Origin: Modestobacter sp. VKM Ac-2985
GTDB lineage: Bacteria; Actinomycetota; Actinomycetes; Mycobacteriales; Geodermatophilaceae
Length of the DNA: 64,000 bases
Direction: 5' to 3'
Assembly (NCBI RefSeq): GCF_026967925.1
Contig: NZ_JAPVBI010000004.1
Location: 38,483 to 102,482 of the forward strand
Shown: positions 1-64,000 of the stretch, piece by piece
Layout: every line of letters begins with the position of its first letter
Position numbering within the stretch: the stretch's first letter is position 1
Notes under the pieces: model-generated
What the model was told of the DNA's origin: nothing
Database searches by the model: none
Seen by the model: the letters and a program-made list of their open reading frames with translations, nothing else
Program-made: the position numbers and the translations under genes

Positions 1-282
1 GTGCAGGCCGTGACCTACTGGGGGATCACCGATCGGGGCGCCTGGCTGGGCGCGCCGGCGGGCCTGGTGCGCGCCGACGGCACACCGAAGCCGGCCTACG
101 ACGCCCTCCGCAGTCTGGTCAAGCAGGACTGGTGGCTCGCCCCGACCCGGCTGCGGACCGACGGCGAGGGCCGGGTGGCCGTGCGCGGCTGGGCCGGCGA
201 GTACTCGGTCTCGGCGGCGGGCGGCACGGCCTCCTGGCAGCTGCGGCCTGACGCGCCGACGCCCGTGGTCACCCTCCCCTGA
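1..282 (+). CDS. endo-1,4-beta-xylanase (GH10), C-terminal fragment
   Basis: This is the last 93 codons of a gene that begins before the window; the GTG at base 1 is probably internal. The segment TYWGITDRGAWL followed by a PKPAYDALR-type end is the usual last strand and helix of a GH10 (beta/alpha)8 barrel, where the conserved Trp lines the substrate cleft. About 45 further residues follow, rich in Gly, Val and Thr, which could be a short beta-rich tail. GH10 enzymes cleave the xylan backbone, and the next three genes debranch and finish xylan oligosaccharides. The catalytic glutamates lie outside the window, so the family rests on the C-terminal motif and the context. Confidence 0.75.
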   Translation: MQAVTYWGITDRGAWLGAPAGLVRADGTPKPAYDALRSLVKQDWWLAPTRLRTDGEGRVAVRGWAGEYSVSAAGGTASWQLRPDAPTPVVTLP

Positions 283-398
283 CCGCACAGACCTCGGGGC
301 CGGGGCAGGATGGAGCACCTGCCGCAGCCGTCCCCGGCACAGGCGGCTCCTCGGATCGCCGCACCAGCACACACGACACAGGACGGACTCTCGCAAGC

Positions 399-2741
399 AT
401 GGTCACGAACGCCGACAACGGCCCTGCGCTCTGGCGCGACCCGGACATCCGGGCCGAGGACAGGGTGGCGGACCTCCTCCGCCGGATGACGCTGGAGGAG
501 AAGATCGCCCAGCTCTACGGCGTGTGGGTGGGCATCGACGCGACCGGGGGTGAGGTCGCCCCGCACCAGCACGAGATGGCCGCGGCGCCGGTGGACTGGG
601 ACGAGCTGATCCGCAGCGGACTCGGCCAGCTGACCAGGCCGTTCGGCACGGCACCGGTGGACCCGCTGGTGGGGGCCAAGGGGCTGGCGGAGAGCCAGCG
701 GCAGATCATGGCCGCCGGCCGCTTCGGCATCCCCGCGCTGGTGCACGAGGAGTGCCTCACCGGGCTGGCCGCGTGGACGGCGACCGTCTTCCCCTCTCCG
801 CTGTGCTGGGCGGCCAGCTTCGACCCGGAGCTCGTGCAGCGCATGGGCGCCCTCATCGGGGACAACATGCGCCGGCTCGGCGTCCACCAGGGGCTGGCCC
901 CGGTGCTCGACGTCGCCCGCGACCTGCGCTGGGGCCGGGTCGAGGAGACCATGGGCGAGGACCCGCACCTGGTGGGCACGATCGGCAGCGCCTACGTCCG
1001 CGGCCTGGAGTCCAGCGGCATCGTCGCGACGCTCAAGCACTTCGTCGGCTACTCCGCCTCACGGGCCGGCCGCAACCTCGCGCCGGTCTCCGCCGGGCCG
1101 CGGGAGATCGCCGACGTGTTCCTCCCGCCGTTCGAGATGGCCCTCAAGGCCGGGGCGCGGTCGGTCATGAACTCCTACACCGACATCGACGGGGTGCCCT
1201 CGGCAGGGGACCCGGCACTGCTGACGTCGCTGCTCCGCGAGGCCTACGGGTTCACCGGGACCGTCGTCGCCGACTACTTCTCGATCGCCTTCCTCCAGGC
1301 CCTGCACGGTGTCGCCGGCTCGCCGGGGGAGGCCGCCGGGCTCGCCCTCGAGGCCGGGATCGACGTGGAGCTGCCCACGGTGAGCTGCTTCGGCCAGCCC
1401 CTGGTCGACGCGGTCCGCAGCGGTGCGGTGGACGAGGCACTGGTCGACCGGGCGCTGCGCCGCGTGCTGCTGCAGAAGTGCGAGCTCGGCCTGCTCGACG
1501 CCGACTGGTCGCCGGACGCGCCGGCGGTCCTGGACGGGGCCGTCGCGCTCGACTCCGCCGAGTCGCGGGCAGTGGCCGGCGAGCTCGCCCGCCGCTCGAC
1601 CGTGCTGTTGGCCAACGACGGGACGCTGCCCCTGCGACCCGCGGCGAAGCTGGCGGTGGTGGGTCCCCGCGCCGACACCGCCCAGGCGATGCTCGGCTGC
1701 TACTCCTTCCCGATGCACGTGGGCGTGCACCACCCGGACGTGGCGGTGGGCGTCGACATCCCGACGCTCGCCGAGGCGCTGAAGGCCGCGCCGGAGGCCT
1801 ACGACGTCGTCGTGGCGCAGGGCTGCCCGGTGGTGGGCGGGGACGACGACTCGATCGCGGCCGCTGCGCGCGCTGCGGCCGAGGCCGACGTGTGCGTCGC
1901 CGTCCTCGGCGACCAGGCGGGCCTGTTCGGCAACGGCACCTCCGGTGAGGGCTGCGACGCCGTCGACCTCCGGCTCCCGGGCCGCCAGGAGGAGCTGCTG
2001 GAGGCGCTGCTGGCGACCGGCACCCCGGTGGTCCTCGTCCTGCTGGTCGGCCGTCCCTACGAGCTGTCCCGTCAGATCGACCGGCTCGCCGCGGTCGTGT
2101 GCGGCTTCTTCCCCGGCGAGGAGGGGGGCCCCGCCCTCGCCGACGTCCTCAGCGGACGGGTCTCCCCGTCGGGTCGGCTGCCGGTCAGCTTCCCCCGCAC
2201 CGGCAGCAGCCAGCCCGGGACCTACCTCGCCGCGGCCCTCGGCCGGCTCACCGACGTGAGCAGTGTCGACCCGACGCCGCTGTTCCCGTTCGGGCACGGT
2301 CTGGGGTACGGCGCAGCGACCTGGGGCGACGTCCGGCTGGGCACCGGCGCGGAGTGGGACACCGCCGGGACCAGCGAGGTGACGGTCGAGCTGCGCAACG
2401 ACACCGACCGGGAGGTCACCGAGGTGGTGCAGGTGTACCTGCACGACGTGGCCGCCGACGTGGTCCGGCCCGTGCAGGCACTGGTGGCCGCCCAGCGGGT
2501 CGACCTCGCGGCGGGCGGTGCGGCGACCGTGCGCTTCCGGCTGCACGCCGACCTCACCTCCTTCACGGGCCGCGACGGCGCACGCATCGTCGAGCCGGGC
2601 GAGGTGGAGCTCCGGGTGGGCGCGTCGAGCACCGACGTGCGGCAGGTCCTCCGGTGCACCCTCACCGGCAGCCGCCGCACCGTCGGGTTCGAGCGGCAGC
2701 TGCACCCCGAGACGGTGGTCGAGCAGCGGCACGGCGGCTGA
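399..2741 (+). CDS. GH3 beta-xylosidase/beta-glucosidase
   Basis: The 780-residue protein has the full GH3 layout: a TIM barrel (about residues 20-340), an alpha/beta sandwich (about 395-620) and a C-terminal fibronectin III-like domain. The nucleophile is predicted as Asp292 in VVADYF, and the acid/base region has Glu517 in GEGCDAV. The KHF segment and RWGRVEETMGEDP are typical GH3 barrel motifs. No signal peptide is visible, so it probably acts on imported xylooligosaccharides in the cytoplasm. It begins 116 bases after the xylanase gene, and its stop overlaps the next start as TGATG, implying translational coupling. Beta-xylosidase is preferred because of the neighbours; the sequence alone does not exclude beta-glucosidase or arabinosidase. 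Confidence 0.88.
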   Translation: MVTNADNGPALWRDPDIRAEDRVADLLRRMTLEEKIAQLYGVWVGIDATGGEVAPHQHEMAAAPVDWDELIRSGLGQLTRPFGTAPVDPLVGAKGLAESQRQIMAAGRFGIPALVHEECLTGLAAWTATVFPSPLCWAASFDPELVQRMGALIGDNMRRLGVHQGLAPVLDVARDLRWGRVEETMGEDPHLVGTIGSAYVRGLESSGIVATLKHFVGYSASRAGRNLAPVSAGPREIADVFLPPFEMALKAGARSVMNSYTDIDGVPSAGDPALLTSLLREAYGFTGTVVADYFSIAFLQALHGVAGSPGEAAGLALEAGIDVELPTVSCFGQPLVDAVRSGAVDEALVDRALRRVLLQKCELGLLDADWSPDAPAVLDGAVALDSAESRAVAGELARRSTVLLANDGTLPLRPAAKLAVVGPRADTAQAMLGCYSFPMHVGVHHPDVAVGVDIPTLAEALKAAPEAYDVVVAQGCPVVGGDDDSIAAAARAAAEADVCVAVLGDQAGLFGNGTSGEGCDAVDLRLPGRQEELLEALLATGTPVVLVLLVGRPYELSRQIDRLAAVVCGFFPGEEGGPALADVLSGRVSPSGRLPVSFPRTGSSQPGTYLAAALGRLTDVSSVDPTPLFPFGHGLGYGAATWGDVRLGTGAEWDTAGTSEVTVELRNDTDREVTEVVQVYLHDVAADVVRPVQALVAAQRVDLAAGGAATVRFRLHADLTSFTGRDGARIVEPGEVELRVGASSTDVRQVLRCTLTGSRRTVGFERQLHPETVVEQRHGG

Positions 2742-3766
2742 TGCCGCACACCGACCTCCCCCTGGAGGAACTCCGGCGCTACACCCCGCACCTGCCCGCG
2801 CCGGAGGACCTCCAGGACTTCTGGGACGCCACCCTGACGGAGGCCGGACAGTGGCCACTGGACGCGTCCTGGACACCGGTCGACTCCGGGCTGGTGACCG
2901 TCGAGACCTTCGACGTGTCGTTCGCCGGTGCGGGTGGCTCGCCGGTGCGCGCCTGGCTGCACCTGCCGGCCCGTGCGCTGCGCGGGGACGGGCGGTTGCC
3001 CGGGGTGGTCCAGTTCCAGGGCTACAACGGCGGCCGCGGGCTGCCGCACGAGCACGTCTTCTGGGCCTCGGCGGGGTTCGCCCACCTGGTGGTCGACACC
3101 CGTGGTCAGGGCAGCGGCTGGACGGTGGGGGACACCGGTGACCCGGTGGGCTCGGCCGCCGCGCAGCCGGGGTTCCTGACCCGGGGGGTGCTGTCGCCGC
3201 ACGAGTACTACTACCGGCGGGTGTACACCGACGCCGTCCGGGCCCTGGACGTGCTGCGCGGCCATCCGGAGGTCGACGGCGACCGGGTCGCGGTGACCGG
3301 CACCAGCCAGGGCGGTGGGATCGCGCTGGCCGTCTCGGCGTTCGCGCCGGGGGTGCGGGCGGTCATGCCCGACGTGCCGTTCCTCTGCGACTTCCCACGT
3401 GCCACGCGCATCGCCCCGGGCGATCCGTACGGGGAGATCGTCCGGTACCTCAAGGCCCACCGCGACCACGGGGACCGCGTCTTCGCGACGTTGAGCTACT
3501 TCGACGCTGCGGTGCTCGCCCGCCGGGCCTCGGCTCCGGCCCTGTTCTCCGTGGCGCTCATGGACCAGATCTGCCCGCCGTCCACGGTGTTCGCGGCCTA
3601 CCACGCGTACGGCGGCCCCAAGGAGATCCGGGTCTACCCGTACAACGACCACGAGGGCGGCGAGGTCCACCAGCAGCGGGAGCAGCTCACCTGGCTGCGC
3701 GACCTGCTCCGGGTGCCCGGCCCGGTGGTGGCCGAGCCGGCCACCACACACTCGAAGGGGAACTGA
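2741..3766 (+). CDS. CE7 acetyl xylan esterase / cephalosporin-C deacetylase
   Basis: This alpha/beta hydrolase of 341 residues removes acetyl groups from xylooligosaccharides. The nucleophile is Ser189 in GTSQGG, and Asp275 (ALMDQICPP) and His304 (NDHEGG) complete the triad; this spacing matches characterised CE7 enzymes. The RGQG motif that shapes the oxyanion region is present near residue 120. No signal peptide is seen, as usual for cytoplasmic CE7 enzymes acting on short imported substrates. The ATG at 2741 was chosen because it overlaps the previous stop by one base (TGATG); the open frame extends much further upstream but only as a shadow of the GH3 gene. The stop again overlaps the next start by one base. 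Confidence 0.88.
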   Translation: MPHTDLPLEELRRYTPHLPAPEDLQDFWDATLTEAGQWPLDASWTPVDSGLVTVETFDVSFAGAGGSPVRAWLHLPARALRGDGRLPGVVQFQGYNGGRGLPHEHVFWASAGFAHLVVDTRGQGSGWTVGDTGDPVGSAAAQPGFLTRGVLSPHEYYYRRVYTDAVRALDVLRGHPEVDGDRVAVTGTSQGGGIALAVSAFAPGVRAVMPDVPFLCDFPRATRIAPGDPYGEIVRYLKAHRDHGDRVFATLSYFDAAVLARRASAPALFSVALMDQICPPSTVFAAYHAYGGPKEIRVYPYNDHEGGEVHQQREQLTWLRDLLRVPGPVVAEPATTHSKGN

Positions 3767-5274
3767 TGCTCCGCGCACGTCTCACGCTGGACCCGGCGCG
3801 CTCGGTGGGCCCGGTGTCCCGGCGGCTCTTCGGCGCCTTCGTCGAGCACATGGGCCGTGGGGTGTACGGCGGCATCCACTCGCCGGAGCACCCGACGGCG
3901 GACGAGGACGGGTTCCGCCGGGACGTGATCGAGCTGGTCAGGGAGCTGGGGGTGACGACGGTCCGGTACCCCGGGGGCAACTTCGTCTCCGGTTTCCGGT
4001 GGGAGGACAGCGTCGGGCCGCGCAGCCAGCGCCCCGTGCGGCTCAACCTGGCCTGGCACAGCACGGAGACCAACGAGGTCGGCCTGCACGAGTTCGCCTC
4101 GTGGCTGGAGAAGGTCGACGCCGAGCTGATGCTCGCGGTTAACCTCGGCACCCGAGGCACCCTCGAGGCGCTCGACCTGCTGGAGTACACCAACGTGCCC
4201 GCCGGCACGGCGCTCGCGGAGCAGCGGATCCGCAACGGGCGCGCGCAGCCGTTCGACGTGCGGATGTGGTGCCTGGGCAACGAGATGGACGGTCCCTGGC
4301 AGCTCGGCCAGCGGTCCGCCGAGGACTACGGCAAGCTCGCCGCCCAGACCGCCAAGGCCATGCGCCAGGTCGACCCCGACCTGGAGCTCGTCGCCTGCGG
4401 CTCCTCGGGCGCGGGCATGCCCACCTTCGGGGAGTGGGAGCGGGTCGTGCTCACCCACGCCTACGACGACGTGGACTTCATCTCCTGCCACGCCTACTAC
4501 GAGGAGAAGGACGGCGACCTGGACTCGTTCCTGGCCTCCGCGACCGCCACCGACCACTTCATCGAGACGGTCGTCGCCACGGCCGACCACGTGGGGTCGG
4601 TGCGCAGGAGCTCGAAGCGGATGGAGATCTCCTTCGACGAGTGGAACGTCTGGTACGCCTCGAGGGTCCAGGCGGGCCTGCCGAAGCGGATCGACGACTG
4701 GCCGGTCGCGCCGGCCATCAGCGAGGAGCCCTACACCGTGGCGGACGGAGTCGTCGTCGGGAACGTCCTGATGTCGCTGATCCGCCACGCGGACCGCGTG
4801 ACCAGCGCCTCGATGGCCCAGCTGGTCAACGTGATCGCGCCGATCGCCGCCGAGCCGCAGGGGCCGGCGTGGCGCAAGTCGACGTTCTTCCCCTTCGCCA
4901 CCACCGCCCGGCTGGCGCGTGGCACCGCCCTCCAGGTGGAGGTCGACGGCCCGGGCCACGTCACCGCCGAGCACGGTGAGGTGCCCCTGGTCGACGCTGC
5001 GGCCACCGCCGACGTCGACGCGGGCGTGGCGGCGCTGTTCCTGGTGAACCGGTCGCAGACCGAGGACGCAGAGGTCTCCGTGGACGTGTCGGCGCTCGGC
5101 GTGGGCACCGTCGAGGAGGCGCTGACGCTGTCCGACCCGGACCCGCACGCCGCCAACACCAGCGCGCAGCCGGCGCGGGTCGGGTTGCGGCCGAACCTGC
5201 GGGTGACGGTGGCGGACGGCACCCTGCGCATCACGCTGCCGCCCGTCTCGTGGACGGCGGTGTCCCTGCGCTGA
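3766..5274 (+). CDS. abfA: GH51 alpha-L-arabinofuranosidase
   Basis: The protein has 502 residues, the usual length of GH51 intracellular arabinofuranosidases, which remove arabinose side chains from arabinoxylan fragments. Visible features are the N-terminal SRRLFGAFVEHMGRGVYGG segment, RYPGGNFVSG, the acid/base Glu173 in GNEMDG and the nucleophile Glu292 in FDEWNVWY. A C-terminal beta-sandwich follows the barrel. It is the last gene of the coupled GH3-CE7-GH51 set, with a one-base overlap with the esterase stop. The next gene is convergent, with a 9-bp stem-loop between them. Together the enzymes would turn acetylated arabinoxylan fragments into xylose and arabinose. Confidence 0.92.
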   Translation: MLRARLTLDPARSVGPVSRRLFGAFVEHMGRGVYGGIHSPEHPTADEDGFRRDVIELVRELGVTTVRYPGGNFVSGFRWEDSVGPRSQRPVRLNLAWHSTETNEVGLHEFASWLEKVDAELMLAVNLGTRGTLEALDLLEYTNVPAGTALAEQRIRNGRAQPFDVRMWCLGNEMDGPWQLGQRSAEDYGKLAAQTAKAMRQVDPDLELVACGSSGAGMPTFGEWERVVLTHAYDDVDFISCHAYYEEKDGDLDSFLASATATDHFIETVVATADHVGSVRRSSKRMEISFDEWNVWYASRVQAGLPKRIDDWPVAPAISEEPYTVADGVVVGNVLMSLIRHADRVTSASMAQLVNVIAPIAAEPQGPAWRKSTFFPFATTARLARGTALQVEVDGPGHVTAEHGEVPLVDAAATADVDAGVAALFLVNRSQTEDAEVSVDVSALGVGTVEEALTLSDPDPHAANTSAQPARVGLRPNLRVTVADGTLRITLPPVSWTAVSLR

Positions 5275-5281
5275 GCACGGC

Positions 5282-5314
5282 CGCCGGGACCTGCGAGGGC
5301 GGGCAGTCCCGGCG
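5282..5314. terminator. stem-loop between convergent abfA and LacI gene
   Basis: Bases 5282-5290 pair perfectly with 5306-5314 (9 bp) around a 15-base loop. It lies between two convergent genes and has no T-tract, as is common in high-GC actinobacteria. It is a modest candidate for a shared terminator. Confidence 0.4.
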
Positions 5315-5331
5315 CCCGGCCTCCCGGGGGC

Positions 5332-6318
5332 TCAGCTGGGGCGGGCGGTGGACGCCCGGAGCACCAGGTGCGTGGCCAGCTCGACCCGCTGGGTCTCCAG
5401 CCGGGCGCCGGTGATGAGGTCGTGGAGCATGCGGCCGGCCATGCGCCCCATGTCGGCCAGGGGTTGCCGCACGGTGGTCAGCGGCGGTGAGGACCACCGG
5501 GCCATCGGCAGGTCGTCGAAGCCGATCACGCTCACGTCGCCCGGTACGGACAGGCCGGCCTTGCGTGCGGCCTCCAGCACGCCGAAGGCCTGCTCGTCGC
5601 TGCCGGCGAAGACGGCGGTGGGGCGATCGGTCAGCCCCAGCACCACCTGCGCCTGCTCGTACCCGCCCGCGTGGTGGAAGTTGCCGTGCCGGACCAGCGC
5701 CGGGTCGAAGGGGATGCCGGCCCGATCGAGGGCCGCCCGGTAGCCGTCGATGCGTGCCCGGCTGCAGAGGTAGTCCTCCGGCCCGCCGATCACGGCGATC
5801 CGGCGGTGCCCGAGCTCGATCAGGTGGTCGGTCGCGGCGAGGCCGCCGGACCAGTTGGTGGCACCGACGCTGGGCACCTCCTGACCGGGCGTGTCGACCG
5901 GGTCGATGACGACGACCGGCAGCTTGCCGCCGCCCAGCCGCCGCTGGTCGGCCGCGGTCAGGCGGGAGGTGACCACGATGGCGCCCTGGCGACCCCCGGT
6001 GATCAGCTCCTGGACCCAGTCCCCGGCGGAGGACCGGGTCGTGACCACGACCTCGAGGTCGGCCTCGGTCACGCCCCGCAGGATCTCCATCGCCCACGGG
6101 CTGTCCAGCGCGGTGAAGACCACGTCGACGAGTGGGCGGGCCGGCGGCCTGGGCGACAGGGGGACGTACTCGTACTGCTCGAGGACCTGCTGGACGTGTG
6201 CCCGGGTGGCGGCCGCGACGTCCTGCTTGCCGTTGAGCACCTTGGACACCGTCGGCAAGGACACCCCCGCTGCGGCGGCGATCACCGCCAGGGTGGGTCG
6301 GTTCGGCTGCTGTGTCAC
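5332..6318 (-). CDS. LacI-family regulator of the xylan/xylose genes
   Basis: This is a 328-residue LacI/GalR repressor. The N-terminal HTH (LAVIAAAAGVSLPTVSKVLN) is followed by a periplasmic-binding-protein-like effector domain. The GTG at 6318 was chosen: it is preceded by AGGAGG at good spacing and puts the HTH at residue 10, while the open frame continues upstream only as non-homologous arginine-rich sequence. It sits between the arabinoxylan hydrolase genes and the divergent xylA, so it probably senses xylose or a xylooligosaccharide and represses both sides. A CGAAA-N3-TTTCG palindrome in front of it could be an autoregulatory operator. The effector cannot be read from sequence. Confidence 0.88.
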   Translation of the reverse strand: MTQQPNRPTLAVIAAAAGVSLPTVSKVLNGKQDVAAATRAHVQQVLEQYEYVPLSPRPPARPLVDVVFTALDSPWAMEILRGVTEADLEVVVTTRSSAGDWVQELITGGRQGAIVVTSRLTAADQRRLGGGKLPVVVIDPVDTPGQEVPSVGATNWSGGLAATDHLIELGHRRIAVIGGPEDYLCSRARIDGYRAALDRAGIPFDPALVRHGNFHHAGGYEQAQVVLGLTDRPTAVFAGSDEQAFGVLEAARKAGLSVPGDVSVIGFDDLPMARWSSPPLTTVRQPLADMGRMAGRMLHDLITGARLETQRVELATHLVLRASTARPS

Positions 6319-6380
6319 GGGGCCTCCTGGGTCGTGCCGCGATGCCTGGCCCGGCTGGACGCCGGGTGCCGGCCCGGGTG

Positions 6381-6409
6381 ATCGTAACTTCGACCCGCTT
6401 TTCTCGAAA
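6381..6409 (-). promoter_or_regulatory. putative promoter of the xylan LacI gene
   Basis: Read on the minus strand, TTTCGA (6409-6404) and TACGAT (6386-6381) are separated by 17 bases. The -10 fits TANNNT; the -35 is weak. The operator-like palindrome at 6405-6417 overlaps the -35, which would give autorepression. Confidence 0.4.
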
Positions 6410-6417
6410 GAGTTTCG
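6405..6417. promoter_or_regulatory. CGAAA-N3-TTTCG palindromic operator
   Basis: CGAAAGAGTTTCG is a perfect 5+5 inverted repeat around a 3-base spacer. Palindromes of GAAA and TTTC halves are described before xylanase genes of actinomycetes and are bound by LacI-type regulators. It lies about 90 bases upstream of the LacI start, in the shared LacI/xylA control region. Confidence 0.55.
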
Positions 6418-6540
6418 GAGCCTGTGCACCCGCAGGGGTCCTCGGCGTGCCTCTCGGCCGCGACGGAGGCGATCGAACGGCGGGCGGAGTGGGGGTCTGC
6501 CTCGGTGGCGTCCGCGCATTGACGGGTTCGAGTGGCGCCG

Positions 6541-6569
6541 TTGACACGGAACTCACCGCGTCTTACGTT
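6541..6569 (+). promoter_or_regulatory. putative xylA promoter (TTGACA-17-TACGTT)
   Basis: TTGACA at 6541-6546 and TACGTT at 6564-6569 are 17 bases apart, a good fit to the housekeeping sigma consensus. CGAAA (6572-6576) and TTTCG (6589-6593) follow immediately and may form a loosely spaced operator at the transcription start. Confidence 0.6.
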
Positions 6570-6780
6570 GTCGAAAACCGCCCGCAACTTTCGGGCCGCA
6601 CTGCTGGAACGGTAGGTCGATCGGGGTCGCTGACTCCCGGCCGGCCGGCGGGGTGACACTGTCGGTGTCGTCCTCGCCGGCGAGGAACTGATCGCCCGTC
6701 GCAGCACCCGCCGGCTCGGTCCCACGCCGTCCGGCGGGGACGTCGTCTCCTGCTCCAGAGTCCTTGAGAGGAACCGCCCG

Positions 6781-7971
6781 ATGCCCGATCTCACGCCCAC
6801 CCGCGAGGACAAGTTCACCTTCGGCCTGTGGACCGTCGGCTGGCCGGCCGCGGACCCGTTCGGCACCGCCACCCGTGAGCCGGTGGACGTCGTCGAGTCG
6901 GTGCACCGCCTCGCCGAGATCGGTGCCTACGGCGTCACCTTCCACGACGACGACGTGATCCCCTTCGGCAGCGACACCGCTGCCCGGGACGCGCACATCA
7001 AGCGCTTCCGCGCCGCGATCGACGAGACCGGCCTGGTCGTCCCGATGGTGACCACCAACCTGTTCACCCACCCGGTGTTCAAGGAGGGTGGCCTGACCGC
7101 CAACGACCGCGAAGTGCGTCGCTATGCGATGCGCAAGGTCATGCGGAACATGGACCTGGCGGCCGAGCTGGGCGCGCAGACCTACGTGCTGTGGGGCGGC
7201 CGTGAGGGCGCCGAGGTCGACATGGCCAAGGACCTGATCGCCGCGCTGGACCGCTACGCCGAGTCCATCGACACCCTGGCCGCCTACTCGGAGGCCCGCG
7301 GCTACGGCCTGAAGTTCGCCCTGGAGCCCAAGCCGAACGAGCCCCGCGGCGACATCTTCCTGCCCACGATCGGGCACGCCCTGGGCTTCATCGCCAAGCT
7401 CGAGCACTCGCACCTGGTGGGCCTGAACCCGGAGACCGGGCACGAGCAGATGGCGAACCTGAACTTCACCCACGGCATCGCCGAGGCGCTGTGGGCCGGC
7501 AAGCTGTTCCACATCGACCTCAACGGCCAGCACGGCCCGAAGTTCGACCAGGACCTGGTCTTCGGTCACGGCGACCTGCTGCAGGCCTTCTCCACCGTCG
7601 ACCTGCTGGAGAACGGCGGCGTCGACGGCGCCCCGGCCTACGACGGCCCGCGGCACTTCGACTACAAGCCGCTGCGCACCGAGGACATGGACGGCGTGTG
7701 GCGCTCGGCCGCGGCCAACATCCGCACCTACCTGCTGCTCAAGGAGCGCGCCGCGGCGTTCCGGGCCGACCCGGAGGTGCAGGAGGCGCTGGCCGCTGCG
7801 CGGGTGCCCGAGCTGCGCCAGCCCACCCTCGCCGCCGGCGAGACCTTCGAGGACCTGCTGGCCGACCGCTCCGCGTTCGAGGACTTCGACGCCGAGGCCG
7901 TGGCCAAGCGCGGTGCGGGCGTCGTCCGGGTCGACCAGCTGATGATCGAGCACCTGCTCGGCGCCCGCTGA
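6781..7971 (+). CDS. xylA: xylose isomerase
   Basis: This 396-residue enzyme converts D-xylose to D-xylulose. It has the actinobacterial (class I, short) xylose isomerase layout with the N-terminal segment [12 protein letters not shown], His55 and Asp58 in TFHDDD, the metal-binding run [12 protein letters not shown], and [18 protein letters not shown] and HFDYKPLR. Length and motifs match Streptomyces enzymes throughout. A GAGAGGA ribosome binding site stands 8 bases before the ATG. It heads a co-directional xylA-xylB pair (37-base gap) opposite the LacI regulator. Confidence 0.97.
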
Positions 7972-8008
7972 GCTGACCGGCGACCGCAGAGAGCAGCAGG
8001 AGCAGGTC

Positions 8009-9430
8009 ATGACACTGGTGGCGGGGGTCGACTCGTCGACCCAGTCGTGCAAGGTCGTCGTCCGGGACGCCGAGACGGGTCGTCTGGTCCGGGAGGGCAG
8101 GGCGAGCCACCCGGAGGGCACCGAGGTCGACCCCGCCGCCTGGGAGGCGGCGCTGCGGACGGCGATCGACGAGGCCGGTGGCCTCGCCGACGTCGCCGCG
8201 GTCGCCGTCGGCGGGCAGCAGCACGGGATGGTGTGCCTGGACTCCGACGGCGAGGTCGTCCGTCCGGCGCTGCTGTGGAACGACACCCGCTCCGCCCAGG
8301 CCGCCACCGACCTCACCGCCGAGCTCGGCGGCGGGCAGGCGTGGGCCGACGCCGTCGGCCTGGTGCCGGTGGCGTCGTTCACCGTCACCAAGCTGCGCTG
8401 GCTGGCCGAGCACGAGCCGGAGAACGCGGCCCGGACGGCGGCGGTCTGCCTCCCGCACGACTGGCTCACCTGGCGGCTGGCCGGCTCGTCCGGACTGGAC
8501 GCCCTGGTCACCGACCGGGGCGACGCCAGCGGCACCGGCTACTGGTCCCCGTTCACCGGGGAGTACCGGACCGACCTGCTGGAGCGGGCGTTCGGCGGCC
8601 GCACCCCGGTGCTGCCCCGTGTCCTCGGCCCGGCCGACCGGGCCGGCGTCGTGGCGGCGGGTGCGCTCGCCGCCGACGGCGGCGCCGTCCTCGGTCCGGG
8701 GACCGGCGACAACGCCGCCGCGGCGCTCGGCATCAACGCCGAGCCCGGCGACGTCGTCCTCTCCATCGGCACCTCCGGTGTCGTCTCCACCGTCTCCACC
8801 ACCCCGTCGGCCGACCCGAGCGGCACCGTCGCCGGGTTCGCCGACGCCACCGGCAACTTCCTGCCCCTGGTCGTCACGCTCAACGCCGCCCGGGTGCTGG
8901 ACGCGACGGCCCGCCTCCTCGGGGTGGACCACGACGAGCTGTCCCGGCTGGCGCTGACCGCGCCCGCCGGCTCCGGCGGCCTGGTCCTGGTCCCCTTCCT
9001 GGAGGGGGAGCGGACGCCGGACAAGCCGCACGCCACCGGTGCGCTGCACGGGCTGACCCTGTCGACGGCCGATCCCGCGCACCTGGCGCGCGCCGCGGTG
9101 GAGGGGCTGCTGTGCGGCCTGGCCGACGGGCTCGAGGCGATCGCCGCCCAGGGCAACCCGGTGCGCCGGGTGCTCCTGGTCGGTGGCGGCGCGCGCTCCG
9201 AGGCAGTGCGCCGGCTGGCCCCTGCGGTGCTCGGCGTGCCGGTGCTGGTGCCGCCGCCGGGGGAGTACGTCGCCGACGGTGCCGCCCGCCAGGCGGCGTG
9301 GGTGCTCGCCGGTGGGGACGCCCCGCCGACCTGGCCCGCCACCAGCACGCAGACCTACCAGGCGGACCCGGTCCCGTTCGTGCGCGAGCGGTACGCCGAG
9401 GTCCGGGAGATGACCGCCGACCGCGGGTGA
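8009..9430 (+). CDS. xylB: xylulokinase
   Basis: This is a 473-residue FGGY-family kinase. Motifs include the phosphate-binding start [19 protein letters not shown] (sugar contact, typical of xylulokinases), [18 protein letters not shown] around the predicted catalytic Asp, and the C-terminal [10 protein letters not shown]. It phosphorylates D-xylulose and feeds the pentose phosphate pathway. The ATG at 8009 follows a CAGGAG ribosome binding site. It lies directly downstream of xylA. The second FGGY kinase of the window (47985-49532) carries gluconokinase-like motifs instead. Confidence 0.95.
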
Positions 9431-9463
9431 GCTCCCGACGCCGCCGCGAGGCGGTGGAACATG

Positions 9464-9492
9464 CACGGCACCACCACGTCCACGGCACCACC
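9464..9492. repeat. 12-bp direct repeat upstream of the MsiK-like gene
   Basis: CACGGCACCACC occurs at 9464-9475 and again at 9481-9492, 17 bases apart, just after a small CCGCC/GGCGG stem-loop at 9441-9454. The pair lies in the 104-base gap between xylB and the ATPase gene. It could be a regulator binding site or chance in GC-rich DNA. Confidence 0.3.
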
Positions 9493-9534
9493 CACTCGGA
9501 TCGTCCGGCACGTTCCTGCCGGTAGGAGGACACC

Positions 9535-10598
<1,064 letters not shown>

Positions 10599-10602
<4 letters not shown>

Positions 10603-11516
10603 CGGTCCTCCCCACCGGAGAGCAGTTCACCCTCCGCTGCGCCGGCGCTGAGGCGACCGTGGTCGAGGTCGGCGGCGGGCTGCGCTCCTACCAGGCCGCC
10701 GGCCGGGCCCTCGTGGACGGCTACGCGGAGCACGAGATGGCCGACGTCGTCCGGGGGCACGTGCTCGTGCCCTGGCCGAACCGGCTGGCCGACGGCTGCT
10801 ACACCTGGGACGGCCAGGAGCACCGGACGCCGCTGACCGAGCCGGAGCAGGCCAACGCGATCCACGGCCTGGTGCGCTTCTCGGCCTGGCAGGTGGTCGA
10901 CCGGAGCAGCGACGCCATCACGCTGGAGCACCTGCTGCACCCCCAGCCCGGCTACCCGTTCGCGCTGCGCCTCCAGGTGGCCTACGAGCTGTCGACCGAG
11001 GGGCTGCGGGTCACCACGACCGCCGTCAACGAGGGGGCGGTCGCACTGCCCTACGGCGAGGGGCACCACCCCTACCTGGCCGCCGGGCCAGGGCTGCTCG
11101 TGGACGACTGCGTGCTGGACGCGCCGGGGCGGACCCGGCTGGAGACCGACCGGCGGGGGATCCCCACCGGTTCGGTGCCGGTGGCCGGTACCCCCTATGA
11201 CCTGCGCGGCGGCCGGGCGGTCGGGGACCTGGTCATCGACCACGCCTTCACCGACCTCGAGCGGGACGCCGACGGGCTGGCCTGGGTGCGGTTCACCGGC
11301 CCGGACGGGCGTGGCGCTGCGCTCTGGCTGGACGCGGCCTACAGCCACCTGCAGCTGTTCACCGGCGACGTGGTGCCCGAGCCGCGCCGCCGGCAGGGTC
11401 TGGCGGTCGAGCCGATGACCTGCCCGCCGAACGCCTTCGCCACCGGGGAGTCGGTGATCCGCCTGGAGCCGGGGGAGTCCACCACGGCCACCTGGGGCCT
11501 CACGCCCCTGGGCTGA
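10599..11516 (+). CDS. galM: aldose 1-epimerase family protein
   Basis: This 305-residue galactose-mutarotase-like beta-sandwich protein interconverts alpha and beta anomers of free aldoses. It has the conserved region HVLVPWPNRLADGCY near residue 50, NAIHGLVR (His) and GEGHHPYL, and an acidic end segment. The ATG overlaps the ATPase stop as ATGA, so the two are co-translated. In this context it probably supplies the xylose anomer used by XylA. The run ends with a perfect hairpin just downstream. Substrate preference cannot be told from sequence; the subfamily is broad. Confidence 0.85.
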
Positions 11517-11525
11517 GCCGATCGA

Positions 11526-11558
11526 CCACCTCTCCCGCCGCCGGAGCGGGAGAGGTGG
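11526..11558 (+). terminator. terminator of the xyl gene run
   Basis: A perfect 13-bp stem (11526-11538 with 11546-11558) encloses a 7-base loop. It lies 10 bases after the galM stop and before the aroH operon. There is no T-tract. Confidence 0.75.
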
Positions 11559-11569
11559 CACGGGCTCCG

Positions 11570-11575
11570 TAGACT
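11570..11575 (+). promoter_or_regulatory. possible -10 element of the aroH-cmk-der operon
   Basis: TAGACT fits the actinobacterial TANNNT -10 pattern and lies 50 bases before the aroH start. No convincing -35 is present because the terminator stem occupies that position. Confidence 0.3.
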
Positions 11576-11625
11576 CGATCGAGGTGTGCGGCGACCCGTG
11601 CACCGCATCGATCGAGGAGAGTGTT

Positions 11626-11988
11626 GTGGCCGTCCGAGCCATCCGCGGTGCGACCCAGGTGGGAGCCGACGACCGGGACGAGGTCCTGGACGCCACCCGG
11701 GAGCTGGTGAGCACCGTCCTGGCGCGCAACGAGCTGGACCCCGCCGACCTGATCAGCATCCTGTTCACCGCCACTCCCGACCTGGTGTCGGAGTTCCCGG
11801 CGCTGGCTGCGCGGGAGCTGGGGCTCGGCGACGTCCCGCTGATGTGCGCCACCGAGATCGCCGTGCCGCACGCGCTGCCGCGGGTGCTGCGGCTGATGGC
11901 GCACGTGGAGACGGAACGGAGCCGCGCCGAGGTGCAGCACGTGTACCTGCGCGGAGCGGTCGCCCTGCGCCGGGACATCGCACAGTGA
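11626..11988 (+). CDS. aroH: chorismate mutase, AroH type
   Basis: This 120-residue protein converts chorismate to prephenate for phenylalanine and tyrosine synthesis. It aligns along its whole length with the Bacillus AroH fold: Arg7 in RAIRGAT, the TATPDL segment, Cys74 and Glu77 in CATEIAVPHA, Arg89, and Tyr107 in HVYL correspond to the known active-site residues. The GTG at 11626 was chosen because GAGGAGA stands 5 bases upstream and the homologous N-terminus begins there; the open frame extends 14 codons further. It overlaps cmk by 4 bases (GTGA). This aroH-cmk-der order is seen in other actinobacteria. Confidence 0.92.
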   Translation: MAVRAIRGATQVGADDRDEVLDATRELVSTVLARNELDPADLISILFTATPDLVSEFPALAARELGLGDVPLMCATEIAVPHALPRVLRLMAHVETERSRAEVQHVYLRGAVALRRDIAQ

Positions 11989-12668
11989 GCGGGTTCCGCG
12001 GCCAGGTGACCCTGGACGGGCCGTCGGGCACGGGGAAGTCCAGCGTCGCCCGGGACGTCGCCTCCCGGCTGGGTGCGGCCTACCTGGACACCGGCGCCAT
12101 GTACCGGGCGGCGACCGTAGCAGTGCTCGACGCCGGGGTCGACCTGACCGATCCGGACGCCGTGACCCGCGCCGTCGCCTCCGCCGACATCCAGGTGGGG
12201 ACGGCGTCCGGTGCGGAGCTGGTGCTGGTCGACGGCGTCGACGTCGCCACGCGGATCCGGGGTGCCGAGGTGACCCGTACGGTGTCGCCGGTCTCCGCCG
12301 TCCCCGCGGTGCGCCGGATGCTGGTGGACCGGCAGCGCGCGCTGGTCGCCGAGGCCGATGCGGTCGTCGTCGAGGGCCGGGACATCGGCACCGTCGTCCT
12401 GCCGGACGCCACCGTGAAGGTCTACCTGACCGCCGCGCCCGAGGCCCGCGCCCAGCGGCGGGCCGGTCAGCTCGGGGTCACCGACCCCACCAAGATCGCC
12501 GAGATCGCCGCCGACCTGCGGCGCCGCGACGAGTACGACAGCAGCCGGGCAGACAGCCCGCTGCGCCCAGCTGTCGACGCCGTGGTCGTCGACAGCACCG
12601 GGCTGGACCGTGATGCCGTGGTCGAGCGTGTGCTCGACCTGGCGCGCACTGCAGTAGGAGCAGCATGA
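11985..12668 (+). CDS. cmk: cytidylate kinase
   Basis: The 227-residue protein phosphorylates CMP and dCMP. The P-loop GPSGTGKSS lies near residue 10, followed by [10 protein letters not shown] (the NMP-binding segment), [13 protein letters not shown], and a lid region around [10 protein letters not shown]. The GTG start was chosen from the 4-base GTGA overlap with aroH and because it places the P-loop at the usual distance from the N-terminus. It overlaps der by 4 bases (ATGA). Essential nucleotide metabolism; nothing unusual is seen. Confidence 0.96.
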
Positions 12669-14047
12669 GCATGGACACCGACATCCCCGGCGGCCTGACG
12701 CCTGACGACGGCGAGCCCACCGGCCCGCTCCCGGTGGTGGCCGTCGTGGGGCGCCCGAACGTCGGCAAGTCGACGCTGGTCAACCGGTTCCTGGGCCGTC
12801 GCGCCGCCGTCGTCCAGGACATCCCGGGCGTCACCCGGGACCGCATCCCGTACCAGGCGCTGTGGAACGGCAAGAACTTCACGGTCGTCGACACCGGCGG
12901 CTGGGAGCCGAAGGCGACCGGCATGGCCGCCGCCATCGCCCGGCAGGCCGAGTACGCGATGAAGACCGCCGACGTCATCGTGCTGGTCGTGGACGCCGCG
13001 GTCGGCGTGACCGAGACCGACCTGGCCGCCGCGAGGGTGCTGCGCCGCAGCACCACGCCGGTGATCCTCGTCGCCAACAAGGTGGACGACGAGCGGGGCG
13101 AGGCGAACGCCGCTGAGCTCTGGTCGCTGGGCCTGGGTGAGCCTTTCTCGGTCAGCGCACTGCACGGCCGGGGGAGCGGTGACCTGCTCGACCTCGTGCT
13201 GGACGCGATGCCGGACGCGCCCCGCGAGCAGGAGGGCCTGGGCGGCCCCCGCCGGGTGGCCCTCGTCGGCCGTCCGAACGTCGGCAAGTCCAGCCTGATC
13301 AACCGGCTGTCCAAGGAGGAGCGCTCGGTCGTGGACTCGGTGGCCGGCACCACGGTCGACCCGGTCGACTCCCTGGTCACCCTGGGCGCTGAGCAGTGGC
13401 GGTTCGTCGACACCGCCGGGCTGCGCCGCAAGGTCAACACCGCCAGCGGCACCGAGTACTACGCCAGCCTGCGCACCGAGGCCGCCATCGAGGCCGCCGA
13501 GGTCGCCGTGGTGCTGCTGGCCGCCGACGAGGTGATCAGCGAGCAGGACCAGCGGGTGATCACCCAGGTGATCGAGGCCGGGCGGGCGCTGGTCATCGCC
13601 TTCAACAAGTGGGACAACGTCGACGAGGACCGGCACGCCCAGCTGGAGAAGGAGATCGACCGCGACCTGGCCCGGATCAAGTGGGCCACCCGGGTCAACA
13701 TCTCGGCGACCACCGGTCGCGGGGTGAACAAGCTGGCCGGTCACCTGAAGACGGCGCTGGCCGGCTGGGAGACCCGGGTGCCCACCGCGGAGCTCAACAC
13801 CTTCATCCGCGCGCTGGTGCAGGAGACCCCGCCGCCGGCCCGCGGTGGCCGTGCCCCGAAGATCAAGTACGTGACGCAGGCGGACATCCGGCCGCCGCGG
13901 TTCGTGGTGTTCTCCACCGGCTTCCTGGAGGCCGGGTACCGGCGGTTCCTGGAGCGGAAGCTGCGCGAGCAGTTCGGCTTCCACGGGACGCCGATCGACG
14001 TCTCGATCAAGGTCCGCGAGAGCAAGGCGCGCGACCGCAAGGGCTGA
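12665..14047 (+). CDS. der: ribosome biogenesis GTPase Der (EngA)
   Basis: The 460-residue protein has two tandem GTPase domains and a C-terminal KH-like domain, the defining layout of Der, which acts in 50S subunit assembly. The first G1 motif is [10 protein letters not shown] with DTGG and NKVD; the second is [10 protein letters not shown] with DTAG and NKWD. The KH-like end contains [18 protein letters not shown]. The ATG at 12665 overlaps the cmk stop; a second ATG two codons later is also possible. It is followed by the tRNA-Pro gene 75 bases downstream. Confidence 0.97.
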
Positions 14048-14122
14048 CCCGGCCCACGGGGCGGCGGACCGGGTGCGGTAACCTTCTCGGGCAGCATCCG
14101 GGGCCGCGAGGCACCTGGTGCT

Positions 14123-14196
<74 letters not shown>

Positions 14197-14211
14197 CAGT
14201 GGAGCAGGTCA

Positions 14212-14243
14212 GAGGCGGGTCGACCAACAGGTCGGCCCGCCTC
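14212..14243 (+). terminator. terminator after tRNA-Pro
   Basis: A 14-base arm at 14212-14225 pairs with 14230-14243 around a 4-base AACA loop with a single mismatch. It starts 16 bases after the tRNA. Confidence 0.7.
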
Positions 14244-14576
14244 TTGCGTGCTCACGGAACCGGGCTTGCGGACTGCACCCGTCATCGGCCGAGCGCCGGA
14301 GCGACGGTCACGTGGCGCATGTCGAGGCTCGCCCGGCCGCTCGACTGCAGCAGCGGCACCAGGCGGGGCAGTCCGTGGCGGACTGCGACGGTCAGCGCCG
14401 ACGGGGGCGAGCAGGTCCTCGATCGCCTGCGTCCGGCGGCTCCTGGCCAGGCCCGGGGGCCCGGTCCTCGAGCTGGTCGGGCTCTCACCCAGGCTGGTGG
14501 CTCGACTTTTGGTCAACTAAGTTGACCCGGGAAGCGCGCCCGCGCATCCGTCGGGCGCACCGACGGATGGAGTCCC
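14244..14576. other. gene-poor spacer upstream of the SDR gene
   Basis: No convincing gene is visible. Short open frames exist on both strands (for example minus strand 14178-14516), but they overlap the tRNA terminator, lack ribosome binding sites and resemble no family I know. The main signal is a palindrome at its right end (14511-14527). Confidence 0.5.
14511..14527. promoter_or_regulatory. GGTCAAC-TAA-GTTGACC operator-like palindrome
   Basis: A perfect 7+7 inverted repeat with a 3-base TAA spacer lies 50 bases before the SDR start. Its AACTAAGTT core resembles MarR-type or GntR-type operators more than the TetR sites elsewhere in the window. The regulator is not obvious; the convergent TetR gene beyond the SDR is one candidate. 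Confidence 0.5.
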
Positions 14577-15590
14577 ATGGCAGGCACAGCGGCAGCACTC
14601 ACGGCGAACAGCACGGTCGGCGACTGGCTGGACCACCCCGAGGGTGGGCAGCTGCTGCGCGGGCTGCTCGCGCAGAGCGGGATGGACGCCGATCGGCTGA
14701 CCCCGGTCCGGGGCTTCGCGCTGCAGCAGCTGGTGGAGCTGAGCCAGGGTGCCGTCACCCAGGACGTCGTCGACGACCTGGTGCTGCGCGCGAACGGCGG
14801 GGTCGCCCCCGAGGACACCGGTGAGGTCGCCGGCTGGCGCGAGCGGATCGTGCCGGGCCGCTTCGACGGCCGCACGGTGGTCGTCACCGGTGCCGCATCG
14901 GGCATCGGCCGCGCCACCGCCTCGCGCATCGCCCGGGAGGGCGGGACCGTGGTGGCGGTCGACCTGGCGGCCGAACCACTGCAGGCGCTCGCCGACGAGC
15001 TGGGGGAGCGTGTGACGCCGGTGGTCGGCGACATCACCCGGGTCGAGGACGTCGAGCGGATCGTCGCTGCCGCGAACGGACAGGTGCACGGGCTGGCCAA
15101 CGTCGCCGGCGTGGCCGACGACTTCACGCCGGTCCACGAGGTGTCCGACGCGGTCTGGGAGCGGTGCTTCCGGGTCAACGTCGACGGCTCGTTCCGGCTG
15201 ATGCGTGCGGTGCTGCCGGCGATGCTGGCCGCCGGCCGCGGCTCGATCGTCAACGTCGCCTCGGAGGCGGCGCTGCGGGGCTCGGCGGCGGGGGCGGCCT
15301 ACACCGCGTCGAAGCACGCCGTGGTCGGCCTGACCCGGAGCGCTGCGTTCATGTACGGGCCGCAGGGCATCCGCGTGAACGCCGTCGCCCCCGGTGGTGT
15401 GGCCACGGGGATGCGGCCGACCTCCGCGTCGGAGTTCGGTCAGGGGCGCATCGCGCCGCTGATGGCGCTGATCCCGCCGGTGGCGACCGCGGAGCAGCTG
15501 GCGGCGTCGATCACGTTCCTGCTCAGCGACGACGGGGTCAACCTCAACGGCGCGATCCTGCCCTCCGACGGCGGCTGGTCGGTCCAGTAG
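14577..15590 (+). CDS. SDR-family oxidoreductase with N-terminal extension
   Basis: The protein has 337 residues. Residues about 98-337 form a classical short-chain dehydrogenase: VVVTGAASGIGRA (NAD(P)-binding), NVAGVADD (NAG-like), a catalytic set with Ser in VASEAA and Tyr-x3-Lys in AYTASKHA, and a C-terminal SDGG. Residues 1-95 are an extra helical domain starting STVGDWLDHPEGGQLLRGLL, which is not part of the SDR fold and resembles a small domain I recall at the ends of some actinobacterial sugar enzymes. The ATG follows GGATGGAG. It is convergent with the TetR gene (7 bases between stops). Substrate unknown. Confidence 0.85.
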   Translation: MAGTAAALTANSTVGDWLDHPEGGQLLRGLLAQSGMDADRLTPVRGFALQQLVELSQGAVTQDVVDDLVLRANGGVAPEDTGEVAGWRERIVPGRFDGRTVVVTGAASGIGRATASRIAREGGTVVAVDLAAEPLQALADELGERVTPVVGDITRVEDVERIVAAANGQVHGLANVAGVADDFTPVHEVSDAVWERCFRVNVDGSFRLMRAVLPAMLAAGRGSIVNVASEAALRGSAAGAAYTASKHAVVGLTRSAAFMYGPQGIRVNAVAPGGVATGMRPTSASEFGQGRIAPLMALIPPVATAEQLAASITFLLSDDGVNLNGAILPSDGGWSVQ

Positions 15591-15597
15591 TCGCGGG

Positions 15598-16152
15598 TCA
15601 CCGCTGCGGCGTGAGCAGCTCCTGGAGCAGCGCGCCGTAGCGGTGCACCACGTCCTGCCGGTCGGCGGCGGCCAGCCGGTCGTCGCCGACCACCCACAGG
15701 GCGTAGAGCAGCCCGCCGACCAGGGACGCGGCCAGCCGTGCCCGCAGGTCGGCGTCCGGTCCGGACAGTCGGGCGCGCAGCGGTGCGACGAAGGCGGCCT
15801 CGTGCGAGGCGGCCAGCCGGGCGGCGATCTCCGGTTCGGTGCTGCCGCGCACCAGCGCCAGGAAGACCCCACGGGTGGGTCGGTCGGCCTCCAGGAGGAG
15901 GTCGATGAAGCGTTGGCCGAGCTGCTCGACCGGCACGTCGAGCAGCGGCTCGTCGTCGATCGACAGGTGCACGGTCTCCAGGAACAGCAGCTCCTTCGTG
16001 CCGAACTGGCGGATCACCACCGCCGGGTCGACGTGGGCCTGGGCGGCGATGTCCCGCACCGACGTCCTCGCGTAGCCGCGCTCCCGGAACAGCTCCCCGG
16101 CGGCGGTGCGGATGGCCGTGCGGACCAGCGTCCCCGAGCGCCTTGCTGCCAC
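15598..16152 (-). CDS. TetR-family regulator
   Basis: A 184-residue TetR protein with an N-terminal HTH (residues about 10-55: RTAAGELFRERGYARTSVRDIA and DPAVVIRQFGTKELLF) and an all-helical ligand domain. It shares the unusual VIRQF/VIRHF segment with the TetR gene at 56741-57328, suggesting the same subfamily. It is convergent with the SDR gene and divergent from glcD. Its target may be the SDR promoter or its own upstream region. Ligand unknown. Confidence 0.85.
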   Translation of the reverse strand: MAARRSGTLVRTAIRTAAGELFRERGYARTSVRDIAAQAHVDPAVVIRQFGTKELLFLETVHLSIDDEPLLDVPVEQLGQRFIDLLLEADRPTRGVFLALVRGSTEPEIAARLAASHEAAFVAPLRARLSGPDADLRARLAASLVGGLLYALWVVGDDRLAAADRQDVVHRYGALLQELLTPQR

Positions 16153-16254
16153 CCGGTGATCCTAGGGCCAGCTGCGAGCGGCATCGTCCGAAGGCCGCTC
16201 CGCTGCGACCAGGGCCCTGCCGGGGACGGTGCCGCAGGGGCGTCACGCCCTGTG

Positions 16255-16299
16255 TGGCAACTGGTGGCAATCGGTGTCCTCGCCCCGGGGTGGTTGCCA
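16255..16299. promoter_or_regulatory. operator cluster upstream of glcDEF
   Basis: Two sites and one half-site resemble TGGCAACCGGTTGCCA. TGGCAACTGGTGGCAA at 16255-16270 matches 13 of 16, TGGCAATCGGTGTCCT at 16265-16280 matches 12 of 16 and overlaps it, and a GGTTGCCA half-site lies at 16292-16299. They sit 95-140 bases before the glcD start and link the glycolate genes to the LacI regulon of the region. Confidence 0.55.
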
Positions 16300-16393
16300 C
16301 CATGCTCGTCATGCAGCCCCTCGATCCCGCCGTGTCGGCTGGGCCGTCGTTCCTCCGGGGTGACCCGGACCCGCGACCGACGGGCACGGTGCG

Positions 16394-17902
16394 ATGACCA
16401 CGTACACCGAGGAGTACCGGGCCCTGGTGGCGCAGACCGGCGGTGGTCAGGTGACCGAGGCCTTCCGCCGGGAGGTCGCCGCGGCCGTCGGCCCCGGAGG
16501 GCTCATCTCGGAGCCGGCCCAGCTGCGCACGTACGAGTGCGACGGGCTGACCGGGTACCGCGTCGTCCCCGCCCTGGTCGTGCTGCCGGTGACCACGGAG
16601 GAGGTGGCCGCCGTCGTCCGGGCGTGCGCACGTCACCGAGTCCCGTTCGTGGCCCGCGGTGCGGGCACGGGTCTGTCCGGCGGGGCCCTGCCCGTGGCCG
16701 ACGGCATCGTGATCGGGCTGGCCCGGATGCGCGCGATCAGGTCGGTGGACGTCGCCGACCAGCGCGCCGTCGTGCTGCCCGGGGTGACCAACGCCGAGAT
16801 CTCGGCCGCGGTGGCCCAGCACGACCTCTACTTCGCGCCGGACCCCTCCAGCCAGGTGGTCTGCACCATCGGCGGCAACGTGGCCGAGAACTCCGGCGGC
16901 GCGCACTGCCTGAAGTACGGCTTCACCACCAACCACGTGCTGGCGCTGACCTTCGTCAGCCCGGACGGGGAGGTGGTGACCCTGGGCGGCGACGCCCCGG
17001 ACCAGGTCGGACCGGACCTGCGCGCCGTCGTCCTCGGCTCCGAGGGCACCCTCGGCATCGTCACGGAGGTCACCGTGCGGCTGCTCCGCCGTCCCGAGGC
17101 CGTGCGGACCCTGGTGGCCGACTTCCCCGACCCCGGGTCCGCAGGCGACGCGGTGAGCGACATCATCGCCGCCGGGATCATCCCCGCGGCCGTGGAGATG
17201 CTCGACGAGCTCGCCATCGAGGCCTGCGAGAAGGCCGTCCAGGCCGGCTACACGCTCGGCTGCCCGGCTGCGCTGGTGGTGGAGCTGGACGGCGTGGGCG
17301 CCGAGGTGGACGAGGAGTTCCAGCGGGTCCAGGAGATCTGCCGCGCCAACGCCAGCACCAACATCCGGATCGCCGACGACGCGGGGGAGCGCGCCCGCAT
17401 CTGGAAGGGCCGCAAGGCCGCCTTCGCGGCGATGGGCCGGATCAGCCCGGACTACTTCGTGCAGGACGGCGTGATCCCGCGGACCAAGCTCGGGAGCACC
17501 CTGACCCGGATCCGGGAGATGTCGGACGCGGCCGGCCTGCGCGTGGCCAACGTGTTCCACGCCGGCGACGGGAACCTGCACCCCCTGGTCCTCTACAACG
17601 GCGCGGTGGCCGGCGAGGCCGAGCGAGCCGAGCACCTGGCCACCGCCATCGTCGAGCTGTGCGTGGAGCAGGGCGGGTCGATCACCGGCGAGCACGGCGT
17701 CGGCAGCGACAAGGCCTGCTCGATGACGGCGATGTTCGGGCCCGAGGACCTCACGGTCATGGCCCGGGTCCGTGCCGCGTTCGACCCGCAGGGCATCTGC
17801 AACCCCGGCAAGGTGCTGCCGACGCCGCGGCTCTGCGGGGAGCGCCCCGGGCCCTACCGACCCCACCCGCTGGAGGCAGCGGGCCTGATCGAGCGGATGT
17901 GA
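16394..17902 (+). CDS. glcD: FAD-linked 2-hydroxyacid oxidase, GlcD type
   Basis: The 502-residue protein belongs to the FAD-binding PCMH plus FAD-oxidase C family, as in the glycolate oxidase catalytic subunit. The FAD site appears as ARGAGTGLSGGALP near residue 100, with SSQVVCTIGGNVAENSGG and LGSEGTLGIVTEV. The C-terminal domain has NVFHAGDGNLHPL and GSITGEHGVGSDKACSM. With GlcE and GlcF it would oxidise glycolate to glyoxylate and pass electrons to the respiratory chain. Related enzymes oxidise D-lactate or other D-2-hydroxyacids, so the substrate is tentative. It starts the glcDEF operon and overlaps glcE by 4 bases. Confidence 0.9.
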   Translation: MTTYTEEYRALVAQTGGGQVTEAFRREVAAAVGPGGLISEPAQLRTYECDGLTGYRVVPALVVLPVTTEEVAAVVRACARHRVPFVARGAGTGLSGGALPVADGIVIGLARMRAIRSVDVADQRAVVLPGVTNAEISAAVAQHDLYFAPDPSSQVVCTIGGNVAENSGGAHCLKYGFTTNHVLALTFVSPDGEVVTLGGDAPDQVGPDLRAVVLGSEGTLGIVTEVTVRLLRRPEAVRTLVADFPDPGSAGDAVSDIIAAGIIPAAVEMLDELAIEACEKAVQAGYTLGCPAALVVELDGVGAEVDEEFQRVQEICRANASTNIRIADDAGERARIWKGRKAAFAAMGRISPDYFVQDGVIPRTKLGSTLTRIREMSDAAGLRVANVFHAGDGNLHPLVLYNGAVAGEAERAEHLATAIVELCVEQGGSITGEHGVGSDKACSMTAMFGPEDLTVMARVRAAFDPQGICNPGKVLPTPRLCGERPGPYRPHPLEAAGLIERM

Positions 17903-19116
17903 GCGTGACGCAGACCCACGGCACCGGCGTCGTCGAACGGCCGGGATCGGTGGCCGAGGCCGCGGAGCTCCTCCGCGGTTCCACCGGCCCCGTGGTGTTC
18001 CGGGGTGCCGGGACCAAGCAGGCCTGGGCGGGACGCCCCGACCAGGCGGCCCTGGTCGTCGAGACCGGTGGCCTGGCGCAGGTGCTCGCCCACAACCCCT
18101 CCGACATGACGGTCGCCGTCGGCGCCGGCCTGCCGTTGCGCGACCTGCAGACGCTCCTCGGTGGGGCGGGACAGTGGCTCGCCCTCGATCCCGACACCGA
18201 GGCCGCCGGGGCGACCGTGGGCGGTCTGCTCGCCACGGGTGACTCGGGGCCGCGCCGGCTGCGCTACGGAGCCCTGCGCGACCTCGTCATCGGGGTGACC
18301 CTCGTGCTGTCGGACGGCCTCGTGGCCCGGGGTGGCGGGACGGTGATCAAGAACGTCGCCGGCTACGACCTGCCCAAGCTCCTGTACGGCTCCCTGGGGA
18401 CGCTGGGCCTGGTCGCCGAGGTCGTGCTCCGGCTCCACCCGTTGCCCAGCGCCAGTGCGACGGTGACCGCGCCCGTGCCGATCGGACCCGCCGTCGACCT
18501 GGCCCTGCGGCTGCGCGCCTCGGCGCTGGAGCCGGCCGCCGTGGACTGGGCGGACGTCGACGGCGGTCTGCTCGCCGTCCGGTTCGAGGGCACCGAGGAC
18601 GGCGTGGCCGCCCGGCGCCCGGCGGTGCTGGACCTGCTCGGTGCGGGTGCCGGCTGGCACACCGGGTCGGCCGAGGACGACGTCTGGCTGCGGCTGGTGG
18701 GGGAACGCCGTGCGGAGGACGGCACGACGGTCGTCGGCGCCGGCTCACGCCCCAGCGCCACCGCGGACGTCGCCCGGGCGCTCGTGCAGGCGGGCGAGGC
18801 GTCCGGCGTGCGCACCCGCTTCGCCTCGCAGCCGGCCCTGGGGCTGCACACCGCCCGCTTCGACGGGGCCCCCGCGGCGGTCGGCTCCGCGGTGACCGAC
18901 TGGCGGGAGCGGGTGCAGGCGCAGGGCGGGACGGTGCTGCTGCGCGATCGCCCGGCGGCCGTCGACGGCGGACTCGATGCGCTCGGCCCACCCCCGTCCT
19001 CGGTCAGCCTGCTGCGCGACCTGCACCGACGGCTCGACCCCCAGGGGCGGTGCGCCCCGGGCCGCCTCGGCTCGTGGCTGCCGTCCCCGACTGCCGGAGA
19101 GGACTCCGCGACATGA
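17899..19116 (+). CDS. glcE: FAD-binding subunit, GlcE type
   Basis: This protein of about 405 residues has one FAD-binding PCMH domain (FRGAGTKQAWAGRP near residue 35, TVGGLLATGDSGPRRLRYG near 110, GGGTVIKNVAGYDLPKLL near 145) and a short C-terminal part, as in glycolate oxidase subunit GlcE. The GTG at 17899 overlaps the glcD stop as GTGA; a second GTG two codons later is possible. The open frame reaches far upstream, but that part only shadows glcD. It overlaps glcF by 4 bases. It is thought to be needed for the oxidase complex with GlcD and GlcF. Confidence 0.88.
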   Translation: MSVTQTHGTGVVERPGSVAEAAELLRGSTGPVVFRGAGTKQAWAGRPDQAALVVETGGLAQVLAHNPSDMTVAVGAGLPLRDLQTLLGGAGQWLALDPDTEAAGATVGGLLATGDSGPRRLRYGALRDLVIGVTLVLSDGLVARGGGTVIKNVAGYDLPKLLYGSLGTLGLVAEVVLRLHPLPSASATVTAPVPIGPAVDLALRLRASALEPAAVDWADVDGGLLAVRFEGTEDGVAARRPAVLDLLGAGAGWHTGSAEDDVWLRLVGERRAEDGTTVVGAGSRPSATADVARALVQAGEASGVRTRFASQPALGLHTARFDGAPAAVGSAVTDWRERVQAQGGTVLLRDRPAAVDGGLDALGPPPSSVSLLRDLHRRLDPQGRCAPGRLGSWLPSPTAGEDSAT

Positions 19117-20537
19117 CCTCCCCCGATCCCACCTCCCAGGCCGATCTGCACCCGGAGGTCGACGCGCTCGCCGCCGCCGGACAGGGCTCCGGCATCTTCG
19201 ACGAGCACCACCCGCCCGCCGACGAGCTCATCTCCGACTGCGTGCACTGCGGCTTCTGCCTGCCCACCTGCCCGACCTACGCCCTCTGGGGCGAGGAGAT
19301 GGACTCCCCGCGCGGCCGCATCCACCTGATGAAGATGGGCAAGGAGGGCGCGGTCGAGCTCGACGACACCTACGCGCAGCACTTCGACGCCTGCCTGGGC
19401 TGCATGGCCTGCGTCACCGCCTGCCCCTCCGGGGTGCAGTACGACAAGCTCATCGAGGCGGTCCGGCCGCAGCTCGAGCGCAACCACCGGCGCTCGCTGC
19501 CGGACCGGCTCTTCCGCGGGATGATCTTCATCCTCTTCCCGTACCCGAGCCGCCTGCGGGTGGCCGCCGTCCTCGGGGAGCTGTACCGGCGGCTGGGCGT
19601 GCGCAGCCTGGTGCACCGCACGGGAGCGATCAGGCTGCTGCCCGCGCGGCTGCAGGCGGTCGAGGCGCTGATGCCGCCTGCACAGCTGCGGCACCTCGCG
19701 ACCCGCACCCCGGCGGTCACGCCGGCGGTGGGGACGACGCGGCGCCGGGTCGGCTTCCTCACCGGCTGCGTGCAGCGGGTCTTCTTCGCCGACGTCAACC
19801 AGGCCACCGTCCGCGTGCTCACCGCGGAGGGGTGCGAGGTGGTCGCGCCGGCGTCCCAGCGGTGCTGTGGCGCCCTGAGCGAGCACGCCGGCCGGGAGCC
19901 CGAGGCGCTGCAGCGGGCACGCGAGCTGATCGACGCGTTCGCCGACGCCGAGGTCGACACGATCGTCTCGAACGTGGCCGGGTGCGGCTCCAGCCTCAAG
20001 GAGTACGGCCGGCTGCTGCGGGACGACCCGGAGTACGCCGAGCGGGCCGCCGCCTTCTCCGCCAAGGTGCGCGACGTCTCCGAGCTGCTGGCCGAGCTGG
20101 AGCCGGTCGCACCACGGCACCCGATCGAGGCCCGGGTCGCCTACCACGACGCCTGCCACCTGGGTCACGCCCAGGGGGTGCGCAGCCAGCCGCGGGAGGT
20201 GCTGCGGAGCATCCCGGGCCTGCAGGTCACCGACATCCCCGAGGCGGAGATCTGCTGCGGCTCGGCCGGCATCTACAACCTGGTCAACCCGGAGCCCGCG
20301 GAGGAGCTCGGCCGGCGCAAGGTCGAGCACGTGCTGTCGGTCCAGCCGGACGCGCTGGCCACGGCCAACCCCGGCTGCCTGCTGCAGATCCGCCGCTACT
20401 GGCCGGGGGAACTGCCCATGTTCCACCCGGTCGAGCTGCTGGACGCCTCCATCCGGGGGGTCGACCCGGTCGCGGCCGCCGGGAGCCGGGGCCGGCCCGC
20501 CCTCGACGCCCGGACCAGCGAGCCAGGCACCTTCTGA
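19113..20537 (+). CDS. glcF: iron-sulfur subunit, GlcF type
   Basis: The 474-residue protein carries two 4Fe-4S ferredoxin motifs, CVHCGFCLPTCP near residue 43 and CLGCMACVTACP near residue 93, and two CCG domains (RCCGALSEHAG, ICCGSAGIYNL) typical of GlcF and heterodisulfide-reductase-like subunits. It passes electrons from the flavin subunits to quinone at the membrane. The ATG at 19113 overlaps the glcE stop (ATGA) and follows GGAGAGGA; the open frame runs 21 codons further upstream. It ends 88 bases before malate synthase. Confidence 0.93.
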   Translation: MTSPDPTSQADLHPEVDALAAAGQGSGIFDEHHPPADELISDCVHCGFCLPTCPTYALWGEEMDSPRGRIHLMKMGKEGAVELDDTYAQHFDACLGCMACVTACPSGVQYDKLIEAVRPQLERNHRRSLPDRLFRGMIFILFPYPSRLRVAAVLGELYRRLGVRSLVHRTGAIRLLPARLQAVEALMPPAQLRHLATRTPAVTPAVGTTRRRVGFLTGCVQRVFFADVNQATVRVLTAEGCEVVAPASQRCCGALSEHAGREPEALQRARELIDAFADAEVDTIVSNVAGCGSSLKEYGRLLRDDPEYAERAAAFSAKVRDVSELLAELEPVAPRHPIEARVAYHDACHLGHAQGVRSQPREVLRSIPGLQVTDIPEAEICCGSAGIYNLVNPEPAEELGRRKVEHVLSVQPDALATANPGCLLQIRRYWPGELPMFHPVELLDASIRGVDPVAAAGSRGRPALDARTSEPGTF

Positions 20538-20597
20538 GCCATGCTCGTCCGCAGGGCCCCGCTCGACAGCGCGCCCTGCACCAGCAGATCGACCAGC

Positions 20598-20611
20598 GGG
20601 ACCACGGTCCC
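20598..20611. promoter_or_regulatory. short dyad before malate synthase
   Basis: GGGACC-AC-GGTCCC (6+6) lies 15 bases before the glcB ATG in the 88-base glcF-glcB gap. It could be a small hairpin in the leader or an operator; no function is clear. Confidence 0.25.
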
Positions 20612-20625
20612 GGGATGACGGAGAG

Positions 20626-22866
20626 ATGGAAGTGGGAAGCGTGAGCGATGCACAGGGAACCGGTGGCCTGCAGGTCGACCCGGTGTTGCGGGACTTCGTG
20701 GCCGAGGAGCTGCTCGTCGGCCTGGACCTGGAGCCGGCGTGGTTCTGGGGGACGGTCGCGGACCTCCAGCAGCGGTTCGGCGGGCGGGTCGCGGAGCTGC
20801 TGAGCCGCCGGGACGACCTCCAGGAGCAGATCGACGCCTGGCACCGCGAGCACGGTGCCGGTGACGTGGCGGCGCTGGAGGCCTTCCTCACCGAGATCGG
20901 GTACCTGCTGCCGCAGGAGGAGCCGACCGTCCGGGTCGAGCGCGTCGACCGGGAGATCGCCGAGGTCGCCGGGCCGCAGCTCGTCGTGCCGGCGACCGTG
21001 CCGCGGTACGCCCTCAACGCCGCGAACGCGCGCTGGGGGTCGCTGTTCGACGCCCTCTACGGGACCGACGCGCTGCCGCTGGACCACGAGCTCGCCCGCG
21101 GCTACGACGAACGGCGAGGTGCGCAGGTCATCGCCGAGGCCGACCGGCTGCTCGACCGCCACTTCCCGCTCGCCGAGGGCAGTCACGCCGCCGCCGTCGC
21201 CTACCGGGTGACCGCGCCGGGGGAGCTCGTCGTCGACACCGACGCAGGCACGACCGGGCTGGCCGACCCCGCCCAGTTCGCCGGCCACCGGCCGGGGGAG
21301 GGCGACCGGGCCGCGGCGGTCCTGCTGCGCCGCAACGGGCTGCACCTCGAGCTCACCGTCGACCCGTCGACGAAGGTCGGCGGTCAGCACCACGCCGGCG
21401 TCTCCGATGCCGTGCTGGAGTCCGCGGTCAGCACCATCGTGGACCTGGAGGACTCGGTCGCCACGGTCGACGGCCCGGACAAGGTCGGCGCCTACCGGAC
21501 CTGGCTCGGGCTGCGCACCGGCGAGCTGACGGCGACCTTCGGCAAGGAGGGGCGCGAGGTGACGCGCAGCCTCCACGGCGACCGCAGCTACGTCGGCGCG
21601 GACGGCGAGGAGCTGGTCCTCCCCGGCCGGTCGCTGCTCCTGGTCCGCAACGTCGGACACCACATGCGCCTGGACGCCGTCCGGACCCCCGACGGCGAGC
21701 CGGTGCTGGAGGAGGTCCTGGACGTCCTGGTCTCCGCCGTCGCCGCGCTGCACGACCTGCGCGGCCTGGCGCGCTACACCCACACGCGGGCCGGCAGCGT
21801 CTACATCGTCAAGCCGAAGATGCACGGCCCCGACGAGGTCTCGCTCTCGGTGGAGCTGTTCGCCGCGGTGGAGGAGGCGCTGGGCATGGAGCCGCGGACC
21901 CTCAAGATCGGGATCATGGACGAGGAGAAGCGGACCTCGGTCAACCTCGAGGCCTGCATCGCCCGCGCCGCCGACCGGGTCATCTTCGTCAACACCGGCT
22001 TCCTGGACCGCACCGGCGATGAGATCCACACCGACTTCGAGGCCGGGCCGGTGGTGCCCAAGGGCGACCAGAAGACCTCCACCTGGCTGACCACGTACGA
22101 GGACCGCAACGTCGACGTGGCGCTGCGGGCCGGGTTCGCCGGGCAGGCGCAGATCGGCAAGGGGATGTGGGCCAAGCCCGCCGCCATGCGGGAGATGCTC
22201 GACACCAAGGGCGGGCACCCGCGGGCCGGTGCGAACACCGCCTGGGTGCCCTCGCCGACCGCGGCGACCCTGCACGCGCTGCACTACCTGGAGACCGACG
22301 TCCGCGCGGTGCAGCAGGAGCTGAGCGGGCGCCCGCTCGCCGACCGTCGCGACCTGCTGGTGCCGCCGGTGCTGGCCGACCGCGCCGACCTCTCGGCGGA
22401 CCAGCGGGACCACGAGCTGGAGACCAACGCGCAGTCCATCCTCGGCTACGTGGTCCGTTGGGTCGGCCTGGGGATCGGTTGCTCCACCGTGCCCGACCTG
22501 GAGGGCGCCGGTCTGATGGAGGACCGCGCCACCCTGCGGATCTCCAGCCAGCAGATCGCCAACTGGCTGCACCACGGGATCGTCGACGAGGCGCAGGTCC
22601 GGGCGACCTTCGCCCGGATGGCCGGCCTGGTGGACGAGCAGAACGCCGGTGAGCCGGGCTACCAGCCGATGAGCGCCGACCTGGACGCCAGCCCGTCGTT
22701 CCAGGCGGCCCTGGACCTCGTCTTCTCCGGGCGCCGGGAGCCCAACGGCTACACCGAGCGCGCGCTGACGGTCTGGCGGCAGCGGGCCAAGCAGGCCGAC
22801 CCCGGCCAGGAGTCGACGACCCGCAGCGCGGTGCTCGACGACGAGGCGCCGAGCCCGGCGCCCTGA
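20626..22866 (+). CDS. glcB: malate synthase G
   Basis: The 746-residue protein is full length for malate synthase G, which condenses glyoxylate with acetyl-CoA to malate. It has the N-terminal LQVDPVLRDFVAEELL helix, NAANARWGSLFDALYGTD, the VDLEDSVATVD region, HMRLDAV, IKPKMHGPDEV-like YIVKPKMHGP, and GKGMWAKP. The position after glcDEF gives a complete path from glycolate to malate. The ATG at 20626 follows GGAGAG closely; a GTG at 20641 would also give a plausible N-terminus. It is convergent with garR, with two strong hairpins between them. Confidence 0.95.
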   Translation: MEVGSVSDAQGTGGLQVDPVLRDFVAEELLVGLDLEPAWFWGTVADLQQRFGGRVAELLSRRDDLQEQIDAWHREHGAGDVAALEAFLTEIGYLLPQEEPTVRVERVDREIAEVAGPQLVVPATVPRYALNAANARWGSLFDALYGTDALPLDHELARGYDERRGAQVIAEADRLLDRHFPLAEGSHAAAVAYRVTAPGELVVDTDAGTTGLADPAQFAGHRPGEGDRAAAVLLRRNGLHLELTVDPSTKVGGQHHAGVSDAVLESAVSTIVDLEDSVATVDGPDKVGAYRTWLGLRTGELTATFGKEGREVTRSLHGDRSYVGADGEELVLPGRSLLLVRNVGHHMRLDAVRTPDGEPVLEEVLDVLVSAVAALHDLRGLARYTHTRAGSVYIVKPKMHGPDEVSLSVELFAAVEEALGMEPRTLKIGIMDEEKRTSVNLEACIARAADRVIFVNTGFLDRTGDEIHTDFEAGPVVPKGDQKTSTWLTTYEDRNVDVALRAGFAGQAQIGKGMWAKPAAMREMLDTKGGHPRAGANTAWVPSPTAATLHALHYLETDVRAVQQELSGRPLADRRDLLVPPVLADRADLSADQRDHELETNAQSILGYVVRWVGLGIGCSTVPDLEGAGLMEDRATLRISSQQIANWLHHGIVDEAQVRATFARMAGLVDEQNAGEPGYQPMSADLDASPSFQAALDLVFSGRREPNGYTERALTVWRQRAKQADPGQESTTRSAVLDDEAPSPAP

Positions 22867-22872
22867 CCTGCG

Positions 22873-22902
22873 GCCCGCCGGTCCCCACGGGGACCGGCGG
22901 GC
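22873..22902 (+). terminator. terminator of the glc operon
   Basis: A perfect 14-bp stem (22873-22886 with 22889-22902) has a very tight loop. It starts 6 bases after the glcB stop. Confidence 0.75.
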
Positions 22903-22926
22903 TCCGCACCCAGCCGGACCGACGAC

Positions 22927-22962
22927 GGGGCCGGGCACGGACACCAGTCCGTGCCCGGCCCC
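22927..22962. terminator. bidirectional terminator between glcB and garR
   Basis: A perfect 16-bp stem (22927-22942 with 22947-22962) encloses the 4-base loop ACCA. It lies 5 bases beyond the garR stop on the minus strand and probably serves the convergent garR gene. Confidence 0.8.
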
Positions 22963-22967
22963 GTCCG

Positions 22968-23852
22968 TCAGCTGGTGGTGCTGCCGTCCTGCCCGTTCAG
23001 CTCCTGCGCGAGCTTGAGCAGCGCCGAGTGGTCCAGCTCGCCGTCGCCCCGCGCGACGAGCGCACGCACGAGCTGGGTGACGGCCGCGGTCAGCGGGAGT
23101 GCGAGCCCCTCGGCGGCCGCGCTGTTCTGCACGATCCCCAGGTCCTTGGCGTGCAGGGCGAGGCGGAAGCCCGGCGTGAACGAGCCGTCGAGGAACGCCT
23201 GGCGCTTGCGCTCCAGGACGGTGCTCCCGGCCAGGCCACCGCCGATCACCTGCAACGCGGACGTCAGGTCGGCCCCCTGGGCGCGCAGGAAGACGACGGC
23301 CTCCGCGACCATCTGGATGTTGCCCGCGACGATCAGCTGGTTCGCCGCCTTCACCACCTGCCCGGAGCCCAGCGGGCCCACGTGCACGACGGTCGTCCCC
23401 ATCACCTCGAACAGGGGGCGGGCCCGCTCGACGTCGGCCGCGTCCCCGCCGACCATGATCGACAGGACGCCGTCGATCGCGCCCGCCTCGCCACCGCTCA
23501 CCGGGGCATCGAGCATCGCCACGGTGCCGGGCAGCGCCTCGGCGCGGATGTCGCGGGTGGCGACGGGGTCGATCGTGCTCATGTCGACGAGCAGCGCCCC
23601 TTCGCGGAGGTGCGGACCGATCGTGCTGACGACCGAACGGACGTCGGGTGAGTCCGGCAGCATCGTGATGACGACGTCGGCGGCCTTCGCCGCCTCGACG
23701 GCGTCATCGGTGGCCGCCAGACCTGCCTCCGCGGCGCGGGCCCGACCACGGTCGGAGCGCACCACCCCGGTCACGTCGTGCCCGGCCCGGGCCAGGTTGC
23801 GGGCCATGGGGAGACCCATGATGCCCAGGCCGATGAAGGTGATCGAGCTCAA
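22968..23852 (-). CDS. garR: 2-hydroxy-3-oxopropionate (tartronate semialdehyde) reductase family
   Basis: This 294-residue member of the beta-hydroxyacid dehydrogenase family has FIGLGIMGLPMARNLARAGH at the N-terminus (dinucleotide binding), the substrate motif DAPVSGGEAGA, the catalytic Lys region GQVVKAANQL, and LHAKDLGIV in the helical C-terminal domain. It probably reduces tartronate semialdehyde to D-glycerate, for the glycerate kinase at 35075. 3-hydroxyisobutyrate dehydrogenase is the main alternative. It uses a TTG start, with GAGAGGAG 9 bases upstream. A near-perfect regulon operator at 23935-23950 precedes it. Confidence 0.88.
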   Translation of the reverse strand: MSSITFIGLGIMGLPMARNLARAGHDVTGVVRSDRGRARAAEAGLAATDDAVEAAKAADVVITMLPDSPDVRSVVSTIGPHLREGALLVDMSTIDPVATRDIRAEALPGTVAMLDAPVSGGEAGAIDGVLSIMVGGDAADVERARPLFEVMGTTVVHVGPLGSGQVVKAANQLIVAGNIQMVAEAVVFLRAQGADLTSALQVIGGGLAGSTVLERKRQAFLDGSFTPGFRLALHAKDLGIVQNSAAAEGLALPLTAAVTQLVRALVARGDGELDHSALLKLAQELNGQDGSTTS

Positions 23853-23934
23853 CGTCAGGCTCCTCTCCCGCGCTGGTTGCCCTGCGGGGCGCGGGGTGGT
23901 GGTGGGACGGGCTGCCAGGAGGGCGACCCGTGGT

Positions 23935-23958
23935 TGGCAACCGGTTGTCAGCTACGCT
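23935..23958. promoter_or_regulatory. operator (15/16) and -10 between garR and hydrolase gene
   Basis: TGGCAACCGGTTGTCA at 23935-23950 matches the palindrome TGGCAACCGGTTGCCA at 15 of 16 positions. TACGCT at 23953-23958 is a plausible -10 for the rightward hydrolase gene, so the operator would cover its spacer and -35. It also lies 83 bases upstream of garR and could control both directions. Confidence 0.75.
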
Positions 23959-24089
23959 AGCCGGGAGCACCGGAACCCGCCAGGGTCGCGGGCGGCGAAC
24001 GTCTCGTGGCGTCGGCGGCCGGATCCGGAGCACCCCGGGAGAGCAGCGACGGCAGGTGCCTCGTGGCGGGCGCCGGAGGAGGCAGTGCG

Positions 24090-24872
24090 ATGAGCATCGG
24101 CTACACCGGGGTCCTGGTGACCCGGACGAGCGACCCCTCCGGCGCGGCCGGCACCGTGGTCCTGGTCAACTCGCTGGCCACGACCACGGCGATGTGGGAC
24201 GACGTCGTCCCGGCGCTCGCCGAGCGTTTCGACGTCGTCCGGTTCGACCAGCGGGACCGGGGTGGTCCGGCGGCCCGGGAGCCGTTCTCCCTCGACGACC
24301 TCGTGGACGACGTCGTCGGCGTGCTCGACGAGGTCGGGACGGAGCGGGTGCACCTCGCCGGCATCTCCCTCGGTGGGCTCGTCGCCCTGCGCACCGCCGC
24401 CCGGCGACCCGAGCGGCTGCTGTCCGTCACCGCGATGTGCTGCGCCGCCCGGTTCTCCCGGGAGGTCTGGGTCGACCGGTGCCGGCTCGTGCGGGACGAG
24501 GGCATCGCCCCGATCGTGCCGATGGTCATGGACCGCTGGTTCACCCAGGACTTCCAGGAGCGGCGGCCGGACGTGCTCGCCCGCTACCGGGAGATGCTCG
24601 CGACCACGGACGCCGCGGGGTACGCCCACGCCGGCGACGTCCTGGCCGATGCCGACGTGCGGGACGACCTGCCCCGCATCACGGTGCCCACCCTGGTGGT
24701 CGGCGGCGAGGCGGACACCGCCAACCCGGTCACCGACCAGGAGCTGATCGCCCGTGCCGTGCCCGGGGCGCGGCTGGCGGTCGTCCGGGGGGCGGCGCAC
24801 CTGGCGCCGGTGGCCGAGCCCGCCGAGGTCGCGCGGCTGATCGCCGGTCACGCGACCGCGCACCCCGCCTGA
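24090..24872 (+). CDS. alpha/beta hydrolase, enol-lactonase-like
   Basis: The 260-residue alpha/beta hydrolase has the nucleophile elbow GISLGG, an acid residue region VVGGEADTANPV and His in GAAHLAPVAEP. The overall pattern (VLVNSLATTTAMWDD, FDQRDRGGP) resembles 3-oxoadipate enol-lactonases. No aromatic pathway genes are nearby, so a sugar-acid lactone is an attractive substrate, but that is inference. The ATG at 24090 follows GGAGGC; the open frame extends 28 codons upstream towards the promoter. It is divergent from garR with a shared regulon operator, and convergent with the LacI gene 12 bases away. Confidence 0.8.
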   Translation: MSIGYTGVLVTRTSDPSGAAGTVVLVNSLATTTAMWDDVVPALAERFDVVRFDQRDRGGPAAREPFSLDDLVDDVVGVLDEVGTERVHLAGISLGGLVALRTAARRPERLLSVTAMCCAARFSREVWVDRCRLVRDEGIAPIVPMVMDRWFTQDFQERRPDVLARYREMLATTDAAGYAHAGDVLADADVRDDLPRITVPTLVVGGEADTANPVTDQELIARAVPGARLAVVRGAAHLAPVAEPAEVARLIAGHATAHPA

Positions 24873-24884
24873 CGGGGGCGGGGG

Positions 24885-25949
24885 TCAGCCGCGCGGGGGC
24901 GCGGTGGAGCCGCGGAGCACGAACTCGGTCGCCAGCGGTGTGCGGCGTCCCTCCTCGCCCTTCTCCACGGCCGCGATGAGCCGGCGGGCGGCCTCGTCGC
25001 CGACCAGGCCGAGCGGGGTGCGGATCGTGGTGAGCGGGGGAGAGGTGAAGTCGGAGCCGAAGATGTCGTCGAAGCCGATCACGCTGAGCTCCTCGGGCAC
25101 CCGGACGCCGCCGTCCCGGCAGGCCTTGAGCAGCCCGGTGGCCATGAGGTCGTTGTAGGCGAGCACGGCCGTCGCGCCGGAGTCGCGGATGCTCTGCAGT
25201 GCGGCTTGTCCGCCCTGCAGCGTGGGCTCGCCCGGCCCGATCTCCACGATCGTCATGCCTCGCTCACCGGCAGCCGCGGCGAGCGTGCGGCCGCGCAGTC
25301 GGCTCATCCACGAACCCGAGGGGCCGGCCAGGTAGGCGATCGACCGGTGTCCCTGCTCGGCGAGGTGGTCGAGCGCGGCGCGGATGCCCGGGACGACGTC
25401 CGGGACCACGCCCGGGATGCCACGGACCTTGCGGTTCACCACGAACAGCGGCTTGCGCTCGGCCAGGGCTCGGATGTCGGCGTTGTCCAGCCGGGTGGCG
25501 ACGAGGACGAGGCCGTCGACGGAGGCCAGGAGGCGCTGTGCCGTCTCGTTCTCGAGGTCGGCCGACTCCTGGGACTCGGCGAGGATGAGGATGTAGCCGC
25601 GACCGGCTGCCACCCGTTCGACCCCGCGCACCAGGTCGAAGTACACCGGGTTGGTGATGTCGGACAGGATCAGGCCGACCGTGTGCGTCCGGCCGGTCGG
25701 CAGCGCTCGCGCCATCGGGTTGAGGCGGTAACCGACCGCGTCGGCGACCTCGCGGATCCGCTTCTCGGTGTCGGCGCTCAGTCGCCCGGGGTTGTTCAAC
25801 GCGCGGGAGACGGTCGAGGGACTGACCCCGCTCAGGCGGGCGACGTCGTAGATCGTGACGGGTCCGCGCGCGCGGCCGGCCGACGTCCCGGTGCCGTTCT
25901 GTCTCTCCGTCACACCCGTCCGTCCCGGCCGCTCGGGCCCGCACGACAC
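24885..25949 (-). CDS. LacI-family regulator of the uronate/hydroxyacid regulon (1)
   Basis: A LacI/GalR repressor of 354 residues from the GTG at 25949; a GTG at 25913 (VTERQNG) would shorten it by 12 residues and neither has a strong ribosome binding site. The HTH is TIYDVARLSGVSPSTVSRAL near residue 32, with hinge region NPMARALPTGRTHTVG, followed by a sugar-binding-type domain. Its HTH resembles that of the LacI gene at 53814 (TIYDVARAAGVAPSTVSRAF). It is divergent from a 2-hydroxyacid dehydrogenase gene with two regulon operators between them, so it is a strong candidate for reading those sites. Effector unknown; a uronate or aldonate is plausible. Confidence 0.88.
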   Translation of the reverse strand: MSCGPERPGRTGVTERQNGTGTSAGRARGPVTIYDVARLSGVSPSTVSRALNNPGRLSADTEKRIREVADAVGYRLNPMARALPTGRTHTVGLILSDITNPVYFDLVRGVERVAAGRGYILILAESQESADLENETAQRLLASVDGLVLVATRLDNADIRALAERKPLFVVNRKVRGIPGVVPDVVPGIRAALDHLAEQGHRSIAYLAGPSGSWMSRLRGRTLAAAAGERGMTIVEIGPGEPTLQGGQAALQSIRDSGATAVLAYNDLMATGLLKACRDGGVRVPEELSVIGFDDIFGSDFTSPPLTTIRTPLGLVGDEAARRLIAAVEKGEEGRRTPLATEFVLRGSTAPPRG

Positions 25950-26017
25950 GGGACGCCCGGCGGCATGCGCACTCGGAGGTCGGCCCGATCGTCGGGCCGG
26001 GGGCGAGCATACCGATC

Positions 26018-26033
26018 TGGCATCCGGTTGCGG
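26018..26033. promoter_or_regulatory. regulon operator near the LacI gene
   Basis: TGGCATCCGGTTGCGG matches TGGCAACCGGTTGCCA at 13 of 16. It lies 69 bases upstream of the LacI start and fits autoregulation. Its centre is 76 bases from the next site. Confidence 0.6.
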
Positions 26034-26093
26034 ATGTCCAGATGGCGGACTCCACCCGGCACGGCAGGTGCCGCGGGCTGTTCAGTCACAGAT

Positions 26094-26109
26094 TGGCAAC
26101 CGGTTGACA
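26094..26109. promoter_or_regulatory. regulon operator before the 2-hydroxyacid dehydrogenase gene
   Basis: TGGCAACCGGTTGACA matches the palindrome at 15 of 16. It lies 92 bases before the dehydrogenase start. A further half-site (GTTGCCA) follows near 26122-26128. Confidence 0.72.
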
Positions 26110-26200
26110 GGCTCGTGTGACAGTTGCCACACTCGGCTTCGGACATCCCGTTCCGGCGTTCCGTGCCGGTGGGGAACCCGAGTCAGAGGAGTCGTCCCCG

Positions 26201-27208
26201 GTGGATGCTGGTCCAGGCCCGCGCGACATCCGGACCGTCCTCGCGACGGTCTTCTTCCAGCCCGACGAGGTGGAACAACTGCGTCGCGCCTTCGCGCCGG
26301 CGGAGTTCCTCCACCTCAGCCCAGGCGACACCGAGGGCATCGCCCGTGCGCTGGAGAAGGCCGACGTGGCGGTGCTCTGGGGTGACCTCGACGAACGTCA
26401 CCTGGCGGCGCCGGAGCTCCGCTGGGTCCACTGCGACCACGCCGGCCTCACCCGGTCGGCCCGGCCGGAGGTCTTCGAGAAGGGCCTCGTCGTCACCGGG
26501 TCCGCCGGTCGCTCCGCCCCGGCGCTGGCCCAGCACGCCTTCTACTTCGCCCTGGCGCTCAGCTTCGACGCGCGCGGGCTCCTGGAGATGCAGTCCACCC
26601 GTCAGTGGCGGGGTCCTGTCGGCTACGAGAACCGGCTGGCGCTGTACGGCAAGACCCTGGGGATCGTCGGGTTCGGCAAGACCGGCCGGGCGATGGCGCT
26701 GCTGGGCAAGGCCTTCGGCATGCGGGTGATCGCCTACCGCCGCCGGGCCGACGAGGACGCTCCCGGCGTGGACCGGCTGCTCGCCACGGATGCCGGGGAC
26801 ACCCTGGACCCGCTGCTCGAGGAGTCCGACGTGATCATGCTCGCCGCCCACCTGAGCGACGAGACGCACCACCTCTTCTCCACCGAGCAGTTCGAGCGGA
26901 TGAAGTCCAGCGCCTACCTCATCAACCTGGCCCGCGGCGGCATCGTCGACCAGGACGCGCTGGTGGCGGCGCTGCACAGCGGCGCCATCGCCGGCGCCGG
27001 CCTCGACGTCGCCGACCCCGAGCCGCTGCCGCCGGAGTCCTCGCTGTGGGACGCGCCCAACGTCCTGCTCACCCCGCACATGACCCCCCGACTGCCCGAC
27101 CGCACCGCCCGGTCGATCGAGGTGATCGTGGAGAACATCCGGCGGTACCGCAGCGGCGAGCCGCTGCTGAACGCGCTCACCCCGCGCGACGTCTACACCC
27201 CCCGCTAG
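26201..27208 (+). CDS. D-isomer-specific 2-hydroxyacid dehydrogenase
   Basis: The 335-residue NAD(P)-dependent enzyme has the fold of phosphoglycerate and hydroxypyruvate reductases. The cofactor motif is GIVGFGKTGRAMA, with catalytic Arg in INLARGGIVD, Glu in the DVADPEPLPPESSLW segment and His in LLTPHMT. It would interconvert a 2-oxoacid and a D-2-hydroxyacid, perhaps hydroxypyruvate/glycerate or glyoxylate/glycolate. The GTG at 26201 was chosen because GAGGAG lies 9 bases upstream and the conserved region starts there; a longer open frame from 26117 would begin close to the operator. The binding lipoprotein gene follows 67 bases later. Confidence 0.87.
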   Translation: MDAGPGPRDIRTVLATVFFQPDEVEQLRRAFAPAEFLHLSPGDTEGIARALEKADVAVLWGDLDERHLAAPELRWVHCDHAGLTRSARPEVFEKGLVVTGSAGRSAPALAQHAFYFALALSFDARGLLEMQSTRQWRGPVGYENRLALYGKTLGIVGFGKTGRAMALLGKAFGMRVIAYRRRADEDAPGVDRLLATDAGDTLDPLLEESDVIMLAAHLSDETHHLFSTEQFERMKSSAYLINLARGGIVDQDALVAALHSGAIAGAGLDVADPEPLPPESSLWDAPNVLLTPHMTPRLPDRTARSIEVIVENIRRYRSGEPLLNALTPRDVYTPR

Positions 27209-27275
27209 CCGGCCGCGCCGCAACGGCGGCGCGGCCGTGCCCCGACACCCGCTCGTGTGCGTCAAAGGAGACCTC

Positions 27276-28814
27276 ATGTCCGTGCTCCCTCCCCGCAAGC
27301 TCTCGCTCGGGGTCCCCGCCGTGGCAGCGCTGCTCGCGCTCTCGGCCTGCAGTGGCGGGGACTCGTCGTCCGGGGAGTCCTCGGGATCCGGCTCCGGGGG
27401 TTCCGGTGGCATCCGGCTCGCCGTCCAGGCCGCGCCGAACTCGCTGGACCCCGCCCAGCTGAACGACGGTCAGCAGCGCTACATCTGGGGCAGCGTCTAC
27501 GACACGCTGCTCTACCCGGACGAGGAGGGGACCCTGCAGCCGAACGCGGCCGAGAGCTGGGCGTACTCCGAGGACGCCCGGACGCTGACCCTCGACCTGC
27601 GCGACGGCATGACCTTCAGTGACGGCGACCCGGTCACGGCCGAGGCGGTGCAGGCCACCCTGGAGCGGACCCGCACCACCGTCGGCCCGCAACAGGGGAA
27701 CCTCGCCGCCGTCGAGTCGATCGACACCCCGGACGAGGACACGGTCGTGCTGAACCTCAGCAGCCCCGACCCGAACCTCCTCGGCTCGCTGGCCCAGGGC
27801 GCTGGTGTGATCGGCGACCCCGACACGATCGACTCGCCCGAGACGGCGCTCGATCCCGTCGGTTCCGGCGCCTACGTGCTGGACCAGGACGCCACGGTCG
27901 CCGGTTCGAGCTACGTGCTCCAGCGGCGGGACGACCACTGGAACGCCGACGCCTACCCCTTCGAGACGGTGACCGTCCGGGTGATCGCCGACCGCACGGC
28001 GGCCGTCAACGCCCTCCTGGCGGGCGAGGTCGACGCCGGCGGCGTCGATGCGGCCCAGGCCGAGCAGGCCGAGGCGGCCGGCCTGGGGGTCACGGTGGTC
28101 GAGGGTCAGGGCGTCGGCGCGCTCGTCCTCGCGGACCGGGGTGGGCAGGTGGCGCCCGAGCTCGCGGACGTGCGCGTCCGGCAGGCGATCAACCTGGCCC
28201 TCGACCGGAAGGGATTCGTGGACGCGATCCTCCAGGGGCTCGGCACGCCCACCACGCAGATCTTCAACCCGGCGTCGCAGGCGTTCGTGGAGGCGCTCGA
28301 CGAGGAGTACCCCCACGACCCGGAGCGGGCGCGGGAACTCCTCGCCGAGGCGGGCCACGCCGACGGTTTCACGTTGGATCTCCCGGCCAACCTCCTCGTG
28401 CAGAACTTCCAGCCCTCCATCAGCCAGGCCCTCGAGGACGTCGGCATCACGGTCGAGTGGCAGCCCGTGACCATGCAGACCAACGTGCAGACGACGGACT
28501 GGGCCGGGTACTTCAACATCGGCAGCGTGGCTCCGCCGGCCCGGACCGCGGCGCTCTACTACGCGCCCGGTGGCTCGCAGAACCCGTTCGGCTACCAGGA
28601 CCCCGAGCTCGACGCGCTGCTGCAGGAAGCAGCGAGCGCGGTGGACCCGGAGGAGGCGGCCGAGGTCTACCAGGAGATCAACGAGTTCGGGGTCGACAAC
28701 GCGCTCTTCGCACCGATCTTCGCGCTGAGCCAGGGCTGGGCACTCGCCGACGGGATGACCTTCGAGGGCACGGCCAACTCCCCGCAGGACATCCGCTCCT
28801 TCGGCACCGAGTAG
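27276..28814 (+). CDS. family-5 ABC transporter substrate-binding lipoprotein (1)
   Basis: This 512-residue solute-binding protein is of the DppA/OppA class (SBP family 5). A lipoprotein signal ends LALSAC with Cys25 as lipid anchor, followed by a Gly/Ser-rich linker (residues 26-48). The mature part has LDPAQLNDGQQRYIWGSVYDTL, the AESW...LRDGMTFSDGDPV region and RVRQAINLALDR. Family-5 proteins bind peptides but also oligosaccharides and glycosides; with glycoside hydrolases and uronate genes around it, an oligouronide or glucuronide is the likely cargo. It resembles the lipoprotein at 39295. AAAGGAG precedes the ATG. A perfect 16-bp terminator separates it from its permease genes. Confidence 0.9.
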   Translation: MSVLPPRKLSLGVPAVAALLALSACSGGDSSSGESSGSGSGGSGGIRLAVQAAPNSLDPAQLNDGQQRYIWGSVYDTLLYPDEEGTLQPNAAESWAYSEDARTLTLDLRDGMTFSDGDPVTAEAVQATLERTRTTVGPQQGNLAAVESIDTPDEDTVVLNLSSPDPNLLGSLAQGAGVIGDPDTIDSPETALDPVGSGAYVLDQDATVAGSSYVLQRRDDHWNADAYPFETVTVRVIADRTAAVNALLAGEVDAGGVDAAQAEQAEAAGLGVTVVEGQGVGALVLADRGGQVAPELADVRVRQAINLALDRKGFVDAILQGLGTPTTQIFNPASQAFVEALDEEYPHDPERARELLAEAGHADGFTLDLPANLLVQNFQPSISQALEDVGITVEWQPVTMQTNVQTTDWAGYFNIGSVAPPARTAALYYAPGGSQNPFGYQDPELDALLQEAASAVDPEEAAEVYQEINEFGVDNALFAPIFALSQGWALADGMTFEGTANSPQDIRSFGTE

Positions 28815-28827
28815 CAGCGGCGAGCCG

Positions 28828-28868
28828 CCCCGGGGCGCGGACCGACGTGCCAGGTCCGCGCCCCGGGG
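28828..28868 (+). terminator. terminator after binding lipoprotein 1
   Basis: A perfect 16-bp stem (28828-28843 with 28853-28868) with a 9-base loop begins 13 bases after the stop. It separates binding-protein and permease transcription, a common way to keep binding protein in excess. Confidence 0.8.
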
Positions 28869-28887
28869 AGGGGCTCTCCAGCACCCG

Positions 28888-28903
28888 TCGCAACGGGTTG
28901 CCA
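28888..28903. promoter_or_regulatory. regulon operator upstream of permease operon (distal)
   Basis: TCGCAACGGGTTGCCA matches TGGCAACCGGTTGCCA at 14 of 16. Its centre is 79 bases from the proximal site at 28967. Confidence 0.6.
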
Positions 28904-28966
28904 TGGCCGTCCGCGGCACGGCAGGCCCAGGCAGAGAACGAGGCCGTGCACTTCGAGGCAACTGGC

Positions 28967-28982
28967 TGGCAACTGGTTGTCG
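28967..28982. promoter_or_regulatory. regulon operator upstream of permease operon (proximal)
   Basis: TGGCAACTGGTTGTCG matches the palindrome at 13 of 16 and sits 179 bases before the permease start. A GGCAACTGG stretch immediately upstream repeats half of it. Confidence 0.6.
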
Positions 28983-29161
28983 CCTCGATCACACCGGTGC
29001 TTCACTTCACAACAACGGGCGCTCGGTACCCACAGCTGCCCAGGCGGGAGACGGCGCCGGCTCGTACGGCCCGCCTCTGATCGTCACCGACCCGACCGTG
29101 CGCGGGAGGGCCCCCGGCCAGCCGCCGTCCTGACCGCCCCTCGACACCGACAAGGGCCCGC

Positions 29162-30103
29162 ATGCTCCAGTACATCCTCCGCAGACTCGCCACCGCGCTG
29201 GTCCTCGCGCTGCTGGTCACGTTCTTCACGTTCTGGCTGCTGAGCTCGTCCTTCGACGGGGTGGCAGCCAACATCCTCGGGCCGGCCGCGACCTCGGAGG
29301 CGATCGAAGCCCTCCAGGTACAGCTCGGACTCGACCGGTCGGTGGTCGTGCAGTACTTCGACTGGCTCGGTGGCGTGCTCACCGGCGACTTCGGGAACTC
29401 CTACTTCACCAGCGAGCCGGTGGCGCAGGCCGTGGGATCACGGCTGGGCGTCACGCTCTCCCTGGTGCTCGTCGCGCTGGCGATCAGCGTGGTCATCAGC
29501 GTCGCGCTGGGCGTCCTGGCGGCCTCGCGCGCCGGAGCGGTCGACCGGCTCTCCCAGGCGGTCTCGCTGACCGGGCACCTGTTCCCGAACCTGCTCATCG
29601 CGATCGTGCTCGTCGTCGTCTTCGCGGTGAACCTGGGCTGGTTCCCGGCGACCGGGTACACGCCGCTGGCCGAGAACCCGGGCCGCTGGGCGCTGGCGAT
29701 CACGCTCCCGGTCATCGTGCTCGTCATCAACGGCATCGCGAACATGGCCGCCCAGGTGCGCGGGACCATGATCGGTGAGCTGCAGAAGGACTACGTCCGG
29801 ACGCTGCGGTCGCGGGGGGTGGCGACCCGGTCGATCGTCTACCGGCACGCGCTGCGGAACGCGGCCTCGCCGGCGCTGGTGGTCATGTCGCTGGAGTTCC
29901 TGTCGATGTTCGGTGGCGCGCTGATCATCGAGAACGTCTTCGCGCTGCCGGGCTTCGGGTCGTTCGCCTTCAACTCCGCGCTGCGGGGCGACGTCCCGGT
30001 GATCTTGGGCATCACGCTCTTCAGCGTGCTGCTCGTCGTCTCCATCAACCTGCTGACCGACCTCATCAACGGCTGGCTCAACCCGAAGGCGAGGCTCTTT
30101 TGA
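29162..30103 (+). CDS. ABC transporter permease, DppB type
   Basis: This 313-residue inner-membrane permease starts MLQYILRRLATALVLALLV, as DppB/OppB proteins do. Six hydrophobic segments are visible, and the coupling loop includes DYVRTLRSRGVATRSIVYRHALRNA, the EAA-type motif that contacts the ATPase. It pairs with the DppC-like half of the next gene. The stop overlaps the next TTG start. It opens an operon running through the ATPases, a glycoside-hydrolase-like gene and glycerate kinase. Confidence 0.92.
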   Translation: MLQYILRRLATALVLALLVTFFTFWLLSSSFDGVAANILGPAATSEAIEALQVQLGLDRSVVVQYFDWLGGVLTGDFGNSYFTSEPVAQAVGSRLGVTLSLVLVALAISVVISVALGVLAASRAGAVDRLSQAVSLTGHLFPNLLIAIVLVVVFAVNLGWFPATGYTPLAENPGRWALAITLPVIVLVINGIANMAAQVRGTMIGELQKDYVRTLRSRGVATRSIVYRHALRNAASPALVVMSLEFLSMFGGALIIENVFALPGFGSFAFNSALRGDVPVILGITLFSVLLVVSINLLTDLINGWLNPKARLF

Positions 30104-31893
30104 GCGAGGCACAGGCCCCTGAGACGGAGACCGAGACGGAGGCCGCGGACACCACGCAGCGTCGATCGGCGTTCGGCCGGCTGATCCGGGACCCGCAGGC
30201 GGTCATCACGGCGACGATCCTCGTCGTCATCGTCCTGCTCGGTCTCCTGGCGCCGCTCCTCGCCCAGCACGACCCGAACGAGTCGGCGCTCAGCGCGGTG
30301 AACGCCGACCCCGGGACCCCGGGCTACCTGCTCGGCGGCGACCAGAGCGGGCGGGACATCTTCGCCCGGCTGCTGTACTCGATCAACACGAGCGTCCTCT
30401 CCGGGCTCATCGGCACGAGCGTCGCCGTCGCCGTCGGGCTGACCTTCGGGCTGATCGGTGGCTACTTCGGAGGACGGACCCGGTTCGCCACCGAGTGGCT
30501 GTTCAACCTGATCATGACGTTCCCCGGTCTGCTGCTCCTGATCGTGCTGCTGCCGGTGACCGGCGGCGACTTCCGGGCGACGATGCTCATCTTCGGCGTG
30601 CTGCTGGCGCCGGGCGTCTACCGCATCGTCCGCAACCTGACCGTCGGCGCGCGGAACGAGCTCTACGTCGACGCAGCGCGGGTGTCGGGCCTGTCGAGCC
30701 CGCGCATCCTGCGTCGGCAGGTGATGCCGACCGTGCGGGGGCCCGTGATCATCTCCGCAGCGTTCCTCACCGGCTCGGCGATCGGGGTCCAGTCCGGGCT
30801 GGCCTTCCTCGGTCTGGGGTCGACCGAGGTCCCGAGCTTCGGCGCGATGATCGCCGACGGTTTCCGCAACTACTACGTCGACCCGCTGCAGTTCGTCTGG
30901 CCGGCCGCCTTCCTGGGCGTGCTGACCTCGGCCCTGGTCCTCTTCGGCAACTCGCTGCGCGACGCCCTGGCGGGGGCACGGCCGAAGGCCCAGAAGATCG
31001 CGGCGCCCAGCGTCCAGGCCGGCTCCCCGGCGTCCAGGGGGGAGGCGGGCGAGGCGCTCGTGCAGATCGAGGGCCTCAGCCTCTCCTACCCGACGCCGTC
31101 GGGTGGGGTGAAGGAGGTGCTCTCGGGTGTCTCGCTGGCGATCCGCCCCGGGGAGACCCTGGGCCTCGTCGGCGAGTCCGGCTCGGGGAAGAGCCAGACG
31201 GCGTTCTCCGTCCTGGGTCTCCTGCCGCCCGACGCCGTCATCACCAGCGGGTCCATCCGGCTCGAGGGGCGTGAGCTCCTCGGGTTGCGCGAGCGGGAGC
31301 TGATCCAGGTGCGTGGCCGGGCGATCGCCTACGTGCCGCAGGAGCCGATGTCCAACCTCGACCCCTCGTTCACGATCGGTGCCCAGCTGGTGGAAGGCAT
31401 CCGGGCGACCTCGGGGCTGCCCCGGGCCGCCGCCGGGAAGCGGGCGCTGGAGCTGCTCGACCACGTCGGCATCCCGGACCCGAAGCGGGTCTTCTCCTCC
31501 TACCCGCACCAGATCTCCGGCGGCATGGCGCAGCGCGTCCTGATCGCGGGGGCGGTGGCCAGCCGCCCCCGCCTGCTGATCGCCGACGAGCCCACGACGG
31601 CGCTCGACGTGACGATCCAGGCCGAGATCCTCGACCTCCTGCGCGACCTGCAGGCGGAGATGGGCATGGCGATCCTGATGGTCACGCACAACTTCGGTGT
31701 CGTCGCGGACATCTGCGACCGGATCGCCGTGATGCAGCAGGGGCGGATCGTGGAGACCGGCGAGGTCGAGGCCGTGTTCCGCGACCCCCAGCACCCCTAC
31801 ACCCGGATGCTGCTCGACTCGATCCTCGACGAGAGCCACGTCCGCACGGACTCCCCGGTGCTGGTCGCACCGGGGGCGGAGGGACCCCGATGA
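30100..31893 (+). CDS. fused DppC-type permease and DppD-type ATPase
   Basis: The 597-residue protein joins two subunits normally made separately. Residues about 1-300 are a DppC-like permease (N-terminal hydrophobic segment, [15 protein letters not shown] motif, EAA loop [20 protein letters not shown]). Residues about 310-597 are an ABC ATPase with Walker [10 protein letters not shown] near 357, signature ISGGMAQR, Walker [13 protein letters not shown] and the family-typical C-terminal [12 protein letters not shown] start overlaps the upstream stop (TTGA). The reading frame is continuous, so this is a true fusion that ties permease and ATPase in one chain. Confidence 0.92.
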
Positions 31894-32840
31894 CCGCGAC
31901 CGCACCGCTCCTGGAGATCGACGACCTCCGCGTCGCCTTCCCCGGCCGCGGCTTCCGGGCCCGGCCGATCGAGGTGCTGCACGGCGTCTCGCTCACCCTC
32001 GGCGAGGGGGAGGTCCTGGGGCTCGTCGGGGAGTCCGGCTCGGGCAAGACCACCATCGGGCGCGCGACGCTCGGTCTCGTCGCAGCGAGCGGCGGCACCA
32101 TCCGGTTCCAGGGCGAGGACATCACCCATGCCGGGACGGCGCAGCGTCGCGCGCTCGCGCGGGACATCCAGGTGGTCTTCCAGGACCCGTACTCCTCGCT
32201 GAACCCGGCGCTGACCATCGAGGACATCCTCAGCGAACCGCTGATCGTCCAGGGCGTCACCGCACGTGATGCCCGGGCCCGGGTGCTGGGCCTGCTGGAC
32301 AAGGTGGAGCTGCCCAAGGACGCGGGGCAGCGGCTGCCCCGTGAGTTCAGCGGCGGCCAACGCCAGCGCGTCGCCATCGCCCGCGCGTTGGCGCCGGGAC
32401 CGAAGCTCATCATCTGCGACGAGCCCGTGTCGGCGCTGGACCTCTCCACCCAGGCCCTCGTGCTGGAGCTGCTGATGGACATCCAGCGCGAGACCGGTGT
32501 GTCGTACCTGTTCATCTCCCACGACCTCGGCGTGGTGCGCCACGTCAGCCACCGGGTGGCGGTGATCTACCAGGGCGACATCGTCGAGACCGGGCGCGCC
32601 GCGACGGTGACGTCCACACCCGACCACCCGTACACCCGGCGGCTGCTGCTCGCCTCGCCTGTCGCCGACCCGGTCGAGCAGCGCCGGCGCCGGGAGGAGC
32701 GGCACCGCATGGCCCTGCTGGCCGATGGAGGAACACCCGCCGGCCAGCAGGGCGACCCGGCCGGTGAGCACGACGACCCGAACCAGGTGTCGGGCGCGGT
32801 CGCCGGGTGGCCCGGCCCCGCCATCCGGCCGGAGGCCTGA
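31890..32840 (+). CDS. ABC transporter ATPase, DppF/OppF type
   Basis: This 316-residue ATPase of the peptide/nickel class has Walker A GESGSGKTT near residue 47, VFQDPYSSLNP (Q-loop), signature EFSGGQRQR near 151, Walker B IICDEPVSALD and switch ISHDLGVVRH. The C-terminal HPYTRRLLLASPV segment is typical of OppF. The last 40 residues are Gly/Asp/Glu-rich and unlike the family. It overlaps the fused permease-ATPase gene by 4 bases (ATGA). With it, the importer would have two permease domains and two different ATPase domains. Confidence 0.92.
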   Translation: MTATAPLLEIDDLRVAFPGRGFRARPIEVLHGVSLTLGEGEVLGLVGESGSGKTTIGRATLGLVAASGGTIRFQGEDITHAGTAQRRALARDIQVVFQDPYSSLNPALTIEDILSEPLIVQGVTARDARARVLGLLDKVELPKDAGQRLPREFSGGQRQRVAIARALAPGPKLIICDEPVSALDLSTQALVLELLMDIQRETGVSYLFISHDLGVVRHVSHRVAVIYQGDIVETGRAATVTSTPDHPYTRRLLLASPVADPVEQRRRREERHRMALLADGGTPAGQQGDPAGEHDDPNQVSGAVAGWPGPAIRPEA

Positions 32841-32900
32841 GCCGCCCGACCGTGCCCGCCGGGTCCCCGGCCCGGGAGGCCGGTCCCGTCCGCCCCGGAG

Positions 32901-32935
32901 CGTCGTTCGCCCCGCCCAGTTCGGGACGAACGACG
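32901..32935. promoter_or_regulatory. 9-bp dyad between ATPase and glycosidase-like gene
   Basis: CGTCGTTCG (32901-32909) and CGAACGACG (32927-32935) are exact inverted repeats with a 17-base loop in the 120-base intergenic gap. It may be an intra-operon attenuating hairpin or an internal operator. Confidence 0.35.
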
Positions 32936-32960
32936 TCCCCGCCCGTCTCGAGAGGTGCAC

Positions 32961-35039
32961 ATGCCCGACCACACCGACCCCACCCAGCGTGACCTCCCCG
33001 CGGGGAGTCGCTGGCGCGAGCCGTTCACCGTCCTCCAGACCAACCTGCAGCAGGTCGACGCGGACGTCGACGTCGAGGTCGCGCTCGACGCGGTCGAGGA
33101 CCACGGCGCGGACACCTGGCTGCTGAACGCCGGCGGGATCTCGTCGTTCTACCCGACCGACCTGCCCTTCCAGACCCGGAACCCGCTCCTGGCCGGCCGC
33201 GCGTCCGGGGACCTGTTCGGTGACGCGGTCGCCGCCGCGAAGCGCCGGGGCGTCCGGGTCATCGCCAGGCTCGACATGTCCAAGGTCTCGGCCGGCATCG
33301 CCGAGGAGCACCCCGACTGGCTGTACCGCTCCCCGGAGGGCGAACCGCAGCTCTACAACACGCTGTACAGCACCTGCCCCTCGGCGGAGTACTACCAGCA
33401 GCGCACCCTCGATGTCGTCGACGAGGTCCTCGACCGGTACGACGTCGACGGCCTGTTCTTCAACTGGTTCAACTTCAACGAGCGCGACTACGACGAGGTG
33501 AACCATCCGCCGTGCCACTGCGCCGCGTGCCGGGCGGGGTTCGCGGAGTTCAGCGGCGGCAAGGAACTGCCGACCACGCTGGGCGGTGAGGACTTCGGCC
33601 TGTGGCGGCAGTACACCAGCGCGACGCTCGCCCGCCTCACGGCGACGATCGTCGACCACGTCGCGGCGCGCGACCGGGACATCGGCGTCCTGCTCCGACG
33701 CGGGGCGCCCATCGTGTACCTGGAGGGCAACAACGCCTACCGCGCGATGCCCGGCAAGGAGTTCTGGCCGCACGCCACCGCGGAAGCGGTGAGCGCGCAC
33801 GTGTCCTCGCAGCCGGGCTCGGCCGTCATGGTCAACTGCGTCGCCTTCATCGACCACGCCTACCGCATGGGCGCCGAGCAGCCGGAGCACTTCGCCCAGT
33901 ACCTCGTGCAGACGGTCGCCCGCGGCGGCAACCCCTCGGCCTTCTTCTTCGGTGCCCCCGGGCGGCTGCCGATGCAGCGGGCGCTGTCGCTCGGGCGCGA
34001 GGTGATGCGGTTCCGGCGGGACCACACCGACCTCTACCGGCAGCTCGAGCCGGCGGCACCGGTCGCCCTGGTCCGCCCTGACCACGGCTCGGTGACCACC
34101 GGCACCTACTGGGAGGTCATCGACGAGTTCCGCGGCGTCTACGAGGCGCTGCTCGAGCAGCACGTGCCCTTCGACGTCGTGCCGGTCGGTGACCTGGCGG
34201 CGGTCGCGGCGGTGGGCGCGCTGGACCGGTACTCCCTCGTGGTGCTGCCCGACGTCGGGACCCTCGGCCGCGGTGCCGCCGGGGTCGACGACTACGTCTC
34301 CCGGGGCGGGAAGCTGCTGATCACCGGCGCGGCCGGGGTGAGCCGCGACGGCTCCGTGGAGCTGGAGTGCAGCCCGGCGCTGCGCCCGGTGGCACCCGCG
34401 CTGGCCGGCGCGGACCTCTGGTCGACGTACGTCACCGACCGAGAGCAGCCGCGGATGGCGGAGTACCACTACGACGCGCCGATCCTCCCGGTCATGGGCC
34501 GCTACCAGCGCTTCGAGTGGCGACCGGACGTCAGCACGGTGGGCTTCGTGCTGCCCCGCGCGCCGCACGGGCCCCCGGAGCTCGCCTACGGGCACACCGC
34601 GAGCGACGACCCGGACCGAGTGCTGCGCCGGTTCGGCAGCGGGGAGGTCGTGCTGGTGCCCTGGACCGTGGGGCGGACCTACCGGGAGTACGGCAAGACC
34701 GACGTGCGGGACCACCTCGGGAGCGTGGTCCGGTCCCTGGTCGCCCCGGCGGTCACCGCGGAGCTGCACGACCGCGTCGAGGTGGTCGTGGGGGAGAGCG
34801 GTGGCAGCACGGTCGTCCACCTGCTCAACCACAGCGGCGCGCGTCGCCGGTCCTACGGCGCGCACGTCCCGGTCGGGGGTGGCTCGCTGCGCCTCCGTGG
34901 GCGGGGCGCGGACGACCTCCGGGTCGACGCGCTCGTGGCCGGCGTCCCCCTGCAGACCCGCGCCGACGGTGCGGACCGGGTCGTGGACCTGCCGACCGTC
35001 GATCTCTTCGAGGTCGTCCGGATCACGGCGGCGAGCTGA
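32961..35039 (+). CDS. putative glycoside hydrolase with GHL6-like barrel and trimerisation-type domain
   Basis: This 692-residue protein has no signal peptide. Residues about 20-330 look like the hypothetical glycosyl hydrolase 6 (GHL6) barrel: LLNAGGISSFYPTDLPF, GDLFGDAVAAAKRRGVRVIAR, DVDGLFFNWFNFNE and a CHCAACR cysteine cluster. Residues about 350-540 fit a beta-galactosidase-trimerisation-like domain (LDRYSLVVLPDVGTLG). A beta-rich C-terminus contains HLLNHSG. Catalytic acids are not established for this family; Asp/Glu in FNWFNFNERDYDEV are candidates. The ATG at 32961 follows GAGAGG; a GTG two codons earlier is possible. It lies in the importer operon just before garK, so it may act on the imported compound. 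Function otherwise unknown. Confidence 0.72.
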   Translation: MPDHTDPTQRDLPAGSRWREPFTVLQTNLQQVDADVDVEVALDAVEDHGADTWLLNAGGISSFYPTDLPFQTRNPLLAGRASGDLFGDAVAAAKRRGVRVIARLDMSKVSAGIAEEHPDWLYRSPEGEPQLYNTLYSTCPSAEYYQQRTLDVVDEVLDRYDVDGLFFNWFNFNERDYDEVNHPPCHCAACRAGFAEFSGGKELPTTLGGEDFGLWRQYTSATLARLTATIVDHVAARDRDIGVLLRRGAPIVYLEGNNAYRAMPGKEFWPHATAEAVSAHVSSQPGSAVMVNCVAFIDHAYRMGAEQPEHFAQYLVQTVARGGNPSAFFFGAPGRLPMQRALSLGREVMRFRRDHTDLYRQLEPAAPVALVRPDHGSVTTGTYWEVIDEFRGVYEALLEQHVPFDVVPVGDLAAVAAVGALDRYSLVVLPDVGTLGRGAAGVDDYVSRGGKLLITGAAGVSRDGSVELECSPALRPVAPALAGADLWSTYVTDREQPRMAEYHYDAPILPVMGRYQRFEWRPDVSTVGFVLPRAPHGPPELAYGHTASDDPDRVLRRFGSGEVVLVPWTVGRTYREYGKTDVRDHLGSVVRSLVAPAVTAELHDRVEVVVGESGGSTVVHLLNHSGARRRSYGAHVPVGGGSLRLRGRGADDLRVDALVAGVPLQTRADGADRVVDLPTVDLFEVVRITAAS

Positions 35040-35074
35040 CCCGGCCGTCGTCCCCACCCGCGCCAGGAGGTCCC

Positions 35075-36172
35075 ATGCGGATCGTCATCTGTCCGGACTC
35101 CTTCAAGGGGACGTTGTCCAGCACGGAGGTGTGCGAGGCGATCTCCGCGGGGTGGGGCGACGTCCGACCCGACGACGACCTCGTCCTCCTCCCGCTGGCC
35201 GACGGCGGCGAGGGGACCCTGGACGCCGTGCACGCGGCCACGCCCGGGTCGGTGCTCCGCAGCGCCGGGCTGGTGGCCGGGCCCGACGGCCGTCCTGTCG
35301 AGGGGCGCTGGCTGCGCCTGCCTGATGGCGCGGCGGTCGTGGAGCTGGCATCGACCAGCGGTCTCACGCTGCTCGACGCGCCCGACCCCCTGGGCGCGAC
35401 GACGCGTGGCCTCGGGCAGGTGATGCGGGAGGCGGCGCGAGCAGGAGCCCGGGAGATCGTCGTCGGCCTCGGGGGCTCGGCGTCGACGGACGGTGGCCTC
35501 GGGGCGCTCGCCGGCGCCGGCGCGATCGTCCACCGCGACGGTGGTGTGGACGAGGGCGGGGGATCGCTCCGCTCGGTCCGGGGCATCGACACCGGTCCGC
35601 TCCGGGCCTTCCCACCGGTCCGCCTGCTCGTCGACGTGCTGAGCCCGCTCTGCGGCCCCCAGGGCGCTGCCTGGGTCTTCGGCCCGCAGAAGGGCGCCAC
35701 GCCGGAACAGTGCGCGCTGCTCGACCAGGGGCTGCAGCACCTCGCGGGGCTGCTCGGCGGAGACCCGACGCTGCCGGGGTGCGGCGCCGCCGGCGGCACC
35801 GGCTACGGCCTGGCCCAGGGGTTCGGTGCCACCGTGCAACCGGGTGCCGCGTCGATGCTGGACCTGGCGGGCGTGGCGTCGGCGCTGGCGGAGGCCGACC
35901 TGGTGATCACGGGGGAGGGGCGCTTCGACTCCCAGTCCGGCCTCGGCAAGCTCGTCTCGGCGGTCCTGGCGGCCGCTGCCGACGCCGGCGTGCCGGCCCG
36001 GGTGATCGCCGGACGGGTGGACGCCGACCCCGGCGTCCCGGCCGTCGCGCTGGCCACGATCGCCGGCTCGGACGAGGAGGCCATGCGTCGGCCCGCCCAC
36101 CACGTGCGCGCCGCGGCCCGCGAGCTGGCCGGCGCGCTGATCACCGGAGGCCAGGCCGCTCCGCGCGGCTGA
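35075..36172 (+). CDS. garK: glycerate kinase (GarK/GlxK type)
   Basis: The 365-residue protein starts MRIVICPDSFKGTLSSTEV and has ADGGEGTLDA, GLGGSASTDGG, GAAGGTGYGLA and TGEGRFDSQS, all signatures of type I glycerate 2-kinases. It phosphorylates D-glycerate to 2-phosphoglycerate and so completes a path from tartronate semialdehyde with GarR. AGGAGG stands 5 bases before the ATG. The open frame continues far upstream only as a shadow of the preceding gene. It ends the importer operon and is convergent with the large glycosidase-like gene. Confidence 0.95.
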   Translation: MRIVICPDSFKGTLSSTEVCEAISAGWGDVRPDDDLVLLPLADGGEGTLDAVHAATPGSVLRSAGLVAGPDGRPVEGRWLRLPDGAAVVELASTSGLTLLDAPDPLGATTRGLGQVMREAARAGAREIVVGLGGSASTDGGLGALAGAGAIVHRDGGVDEGGGSLRSVRGIDTGPLRAFPPVRLLVDVLSPLCGPQGAAWVFGPQKGATPEQCALLDQGLQHLAGLLGGDPTLPGCGAAGGTGYGLAQGFGATVQPGAASMLDLAGVASALAEADLVITGEGRFDSQSGLGKLVSAVLAAAADAGVPARVIAGRVDADPGVPAVALATIAGSDEEAMRRPAHHVRAAARELAGALITGGQAAPRG

Positions 36173-36184
36173 CCGGCCTTCGTC

Positions 36185-36229
36185 GCCCGCGGCCGGCCCC
36201 GGCCCCGCCCTCGGCCGGGAGCCGTGGGC
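36185..36229. terminator. stem-loop between garK and convergent gene
   Basis: GCCCGCGGC (36185-36193) can pair with GCCGTGGGC (36221-36229) with one G-T pair, around a GC-rich loop with further inverted repeats. It fits a shared terminator for the two convergent genes. Confidence 0.5.
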
Positions 36230-36245
36230 GGAGCCGGGGTGGACC

Positions 36246-38879
36246 TCAGTCGCCGGTCGCGGCGGCCGCGGTGCTGTGCACCACGACGTAGGGCTGATCG
36301 GACAGCGACGCACCGAGCCCCGGGACCAGCACCGGGTGCTCACCGTCGGTCTGCACCTCGGCGAAGAAGAGCAGGGGGAACGGCGCCGTCGTGTAGTCGG
36401 CGGGGACGGCGGCCTCGAAGTGCTCGCCGACGCGGCTCATCTCGACCGACTGCACCTCCTCGGCCTGGTTCAGGTGCCGGTAGCGCAGGACGGCGCCGGA
36501 CACCGGCGCGTCGACGACGAGCCGGACGGCGAACGCGTCGCCGTGGGTGTACCGCTCCGCGGTCTCGAACCGGCCGGGGACGACCGTGCGGCTCTCCCGC
36601 TGGACGAGGGCGGGGGAGGCGGAGGCGGGCTCCACCGCGCGGGCCCGCTGGAGCTCGATGCGGAGCAGGTAGGCGTCCTCCCGCATCGCCATGAGCCGGT
36701 CCTTCCACGTGCCGCGCTCCATCGCGCCCGACCCGAAGGCCAGGTCGTCCTGGTACACCCCGGCCACGAGGGCCGGGATCTCGCCGTAGGCCTTGTGCGA
36801 CTGCTCGAGCAGGCGCGCGGACTCCTCCAGGTGCGCCACGTCCCTCGTCCGGGCGAACAGGGCGTACGCCACGGCGGCACGGAACTTGCTGGCGAAGAAG
36901 CGTGCGAGCTGGACGAGCACCCGCAGGTCGATCAGCGTCCGCTGGGTCTGCGGGTCCGCGGGATCGGCGACCTCGACAGCGCGGTCGGTCGCGGCGCTCC
37001 CCTCCGCGGCCATCGTCTCCAGCCACGCCGCGACCTCCAGCGGCGTGTACCGCGCGTCGAGCGACCCACGCAGCGCGTCGTCGCAGTACTGGGCGACGGA
37101 GTAGAAGAGCGTGGGGTCGAACGGGCTGACCCCTTCCCAGGTCCGCGGCTCCGGGGTGTCGTACACGTAGTGCGTCATCTGCCGCCAGAAGGACACCGCG
37201 AGGTCGGTGTACATCTCCGGCCAGTAGTGGTTGTTCGCGACGCTGACGCCGTGGACGACGGTCACCAGGGGCAGCGCCCGGCTGAGCTGGGCGAGGGCCT
37301 CCTCGAGGTCGGCCGCCGCGGCGCCGTAGTCGTCCCTGAGGAAGCGGCGCCACACCTCGGGGTCGGTGCTGGGGTCGTACATCAGCCGTCCCCAGAGCAG
37401 GTAGTTGTACCGGTACTTGCGCCAGTCGTGGACGCCCAGCCGGAGGTCGTCGCGGACGTAGGGGTCGCGTCGGCCGGGTTCGCCGGTCCCTCGTCTGCCC
37501 TTGAAGGTGAGCGGCTCGCAGAAGTCGACGCCGCGCGAGCCGCCGATCGTCGCCAGCCGCCCGAAGCCGGCCGCCATCGCGGGGTCGCCCCACAGCAGCA
37601 GCTTCTGCGTGCCCGGCCACATGCGGAACATGAAGTCGATGGGGCGGTCCTCGGCGAGGAAGTCGGCGTACCCGTAGCGGGTGAAGCGCCGCTCGACGTC
37701 GGTGACGCCGGTCATCTTCCGGTTCATGCCGGGCCAGGCGAACGGCGTGAGCTCCTGAGGCCGGATGGACGTCTGGTGGTACGGCAGCCCCAGGTGCTCG
37801 GCCCAGTACTTGGCGGAGATGACCGGCTTGATGTTCGGCTTGACGATGCTGTCCCGCAGCGCCTGGTCGACCCCCTTGGAGTGCATGTCCACCTCGATCG
37901 GCCGACCCACGTCGGAGACGGCCTGGAACACGACGTCCCAGAACAGCTCGTGTCCCTCCTCGTGGATGCCGCCCTCGTGGTGGACCCGGAAGGTCACCCC
38001 GTCGATCTCCGGGATCCGCTCGAGCAGCAGGCCGAGCGCGGCCGCGGAGTACTGGGCGTGCGTCTCCGGCCCGACCCCCAGGATCGGGTACCACTGCGGG
38101 GAGTCGTAGCCGTAGTCGTAGGCGTGGTTCCACAGCCCGAGCTGGAAGGTCATGCCGCGGCGCTTCGTCTCCTGGGCGATGTACGCCAGTGCGTCGAAGT
38201 TGCGGTCCCGCTCCGCGTCGGTCACCCCCTGCGCGCGCACGGTGTGGCCCGGGACGTCGAGCAGGAAGGGGTAGGGGAAGCAGAGGTAGTTGTCGGTGGC
38301 GGTGCGGCTCTCGAAGCCGGTGCCGTAGTTGTACTGCATCCCGAAGGCCAGGTGGAACCGGTTGAACCGCTGCTGCGCCAGGTGGTCCAGGTAGTCGGTC
38401 CAGAAGGCCCGGTCGTGGAACCACGGGGAGTCCTCGTGCACGCTGGAGAACGCCCGCACGATGCCGCGGACCGGGACGTGCGGACGCTGGACCTCCGACT
38501 CCCCGACCTCGAACGAGGCCACGCCGCCCGCGGCCAGCCGCTCGGCGACCTCGGTGAGGGCGTAGGCGAACCCGCGGTCGTCGGTCGCGGCGATGGACAG
38601 CCGGCGACCGTCGCCGGCGGACGCCTCCACCGACATCGCGTAGGACTCGGCCTCGTCGGGGCAGGCCGGGCCGCCGGTGCGCCGGAGGTCGTCCGGGTTC
38701 CCCAGCGTGACCGCGAGATCGCTCGCGGCGTCCTCGTCCGCGGGGTTCGCCGTGCCGACCTGCAGGCTGATCGACCGGGCATCGGCGGCCTCGCGGAGCT
38801 TGCTCAGCGCCCAGTCGATGGCCGGTCGCTCGGCGAGCCCCGGTGGGGCGGACACCAGGATGGACGTCGGGTGGGGCAT
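36246..38879 (-). CDS. large uncharacterised glycoside hydrolase-like protein (GH20/GH67-like architecture)
   Basis: The 877-residue protein has no signal peptide. Residues about 1-115 resemble the alpha/beta accessory domain before GH20 and GH67 barrels (YAMSVEAS...AATDDRGFAYALTEVAERL). A barrel follows, with VRGIVRAFSSVHEDSPWFHD, NRFHLAFGMQYNYG, LGLWNHAYDYG and RVHHEGGIHEEGHELFW; Glu302, Glu307 and Glu308 there are candidate catalytic acids. A helical region and a beta-rich C-terminus (RYRHLNQAEEVQSVEM) complete it. It is much longer than GH67 and lacks motifs I could assign to a numbered family. GGAGAGG precedes the ATG. It is divergent from a binding lipoprotein gene, with two regulon operators between. 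An alpha-glucuronidase-type activity is plausible but unproven. Confidence 0.7.
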   Translation of the reverse strand: MPHPTSILVSAPPGLAERPAIDWALSKLREAADARSISLQVGTANPADEDAASDLAVTLGNPDDLRRTGGPACPDEAESYAMSVEASAGDGRRLSIAATDDRGFAYALTEVAERLAAGGVASFEVGESEVQRPHVPVRGIVRAFSSVHEDSPWFHDRAFWTDYLDHLAQQRFNRFHLAFGMQYNYGTGFESRTATDNYLCFPYPFLLDVPGHTVRAQGVTDAERDRNFDALAYIAQETKRRGMTFQLGLWNHAYDYGYDSPQWYPILGVGPETHAQYSAAALGLLLERIPEIDGVTFRVHHEGGIHEEGHELFWDVVFQAVSDVGRPIEVDMHSKGVDQALRDSIVKPNIKPVISAKYWAEHLGLPYHQTSIRPQELTPFAWPGMNRKMTGVTDVERRFTRYGYADFLAEDRPIDFMFRMWPGTQKLLLWGDPAMAAGFGRLATIGGSRGVDFCEPLTFKGRRGTGEPGRRDPYVRDDLRLGVHDWRKYRYNYLLWGRLMYDPSTDPEVWRRFLRDDYGAAAADLEEALAQLSRALPLVTVVHGVSVANNHYWPEMYTDLAVSFWRQMTHYVYDTPEPRTWEGVSPFDPTLFYSVAQYCDDALRGSLDARYTPLEVAAWLETMAAEGSAATDRAVEVADPADPQTQRTLIDLRVLVQLARFFASKFRAAVAYALFARTRDVAHLEESARLLEQSHKAYGEIPALVAGVYQDDLAFGSGAMERGTWKDRLMAMREDAYLLRIELQRARAVEPASASPALVQRESRTVVPGRFETAERYTHGDAFAVRLVVDAPVSGAVLRYRHLNQAEEVQSVEMSRVGEHFEAAVPADYTTAPFPLLFFAEVQTDGEHPVLVPGLGASLSDQPYVVVHSTAAAATGD

Positions 38880-39024
38880 GGGGGGACACCTCTCCGTGCT
38901 CGGGGGTCACAGCTGGTCCGCACGGGGCGACGCCGTCGGCGCGTGGAGCTCGTCGCATCGGCACCGGTCACCGGCACTGTGGACAGCGAACCTATGCACG
39001 GTGCGCGAGGCAGGTCAACCTCTC

Positions 39025-39040
39025 TGGCATCCGGTTGCCA
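39025..39040. promoter_or_regulatory. regulon operator upstream of the glycosidase-like gene
   Basis: TGGCATCCGGTTGCCA matches TGGCAACCGGTTGCCA at 15 of 16, with only the central-left A changed to T. It lies 146 bases upstream of the minus-strand gene. Confidence 0.75.
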
Positions 39041-39148
39041 AAGGTTCGGGTGTGTCGATCGGGGCCCGCGCACCGCGCTGGCTGCCCTTTGCGCCCTGCC
39101 ACTGGACGTGACCGCGCTGTGATCTGGACTACAGGTGGTGACAACAAG

Positions 39149-39164
39149 TGGCAATCGGTTCTCC
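39149..39164. promoter_or_regulatory. regulon operator upstream of binding lipoprotein 2
   Basis: TGGCAATCGGTTCTCC matches the palindrome at 12 of 16, with the left half well kept. It lies 131 bases before the lipoprotein start. Confidence 0.5.
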
Positions 39165-39294
39165 GTGAGCTGCGCCACTGCTTGGTTGAGGTCAGCCAGA
39201 GGGCTCCGGTGTGCGGATGCAGATCCGTGGCACCGCGGGTCCTCCCGCGTCCGGCACGTCCGCGCCGGTAGGTGCGCATCACAAGGGAGTGACC

Positions 39295-40857
39295 ATGCTC
39301 GCCCAGTTCACCCGTCCGCGGCCCGTGCCGCGGCGTCTCGTTGCGGCCCTCGGGGCCACGGCCCTCCTCTCGACGGCCGCCTGCTCGGGCGGGTCGGAGT
39401 CGTCCGGCGAGGGAGGGGGCTCGTCCGGTGCCGGTGACGCGACCCTCGCGCTGCCGATCCAGGCGCAGCCCAACTCGCTGGACCCGGCACAGCTGCAGGA
39501 GGGCCAGCAGGCGTTCGTCTGGACTGCGCTCTTCGACTCGTTGTTCGTCCTGGACGAGAACGGCGAACCGCAGCCGTACGCAGCCGAGAGCTACGAGTAC
39601 TCCGAGGACCTGCAGACGCTCACGCTCACGCTGCGCGAGGGCATGACGTTCAGCAACGGCGACCCGGTGACCGCCGAGGACGTGGCGGCCACCCTCGAAC
39701 GCACGCGCACCACGCCCGGGCCGCAGCAGCCCAAGCTCGCCAGCGTGGAGTCGGTCGAGGCGCCCGACGAGCGCACCGTCGTCCTCGACCTCTCGGCGCC
39801 GGACCCCACCCTGCTGTCCAACCTCGCACTGGCCGCCGGCGTCATCGGGGACGCGGAGACGCTCGACGACGAGTCCACGGCGCTCGACCCGGTCGGCTCG
39901 GGGCCGTACGAGCTCGACACCGAGGCCACGGTGACCGGTGCCACCTACGTGCTCAACCGCCGGGACGACTACTGGAACGTCGAGGACTACCCCTTCGAGA
40001 CCTTCCGGGTGCGGGTGATCCAGGACCAGACGGCGGCGTTCAACGCCCTGCAGTCCGGGGAGATCAACGCCGGTTCGGTGCAGCCGGCCCAGGCCCAGCA
40101 GCTCCAGGGTGCTGACTTCACCATCTCCGAGCTGTCGCCGAACGCCACCGCGAGCCTCAAGATCCTGGACCGGGAGGGCACCGAGGTGCCGGCGCTCGCC
40201 GACGTCCGGGTGCGCCAGGCGATCAACATGGCCTTCGACCGCGAGGGGATCGTCGAGGGGATCCTGCAGGGCAACGGTCAGACCACCGAGACCCTCTTCG
40301 CCCCGGGCACGCCCGGGTACGTCGAGCCGTCCGTGTACGACTACGACCCCGAGGCCGCCCGCGCGCTGCTCGCCGAGGCCGGGTACCCCGACGGGTTCGA
40401 GCTGACCCTGCCCGCCACGGTGGTCTCGACGAACTTCCAGCCGACGGTCTCCCAGGCCCTGGGCGAGATCGGGATCGACGTCACGTGGGAACCGTTGCCC
40501 CCGACGGACACCGGTTCGGCCATCCAGTCCGGGGCGTACCCGGCGGCGTTCTGGATCGAGAGCCTCGACGTGCCGTCGCGGGTGCTGCAGGACCACTACA
40601 GCGAGACGGGTTCGATCAACCCGTTCGACACCGTCACCCCGGAGATCCAGGCGCTGTACGAGGAGATCGCGACCACGGCCGACGTGGACGCGCGCGCCGG
40701 GCTGTACGAGGAGGCCGGCACGGTCGTGGTGGAGCAGGCGCTCGACGCGCCGATCGGTGTCATCGGGACGCGCTGGGCCACCACGGACGGGATCGAGTTC
40801 GTCGGCACCGGTGCCCGGCCGCTCAGCACCATCCGGGCGTTCGACGTCGCCGAGTAG
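39295..40857 (+). CDS. family-5 ABC transporter substrate-binding lipoprotein (2)
   Basis: The 520-residue solute-binding lipoprotein has a signal ending LLSTAAC with Cys30 as anchor, then a Ser/Gly linker. The mature part (LDPAQLQEGQQAFVWTALFDSL, LREGMTFSNGDPV, RVRQAINMAFDREGI) closely parallels the lipoprotein at 27276, so the two are paralogues. It has no permease genes beside it, which suggests it shares the importer at 29162-32840 and widens its range. The ATG at 39295 follows GGGAGTG; the longer open frame upstream would lack a lipoprotein signal at the right place. A stem-loop follows. Confidence 0.9.
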   Translation: MLAQFTRPRPVPRRLVAALGATALLSTAACSGGSESSGEGGGSSGAGDATLALPIQAQPNSLDPAQLQEGQQAFVWTALFDSLFVLDENGEPQPYAAESYEYSEDLQTLTLTLREGMTFSNGDPVTAEDVAATLERTRTTPGPQQPKLASVESVEAPDERTVVLDLSAPDPTLLSNLALAAGVIGDAETLDDESTALDPVGSGPYELDTEATVTGATYVLNRRDDYWNVEDYPFETFRVRVIQDQTAAFNALQSGEINAGSVQPAQAQQLQGADFTISELSPNATASLKILDREGTEVPALADVRVRQAINMAFDREGIVEGILQGNGQTTETLFAPGTPGYVEPSVYDYDPEAARALLAEAGYPDGFELTLPATVVSTNFQPTVSQALGEIGIDVTWEPLPPTDTGSAIQSGAYPAAFWIESLDVPSRVLQDHYSETGSINPFDTVTPEIQALYEEIATTADVDARAGLYEEAGTVVVEQALDAPIGVIGTRWATTDGIEFVGTGARPLSTIRAFDVAE

Positions 40858-40880
40858 GTCCAGCCGTACCCCGCTCGCAC

Positions 40881-40916
40881 ACGGGTCCCGAGTGGCGTCC
40901 GCCGCTCGGGGCCCGT
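40881..40916. terminator. terminator after binding lipoprotein 2
   Basis: Bases 40881-40896 pair with 40901-40916 (14 Watson-Crick pairs and two G-T pairs) around a 4-base loop. It lies between the lipoprotein gene and the convergent TetR gene and may serve both. Confidence 0.65.
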
Positions 40917-40942
40917 GCCCGTGTCGGCGCCGAGCCCGGGGC

Positions 40943-41563
40943 TCAGTCCTCCAGCTCGGGCACGAGGGAGCTGAGGAAGGCCCGGATGACGGTGGGCATG
41001 CTGACCGTCTCGCGGTCGAGCAGCCACTGGGTCTGCGTGCCGCTGACCAGGGACACGGTCATGGTGGCGAGGGTCTCCGGGTCGATGGGGGAGCGCAGTC
41101 GCCCCTGCGTGGCCAGGGTGGCGAAGGCCTGGCGGTAGAAGTCGCGCAGCGCGCGCGAGCGCTCCGCGTAGTAGGGGTGCGCGGGGTGGCGGGGTGACGT
41201 CGCCTCGGCCGACAGCACCACGTGGAGCTCGATGATCCCCGGACGCTGCTCGTTGTCGACGAGCACCGCGAGCATGCCCCGCAGGGCCTCGATCGGGTGG
41301 GTGGCGGGGTCGAGCGCCTGGGCGGAGTGCAGGTACGCGGTGCTCTCGTCCGCGCGCAGCCGGAGGACCGCGGCCAGCAGGTCCTCCTTCCGGCTGTAGT
41401 GGTGCAGCAGGGTCGTGTACCCCAGGTCGGCCCGGCGGGCGACGTCCTTCATCGTCACGCCGTGGAAGCCCGTCTCCGCGAGGGCGTCGACGCACGCCTC
41501 GACGATCCGGTGGCGGATGTCGGCGGACTTGGCGTAGGGCCCGCGGGTGGATGGCGTCGTCAC
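40943..41563 (-). CDS. TetR-family regulator of the GH2 operon
   Basis: A 206-residue TetR repressor. The N-terminal HTH comprises HRIVEACVDALAETGFHGVTMKDVARRAD and LGYTTLLHHYSRKEDLL, with a helical ligand domain after it. The GTG at 41563 was chosen because homology starts there (TTPSTRGPYAKS); the open frame extends 58 codons into the control region of the next gene. It is divergent from the GH2 genes, which lack the LacI-type operator seen elsewhere, so it probably represses them and responds to a glycoside or glucuronide. Confidence 0.85.
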   Translation of the reverse strand: MTTPSTRGPYAKSADIRHRIVEACVDALAETGFHGVTMKDVARRADLGYTTLLHHYSRKEDLLAAVLRLRADESTAYLHSAQALDPATHPIEALRGMLAVLVDNEQRPGIIELHVVLSAEATSPRHPAHPYYAERSRALRDFYRQAFATLATQGRLRSPIDPETLATMTVSLVSGTQTQWLLDRETVSMPTVIRAFLSSLVPELED

Positions 41564-41591
41564 GAGATGTCGTCCCCAAAGTCGTATCGGA

Positions 41592-41604
41592 ATCCAACAT
41601 TGAT
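41592..41604. promoter_or_regulatory. possible TetR operator before the GH2 operon
   Basis: ATCCAACATTGAT is an imperfect palindrome (ATC..A...T.GAT) in an AT-richer patch 29 bases upstream of the TetR start and about 165 bases before the GH2 start. It stands out in GC-rich DNA, but the symmetry is weak. Confidence 0.3.
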
Positions 41605-41766
41605 GGTAGCGTGCGGGCACCACGCCGGGTGTTCCCGAGGCGCAGCGCCCCGCACCCCGAGGACGCTCCCACGACCGCCGGTGCTCCGGGCCTGCGGGCG
41701 TGCCGGAGCCGGGCCTGGCGGGGCCGGCCGGCGGCACGTGCCGCGGCGAGCTGACGGAGGAATGAC

Positions 41767-44700
41767 GTGACCAGCGACCTGACCACCCTGCCGTGGGACC
41801 CGACCGGCTTCTCCGCCCCGGGGCGGTTGCCGATGACCGCCCTGCGCCGGACCGCGGAGGTCCCGCTGGACGGCGACTGGCAGTTCCAGCTGCTGCCCGC
41901 CCCCACCGCCGCGCTCGGCAGCGAGTGGACGACCGTGCGCGTACCCAGCCTGTGGACCATGTCCGAGGACGCCGACCGGCCGCACTACACGAACGTCCCC
42001 ATGCCCTTCGACGAGGTGCCGCCGCAGATCCCGGCGGCCAACCCCACGGGGGTGTACCGGCGGACCGTGGAGCTCACCCCGCTCGAGGGGCGTCGGGTGG
42101 TGCTGCACGTCGGCGCCGCCGAGGGGCTGCTGCGCGTGGCGGTCAACGGCCGGCCGATCGGGTCCAGCAGCGACTCGCACCTGGCGGCGGAGTTCGACGT
42201 CACCGACGCCGTGGTCGCCGGGACCAACACGATCGACCTGGTCGTGGTGAAGTGGTCGGCGGTCAGCTACCTGGAGGACCAGGACCACTGGTGGCAGTCC
42301 GGGCTGGCCCGCTCGGTGTTCCTCTACACCGTCCCCGAGGTCCGGCTGGCCGACGTCGTCGCGGTCGCCGACTACGACGCGGCGACCGGTCGCGGCTCGC
42401 TGCAGCTCACCGTGGAGACCGACGGGCTGGCCCACCTCCGCGACAACGACTTCTCGGTGGAGCTGACCGTGTTCGGCCGCACCGAGACGCTGCCGGTCTC
42501 CCCGCGGATGACGGCGCCCACCCTGCCCAAGGCCGGCCGGGAGCGCACCAGCCGCCCCGCGCCCCGGCTGCCGGCCGACTTCATGGACATGGTCAGCCTG
42601 ACCGCGGCGCAGGCGCCGATCCCGCCGGAGCTGCGGGCCATCCCCGGCATGCTGGGGCAGGGCATGAAGCTCACCGCGGCGCCGGCTGGCCGGGCGGTGT
42701 TCTCCCTCGCCGAGCTCGAGGTGGAGCCGTGGTCGGCCGAGCGGCCGCAGCTCACCGACGTCGCCGTCCGACTGCTGGCCGCCGACGGCCGGGTCGTCGA
42801 CGAGACGCAGCTGCGGGTCGGGTTCCGGCGGGTGGGGATCGTCGAGCGTGACCTGCTCGTCAACGGCCGCCGCATCCTCGTCCAGGGCGTCAACCGGCAC
42901 GACGTGCACCCGCGCACCGGCCGGGTGATCACCCGGGAGGACATGCTGGCCGAGCTGTCGCTGCTCAAGCGGTGCAACGTGAACGCGATCCGCACCGCGC
43001 ACTACCCGAACGACCCGGTGTTCCTCGACCTCTGCGACGAGATCGGCTTCTACGTGGTCGACGAGGCCGACGTGGAGGGGCACGCGTTCGCCTCGACGAT
43101 CCCCGACGACCCGCGGTACCTGACCCCGATCGTGGAGCGCATCACGCGGATGGTGCTCCGCGACCGGAACCACGCCTGCGTGATCGCCTGGTCGCTGGGC
43201 AACGAGACCGGGTACGGGGCCGCGCACGACGCCGCCGCCGCGTGGATCCGGCGCTTCGACCCGACCCGCGTCGTGCACTACGAGGCCGCGGTGGCCACCG
43301 ACTGGTACGGCGGCCACGCCGCCACCGACGTCGTCGCCCCGATGTACCCCTCGTTCGACGCGCTGGCGGCGTACTCCGCCGACTCCCGGGCCGACCGGCC
43401 GCTGATCACCTGCGAGTACGCCTACTCGCAGGGCAACTCGACCGGTGGCCTGGCGGAGTACTGGCAGCTGTTCGAGACCCTGCCGGGGCTCCAGGGCGGC
43501 TTCCTGTGGGGCTTCAAGGACCAGGCGCTGGACCCGGACGGCGACGGCCGGTACCGCTACGGCGGCGACTTCGGCGACGAGCCGAACAACGGGCCCACCC
43601 TGCTGTACGGCATCGCGTTCGCCGACCTCACGCCGAAGCCGGCCCTGCTCGAGCTGCGCGGGATCTTCGCCCCCGTGCGGATCGTCTCCGGCCCCGCGGA
43701 GGTCGTGGCCGGCCGGCTGCGGCTGCGCAACCGGCAGACCTTCGCCGACCTGGGCGGCTACGACCTCACGCTGCGGATCGAGACCCGGACCGGGCCCGTG
43801 GGCGAGGTCGCCCTGCCTTCCCTGGAGGTCCCGGCCGGCGCCGAGGTCGACGTGCCGCTGCCCACCTCGATCCGGGAGCTGCTCACCTCGGCGACCCCGC
43901 TCGCCCTCACGCTGAGCGTCGCGACGCGGGAGGACGCCGGCTGGGCGCCGGCGGGGACGGTCCTGGCCGAGCACCAGGTGGTCCTGCCCCGCCACCCGGA
44001 GCCGTGGCCGGCGACCGGGACCACCGCGCTGCCGGTCGACGGCTCCGGGACGCTGCGGCACCCGCTGCTGCGCCGGGCCCCGCAGCTGTCCCTGTGGCGG
44101 GCACTGACCGACAACGACGGGTCGTTCAGCCTGGACCAGCGCTTCGTCCGCAGCGGCTTCTTCCGGCTGACCGCGCAGGAGGTCACCACCGAGGAGGCCG
44201 CAGCCGGCCTGGTGGTGCTGACCAGGTACGCCGCCGCCTGGGGGGACGAGGTCGTCCACCGCCGCACGATCCGCGGGCTGGGGGAGGGCGACGTCCTCCT
44301 CTCCGAGCAGGTGACGCTGCCCGAGGGGACCACCGACGGTCTCCGGGTCGGGATGGAGTTCGAGCTCGGCGATGGCTTCTCCCACGCCGAGTGGGTCGGC
44401 CTCGGGCCGTGGGAGAACTACCCGGACCGCGCCTCCTCCGCGCTGCTCGGCGCGTGGTCGAGCCCGATCGACGACCTCGCGGTGCCCTACGTCCTCCCGC
44501 AGGAGAACGGCACCCGGGGCGGGGTCACCGAGCTGCGGCTGTCCGGCCCGGCCGGTGAGGTCCGGGCCACCTCGACGACCCCGCTGCACATGAACGTCAG
44601 CCGGTACACCGTCGACCAGCTCGAGGACGCCGCGCACTGGTGGGAGCTGCCCGCGAGCGCGACCACGGTGGTCCACCTCGACGTCGCCCACCGCGGCGTG

Positions 44701-44799
44701 GGCACCGCGCTGCTCGGCCCGGACACCCGCAAGCCGTACCGGCTGTCGGCTCGTGAGCACGCCTGGGAGTGGCGGCTCACGCTCTCCGGCCCCCGCTGA
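41767..44799 (+). CDS. GH2 beta-galactosidase (LacZ-type, large)
   Basis: The 1010-residue protein has the five-domain LacZ layout: jelly-roll (LDGDWQFQLLPAP...PTGVYRRTVEL), Ig-like domains, TIM barrel, a further Ig-like domain and a C-terminal beta-galactosidase small-chain domain (LGPWENYPDR...LPQENGTRGGV). The acid/base is Glu480 in SLGNETG and the nucleophile Glu550 in TCEYAYSQGN. The ring NRHDVHPRTGR and HYPNDPVFLDLCDE motifs fit the family. A GTG start follows GGAGG. It precedes the beta-glucuronidase gene by 47 bases. True substrate could be another beta-glycoside; some relatives act on plant or glycan galactosides. Confidence 0.92.
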   Translation: MTSDLTTLPWDPTGFSAPGRLPMTALRRTAEVPLDGDWQFQLLPAPTAALGSEWTTVRVPSLWTMSEDADRPHYTNVPMPFDEVPPQIPAANPTGVYRRTVELTPLEGRRVVLHVGAAEGLLRVAVNGRPIGSSSDSHLAAEFDVTDAVVAGTNTIDLVVVKWSAVSYLEDQDHWWQSGLARSVFLYTVPEVRLADVVAVADYDAATGRGSLQLTVETDGLAHLRDNDFSVELTVFGRTETLPVSPRMTAPTLPKAGRERTSRPAPRLPADFMDMVSLTAAQAPIPPELRAIPGMLGQGMKLTAAPAGRAVFSLAELEVEPWSAERPQLTDVAVRLLAADGRVVDETQLRVGFRRVGIVERDLLVNGRRILVQGVNRHDVHPRTGRVITREDMLAELSLLKRCNVNAIRTAHYPNDPVFLDLCDEIGFYVVDEADVEGHAFASTIPDDPRYLTPIVERITRMVLRDRNHACVIAWSLGNETGYGAAHDAAAAWIRRFDPTRVVHYEAAVATDWYGGHAATDVVAPMYPSFDALAAYSADSRADRPLITCEYAYSQGNSTGGLAEYWQLFETLPGLQGGFLWGFKDQALDPDGDGRYRYGGDFGDEPNNGPTLLYGIAFADLTPKPALLELRGIFAPVRIVSGPAEVVAGRLRLRNRQTFADLGGYDLTLRIETRTGPVGEVALPSLEVPAGAEVDVPLPTSIRELLTSATPLALTLSVATREDAGWAPAGTVLAEHQVVLPRHPEPWPATGTTALPVDGSGTLRHPLLRRAPQLSLWRALTDNDGSFSLDQRFVRSGFFRLTAQEVTTEEAAAGLVVLTRYAAAWGDEVVHRRTIRGLGEGDVLLSEQVTLPEGTTDGLRVGMEFELGDGFSHAEWVGLGPWENYPDRASSALLGAWSSPIDDLAVPYVLPQENGTRGGVTELRLSGPAGEVRATSTTPLHMNVSRYTVDQLEDAAHWWELPASATTVVHLDVAHRGVGTALLGPDTRKPYRLSAREHAWEWRLTLSGPR

Positions 44800-44846
44800 A
44801 GCACCCGGCGCCGGGTTCCCGGCGCCGCCGAACCAGGAGGAGATCG

Positions 44847-46640
44847 ATGCTCAAGCCCCGCGCCACCCCGACCCGTGAACTGGTGAACCTCGACGGCCTG
44901 TGGCGCTTCGGCATCGCCGACCGCGTGCAGGACGAGCCGTGGACCGGCCGCCTGGAGACCACGCTGGAGGCGGCGGTGCCGGCCAGCTACAACGACCTGT
45001 TCGCCGACCGGGCGATCCGGGACCACGTCGGGTGGGCCTGGTACCAGCGCTCGGTGCGGGTGCCCCGGGGGTGGGCCGGCGAGCGGGTGCTGCTGCGGTT
45101 GGACTCGGCCACCCACGAGGGCCGGGTGTACGTCGACGGGCACCTCGTCGCCGAGCACGTGGGCGGGTACACCCCGTTCGAGGCCGACATCACCGACGTC
45201 GTCCGGGCGGGGGAGGAGTTCCGGCTCACCGTGGGGGTCAACAACGAGCTGACCAACGTGACGCTCCCGCCGGGCACCCTCACCGTGGAGCAGTCCGGCC
45301 GGCGCAAGCAGACCTACCTGCACGACTTCTTCAACTACGCGGGGCTCGCGCGGTCGGTGTGGCTCTACAGCCGCCCCGCCACGCACGTCGAGGACGTCAC
45401 GGTCGTCACCGGTGTGGACGGCGCGGCGGGCACCGTCGACTACGCCGTCCGCACCAGTGCGCCGGCCGACGTCCGGGTGCGCGCACTGGACGCCACGGGC
45501 GCCGAGGTCGCCGCCGGCACCGGCGCGGAGGGCAGCCTGCGGATCGAGGACGTCACGCTGTGGCAGCCCGGCGCGGCCCACCTCTACGACCTCGTGGTCG
45601 AGGTCGTCGACGGCGAGACGGTCGTCGACAGCTACACCGAGCCCTTCGGCGTCCGCACCGTCGAGGTCCGCGGCACGCAGTTCCTGATCAACGGCGAGCC
45701 GTTCTACTTCACCGGTTTCGGCAAGCACGAGGACACGCCCATCCGCGGCAAGGGCCACGACGACGCCTACCTGGTGCACGACTTCCAGCTGATGGACTGG
45801 ATCGGCGCCAACTCCTTCCGCACCTCGCACTACCCCTACGCGGAGGAGGTGCTGGAGTTCGCCGACCGGCACGGCATCGTCGTCATCGACGAGACCTCGG
45901 CCGTCGGCCTCAACCTCGCCGTCACCGGCGGGCTCGCCGGCGCGGTCACCACGCCGACCTTCTCCCCGGAGACCTTCAACGACCAGACGCAGGCGGCGCA
46001 CGCCCAGCACCTCCGCGAGCTGATCGCGCGGGACAAGAACCACCCCAGCGTGGTGATGTGGTGCATCACCAACGAGCCCTCGTCCAACGAGGAGGGCGCC
46101 CGGGAGTACTTCGAGCCCCTCGTGCAGCTCACCCGCGAGCTGGACCCGACCCGCCCGGTCACCTACGCCGTGGTCATGTTCGCCAACCCCGGCAACGACC
46201 GCATCGCCGACCTGTTCGACGTGATCTCGCTGAACCGCTACTACGGCTGGTACGTCGCCAACGGCGACCTCGCCACGGCCGAGGACTACCTGGAGCGGGA
46301 CCTGCGGGGCTGGGCGGCGAAGTACGACAAGCCCATCCTGATGACCGAGTACGGCGCGGACACGATGCAGGGGCTGCACTCCCTGTGGGACATCCCGTGG
46401 ACCGAGGAGTACCAGCGGGACTTCCTCGAGATGCACCACCGGGTGTTCGACCGGGTGGAGGCGTTCGTCGGCGAGCAGATCTGGAACTTCGCCGACTTCC
46501 AGACCACCCGGGCGATCCACCGGGTCGACGGCAACAAGAAGGGCGTGTTCACCCGCGACCGGCGCCCCAAGACCGCCGCGCACGAGCTGCGGCGCCGGTG
46601 GCTCGGGCTGCAGAACCGCAAGCCGGGCACGCAGCGGTGA
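44847..46640 (+). CDS. uidA: beta-glucuronidase (GH2)
   Basis: The 597-residue protein has the length and domains of bacterial beta-glucuronidase. The acid/base is Glu410 in CITNEPSSNEEG and the nucleophile Glu501 in MTEYGADTMQG. The Asn563-x-Lys565 motif in GNKKGVF matches the residues that bind the carboxylate of glucuronic acid in known enzymes, which separates it from beta-galactosidases. It releases D-glucuronate, the substrate of UxaC encoded 4 kb away. The ATG at 44847 follows AGGAGGAG; the open frame runs 26 codons upstream into arginine-rich sequence. It overlaps the MFS gene by 4 bases. Confidence 0.95.
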   Translation: MLKPRATPTRELVNLDGLWRFGIADRVQDEPWTGRLETTLEAAVPASYNDLFADRAIRDHVGWAWYQRSVRVPRGWAGERVLLRLDSATHEGRVYVDGHLVAEHVGGYTPFEADITDVVRAGEEFRLTVGVNNELTNVTLPPGTLTVEQSGRRKQTYLHDFFNYAGLARSVWLYSRPATHVEDVTVVTGVDGAAGTVDYAVRTSAPADVRVRALDATGAEVAAGTGAEGSLRIEDVTLWQPGAAHLYDLVVEVVDGETVVDSYTEPFGVRTVEVRGTQFLINGEPFYFTGFGKHEDTPIRGKGHDDAYLVHDFQLMDWIGANSFRTSHYPYAEEVLEFADRHGIVVIDETSAVGLNLAVTGGLAGAVTTPTFSPETFNDQTQAAHAQHLRELIARDKNHPSVVMWCITNEPSSNEEGAREYFEPLVQLTRELDPTRPVTYAVVMFANPGNDRIADLFDVISLNRYYGWYVANGDLATAEDYLERDLRGWAAKYDKPILMTEYGADTMQGLHSLWDIPWTEEYQRDFLEMHHRVFDRVEAFVGEQIWNFADFQTTRAIHRVDGNKKGVFTRDRRPKTAAHELRRRWLGLQNRKPGTQR

Positions 46641-47971
46641 GCGTCCCCGCCGGCGGGGACCCGGTCGTGCCGGTGGTCGGGGGCTCCCCGCAGCTCACCG
46701 CCGTCCCGGCCACCCCGCCGGCGGGGCCCCGGCAGCCGACCGGCCTGGGTCGAGCACGCCTGGTGCTGCTGGTGCTGGCCGGCTTCGGCTCCTCGATGGC
46801 GCTGCTCGGGCCGATGGCCTACTCCCTGGCCGTCCGGGTGCAGCAGCTGGCCCCCGGCCAGCCCGAGGTGCTCGGGTTCGTCCTCGGCGGTGGCTCGGTC
46901 GTCTCGCTGCTCGCTGCCCCGCTGATCGGGACGTTCAGCGACCGCACGCGCAGCCGGTTGGGCCGGCGCCGGCCCTGGCTGCTGATCGGCACCACGGTCG
47001 GACTGGCCGGCTTGGTGACCATGGCCGCGGCGGACGGCCTGGCCGTGCTGACCGCGGGCTGGGTGCTGACCAGCCTCGGCTGGAGCACGGCGAACGGCGC
47101 CCTGACCAACATGCAGGCCGACCACCTCCTGCCCCGCCAGCGCGGCAAGCTCGCCGGGTACACCGGGTTCACCTCCCAGCTCGCCGCGGTGGTCGGCATC
47201 CTGCTCGCCGGCACGGTGGCGATCGACGGCCCGCTGCTGTTCCTGCTGCCCGGGCTGACCGGCGCGGTGTTCGTGCTGCCGTTCCTGGTGCTGCGGAGGG
47301 AGGAGGACTCCCGGGGGTTCCCACTGCCCGGCCGCCTGACCCTCGGCGGGCTGCTGCGTTCCTTCACGTTCAGCCCCCGGGCGCACCCGGACTTCGCCTG
47401 GAACTGGCTCGGCCGCTTCTCGGTGTTCCTGGGAGTCTCGCTGACCACGACGTTCAGCACCTACTTCTACGCCGCACGGCTGGACGTGGGCCTCGCGGAG
47501 GTGGCCGGGTTCGTCGCGGTGACCGCGTCGGTGGGCATCGTGGGCAGCTTCGTGGGGTCCCTCGGCGCGGGCTGGCTGTCCGATCGGCTGGGCCGCCGCC
47601 GGCCCTTCGTCGTCGTCGCCACCGTGATCCTGGCCTCCGGGGCGACCGTGCTGGCCTTCGCCTCCTCCTTCGCCACCCTGCTCACCGGCACCGCCCTCAC
47701 CTCCACGGGCATCGCCGTGTTCGCCGCGGTGAACCAGGCGATCGTGCTCGACGTGCTCCCCGAGCGGGACACCGCCGCCGGGCGGTACATGGCGATCTTC
47801 ACCTTCAGCCAGCGGGTGCCGAGCAGCCTGGCGCCGTTCCTCTCGCCGGTGGTCATCACCATCGGTGCCACGGCCGGCGGGGCCAACTACACCCTGCTCT
47901 ACCTGCTGGCCGGCGCGCTGGCTCTCATCGGTGGCCTGGTCATCGGGCTCCGGGTGCGCGGCGTCCGCTGA
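46637..47971 (+). CDS. MFS transporter, probable glycoside/glucuronide carrier
   Basis: The 444-residue protein has about 12 membrane segments. The MFS loop motif appears in both halves (FSDRTRSRLGRRRPWLLIG and LSDRLGRRRPFVVVA), as in sugar:cation symporter-like MFS proteins. A Pro-rich N-terminal tail of about 35 residues precedes the first segment. The GTG start overlaps the uidA stop as GTGA, so the carrier is co-translated with beta-glucuronidase and probably imports a glucuronide or glycoside. It is convergent with the gluconokinase gene, with 13 bases between them and no terminator. Confidence 0.88.
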   Translation: MSVPAGGDPVVPVVGGSPQLTAVPATPPAGPRQPTGLGRARLVLLVLAGFGSSMALLGPMAYSLAVRVQQLAPGQPEVLGFVLGGGSVVSLLAAPLIGTFSDRTRSRLGRRRPWLLIGTTVGLAGLVTMAAADGLAVLTAGWVLTSLGWSTANGALTNMQADHLLPRQRGKLAGYTGFTSQLAAVVGILLAGTVAIDGPLLFLLPGLTGAVFVLPFLVLRREEDSRGFPLPGRLTLGGLLRSFTFSPRAHPDFAWNWLGRFSVFLGVSLTTTFSTYFYAARLDVGLAEVAGFVAVTASVGIVGSFVGSLGAGWLSDRLGRRRPFVVVATVILASGATVLAFASSFATLLTGTALTSTGIAVFAAVNQAIVLDVLPERDTAAGRYMAIFTFSQRVPSSLAPFLSPVVITIGATAGGANYTLLYLLAGALALIGGLVIGLRVRGVR

Positions 47972-47984
47972 GCCCGGGTGTCTC

Positions 47985-49532
47985 TCAGCGCGGGAGAGCG
48001 GACGAGGCCGCGGTCACCCGGCCGAGGCCCTCGACCAGGGCGGGGAGGCGTGCGCGCAGGTCGGCGAGGACGGCGACGTGGTCGGCCGTGGCCTCCACCG
48101 GCGGCGGCTCGTCCTCCGGGGGCGCGAGGAGGGCGGGCGCGTCCTCGAGGTGGGCACTCTGGCCCAGGGCGTACAGCGCCAGCGCGGCCGCGCCGAGCGC
48201 ACCGCCGCCGGCATCGGACCCGACGTGGACCGGACGCCCCAGGGCGGCGGCGACCGTGCTGCGCCACAGCGGCGCCCGGAAGGCGCCGCCGGTCACCCGG
48301 ACCGTGGTGATCGGGGCGACCGCGTCCAGGACGTCCAGCACCACCGCCAGCTGGGTGGCCACGCCCTCCACGGCGGCGCGGACCAGGTGGGCGCGGGTGT
48401 GCCCGCGGCGCAGCCCCAGGAAGGCGCCGGGGATGTCCGGGTCCCACAGCGGCGCCCGCTCGGCCACCAGGTAGGGGAGCATGACCAGCCCGTCGCTGCC
48501 GGCCGGTGCCTGCGCGGCGAGCTCGAGCAGGGCCTCGTCGTCCCCGTCCGGGCCGGTGAGGTCCGGCGCCAGCGCCGAGCCCGCCCACCGGACCACGTGC
48601 GCGCCGTTGCTGAGGGCGCCGCCGGTCACCCAGTGGTCGGCGGTCAGGGCGTAGCAGAACAGCCGGCCCGCCGGGTCGGTCGTCGGCCGGTCGACGACGG
48701 TGCGCACGGCACCGCTGGTGCCGAGGTTCAGACCCGCGGTGCCGGGCCGCATCGCGCCGGTGCCGAGGTTGCCCAGCGGCCCGTCCGCGGCCCCGACGAC
48801 GACCGGGGTCCCGGGGCGCAGGCCGGTGCGGTCGGCGGCAGCGGAGGAGGAACTGAGGATGGCGGTGGTGGGCAGCACCTCGGCCAGCTGTTCCGCGCCC
48901 ACCGACGCCAGCGCCAGGGCATCGGGGTGCCAGTCACCGGTGGTCAGGTCGAGCAGCCCCGTGCCCGAGGCCGAGGACAGCTCGGTCACCAGGCAGTCGG
49001 TCAGCGCCAGCAGCACGTACTCCTTGAGCCCCACCCACCAGCGGGCGGCCGCGCAGGTGCCCGGGTCGTGCTCGGCGAACCACATGAGCTTGGTCAGCGG
49101 GGACATCGGGTGCACCGGGGTGCCGGTGACCCGCTGCAGCTCCGTCGCGCGGCCGGACGCCCGGAGCGCGTGCGCCTGCGCGGTCGCCCGCGCGTCCGCC
49201 CAGGTCACCAGCGGCGTGAGCGGGCGATGATGGCGGTCCAGGGCGATCAGCCCGTGCATCGCGGTGCCGACCGACACGGCGGTCACCGGAGCCCCCGCCG
49301 TGGCGGCGATGCACTCCCGCAGCGCCGCGAGCACGCCGGCCACGACGGCGTCGGGGTCCTGCACCTGCCAGCCGGCCCGCGGCTCGGTGAGCGGGTACTC
49401 GCGCAGCGCCGTGGCCTGCCATCCGCTGCCAGGGGAGAAGGCGACGGCCTTGACCGCCGTCGTCCCGACGTCCAGGCCGATGACGACGTCACCCGGAGGG
49501 CCGCTGGCGCCGCCGGGGACGCCTGGCGTCAC
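47985..49532 (-). CDS. gntK: gluconokinase, FGGY type
   Basis: The 515-residue FGGY kinase starts VVIGLDVGTTAVKAVAF and carries TPVHPMSPLTKLMWF, a motif typical of FGGY gluconokinases and absent from XylB here. Other motifs are TWADARA, GAADGPLGNLGTGA and VTGGAFRAPLWR. It would convert D-gluconate to 6-phosphogluconate for Gnd, encoded at 55108. The GTG start overlaps the upstream reductase gene by 4 bases, making it the last gene of uxaC-reductase-gntK. A kinase for gluconate beside the first two steps of glucuronate catabolism is unusual and central to the proposed bypass. Confidence 0.88.
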   Translation of the reverse strand: MTPGVPGGASGPPGDVVIGLDVGTTAVKAVAFSPGSGWQATALREYPLTEPRAGWQVQDPDAVVAGVLAALRECIAATAGAPVTAVSVGTAMHGLIALDRHHRPLTPLVTWADARATAQAHALRASGRATELQRVTGTPVHPMSPLTKLMWFAEHDPGTCAAARWWVGLKEYVLLALTDCLVTELSSASGTGLLDLTTGDWHPDALALASVGAEQLAEVLPTTAILSSSSAAADRTGLRPGTPVVVGAADGPLGNLGTGAMRPGTAGLNLGTSGAVRTVVDRPTTDPAGRLFCYALTADHWVTGGALSNGAHVVRWAGSALAPDLTGPDGDDEALLELAAQAPAGSDGLVMLPYLVAERAPLWDPDIPGAFLGLRRGHTRAHLVRAAVEGVATQLAVVLDVLDAVAPITTVRVTGGAFRAPLWRSTVAAALGRPVHVGSDAGGGALGAAALALYALGQSAHLEDAPALLAPPEDEPPPVEATADHVAVLADLRARLPALVEGLGRVTAASSALPR

Positions 49533-50896
49533 CGCCGGCCCGACAGGTCGGCTGCCCGGTCCCGCACGGCCCCGAGCAGTTCCCGGTCATCGGCCAGTGC
49601 GGGGTCCAGCGCGGAGAGCACGCGAGGCGCGGCCTCCGCCAGCTCCCCGGCTGCCAGGGCGCGGAACTCGTCGGCGCGGACGTCCTTGACCGGCGCCCCG
49701 GCGCCCCGCAGGTGCAGCAGCCACGCGGCCAGCACCGTCACGGCAGACTCCGGGAGGCGCCCGGCGGTCCGCTCCCACCGGAGGACCGGCAGCAACCGGA
49801 CCGGCAGCTTCTGCGAGCCGTCGGTGGCTATCTGCGCGAGCGAGTGCCGGATCCGCGGGTTGGCGAAACGCTGGACGAGCGCGGCGCAGTAGGCCGCGAC
49901 CTCCTCGGGGGACACGCTCAGGTGCGGCGTGCACACGTCCCACCAGCCGTGCAGCAGCGCGAGGCACCACTCGTCGGCCGCTGCCTCGGCGACCGTGGCG
50001 TGCCCGCGCACGGAGCCGACGTACGCGAGCAGCGAGTGACCGCCGTTGAGCAGCCACAGCTTGCGCTGCTCGAAGGGGGCGACGTCGTCGGTCAGCACGG
50101 CCCCCGCGTCCTCCCAGGCCGGCCGCCCGCCGGGGAACCGGCCGGAGACGACCCACTCGCTGAAGGGCTCGGTGACCACCGGCGCGAGGTCCTCGGTGCC
50201 GGTGGCCGCGCGGACGGTGTCCCGGTCGGCGGCGGTGGGCTCGGGCGTGATCCGGTCGACCATGGTGGTCGCCGTCGTCACCTGGGCAGCGACCCAGTCG
50301 GGCAGGGTCGGGTCCACGCCCGCGGCGAGGGCGAGCACGACCTCGGTGAGGGCGGCCCCGTTGTCGGGGAGGTTGTCACAGGGCACGAGCGCCAGCGGCC
50401 CCGCGTCGGCGGCCCGCCGGGCCAGCAGGCCGGCGACGATCCGGGCGGGCACCGAGCCCACCGGGGCACGTGGGTCCCGGCGCAGCGCGGCGAGGTCGGC
50501 GGCGACCTGCGGGTGGTCGGTGTCCAGGCCGCCGGCCGGCCGCCGGTGGTAGCCGGCCTCGGTGACCGTGGTGGTGAGCACCCGGACCGCCGGGTCGGCG
50601 AGCAGGGCCAGCCACGCGTCCGAGTCCGCGGCGGCGTGGGCGCGGACCACCGACCGCACGACCTCGAACCGGTCGCCGTCCGGGCCGCGGGTGACGAGCG
50701 TGTAGAGCCCGTCCTGCGTGGTGAGCGCCGTGGCCAGGTCGGGCCGCCGACCGGTGAAGGCCGCGATGCCCCACGGCTCGCCGGCGCGATCGGTGTACCA
50801 GGCCTGATGGGCGCGGAAGAAGCTGCCCAGTCCGAGGTGGACGGCGCGCACCGGGGGCGGCGCGCCGGGTCCGCGACGCAGCGGGGAGGCCGTCAC
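49529..50896 (-). CDS. uxuB: mannitol dehydrogenase family, probable fructuronate reductase
   Basis: This 455-residue member of the long-chain polyol dehydrogenase family has the N-terminal nucleotide site VHLGLGSFFRAHQAWY, the GIAAFTGRRPDLATAL segment, VPCDNLPDNG, and the catalytic Lys...His pattern in RKLWLLNGGHSLLAY. Family members reduce fructuronate to D-mannonate, tagaturonate to altronate, or oxidise mannitol. Its overlap with uxaC (GTGA) and with the kinase points to fructuronate reductase. The open frame extends upstream only as a shadow of uxaC. Tagaturonate reductase remains possible because UxaC also isomerises galacturonate. Confidence 0.85.
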   Translation of the reverse strand: MTASPLRRGPGAPPPVRAVHLGLGSFFRAHQAWYTDRAGEPWGIAAFTGRRPDLATALTTQDGLYTLVTRGPDGDRFEVVRSVVRAHAAADSDAWLALLADPAVRVLTTTVTEAGYHRRPAGGLDTDHPQVAADLAALRRDPRAPVGSVPARIVAGLLARRAADAGPLALVPCDNLPDNGAALTEVVLALAAGVDPTLPDWVAAQVTTATTMVDRITPEPTAADRDTVRAATGTEDLAPVVTEPFSEWVVSGRFPGGRPAWEDAGAVLTDDVAPFEQRKLWLLNGGHSLLAYVGSVRGHATVAEAAADEWCLALLHGWWDVCTPHLSVSPEEVAAYCAALVQRFANPRIRHSLAQIATDGSQKLPVRLLPVLRWERTAGRLPESAVTVLAAWLLHLRGAGAPVKDVRADEFRALAAGELAEAAPRVLSALDPALADDRELLGAVRDRAADLSGRR

Positions 50897-52308
50897 AGCT
50901 TGAAGACCTCTCGTGGGCGACGGTCGACGAGGTCGACGGCGATCTCCCGCGCCTCGTCCTCCGGCAGCCGGTGTTCGGCGACGAGCCGGGCCAGGTAGCC
51001 GCAGTCCAGCCGCCGGGACATGTCGTGCCGGGCCGGGATCGAGCAGAAGGCGCGGGTGTCGTCGATGAAGCCCGACGTCCGCCGGAAGCCGGCGGACTCG
51101 GTCACCGCGCCCCGGAACCGGCGGACGGCGTCCGGCGCGTCGAGGAACCACCAGGGAGCGCCGACGTAGACCGACGGGTAGAAGCCGGCCAGCGGACCCA
51201 GCTCGCGGGAGAACGCCGTCTCGTCGAGCGTGAAGAGGACGAGGTGGAAGCCCGGGTGGACGCCGAAGCGCTCCAGGAGCGGCCGCAGCGGGTCGGTGAA
51301 GTCGATGCGCAGCGGGATGTCGTGGCCGGTGTCCGGGCCGAAGGCGGAGAGGGTGGGGCCGTGGTGGTTGCGGCGCACGCCCGGGTGGATGGTCATCACC
51401 AGGCCGTCGTCGCAGGACATCCGGGCCATCTCGAACAACATGTGCCGGCGCAGCGCGACGCCTTCGCCGGGTGACGCCGTCCCGGCCAGGGCCGCCCGGT
51501 AGACCCGCTCCGCCTCGGCTGCGGGCAGCGGCTCGGTGCCGACGTCCTCGTGGCTGTGGTCGGCCGACGTCGCGCCGTGTGCGCGGAAGTGCGCCCGGCG
51601 CTGCTCCATGGCCTCGACCCAGCCGGCGTAGTTCCCGGTGTCGACGCCACTGACCGCGCCCAGCCGGGCCACTGCGTCGGCCCAGCCGGGGGCCGCCGCC
51701 TCCAGGTACCGGTCGGGGCGGAAGGTCGGGACGACCCGGCCGGCGAAGGCCGGGTCGGCCGCCAGCTGGGCGTGGGCGGACAGGTCGTCGCAGGGGTCGT
51801 CGGTCGTCGCCAGCACCTCGATGCCGAAGCGCTCGAACAGCGCCCGCGGACGGTAGGCGTCCTTGGTCAGCCGCTCGGCCACCTGGTCGTAGATCGAGTC
51901 CGCCGTCGCCACGGAAGGGTGGACGGTCACGTCGAACACCTCGGCGAGCTCCGACTCCAGCCAGTAGCGGGTCGAGGTGCCCGCCAGGACCGGCCAGTGC
52001 GCGCAGAGCTCTCGCCACACCTGCCTGGCCTCCGCCTCCGGGAGCGTCCCGTGGCCGATCCCGAGCGCGGACAGCGGGACGCCGCTGGCGTGCAGCAGGC
52101 GGGTGACGTAGTGGTCCGGGGTGACGAAGAGCGCGGCCGGGTCCGTGAAGGGGACGTCGTCGGCCAGTGCGCGGGGGTCCACGTGGCCGTGCGGCGAGAG
52201 GATCGGCAGGTCACGGACCGCCTCGTACAACGTCCGGGCGATCGCCCGGGTGCCGGGGTCTGCGGGGAAGAGCCGGTCCGGGTGCCGGTCGAGGGCGGGG
52301 GCGGACAT
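50893..52308 (-). CDS. uxaC: glucuronate isomerase
   Basis: The 471-residue protein has the uronate isomerase fold: SPHGHVDPRALADD near residue 38 (metal-binding histidines), LATTDDPCDDLSAH, VVPTFRPDRYLE, IHPGVRRNH and SGFIDDTRAFCSIPARHD near the C-terminus. It converts D-glucuronate to D-fructuronate (and D-galacturonate to D-tagaturonate). The ATG at 52308 has only a weak ribosome binding site. A 15/16 operator lies 30 bases upstream, where it would block the promoter. It heads the uxaC-uxuB-gntK operon, divergent from the LarA-family gene. Confidence 0.95.
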   Translation of the reverse strand: MSAPALDRHPDRLFPADPGTRAIARTLYEAVRDLPILSPHGHVDPRALADDVPFTDPAALFVTPDHYVTRLLHASGVPLSALGIGHGTLPEAEARQVWRELCAHWPVLAGTSTRYWLESELAEVFDVTVHPSVATADSIYDQVAERLTKDAYRPRALFERFGIEVLATTDDPCDDLSAHAQLAADPAFAGRVVPTFRPDRYLEAAAPGWADAVARLGAVSGVDTGNYAGWVEAMEQRRAHFRAHGATSADHSHEDVGTEPLPAAEAERVYRAALAGTASPGEGVALRRHMLFEMARMSCDDGLVMTIHPGVRRNHHGPTLSAFGPDTGHDIPLRIDFTDPLRPLLERFGVHPGFHLVLFTLDETAFSRELGPLAGFYPSVYVGAPWWFLDAPDAVRRFRGAVTESAGFRRTSGFIDDTRAFCSIPARHDMSRRLDCGYLARLVAEHRLPEDEAREIAVDLVDRRPREVFKL

Positions 52309-52337
52309 GTGCTCATGGTGTGCAACGGATCACTCGC

Positions 52338-52353
52338 TGGGAACCGGTTGCCA
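52338..52353. promoter_or_regulatory. regulon operator between uxaC and the LarA-family gene
   Basis: TGGGAACCGGTTGCCA matches TGGCAACCGGTTGCCA at 15 of 16. It is the only such site in the 130-base divergent region and so could control both the uxaC operon and the LarA-family gene, which supports a shared pathway. Confidence 0.78.
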
Positions 52354-52438
52354 CGTGTTGCCGTCCGCGACCCGCCCAGCTGCGGTGGGTCGCGCGGGCC
52401 GCTTGCCACCGCCGCCGCAGCCGGCGCATGGTGCCGTC

Positions 52439-53731
52439 ATGACGCAGGTGTCCGACCCCGAGTCCCCGGCAGCCGGCCGCGTCGCCACCGTGGGCGGTGC
52501 GGACCAGGTGCTCGAGTCCGACGAGGTGGCCGGCTTCCTCGCCGACTGCCTGGCGGCCGAGGACCTGGACGGGCGCAGTGTGTGCGTGATCGTCCCGGAC
52601 GCCACCCGCAGCTGCCCGCTGCCGATGCTGCTGTCGGCGGTGCACGGGGCGCTGGTCGGGCGGGTGAGCCGGCTGACCGTGCTCATCGCGCTCGGCACCC
52701 ACGCGGCCATGACCGAGGCCCAGCTGGCCCGGCACCTCGGCCACCCTGCCGGTGACCTGGCCGCCCGCTATCCGGGCATGACCGTGCTGAACCACGAGTG
52801 GTCCGACCCGGACACGTTCGTCTCGCTGGGCACCATCCCGGCCGAACGGATCGCCGAGCTGTCGGAGGGGCGGCTGCACGAGAGCGTGGACGTGCGGCTC
52901 AACCGCGCCGTCGTCGAGCACGACGTGGCGCTGGTGCTCGGGCCGGTGTTCCCGCACGAGGTGGTGGGGTTCTCCGGTGGCAACAAGTACTTCTTCCCGG
53001 GGGTCGCCGGCCAGGAGATCATCGACCTCTCCCACTGGCTCGGCGCGCTGATCAGCAGCGCGGAGATCATCGGCACCCGCGGCACCACGCCGGTGCGCGC
53101 CCTCATCGACGAGGCCGCCGCTCTCGTCCCCGCGCAGCGGCTGGCCGTCTGCGTGGTGGCCCAGTCCGGTACGGGCGCGCTGCACTCGGTGGCCTTCGGT
53201 GACCCGCAGGCCGCCTGGGCAGCTGCCGCGGACGTCTCCGCCCAGGTGCACGTCCGCTACCTCGACGCCCCGGTGCGCCGGGTGGTGTCGGTCATCCCGG
53301 AGAAGTACGACGACATGTGGACGGCGGCGAAGGGCTTCTACAAGGTCGAGCCGATCGTCGCCGACGGCGGCGAGGTCGTGATCCTCGCTCCGCACATCAC
53401 CACGATCTCCGCCATGCACCCGGAGATCGAGGAGATCGGCTACCACTGCCGGGACTACTTCGTGCAGCAGTGGGAGCGCTTCGCCCACCTGCACTGGGGG
53501 GTGCTGGCGCACTCCACCCACCTGCGCGGGACGGGCACCTACGACGCCGCGACCGGGGTCGAGCGCCCACGCGTGCGGGTCACGCTCGCCACCGGGATCC
53601 CCGAGGACGTCGTCCGGAAGGCCGACCTGGACCACCTGGACCCAGCAGAGGTCGACCTCGGCGCCGCCGCGGACGACCCGGAGACCCTGCTGGTGCCCGA
53701 GGCCGGGGAGGTGCTGTTCCGGCTGCGCTGA
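52439..53731 (+). CDS. LarA-family nickel-dependent hydroxyacid racemase/epimerase
   Basis: The 430-residue protein matches lactate racemase LarA in length and key residues. Lys183 in GGNKYFFPG (covalent pincer-nucleotide site), His173 in FPHEVVGFSGG and His199 in DLSHW fall one position from Lys184, His174 and His200 of the Lactiplantibacillus enzyme; His88 in GTHAAM is a further active-site candidate. LarA homologues act on several 2-hydroxyacids, and D-gluconate 2-epimerase is one known activity. Divergence from uxaC with a shared operator favours an aldonate over lactate, perhaps D-mannonate/D-gluconate. The ATG lacks a clear ribosome binding site. No larB or larC is in the window; a larE-like start is at 63855. 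Confidence 0.85.
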   Translation: MTQVSDPESPAAGRVATVGGADQVLESDEVAGFLADCLAAEDLDGRSVCVIVPDATRSCPLPMLLSAVHGALVGRVSRLTVLIALGTHAAMTEAQLARHLGHPAGDLAARYPGMTVLNHEWSDPDTFVSLGTIPAERIAELSEGRLHESVDVRLNRAVVEHDVALVLGPVFPHEVVGFSGGNKYFFPGVAGQEIIDLSHWLGALISSAEIIGTRGTTPVRALIDEAAALVPAQRLAVCVVAQSGTGALHSVAFGDPQAAWAAAADVSAQVHVRYLDAPVRRVVSVIPEKYDDMWTAAKGFYKVEPIVADGGEVVILAPHITTISAMHPEIEEIGYHCRDYFVQQWERFAHLHWGVLAHSTHLRGTGTYDAATGVERPRVRVTLATGIPEDVVRKADLDHLDPAEVDLGAAADDPETLLVPEAGEVLFRLR

Positions 53732-53813
53732 CCCCACGCCACGACGGCAGGAAGCGGCAGGTGTCCCTGCGCGTTCTCTGCCGGCCGGACAACGGGGCAG
53801 GACTCCTGAGCGG

Positions 53814-54884
53814 TCAGCTCGGGACGTCGGTGTCGGTGGTCGGGGGAGCGGGGTGCACGGGGATGCTGCGGCGACGTCTGCGGCGCCCGGTGGAGCCGCG
53901 CACGATGAGGCGGACGGGCAGCACAGCGGACAGGATCGTGCCCCGCTGCCCGCTGGCCACCAGCGTCATCAGGTGGCGGGTCGCCGTCGCGCCCTCCGTG
54001 TGCAGCGGCGCCGCGACCGTGGTCAGGCCGGGCGTGACCAGGCCGGCGACGGAGATGTTGTCGAAGCCGACCACGCTGACGTCCCGCGGGACCCGGACGC
54101 CGTGCGCCGTGAGGCCACGGACGAGGCCGATCGCGAGTTGGTCGTTGAACGCGATGACCGCGGAGGGCAGCCGCGCGGACAGCTCCTCCGCCGCCCGCGT
54201 GCCGCCGGCCAGGTCCGGGGCGAACGGTCCCACTCGGCGGGCCCGCAACGACAACGCAGCGGTCGACTCGAGCACGGCGCGCCATCGGGAGCCGTCGGCC
54301 CAGGACGCCTCCGGGCCCGAGAGGTAGGTGATCGACTGGTGCCCCAGGTCGGCGAGGTGCTGCACGGCGAGCCGGATGCCGCGGGCGTTGTCCGGGACGA
54401 CCGAGGGCACGTCGACGATGGTCCGGTTGAGCACGATCACCGGCTTCTGCTTGGAGAGCATGCGGATCGCCGAGTCGGACAACCGCGTACCGGCGAGCAG
54501 GACGCCGTCGACCAGCGGCAGCGTGCGTTCCAGCGTCGACCGCTCGAGCCGCTCCGACTCGTGCGCGTCGATGAGCAGCAGGGCGTAGCCGTCGGCGGTG
54601 GCCGCTGCCTGGGCGCCGTGGATGATCTCCGCGTAGAAGGGGTTCGCCACGTCCGACACCACCAGCGCCAGCAGCCGTGTCCGGGAGATCGCCCGCGCAC
54701 GAGTCGGGGGCACGGTCCGGTAGCCCAGCTCGTCGGCGACCCGGCGGATGCGTGCCGCGGTCTCGGAGTTGACCCGGCCGGGGCGGGAGAAGGCCCGGGA
54801 GACGGTCGACGGTGCCACCCCCGCTGCCCGTGCGACGTCGTAGATGGTGACGGGCTGGCGGCCGTCGTCGACAGTGCCCGTCAT
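53814..54884 (-). CDS. LacI-family regulator of the uronate/hydroxyacid regulon (2)
   Basis: The 356-residue LacI/GalR repressor has HTH TIYDVARAAGVAPSTVSRAF near residue 12 and a full effector domain (VVSDVANPFYAEIIHGA, SVVGFDNISVAG), ending in an Arg-rich, Pro-rich tail. The HTH is close to that of the LacI gene at 24885, so both may bind the same palindrome. The ATG at 54884 was chosen; the next in-frame start upstream is a TTG inside the operator. It is divergent from gnd with a 14/16 operator between, consistent with autoregulation and gnd control. Effector unknown; gluconate or 6-phosphogluconate would fit its position. Confidence 0.88.
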   Translation of the reverse strand: MTGTVDDGRQPVTIYDVARAAGVAPSTVSRAFSRPGRVNSETAARIRRVADELGYRTVPPTRARAISRTRLLALVVSDVANPFYAEIIHGAQAAATADGYALLLIDAHESERLERSTLERTLPLVDGVLLAGTRLSDSAIRMLSKQKPVIVLNRTIVDVPSVVPDNARGIRLAVQHLADLGHQSITYLSGPEASWADGSRWRAVLESTAALSLRARRVGPFAPDLAGGTRAAEELSARLPSAVIAFNDQLAIGLVRGLTAHGVRVPRDVSVVGFDNISVAGLVTPGLTTVAAPLHTEGATATRHLMTLVASGQRGTILSAVLPVRLIVRGSTGRRRRRRSIPVHPAPPTTDTDVPS

Positions 54885-54920
54885 GGCCGGACCCCGGGGG
54901 AGTGCGGTCGTGCGAAGGTC

Positions 54921-54948
54921 TGGCAACCGATGGCCACGCCGCTATGCT
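54921..54948. promoter_or_regulatory. regulon operator and -10 before gnd
   Basis: TGGCAACCGATGGCCA at 54921-54936 matches the palindrome at 14 of 16. TATGCT at 54943-54948 is a good -10 for gnd. The operator-to--10 arrangement copies that at 23935-23958, so repression by occlusion is likely. Confidence 0.72.
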
Positions 54949-55107
54949 AAGCCCCCGGCCCCGGCGGACCGCGCTCGCGCGCGGGCTGACCGAGGCTCTC
55001 CCCGAGCTCCCCGACACCTGTCGGACCGGCGTTGTGCCGACCCGGGCCGGAGCTTCCCCACACCGGTCCCATCCCGGCCGGTCCCACCCGCGACAGGCAG
55101 GACGACG

Positions 55108-56589
55108 ATGAGCGACGCAGCAGCGCCGGACGGCGGACGAGAGACCGGCGGCCGGGCCAACATCGGAGTGGTGGGCCTGGCCGTCATGGGCTCGAACCTG
55201 GCCCGCAACCTCGCCAGCCGGGCGGGCAACACGGTGGCGGTGTGGAACCGCTCGCCGGAGCGGACGCGGCTCCTGGTGGCCGAGCACCCGGAGGCGGGGT
55301 TCGTCGCGGCGGAGTCGATCGACGACTTCGTCGCGTCCCTGGCGCGGCCACGGACCGCGATCATCATGGTGCAGGCCGGGGCCGGGACCGATGCGGTCAT
55401 CGCGCAGCTCGCCGCACGGTTCGAGCCGGGCGACATCATCGTCGACGGCGGCAACGCCAACTTCGTCGACACCATCCGCCGCGAGCGCGAGCTGCGGGAG
55501 CGCGGGCTGGACTTCGTCGGTGCCGGGATCTCCGGCGGCGAGGAGGGGGCGCTGCGGGGGCCGTCCATCATGCCGGGCGGGTCGGCCGAGGCCTACCGCA
55601 CGCTCGGGCCCATCCTGGCCTCGATCGCGGCGGTCGCCGAGGGGGAGCCCTGCGTCACCCATGTGGGCACCGACGGCGCCGGCCACTTCGTCAAGATGAT
55701 CCACAACGGCATCGAGTACGCCGACATGCAGCTCATCGCCGAGTCCTTCGACCTGCTGCGCCGGGTGGGCGGGCACGACGTGAAGGCCATCGCCGACGTC
55801 TTCGCCGCCTGGAACCGGGGGGACCTCGAGTCCTACCTCATCGAGATCACCGCCGAGGTGCTCCGTCAGACCGACGACCGCACCGGCCGTCCCCTCGTGG
55901 ACGTCATCGTGGACGAGGCCGGGTCCAAGGGCACCGGCGTGTGGACGGTGCAGAACGCGGTCGGGCTCGGCGTCCCGGTCTCGGGCATCGGCGAGGCCGT
56001 CTTCGCCCGCGCGGTGTCGAGCAAGTCCGAGCAGCGGGCGGCGGTCCGTCGGGTCGTGCACAGCCGCCCTGCGGTGCAGGAGGCACCCGAGAGCTTCGAG
56101 GACGACGTGCGCGCCGCTCTCCACGCCTCCAAGGTGGTCGCCTACGCGCAGGGCTTCGACGCCATCGTCGCCGGCGCACGGCAGTACGGCTGGGACATCG
56201 ACCTGGGCGCGGTCGCCACGATCTGGCGGGGTGGGTGCATCATCCGGGCCCGCTTCCTCAACCGCATCGTCGAGGCCTACGCCCGCAACCCCGAGCTGGA
56301 GACCCTGCTCGCGGACGACTACTTCGCCGAGGCCGTCGCTCGCGGCGAGGACGCGTGGCGCCGCATCGTCTCGATCGCGGCGCTGTCCGGTGTGCCGGCG
56401 CCCGGCTTCTCGTCCGCGCTGGCCTACTACGACGCGCTCTGCTCCGAGCGTCTGCCGGCCGCGCTCATCCAGGGTCAGCGGGACTTCTTCGGGGCGCACA
56501 CCTACCGGCGGATCGACGCCGAGGGCGTCTTCCACACGCTGTGGTCCGCCGACCGCAGCGAGATCGCCACGGAGCCGTCCAGCCACTGA
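55108..56589 (+). CDS. gnd: 6-phosphogluconate dehydrogenase (decarboxylating)
   Basis: The 493-residue protein is full length for the long GndA form. The cofactor site is GVVGLAVMGSNLARNLA, with VDGGNANFVDT, GISGGEEGALRGPSIMPGG, HFVKMIHNGIEYADMQLIAE (catalytic Lys) and DEAGSKGTGVWT. It converts 6-phosphogluconate to ribulose-5-phosphate, CO2 and NADPH. The ATG at 55108 follows CAGGACGA; the open frame extends upstream through the promoter. Its regulon operator links it to gluconokinase and uxaC rather than to general pentose phosphate control, so another gnd may exist elsewhere. Confidence 0.95.
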   Translation: MSDAAAPDGGRETGGRANIGVVGLAVMGSNLARNLASRAGNTVAVWNRSPERTRLLVAEHPEAGFVAAESIDDFVASLARPRTAIIMVQAGAGTDAVIAQLAARFEPGDIIVDGGNANFVDTIRRERELRERGLDFVGAGISGGEEGALRGPSIMPGGSAEAYRTLGPILASIAAVAEGEPCVTHVGTDGAGHFVKMIHNGIEYADMQLIAESFDLLRRVGGHDVKAIADVFAAWNRGDLESYLIEITAEVLRQTDDRTGRPLVDVIVDEAGSKGTGVWTVQNAVGLGVPVSGIGEAVFARAVSSKSEQRAAVRRVVHSRPAVQEAPESFEDDVRAALHASKVVAYAQGFDAIVAGARQYGWDIDLGAVATIWRGGCIIRARFLNRIVEAYARNPELETLLADDYFAEAVARGEDAWRRIVSIAALSGVPAPGFSSALAYYDALCSERLPAALIQGQRDFFGAHTYRRIDAEGVFHTLWSADRSEIATEPSSH

Positions 56590-56599
56590 CACCGGACGG

Positions 56600-56656
56600 G
56601 ATCTGCCGTCCCGGCTCCCTGGCGGGGTGGCCCGCCGGACGTCGGCACGGCAGATC
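56600..56656 (+). terminator. branched stem-loop after gnd
   Basis: GATCTGCCGT (56600-56609) pairs perfectly with 56647-56656. An inner GGCGGG-GTGG-CCCGCC hairpin (56621-56636) lies within the loop. It is a likely terminator between gnd and the convergent TetR gene. Confidence 0.6.
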
Positions 56657-56740
56657 TCGTTCTCGGTCCCCGTTGCCGATGGCGCCGCGGCACGCTGCGC
56701 CGTGCGCGACCCGCGAGGAGCGCACCGTGCGGACGAGGGT

Positions 56741-57328
56741 CTAGGGGTCCTGGGGTGCCAGAGTGCGCTGCAGGGCATCGCCGTACCGCGCGATGACGTC
56801 CTCGGCCGGGGCCGTCTGGAGGTACTCGTCGTCGTAGACCGAGAGCGCCACCATCAGTCCGATGAACTGCGCGCAGAAGAGGTGGGCGCGCAGCGCGGCG
56901 TCGGGTCCGGGCAGGGCTTCCTCCAGCGGCTCGGACAGCTGCCTGGCGATCGAGTTCTTGAGCGTGGTGTGTATGTCGGGCCGACCCGAGGCGCGCACGA
57001 TCGCACCGAAGGCGCGATGGCCGTGCCGGTGCCCGTCGAGGATGGCCCGCACGGCGCGGGCGCCGATCTGGTCGAGCGGGCCGTCCAGCACGTCGCCCCA
57101 GCTCGCGTCGGCGCCCACCGTCTCGATGAAGAGGTGCTCCTTGCTCCGGAAGTGACGGATCACCAGGGCGGGGTTGACGCCGGCATCCGCGGCGATGTCG
57201 CGGATGCCGGTCGCCTCGAAGCCGTCCCGGTTGAACCGCTCCCGGGCCGACCCGCGGATCCGGGCCTTCACGGCGGCGGAACGGTCCGGCCGGCCCGGCT
57301 CCGGCGGGACCGTCGGCGGCGCAGTCAT
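56741..57328 (-). CDS. TetR-family regulator of the adjacent SDR gene
   Basis: A 195-residue TetR repressor with HTH segments ARERFNRDGFEATGIRDIAAD and NPALVIRHFRSKEHLF, then a helical ligand domain. It resembles the TetR protein at 15598 in the VIRHF/VIRQF motif, in length and in partnering an SDR gene. The ATG at 57328 follows GGAG at 8 bases. It lies 68 bases downstream of the SDR gene on the same strand and probably acts on the palindrome at 58196-58210. Inducer unknown. Confidence 0.86.
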   Translation of the reverse strand: MTAPPTVPPEPGRPDRSAAVKARIRGSARERFNRDGFEATGIRDIAADAGVNPALVIRHFRSKEHLFIETVGADASWGDVLDGPLDQIGARAVRAILDGHRHGHRAFGAIVRASGRPDIHTTLKNSIARQLSEPLEEALPGPDAALRAHLFCAQFIGLMVALSVYDDEYLQTAPAEDVIARYGDALQRTLAPQDP

Positions 57329-57396
57329 CTGCACGACTCCGATCGTCGGTGGCGCGCCACGGTACCGGGGTGCACGCGCCCGTCCACCGGAGCAGC

Positions 57397-58137
57397 TCAG
57401 ACCAGGTAACGGCCGCCGTTCACGCTGATCGTCTGCCCGGTGACGTAGCCGGCCTCGTCCGACGCCAGGTAGGCGACCGCGAAGGCGATGTCCTCCGGCT
57501 TGCCCGCTCGGCGCATGGGAGTGGTCGCCGCGTGGTCGTCGACGTCGACCGGCGACTCGCGCAGCATCGGGGTGTCCACGAACCCCGGGGGCACGTTGTT
57601 GACGGTGATGCCCGCCGGGGCGTACTCCATCGCCAGCGCCTTGGTGAACCCGATGACGCCGCCCTTGGACGCGGCGTAGTGGCCCATCGCGGGTGCACCG
57701 GTCTGCGCCGACGAGGACGAGATGTTGACGATGCGCCCCCACTTCTCGGCCAGCATGTCGGGCACGAGCTCCTGGGTGCAGAGGAAGGGGCCCTTGAGGT
57801 TGATCCTCATCATGCGGTCCCAAGAGTCCTCGGTGATGTCGAGGAACGGCACGAACCCGCTGATGCCCGCGTTGTTCACCAGGATCGCGACCTGACCGAG
57901 CTCTGCTCGCGTCCGGGCCGCGGACGCGGCGACCGTCGCCCGATCGGATGCGTCCCCCGCGCAGGCGATCGCCGTCCCGCCGGCGGCCCGGATGGCCGCG
58001 ACCGTCTCCTCGGCACCCTCGGCGTCGAGGTCCCACACGGCGACCGCAGCTCCCTGGGCCGCGAGGACCGTGGCGATCGCGCGACCGATTCCCCGGCTCC
58101 CGCCGGTGACGACTGCGACTCTCCCGTTCGACGACAT
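57397..58137 (-). CDS. SDR-family oxidoreductase (FabG-like)
   Basis: The 246-residue classical SDR has AVVTGGSRGIGRAIA (cofactor), NNAGISGFV, Ser in ISSSSAQTG, Tyr-x3-Lys in HYAASKGG, and C-terminal SVNGG. The Asp of WDLDAEG after the second strand suggests NAD(H) preference. AGAGGAG stands close before the ATG. It shares an operon with the TetR gene downstream and has a TTGACA-containing promoter overlapped by a perfect palindrome. Substrate is unknown; FabG-like annotation alone should not be read as fatty acid synthesis. Confidence 0.88.
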   Translation of the reverse strand: MSSNGRVAVVTGGSRGIGRAIATVLAAQGAAVAVWDLDAEGAEETVAAIRAAGGTAIACAGDASDRATVAASAARTRAELGQVAILVNNAGISGFVPFLDITEDSWDRMMRINLKGPFLCTQELVPDMLAEKWGRIVNISSSSAQTGAPAMGHYAASKGGVIGFTKALAMEYAPAGITVNNVPPGFVDTPMLRESPVDVDDHAATTPMRRAGKPEDIAFAVAYLASDEAGYVTGQTISVNGGRYLV

Positions 58138-58194
58138 GGCTGCTCCTCTGCTCGACGGTCGGGCAGGTCAGGACCCGCCCGTTTCACGACCTTG

Positions 58195-58222
58195 AGTAAA
58201 CGCCGTTTACAAACGCTGTCAA
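58195..58222 (-). promoter_or_regulatory. SDR promoter with GTAAACG-C-CGTTTAC operator
   Basis: Read leftwards, TTGACA (58222-58217) is followed after 16 bases by TTTACT (58200-58195) as a weak -10. The perfect 7+1+7 palindrome GTAAACGCCGTTTAC at 58196-58210 fills the spacer and -10, the standard place for repressor binding. The TetR gene downstream is the obvious reader. Confidence 0.68.
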
Positions 58223-58281
58223 GGCGGGTCGCCCCGGCTCGGAGCGACCCGAACGGGGTCCCGCCCGGATGCCGCCGGCGC

Positions 58282-58303
58282 CCTGACCGCGATCCGGGTC
58301 AGG
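58282..58303 (-). terminator. stem-loop at the end of the YihY/BrkB gene
   Basis: CCTGACC (58282-58288) pairs with GGTCAGG (58297-58303) around 8 bases, overlapping the stop codon. A second stem (58226-58232 with 58244-58250) lies just beyond. Confidence 0.45.
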
Positions 58304-59516
58304 ACGAGTGGCGCGTCCTCCGCGGCGTCCGCGCGGCGGCCCGGGCGCGGGCGGCCAGGAGGACCACCGCGCCGGCCAGCACGGAACCGACACGACGGCG
58401 GCGGCTGCGCCTGCGGGCTCCCGCCGCGCCGTCCGCTGGTCTGTCGGTGGCGCTGACGGAGGGGTGCGGCGGGGCCGGATCGTCCTCGACGCCCGCGGTG
58501 CTCACCGCAACGGACCCGGCCGTCGTGTGGTGCTGCGTGGTCACCGGCTCGTCGACCAGGCCGGCATCGTCCTTGCGGGCCTGGGTGATGGCGTCGGCCG
58601 CCGTCGCGTCGAGTCGTTCTCCCTGCATGGCGAGCTCTGCTTCGACGGTGGGGACCGGGCCGGTGACGACCCAGGCGGCGGCGTACATGACCACGCGGCA
58701 GACCAGGTTGATCCACACCAGCACGGTGACCACCGCCGTGAAGGCGCCGTAGACCGGGTTGTTGCTGGTGCCGGACAGGAACACGGTGGCCAGCTGCTTG
58801 AGGACCTCGATGCCGACGGCGCCCAGGAGGGCGCCGGTCCAGGTGTTGCGCCAGGGCATCCGGTGCCCGGGCAGGCGGGCGAAGACCACCAGGAGCACCG
58901 CGGTGTCGACCAGCACGGCCAGGCTGATCGCCAGGAGCTGCACGCCGACGGCGGCCGCGGTGCTGGTGGCCACGCCGAGGAGTTCCAGGACCTGGTCGGT
59001 GAAGGCGGTGGTCAGGCTGGAGGTGGCCGTGGCCAGCAGCAGGGTGCTGCCCAGCAGGAGGAGCCCGAGCAGGTCGGAGGTCTTCTTGACGACGATGTTG
59101 GCGTCCCGGGGGGCCACCGCCCACATCCGCCGCAACGAGGTGCGCAACGCGCTCAGCACACCGAGCCCGGAGTAGACCAGGCCCGCGGCCCCGGCCAGGC
59201 TCGCCGCCAGGCGGTCCGACCCGCCGGCCGCGACCGCCGCCAGGTCCAGGCCGCCGGGGCCGGTCAGCCCGGGCAGGTTCCCCGCCAGCCAGGACGTGAA
59301 GAGCTGGCGCACCGCGGGGAAGAAGTCGAGGGCGGCGTAGGAGAGGGCGATGAGCGGGAAGAGGGAGAGGAAACCGAAGTAGGAGACCGCTCCGGCCAGG
59401 TCCTTCCCCAGCATCCCGTTGTAGTGCTCCACCATGCCCACCAGGTGGTCCAGCCAGCGACGCCGGGAGCGCTGCTCCGTGAACGCCGCCTTGGCGCGCC
59501 CGAGGACGTCAGGCAC
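58299..59516 (-). CDS. YihY/BrkB-family inner membrane protein
   Basis: The protein has about 405 residues from the GTG at 59516, a tentative start because no strong ribosome binding site is visible and the open frame continues upstream. Six hydrophobic segments are recognisable, with the family signatures LAGAVSYFGFLSLFPLIAL and the region NTWTGALLGAVGIEVLKQL. A polar C-terminal tail of about 110 residues ends Arg-rich and is probably cytoplasmic. The YihY/UPF0761 family has no settled function. The gene follows the TetR gene at 59579 by 62 bases on the same strand. Confidence 0.82.
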   Translation of the reverse strand: MPDVLGRAKAAFTEQRSRRRWLDHLVGMVEHYNGMLGKDLAGAVSYFGFLSLFPLIALSYAALDFFPAVRQLFTSWLAGNLPGLTGPGGLDLAAVAAGGSDRLAASLAGAAGLVYSGLGVLSALRTSLRRMWAVAPRDANIVVKKTSDLLGLLLLGSTLLLATATSSLTTAFTDQVLELLGVATSTAAAVGVQLLAISLAVLVDTAVLLVVFARLPGHRMPWRNTWTGALLGAVGIEVLKQLATVFLSGTSNNPVYGAFTAVVTVLVWINLVCRVVMYAAAWVVTGPVPTVEAELAMQGERLDATAADAITQARKDDAGLVDEPVTTQHHTTAGSVAVSTAGVEDDPAPPHPSVSATDRPADGAAGARRRSRRRRVGSVLAGAVVLLAARARAAARTPRRTRHSS

Positions 59517-59578
59517 CGGCGCCGCCCCGGGCCCGCGGGCCGGCGGTGCACGCCAGGGGCACGCGGTCACGCAGGCTG

Positions 59579-60238
59579 TCACAGCAGCAGGGCGGCCGGG
59601 TGATCGGTCACCCCCAGCGGGACGCCGGACCGGTGGGTGACCGGGGCCGACAGCATCCCGGCGATCGCGTCGGCGAGGAAGTCGCCCACCGCCTGCCAGG
59701 AGGGCGCCGCGCCGTCCCGCTCGGACAGGGCCTCGACGTCGGCGCACGTCGTCGAGACGATCCGGGTCATCAGCCGGGCTCTCCCCATGGCGACGTCCCG
59801 GTCCAGGTGGTGCAGACGCGCGACCACGGAGTGGGTGATCGCCGAGGCGGACGGAGCCAGTTCGGCCGATTCGCGCAGCAGACCCGCGGCCGTCGGGTCG
59901 TGCAGCGCCTGGACCAGGAACCGGGCCCGGCTGCTGGGCTGCGGCAGTGCGGCCAGCGCGTCGGTGAACGGGACCACCAGGCTGCGGACGTCGCCCAGCA
60001 CGGAGTCGGAACGGGCGAACATCGCCTGCCGCGGCCCCTCGAGGGGGGTGAGGTGGCGGGTGATCAGCGCGTGGAGCAGCCCCACCCGGCCGTCGAAGTA
60101 GTACCGCACGGCGGAGTGGTTGGTGTTGCCCGCGCCCTCGGCGACCTTGCGGTCGGAGACCTGGGCGATGCCGGACTCGGCGAACAGGCGCTCGGCCGCG
60201 TCCAGCAGAGCCGTGCGCGCAGCATCGGACCGTGCCAT
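59579..60238 (-). CDS. TetR-family regulator of the duplicated membrane protein
   Basis: A 219-residue TetR protein with HTH segments LLDAAERLFAESGIAQVSDRKVAEGAG and NHSAVRYYFDGRVGLL and a helical ligand domain. GGAGGAGG precedes the ATG at 60238. A palindrome 67 bases upstream (60305-60320) has a close copy at 61326-61341 in front of the divergent membrane protein gene, so the regulator probably represses itself and that gene. The alarmone synthetase gene lies between the two sites. Ligand unknown; a drug or membrane-active compound is plausible. Confidence 0.87.
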   Translation of the reverse strand: MARSDAARTALLDAAERLFAESGIAQVSDRKVAEGAGNTNHSAVRYYFDGRVGLLHALITRHLTPLEGPRQAMFARSDSVLGDVRSLVVPFTDALAALPQPSSRARFLVQALHDPTAAGLLRESAELAPSASAITHSVVARLHHLDRDVAMGRARLMTRIVSTTCADVEALSERDGAAPSWQAVGDFLADAIAGMLSAPVTHRSGVPLGVTDHPAALLL

Positions 60239-60304
60239 CCGAGTACCTCCTCCGTCGACCGCATCCGGCAGGACCCGGGTCAAGCTAGCCGGTCGCTGAG
60301 TGCA

Positions 60305-60320
60305 TGAGTCGGGTGACTCA
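60305..60320. promoter_or_regulatory. TetR operator copy 1 (TGAGTC-N4-GACTCA)
   Basis: TGAGTCGGGTGACTCA is a perfect 6+6 inverted repeat before the TetR gene. With the site at 61326 it gives the shared consensus T(A/G)AGTC-NN-GTGACT(T/C)A. Confidence 0.7.
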
Positions 60321-60366
60321 CGTCCAGGTCGCCTCGTTCTCGGGTGCACGCGTGCTCCGTCGGGGG

Positions 60367-61173
60367 TCAGGCGGATCCCGTGGGGGAGACGTCGTCCGGC
60401 GGTGTGTGGACCCGTCGGTGCAGGTGCTCCATCAGGGAGTCCAGGTGGTGGGCGGTCTCGGCGGCCTCGCGCAGGTGCTGCCGCACGTCTGCGGGCACGG
60501 CGGCGTCGTACTTGTAGTGGATCTTGTGCTCGAGGCTGGCCCAGAAGTCCATGGCCGTGGTCCGCAACTGGATCTCCACCGGCACGTGGACCACCGAGGT
60601 GGACAGGAAGACCGGGACCGTGACCTGGAGGTGCAGGCTCCGGTAGCCGTTGGCCTTGGGGGCGGCGATGTGGTCCTTGACCCGCACCACGGTGAGATCG
60701 GGCTGTTGCGTCAGCGTCTCGGCCAGGCCGTGCACGTCGGAGACGAAGCTGCACGTGACCCGCACGCCCGCGATGTCGGTGATGCCGGCACGGATGGCCG
60801 GCAGTGACAGGGGCAGGTCCTTGCGCGCTGCCTTGGCGATGATCGACTCGGGGGTCTTGAGCCGGGAGCCCACGTGCTCGATGGGGTTGTGGTCGTGCAG
60901 GGTGAGGAACTCCTGCTGCAGGATCGTGATCTTCGTCCGGACCGCCTCGATGCCGGACCGGTACTCCAGCAGGAACCGGTTCACCTCCGCCCGGGCGGGC
61001 CCGAGGCGTTCGAGGATGCTCAGGTCCGGGGCGGGGTCGTCGGAGCGGACGCCGGTGGCGGTCCTCGGTGCCGGCTCCTGGTCCGGTGATCCGGTGGCCG
61101 GCACGGTCACCACGGCGAGGGGCCAGTAGCCGACGTTGGGGACCCAGTGACCGTCGTGCGCGAGCGCACTCAC
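60367..61173 (-). CDS. small alarmone synthetase (RelA/SpoT synthetase domain only)
   Basis: The protein has 268 residues from the GTG at 61173, chosen because GGAG lies 8 bases upstream; the open frame continues 26 codons further. Synthetase motifs are present: SRLKTPESIIAKAAR, DIAGVRVTCSFVSDV, PKANGYRSLHLQV, VEIQLRTTAMDFWASLEHKIHYK. No HD hydrolase or TGS/ACT domain is present, so it is a RelP/RelQ-type enzyme making (p)ppGpp from GTP or GDP and ATP. The N-terminal 60 residues are unlike the family. It sits between a TetR gene and a divergent membrane transporter-like gene, perhaps linking stress at the envelope to alarmone production. Confidence 0.9.
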   Translation of the reverse strand: MSALAHDGHWVPNVGYWPLAVVTVPATGSPDQEPAPRTATGVRSDDPAPDLSILERLGPARAEVNRFLLEYRSGIEAVRTKITILQQEFLTLHDHNPIEHVGSRLKTPESIIAKAARKDLPLSLPAIRAGITDIAGVRVTCSFVSDVHGLAETLTQQPDLTVVRVKDHIAAPKANGYRSLHLQVTVPVFLSTSVVHVPVEIQLRTTAMDFWASLEHKIHYKYDAAVPADVRQHLREAAETAHHLDSLMEHLHRRVHTPPDDVSPTGSA

Positions 61174-61325
61174 CGGGTGTCTCCGCGCGGGGCCACGGTC
61201 GTGGTTCGTTGCCCGCCAGGCTCGTGGGGCGTGCGGGGTGCGGCGTGGCACCGGGTCATCGACCGAGCTCTCTGTCCGGGGCGGCGGATGTGACGGGCCT
61301 CATCCGCCGCTCTTCTTGGTGTCCA

Positions 61326-61341
61326 TAAGTCATGTGACTTA
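61326..61341. promoter_or_regulatory. TetR operator copy 2 (TAAGTCA-TG-TGACTTA)
   Basis: TAAGTCATGTGACTTA is a perfect 7+7 palindrome, 110 bases before the membrane protein start and matching the site at 60305 in 12 of 16 positions. A further symmetrical GGTGAGTCACC lies at 61363-61373 and may be a third contact. Confidence 0.72.
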
Positions 61342-61435
61342 CTGTAGCCCCGTCCCGTACGTGGTGAGTCACCTCGCCCCGGGATCCCGCGTACGCGCCC
61401 CGCACCGCCGCCTGACCCTCACCTGGAGCACTCGC

Positions 61436-63679
61436 ATGGAGCCGTTCGCCGCCTCGACCGCAGCGGGTCCCGCCGCAGCCGGTCCCGCCACCGGTGGCCC
61501 CGCCGCGGTCGTCCCGCCGGCGGAGGACCGGAAGACCCGCATCGCGCGCTACGTCTTCCTGTTCCTCATCCCCTTCCTCATGGTCACGATGATGTACGCG
61601 ACGTACGTCGGGACCATGCACTCGCCGCAGCCGCGGGACATGCCGGTCGCCGTGGTCGGGGTCGGAGCCGAGGCCGAGAGGGTCGTCGACTCGCTCGCGG
61701 CCGTCCCGGACGACGCCGTGGACCCGCGTCTGGTCCGGTCGGCCGACGAGGCGGTCGCGCTGCTGGAGAGCCGGGAGGTCGTCGGCGCACTGGAGGTCCC
61801 GCGGCCGGGGACCGATGCAGCGACCGTCTACACCGCGAGCGCGGCCGGCCCCTCGCAGGCCCAGACGGTCCAGCAGCTGCTCGCACCGGTCGCGGTGCAG
61901 CAGGGCTGGACCATCGAGCCGCAGGACGTCGCCCCGCTGCCTGCGGGTGACTCGTCGGGCACGGCGGTGCTCTTCGCCGCGATGGGCATGATGCTGGCCG
62001 GGTACGTGCCGCTCAGCGTGGTCCTGCTGGGCGTGCCCCACCTGCTGGCGGTCCGGCGGTTCGTGCCGGTCCTCCTCGGCTGGGCTGCCGGGACCAGCGC
62101 GCTGATCTGGCTCATCCTGGGGCCGATCGTCGGGGCCGTGGACGGGCACTTCCTCGGCTTCTTCGGCGTCGGCATGCTGGCCGTCGGCGCCGTGGGGGCG
62201 GCCCAGCTGCTGTTCACCAAGCTGATGGGCCCCCTCGCCGTCCTCATCGGCATGCTGCTCTACGTCGTGCTGGGCATGCCGGCCTCGGGTCTGGCGCTGT
62301 CGGTCGACGTCATGCCGGGCTTCTTCTCCTTCCTGCACGGCGTGCTGCCGCTCCCGGCAGCGGGGGAGGCGCTGCGCGCGCTGGTGTACTTCGACGGCGA
62401 CGGGATCGGCAGGCACCTGCTCACGCTGACCCTCTGGGTGGTGGTCGCGCTGGGGCTGTCGCTGCTCAAGGAGCGCGCGAGCGGCCTGGCGGTCCCCGGT
62501 GCCCCGCCGGTCACCGACCCGGACGCGCCGCTCCCCGCGCTGGCCGGCGGCCCGCTGCGGTCCTTGCGCTTCCGCTACGTGACCGCAGCGGCGTTCCCGC
62601 TGTCCATCCTGGTCATGGTGGTCGGCCTGATGAGCTTCTCCATGCACGAACCGACGGTGCGTGAACTCCCGGTCGCGGTGGTCGCGTCGACGGAGCAGCA
62701 GGCGTCGCAGGTCGCCGACGGCCTCCAGTCGAGCCTGGGGTCGATGGTCGACGTCCAGGTGGCCGGCTCGGTGGACGAGGCCACCGACGCCGTCCTCGAC
62801 GGGGAGGTCGTCGCCGCCTACGTGCTCCCGAACGGCCCCGGCGAGGACGCCACCCTCTACACCTCTGCGGGCGCCGGCGTCAGCCAGCAGAACGTGGTGC
62901 GCGCGGTGTTCGGCCAGGTCGCTGCCGGGCAGCAGGTGCCGCTCACGGAGACCGACCTGGCGCCGCTGCGCGACTCCGACACCATGGGCAGCAACAGCAT
63001 GTACGTCGGCATGGCCTGGATCATGGCCGGCTTCCTGATCATGGCCGTGTTCCGCGGGGGTGCTCCCGAGCTGACCAGGTCGCGCCAGTTCCTGCCGCAC
63101 CTCGCAGGCTGGTCGCTCGGGATGGCCCTCTGGCTGTGGTTCCTCTTCGACGTGATCATCGGTGCGGTCAACGGGAACGCCTGGCAGATGATCGGCTTCG
63201 GGGCGGCGACCATCTTCGCCATGGCCGCGGTGACCGGCGTCTTCACCCGGACCCTGGGGCTGGCCGCGATCGTCCCGGTGATGGTCGTGCTGATGCTGGC
63301 CGGGGTGCCGGCCTCGGGGGGTGGCCTATCGTTGTACATGGTCCCCGAGGTCTTCCGGGGCCTGTCCGGCGTGCTGCCCCTGCCCGCGGCGGTGGACGCG
63401 GCGAGGTCGCTGGTCTACTTCGACGACGCCGGGGTCGGCCGGGACCTCCTGGTCATCGCGATCTGGGGCGTCGTCGGCGTCCTGCTCAACCTCGTCGTGG
63501 ACCGGTGGCTGCGGCGCCGGGAGGACGGGGTCGGCATCCCCGGGCCGGACGGCCCACCCTCGCCCTCCGGGACGGCGGCCGAGGACACGGATCAGGGACG
63601 GCATCGACCGGGACGGCACCGATCGGCACGACTCCGACCGGGACGACGCCGACAGCTGGAAGGCGCCGGGGCTCGCTGA
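61436..63679 (+). CDS. tandem-duplicated ABC-2-like membrane protein (YhgE/DUF3533 type)
   Basis: This 747-residue membrane protein is built from two similar halves of about 350 residues. Each half starts with one hydrophobic segment (YVFLFLIPFLMVTMMYATYVG; FPLSILVMVVGLMSF), then PRDMPVAVVG or VRELPVAVVA, a soluble domain of about 130 residues with VVGALEVP / VVAAYVLPNGP and LYTSAGAG-like strands, then about five membrane segments ending with G-x-LPLPAA...LVYFDD. Such proteins resemble ABC-2 export permeases lacking an ATPase gene alongside. The ATG at 61436 follows GGAG. A charged C-terminal tail is present. TetR control suggests export of a toxic compound. Confidence 0.82.
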   Translation: MEPFAASTAAGPAAAGPATGGPAAVVPPAEDRKTRIARYVFLFLIPFLMVTMMYATYVGTMHSPQPRDMPVAVVGVGAEAERVVDSLAAVPDDAVDPRLVRSADEAVALLESREVVGALEVPRPGTDAATVYTASAAGPSQAQTVQQLLAPVAVQQGWTIEPQDVAPLPAGDSSGTAVLFAAMGMMLAGYVPLSVVLLGVPHLLAVRRFVPVLLGWAAGTSALIWLILGPIVGAVDGHFLGFFGVGMLAVGAVGAAQLLFTKLMGPLAVLIGMLLYVVLGMPASGLALSVDVMPGFFSFLHGVLPLPAAGEALRALVYFDGDGIGRHLLTLTLWVVVALGLSLLKERASGLAVPGAPPVTDPDAPLPALAGGPLRSLRFRYVTAAAFPLSILVMVVGLMSFSMHEPTVRELPVAVVASTEQQASQVADGLQSSLGSMVDVQVAGSVDEATDAVLDGEVVAAYVLPNGPGEDATLYTSAGAGVSQQNVVRAVFGQVAAGQQVPLTETDLAPLRDSDTMGSNSMYVGMAWIMAGFLIMAVFRGGAPELTRSRQFLPHLAGWSLGMALWLWFLFDVIIGAVNGNAWQMIGFGAATIFAMAAVTGVFTRTLGLAAIVPVMVVLMLAGVPASGGGLSLYMVPEVFRGLSGVLPLPAAVDAARSLVYFDDAGVGRDLLVIAIWGVVGVLLNLVVDRWLRRREDGVGIPGPDGPPSPSGTAAEDTDQGRHRPGRHRSARLRPGRRRQLEGAGAR

Positions 63680-63684
63680 CGAGG

Positions 63685-63715
63685 CGGGCTGGACGGCCAC
63701 GCGCCGTCCAGCCCG
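63685..63715 (+). terminator. terminator after the duplicated membrane protein gene
   Basis: A perfect 13-bp stem (63685-63697 with 63703-63715) with a 5-base loop begins 5 bases after the stop. Confidence 0.75.
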
Positions 63716-63854
63716 GACCACGTCCGGGTCGGGGCCGGGCGGGTGGAGGCAACTCCTGGCATCCGCTGCGCTCGCCCGGCCGCGACCGTGCACCATGGTC
63801 GGCGCGTCGGTCCGAGCCGCCCGGCCCGGCCTCGTCGCCGGGTGAGGAGTGATC

Positions 63855-64000
63855 GTGGCTGACCTGCCGGACGTCGACACCGACTCCCTCGGGCCCGGCC
63901 GATCACGCCGGGACGAGCGTGCGCTGGAGCACCGGCTGGCCCTGCTGGACGCCGAGCTGGCCGCGGTGCCGGGGGTGCTGGTCGCCTTCTCCGGTGGGGT
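63855..64000 (+). CDS. larE: LarE-like ATP-dependent sulfur transferase, N-terminal fragment
   Basis: Only the first 48 codons lie in the window. The translation ends RLALLDAELAAVPGVLVAFSGGV, a helix followed by the start of a PP-loop (SGGVDS-type) pyrophosphatase motif. The distance of about 40 residues from start to PP-loop and the LVAFSGGV form match LarE, which donates sulfur to the nickel-pincer nucleotide of LarA-type enzymes. GAGGAG stands 5 bases before the GTG start. Other PP-loop enzymes (ExsB-like, GuaA-like) cannot be excluded from this fragment, but the LarA-family gene 10 kb upstream makes LarE attractive. Confidence 0.65.
   Translation, partial: MADLPDVDTDSLGPGRSRRDERALEHRLALLDAELAAVPGVLVAFSGG

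Follow-up and report, generated by a model that had tools for sequence, protein, structure and literature searches.

A gene cluster in Modestobacter sp. VKM Ac-2985 probably encodes a stand-alone glucuronate route, one that would run through a predicted LarA-type mannonate/gluconate epimerisation into the pentose phosphate pathway. Positions below are those of the window, the whole 64,000-nucleotide stretch of DNA that was analysed. Judging from their families, a beta-glucuronidase and a transporter would supply glucuronate; UxaC, which scores above its family cut-off, would convert it to fructuronate, and the overlapping reductase would yield D-mannonate. The LarA homologue, with a predicted nickel-pincer nucleotide, would then turn D-mannonate into D-gluconate, a step suggested by its homology to GntE2, its fold, and its gene context. 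The FGGY kinase would make 6-phosphogluconate, from which Gnd, also above its family cut-off, would produce ribulose 5-phosphate, CO2, and NADPH. Neither KDG nor KDPG would be formed, and because the reductase spends one reduced cofactor and Gnd gives one back, the route would be redox-neutral. A bypass from mannonate to gluconate had been proposed in the earlier note on this DNA; that reading is supported by the absence of UxuA and KDPG aldolase, the closeness of the LarA homologue to GntE2, and the partner genes found in other genomes.

The genes uidA and an MFS transporter gene border the uxaC, reductase, and kinase genes (Table 1). The last three are coupled as previously described, with successive overlaps of 4 bases each, and the LarA-family gene indeed diverges from uxaC across a 130-bp spacer that holds an operator. 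We infer that the MFS gene starts at a GTG overlapping the uidA stop codon; its product likely takes up glucuronides or uronates. Synteny of uidA is kept in four other loci (L013-L016), two of which (L013, L014) also have the MFS gene. Profile scoring of gnd was run from position 55105.

Table 1 Features of the predicted glucuronate cluster and of related sites in the window.
Feature	Position	Strand	Details
Operator	23935..23950		1 mismatch; between genes 22968-23852 and 24006-24872
Second LacI-family gene	24885..25949	-	Recognition helix almost identical to that of the first LacI
Operator	26094..26109		1 mismatch; upstream of 26117-27208 (D-2-hydroxyacid dehydrogenase)
Operator	28888..28903		2 mismatches; upstream of ABC genes starting at 29162
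Operator	39025..39040		1 mismatch; upstream of solute-binding protein gene at 39211
uidA, beta-glucuronidase (GH2)	44847..46640 (bounds approximate)	+	NF007538, 899 bits (cut-off 544)
MFS sugar transporter gene	46637..47971	+	PF07690, 99 bits on 46640-47971
FGGY kinase gene	47985..49532	-	TIGR01314, 371.9 bits (below cut-off 648.55)
Mannitol-dehydrogenase-family reductase gene	49529..50896	-	PF01232/PF08125
uxaC, glucuronate isomerase	50893..52308	-	NF002794, 546 bits (cut-off 387)
Operator, uxaC/LarA-homologue spacer	52338..52353		TGGGAACCGGTTGCCA, 1 mismatch to palindrome TGGCAACCGGTTGCCA
LarA-family gene, predicted nickel-pincer D-mannonate/D-gluconate 2-epimerase (GntE-like)	52439..53731	+	
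LacI-family regulator gene	53814..54884	-	PF00356/PF13377
Second operator, lacI/gnd divergent spacer	54921..54936		TGGCAACCGATGGCCA, 2 mismatches
gnd, 6-phosphogluconate dehydrogenase	55108..56589	+	NF006765, 697 bits (cut-off 413)

Both sequence and fold place the LarA homologue nearer to the proven D-mannonate/D-gluconate 2-epimerase GntE2 than to racemases; protein identity to GntE2 of Thermotoga maritima is about 32%. We compared 40 aligned sequences out of 50, leaving out L046, which has an in-frame stop, and, as a precaution against more such stops, L062, L066, L075, L077, L083, L084, L086, L089, and L095. The NPN-binding and catalytic residues D54, R57, H88, H173, K183, H199, and K298, those listed in PMC7583248, are invariant in all 40. 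The same paper describes a signature of the hexonate group, a loop E-V/S together with a W in helix 11, and the corresponding E174-V175 and W294 are likewise found in every sequence (the helix-14 A/V part maps only ambiguously). A structure model from this alignment reached a pLDDT of 92.6, compared to 58.4 from 16 close sequences. The top-scoring profile is NF052594 (group 18 putative hexonate epimerase), although its 175.1 bits fall short of the 500 that define membership. When a profile of the LarA homologue was run against the protein collection, it retrieved nothing beyond the same family. From its homology to GntE2, its fold, and its gene context, the protein likely inverts C2, taking D-mannonate to D-gluconate. 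We also considered the group of LarAH14, an inactive protein from Frankia; this placement is unlikely, since PMC7583248 gives the E-V/S and W signature only for groups 18-20. A Lar_N profile search found no match in C. glutamicum, despite the LarA homologue published from there.

The kinase and the reductase are placed at the level of superfamily, with both below equivalog cut-offs. For the kinase, TIGR01314 is nonetheless the top-scoring model, and among solved structures the gluconate kinase 3gbt is the best match at 281 bits, with the next at 158; it is likely a gluconokinase. The reductase scores 262 bits against D-arabinitol dehydrogenase (cut-off 600), 217 against fructuronate reductase (NF011611; cut-off 603), and 160 against tagaturonate reductase (cut-off 359); it likely reduces fructuronate to D-mannonate. 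The order of the later steps could be reversed, with the FGGY kinase phosphorylating D-mannonate and the LarA homologue epimerising 6-phospho-D-mannonate to 6-phosphogluconate; we consider this unlikely but worth weighing, given that the kinase falls below the gluconokinase cut-off (372 vs 648.55). The published D-mannonate KM values of GntE1 and GntE2 are reportedly in millimolar. At 120 for GntE1 and 17 for GntE2 (PMC7583248), they are high enough that another substrate is possible, and a phosphorylated one would fit. Extracts of Lactobacillus suebicus cells have displayed both activities (PMC6978723). Against a kinase-first order, GntE2 uses unphosphorylated D-mannonate, with D-mannonate/D-gluconate activity in vitro (PMC7583248), E. 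coli GntK reportedly cannot use D-mannonate (cited in PMC6978723), and a GntK-type kinase, which belongs to a different superfamily, takes the place of FGGY in the neighbourhood at 6 of the 80 loci.

The proposed route also agrees with what the genome lacks. UxuA and KDPG aldolase had been reported missing from the window, and this observation now extends to the whole genome: a search covering UxuA, KDPG aldolase, the IlvD/Edd family, and ManD gave 0 matches for UxuA (the control was positive in 5 of 14 named genomes), 0 for KDPG aldolase (positive in 8 of 14), a single IlvD/Edd-family gene, which is IlvD-like, and no ManD call. This search thus turned up no uxuA-kdgA set elsewhere, a finding that would have spoken against the bypass proposed in the earlier note. 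Lacking both enzymes, the genome has a broken lower half of the Ashwell pathway, so UxaC-dependent growth on glucuronate would need nickel. It is improbable that the main flux goes through some other dehydratase, of the enolase superfamily or, for example, an altronate dehydratase, and that the LarA homologue has only a side or salvage reaction. Two of the genome's own enolase-superfamily proteins (L100, L101) fall below every cut-off and might be put forward for such a role, but the ManD model gives just 92-146 bits against 550, and both the lack of KDPG aldolase and the pattern of exclusion in those genomes of the class that have UxaC argue against it.

The genome does carry glucarate dehydratase-like, talarate/galactarate dehydratase, and KdgD genes, so that an oxidative uronate route may exist. 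These genes would also suit a LarA homologue that epimerises another acid, uronic or aldaric (glucarate/mannarate), as suggested for the group 19 enzyme GntE1 of C. glutamicum in PMC7583248; this is very improbable here, however, as the aldarate genes lie on a separate contig whereas the LarA gene sits by uxaC, the reductase, the gluconokinase, and gnd. That the protein is a lactate racemase, as its database name has it, is scarcely credible: it has a Lar_N domain and the commonest names listed are nickel-dependent lactate racemase and lactate racemase domain-containing protein, but it scores 73.7 bits against a cut-off of 460 with the lactate racemase model NF033504, 24-28 bits to solved LarA-type racemases, and 41.5 to a broad-spectrum racemase, and a second LarA homologue in the same genome (C3) has the higher Lar_N score (178 vs 81 bits).

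Gene neighbourhoods elsewhere are consistent with a mannonate/gluconate epimerase. In many genomes the LarA homologue lies near UxaC, the reductase, gluconokinases of two unrelated families, Gnd, and nickel-pincer cofactor genes. The reductase gene is found at 47 of 80 named loci, gnd at 10, a uidA match of at least 80 bits at 16 (weak in L047 and L050), and, with the same 80-bit minimum, a LacI-family match at 39, this being a broad family in which some matches are distant. None of seven partners (uxaC, reductase, uidA, larB, larC, FGGY, and gnd) was found at 18 of the 80; 8 of these are from Kribbella, and one (L074) carries a GntK gene. The one Kribbella locus scanned has no uronate context and is adjoined by oxygenase-like genes and cystathionine beta-synthase. 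Among the 18 genomes of the class that have the LarA homologue, 5 lack uxaC and the reductase within the stretch read, 3 are missing UxaC, one (G309) is without LarC, and 8 have KDPG aldolase. Across 393 genomes, neither UxuA nor KDPG aldolase differed significantly in frequency with the LarA homologue (Fisher P 0.61 and 0.48, uncorrected for phylogeny).

The palindrome was drawn by eye from the sites at 52338 and 54921; the remaining matches are independent of it. Allowing up to 3 mismatches, there are 9 sites in the window compared to 0.25 expected by chance, and with up to 2 mismatches the whole genome has 6, each inside the window, where a reversed control pattern has 0. In homologous spacers, a site within 4 mismatches occurs in 23 of 37, compared to 1.35% of mononucleotide shuffles. 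The earlier note had given gnd the same operator as the uxaC spacer, and a site does stand in the spacer between gnd and the divergent lacI. Lying 171 bp upstream of the gnd ATG (55108) and 37 bp upstream of the likely lacI ATG (54884; an alternative TTG start is at 54926), it is nearer lacI and may serve that gene as much as gnd. The LacI protein is likely the repressor of the cluster, which through the common operator would co-regulate both halves of the route. Four further operators (23935, 26094, 28888, and 39025) stand ahead of other genes in the same island. The second LacI may bind the same operators, as its recognition helix suggests.

For the cofactor, the genome has larC above cut-off and larB at 172/175 bits. 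No larE was found, with homologues as queries, in about 220 kb of the genome (L018, L113-L119, L137, L138, and the window).

We lean, with some reserve, towards a broader claim: that in many Actinomycetota the UxaC glucuronate route runs wholly via the nickel-pincer enzyme, with no dehydratase, KDG, or KDPG, making it a redox-neutral feed to the pentose phosphate pathway and growth on it strictly nickel-dependent, and that many annotated lactate racemases are this epimerase, made together with larB/C/E. If true, a side route proposed in a hyperthermophile would be the sole UxaC-dependent hexuronate route in a sizeable actinobacterial set, a redox-neutral module from glucuronate to pentose phosphates. 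Glucuronide use would be tied to nickel, a widespread annotation would be corrected, and the nickel-pincer cofactor would gain a clear catabolic role in actinobacteria. The choice between epimerising first, as in Thermotoga, and phosphorylating first, as in L. suebicus, becomes testable.

In the open-access literature, seen mostly as titles and abstract openings, we recognised no description of an actinobacterial mannonate-gluconate route. The idea of the route is not new: a pentose phosphate feed was proposed in 2012 (Rodionova 2012, as reported in PMC6978723 and PMC3750489), and the enzyme activity is described in PMC7583248. The first two steps are common to the canonical Ashwell pathway (UxaC, UxuB, UxuA, KdgK, KdgA), which differs in its UxuA and KDPG aldolase, both absent here. 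Another LarA homologue from an actinobacterium, C. glutamicum GntE1 (LarAH19), shows gluconate 2-epimerase activity and is encoded in a neighbourhood of uronic-acid genes; its native substrate has been doubted because of the high KM (PMC7583248). According to PMC6978723, the mannonate kinase and 6-phosphomannonate 2-epimerase of L. suebicus also link the upper reactions of the isomerase pathway to 6-phosphogluconate, but there phosphorylation comes first, a phosphoketolase follows, the substrate is galacturonate, and the genes are unidentified. Closest is T. maritima GntE2 (LarAH20, 4NAR), in the UxaR-regulated gnd-uxaRED-gntEK genes, where, as is likely here, a LarA-type epimerase is co-regulated with a reductase, a gluconokinase, and gnd. 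The Thermotoga system serves galacturonate and pectin via UxaE; its regulator is of the GntR type, and a complete kdgA-kdgK-uxuB-uxuA operon exists alongside it (PMC3750489). The present genome, by contrast, has neither UxuA nor KDPG aldolase, entry is by UxaC and beta-glucuronidase, and the regulator is of the LacI type.

As the earlier note claimed, uxaC, the reductase gene and the kinase gene are joined by overlaps, each of 4 bases. Its naming of a fructuronate-reductase-type enzyme and a gluconokinase fits the superfamilies, but neither protein reaches an equivalog cut-off. Because the same is true of the LarA homologue, the predicted nickel-pincer D-mannonate/D-gluconate 2-epimerase, we infer the substrates of all three.

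Genes of the cluster, with positions in the window and model matches
Gene	Position	Strand or orientation	Match
uxaC	50893-52308	-	UxaC above curated cut-off
mannitol-dehydrogenase-family reductase	49529-50896	-	superfamily, below every equivalog cut-off
FGGY kinase	47985-49532	-	superfamily, below every equivalog cut-off
LarA-family gene	52439-53731	opposite to uxaC	superfamily, below every equivalog cut-off
lacI	53814-54884	convergent with LarA-family gene	
gnd	55108-56589	divergent from lacI	Gnd above curated cut-off
beta-glucuronidase	beyond kinase, far side		NF007538, 899 bits (cut-off 544)
MFS transporter	beyond kinase, far side, with beta-glucuronidase gene		

UxuA and KDPG aldolase of the classical Ashwell pathway had been noted as missing from the window, and this holds for the whole genome, rated 100% complete: searches for uxuA and kdgA gave no match to PF03786 or PF01081, models that match 5 and 8, respectively, of 14 named control genomes. 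There is one IlvD/Edd family member, whose scanned fragment is best named dihydroxy-acid dehydratase. None of the seven enolase-superfamily matches is near the ManD cut-off (92-146 bits compared to 550, in the three proteins for which this model is listed); they include a talarate/galactarate dehydratase (703 bits, cut-off 500), a glucarate dehydratase-like protein (812 bits, cut-off 828.7), MenC, enolase, and two proteins with no family assignment (L100 and L101). Because KdgD (397 bits, cut-off 374) adjoins aldarate dehydratase genes, an oxidative glucarate (uronate or aldarate) route may exist in this genome; the talarate/galactarate dehydratase, the near-cut-off glucarate dehydratase and KdgD are grouped at G000:C3 413-417 kb (locus L114). 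Genes for GlcD-like and GlcF-like glycolate oxidase, a tartronate-semialdehyde reductase-like protein and malate synthase G (1001 bits, cut-off 565) are grouped at window 16394-23852.

Across 393 genomes spread evenly over the class, the LarA homologue (E ≤1e-30) is found in 18, UxaC in 59, UxuA in 22, LarC in 82, and KDPG aldolase in 207. UxaC occurs in 15 of the 18 genomes with the LarA homologue compared to 44 of the 375 without it, and LarC in 17/18 compared to 65/375. Among the 59 UxaC genomes, UxuA is present in 0/15 with the LarA homologue and 12/44 without (P 0.026), KDPG aldolase in 5/15 and 40/44 (P 3e-5), and LarC in 14/15 and 2/44 (P 1e-10); these P values ignore kinship, and the 15 genomes represent seven families, with six of the genomes in a single family. 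Where uxaC and the LarA homologue diverge within 350 bp (eight genomes), UxuA and KDPG aldolase are each found in 0/8 and LarC in 8/8. Over all 393 genomes, the LarA homologue shows no significant association with UxuA alone (P 0.61) or KDPG aldolase alone (P 0.48). Some of the 18 genomes count against our reading: three lack UxaC (with the reductase beside the gene in all three), five have neither uxaC nor the reductase in the stretch read, eight have KDPG aldolase, and one, G309, has no LarC match. This 1.5-Mb genome carries a LarA homologue 48% identical to ours (L129). The control Corynebacterium glutamicum has UxaC and LarC and neither UxuA nor KDPG aldolase, the profile of our genome; the Lar_N model has no match there, though a LarA homologue is published.

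Orthologues of the LarA homologue occur in 5 of 23 genomes of the genus, and uidA, uxaC and the reductase adjoin it in the main loci of the four relatives. We also read the best 80 of at least 568 loci, with flanks of up to 10 kb (some contigs are short) and neighbors counted at ≥80 bits; these loci are not independent, as a few species or genomes contribute two loci each, and there is some overlap with the class sample. Among these 80, uxaC is present in 42, the reductase in 47, either in 49, the LacI family in 39, uidA in 16 (2 weak), the FGGY kinase in 15 (3 only 27-29% identical), and gnd in 10, seven of which keep the window's order of LarA homologue, reversed lacI and gnd. For the cofactor genes, larB is found in 34, larC in 29, larE in 38, and any lar gene in 40. 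None of the seven partners (uxaC, reductase, uidA, larB, larC, FGGY kinase, gnd) was found in 18 of the 80, eight of these Kribbella. In L037 and seven other Kribbella loci, the orthologues are ~70% identical, with none of the uronate genes sought nearby; in L037 the neighbors are oxygenase-like genes and cystathionine beta-synthase. One relative carries a second copy of the LarA homologue, 66% identical, in L017 (G004:C1 3033000-3052900), where a separate set of uxaC, reductase and FGGY genes is found nearby. The tblastn match in L046 (10001-11230) contains one in-frame stop codon. Among the database names listed, LarA homologues are mostly called lactate racemase.

In six of these best 80 loci, a GntK-type gluconokinase of another superfamily replaces the FGGY kinase; all four such genes scanned pass TIGR01313, and in locus L074 the gene begins 69 bp downstream of the LarA homologue. 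Because E. coli GntK is reported, in excerpts of PMC6978723, to be unable to use mannonate, this replacement favors epimerization first. It is less likely that mannonate is phosphorylated first and epimerized afterwards, as described for L. suebicus extracts (excerpts of PMC6978723); that order would fit the high KM values for mannonate published for GntEs (excerpts of PMC7583248). T. maritima GntE2 works on free D-mannonate (same source), and we regard epimerization before phosphorylation as the more likely order.

The earlier note's single operator for the uxaC/LarA-homologue divergence and gnd corresponds to the palindrome TGGCAACCGGTTGCCA, derived by eye from sites in the uxaC/LarA-homologue and lacI/gnd spacers, with one mismatch in the former and two in the latter. 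At ≤3 mismatches, this putative operator has 9 sites in the window compared to 0.25 expected. Because all six places genome-wide at ≤2 mismatches fall in a 31-kb part of the window, and the reversed control pattern gives 0 in the whole genome at that threshold, the putative operator marks a local regulon, wider than first seen; the other four places precede D-2-hydroxyacid dehydrogenase, ABC-transporter genes and others. A site at ≤4 mismatches is present in 23 of 37 homologous divergent spacers, drawn from 97 loci of relatives, compared to 1.35% of mononucleotide shuffles. A second LacI protein (24885-25949) could share the operator; its recognition helix is nearly identical to that of LacI 53814-54884. 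At window 23935-41737, the putative operator stands before the D-2-hydroxyacid dehydrogenase, a dipeptide-type ABC transporter and a second solute-binding protein. Genes in the vicinity encode a GHL6 protein and a protein of 877 residues that is weakly similar to alpha-galacturonidase. These operators and nearby genes suggest, from sequence, a larger uronic-glycoside regulon.

Conversion of mannonate to gluconate and on into the pentose phosphate pathway was proposed for T. maritima galacturonate by Rodionova (2012; excerpts of PMC6978723, PMC3750489), and the mannonate/gluconate enzyme step was demonstrated by Desguin (2020; excerpts of PMC7583248). According to the former excerpts, T. maritima also has a complete uxuA-kdgK-kdgA set, whereas our genome has neither UxuA nor KDPG aldolase. 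As far as the literature searched goes, what is new is a predicted stand-alone actinobacterial glucuronate version without these two enzymes, and the presence of cofactor genes near the LarA homologue in many relatives.
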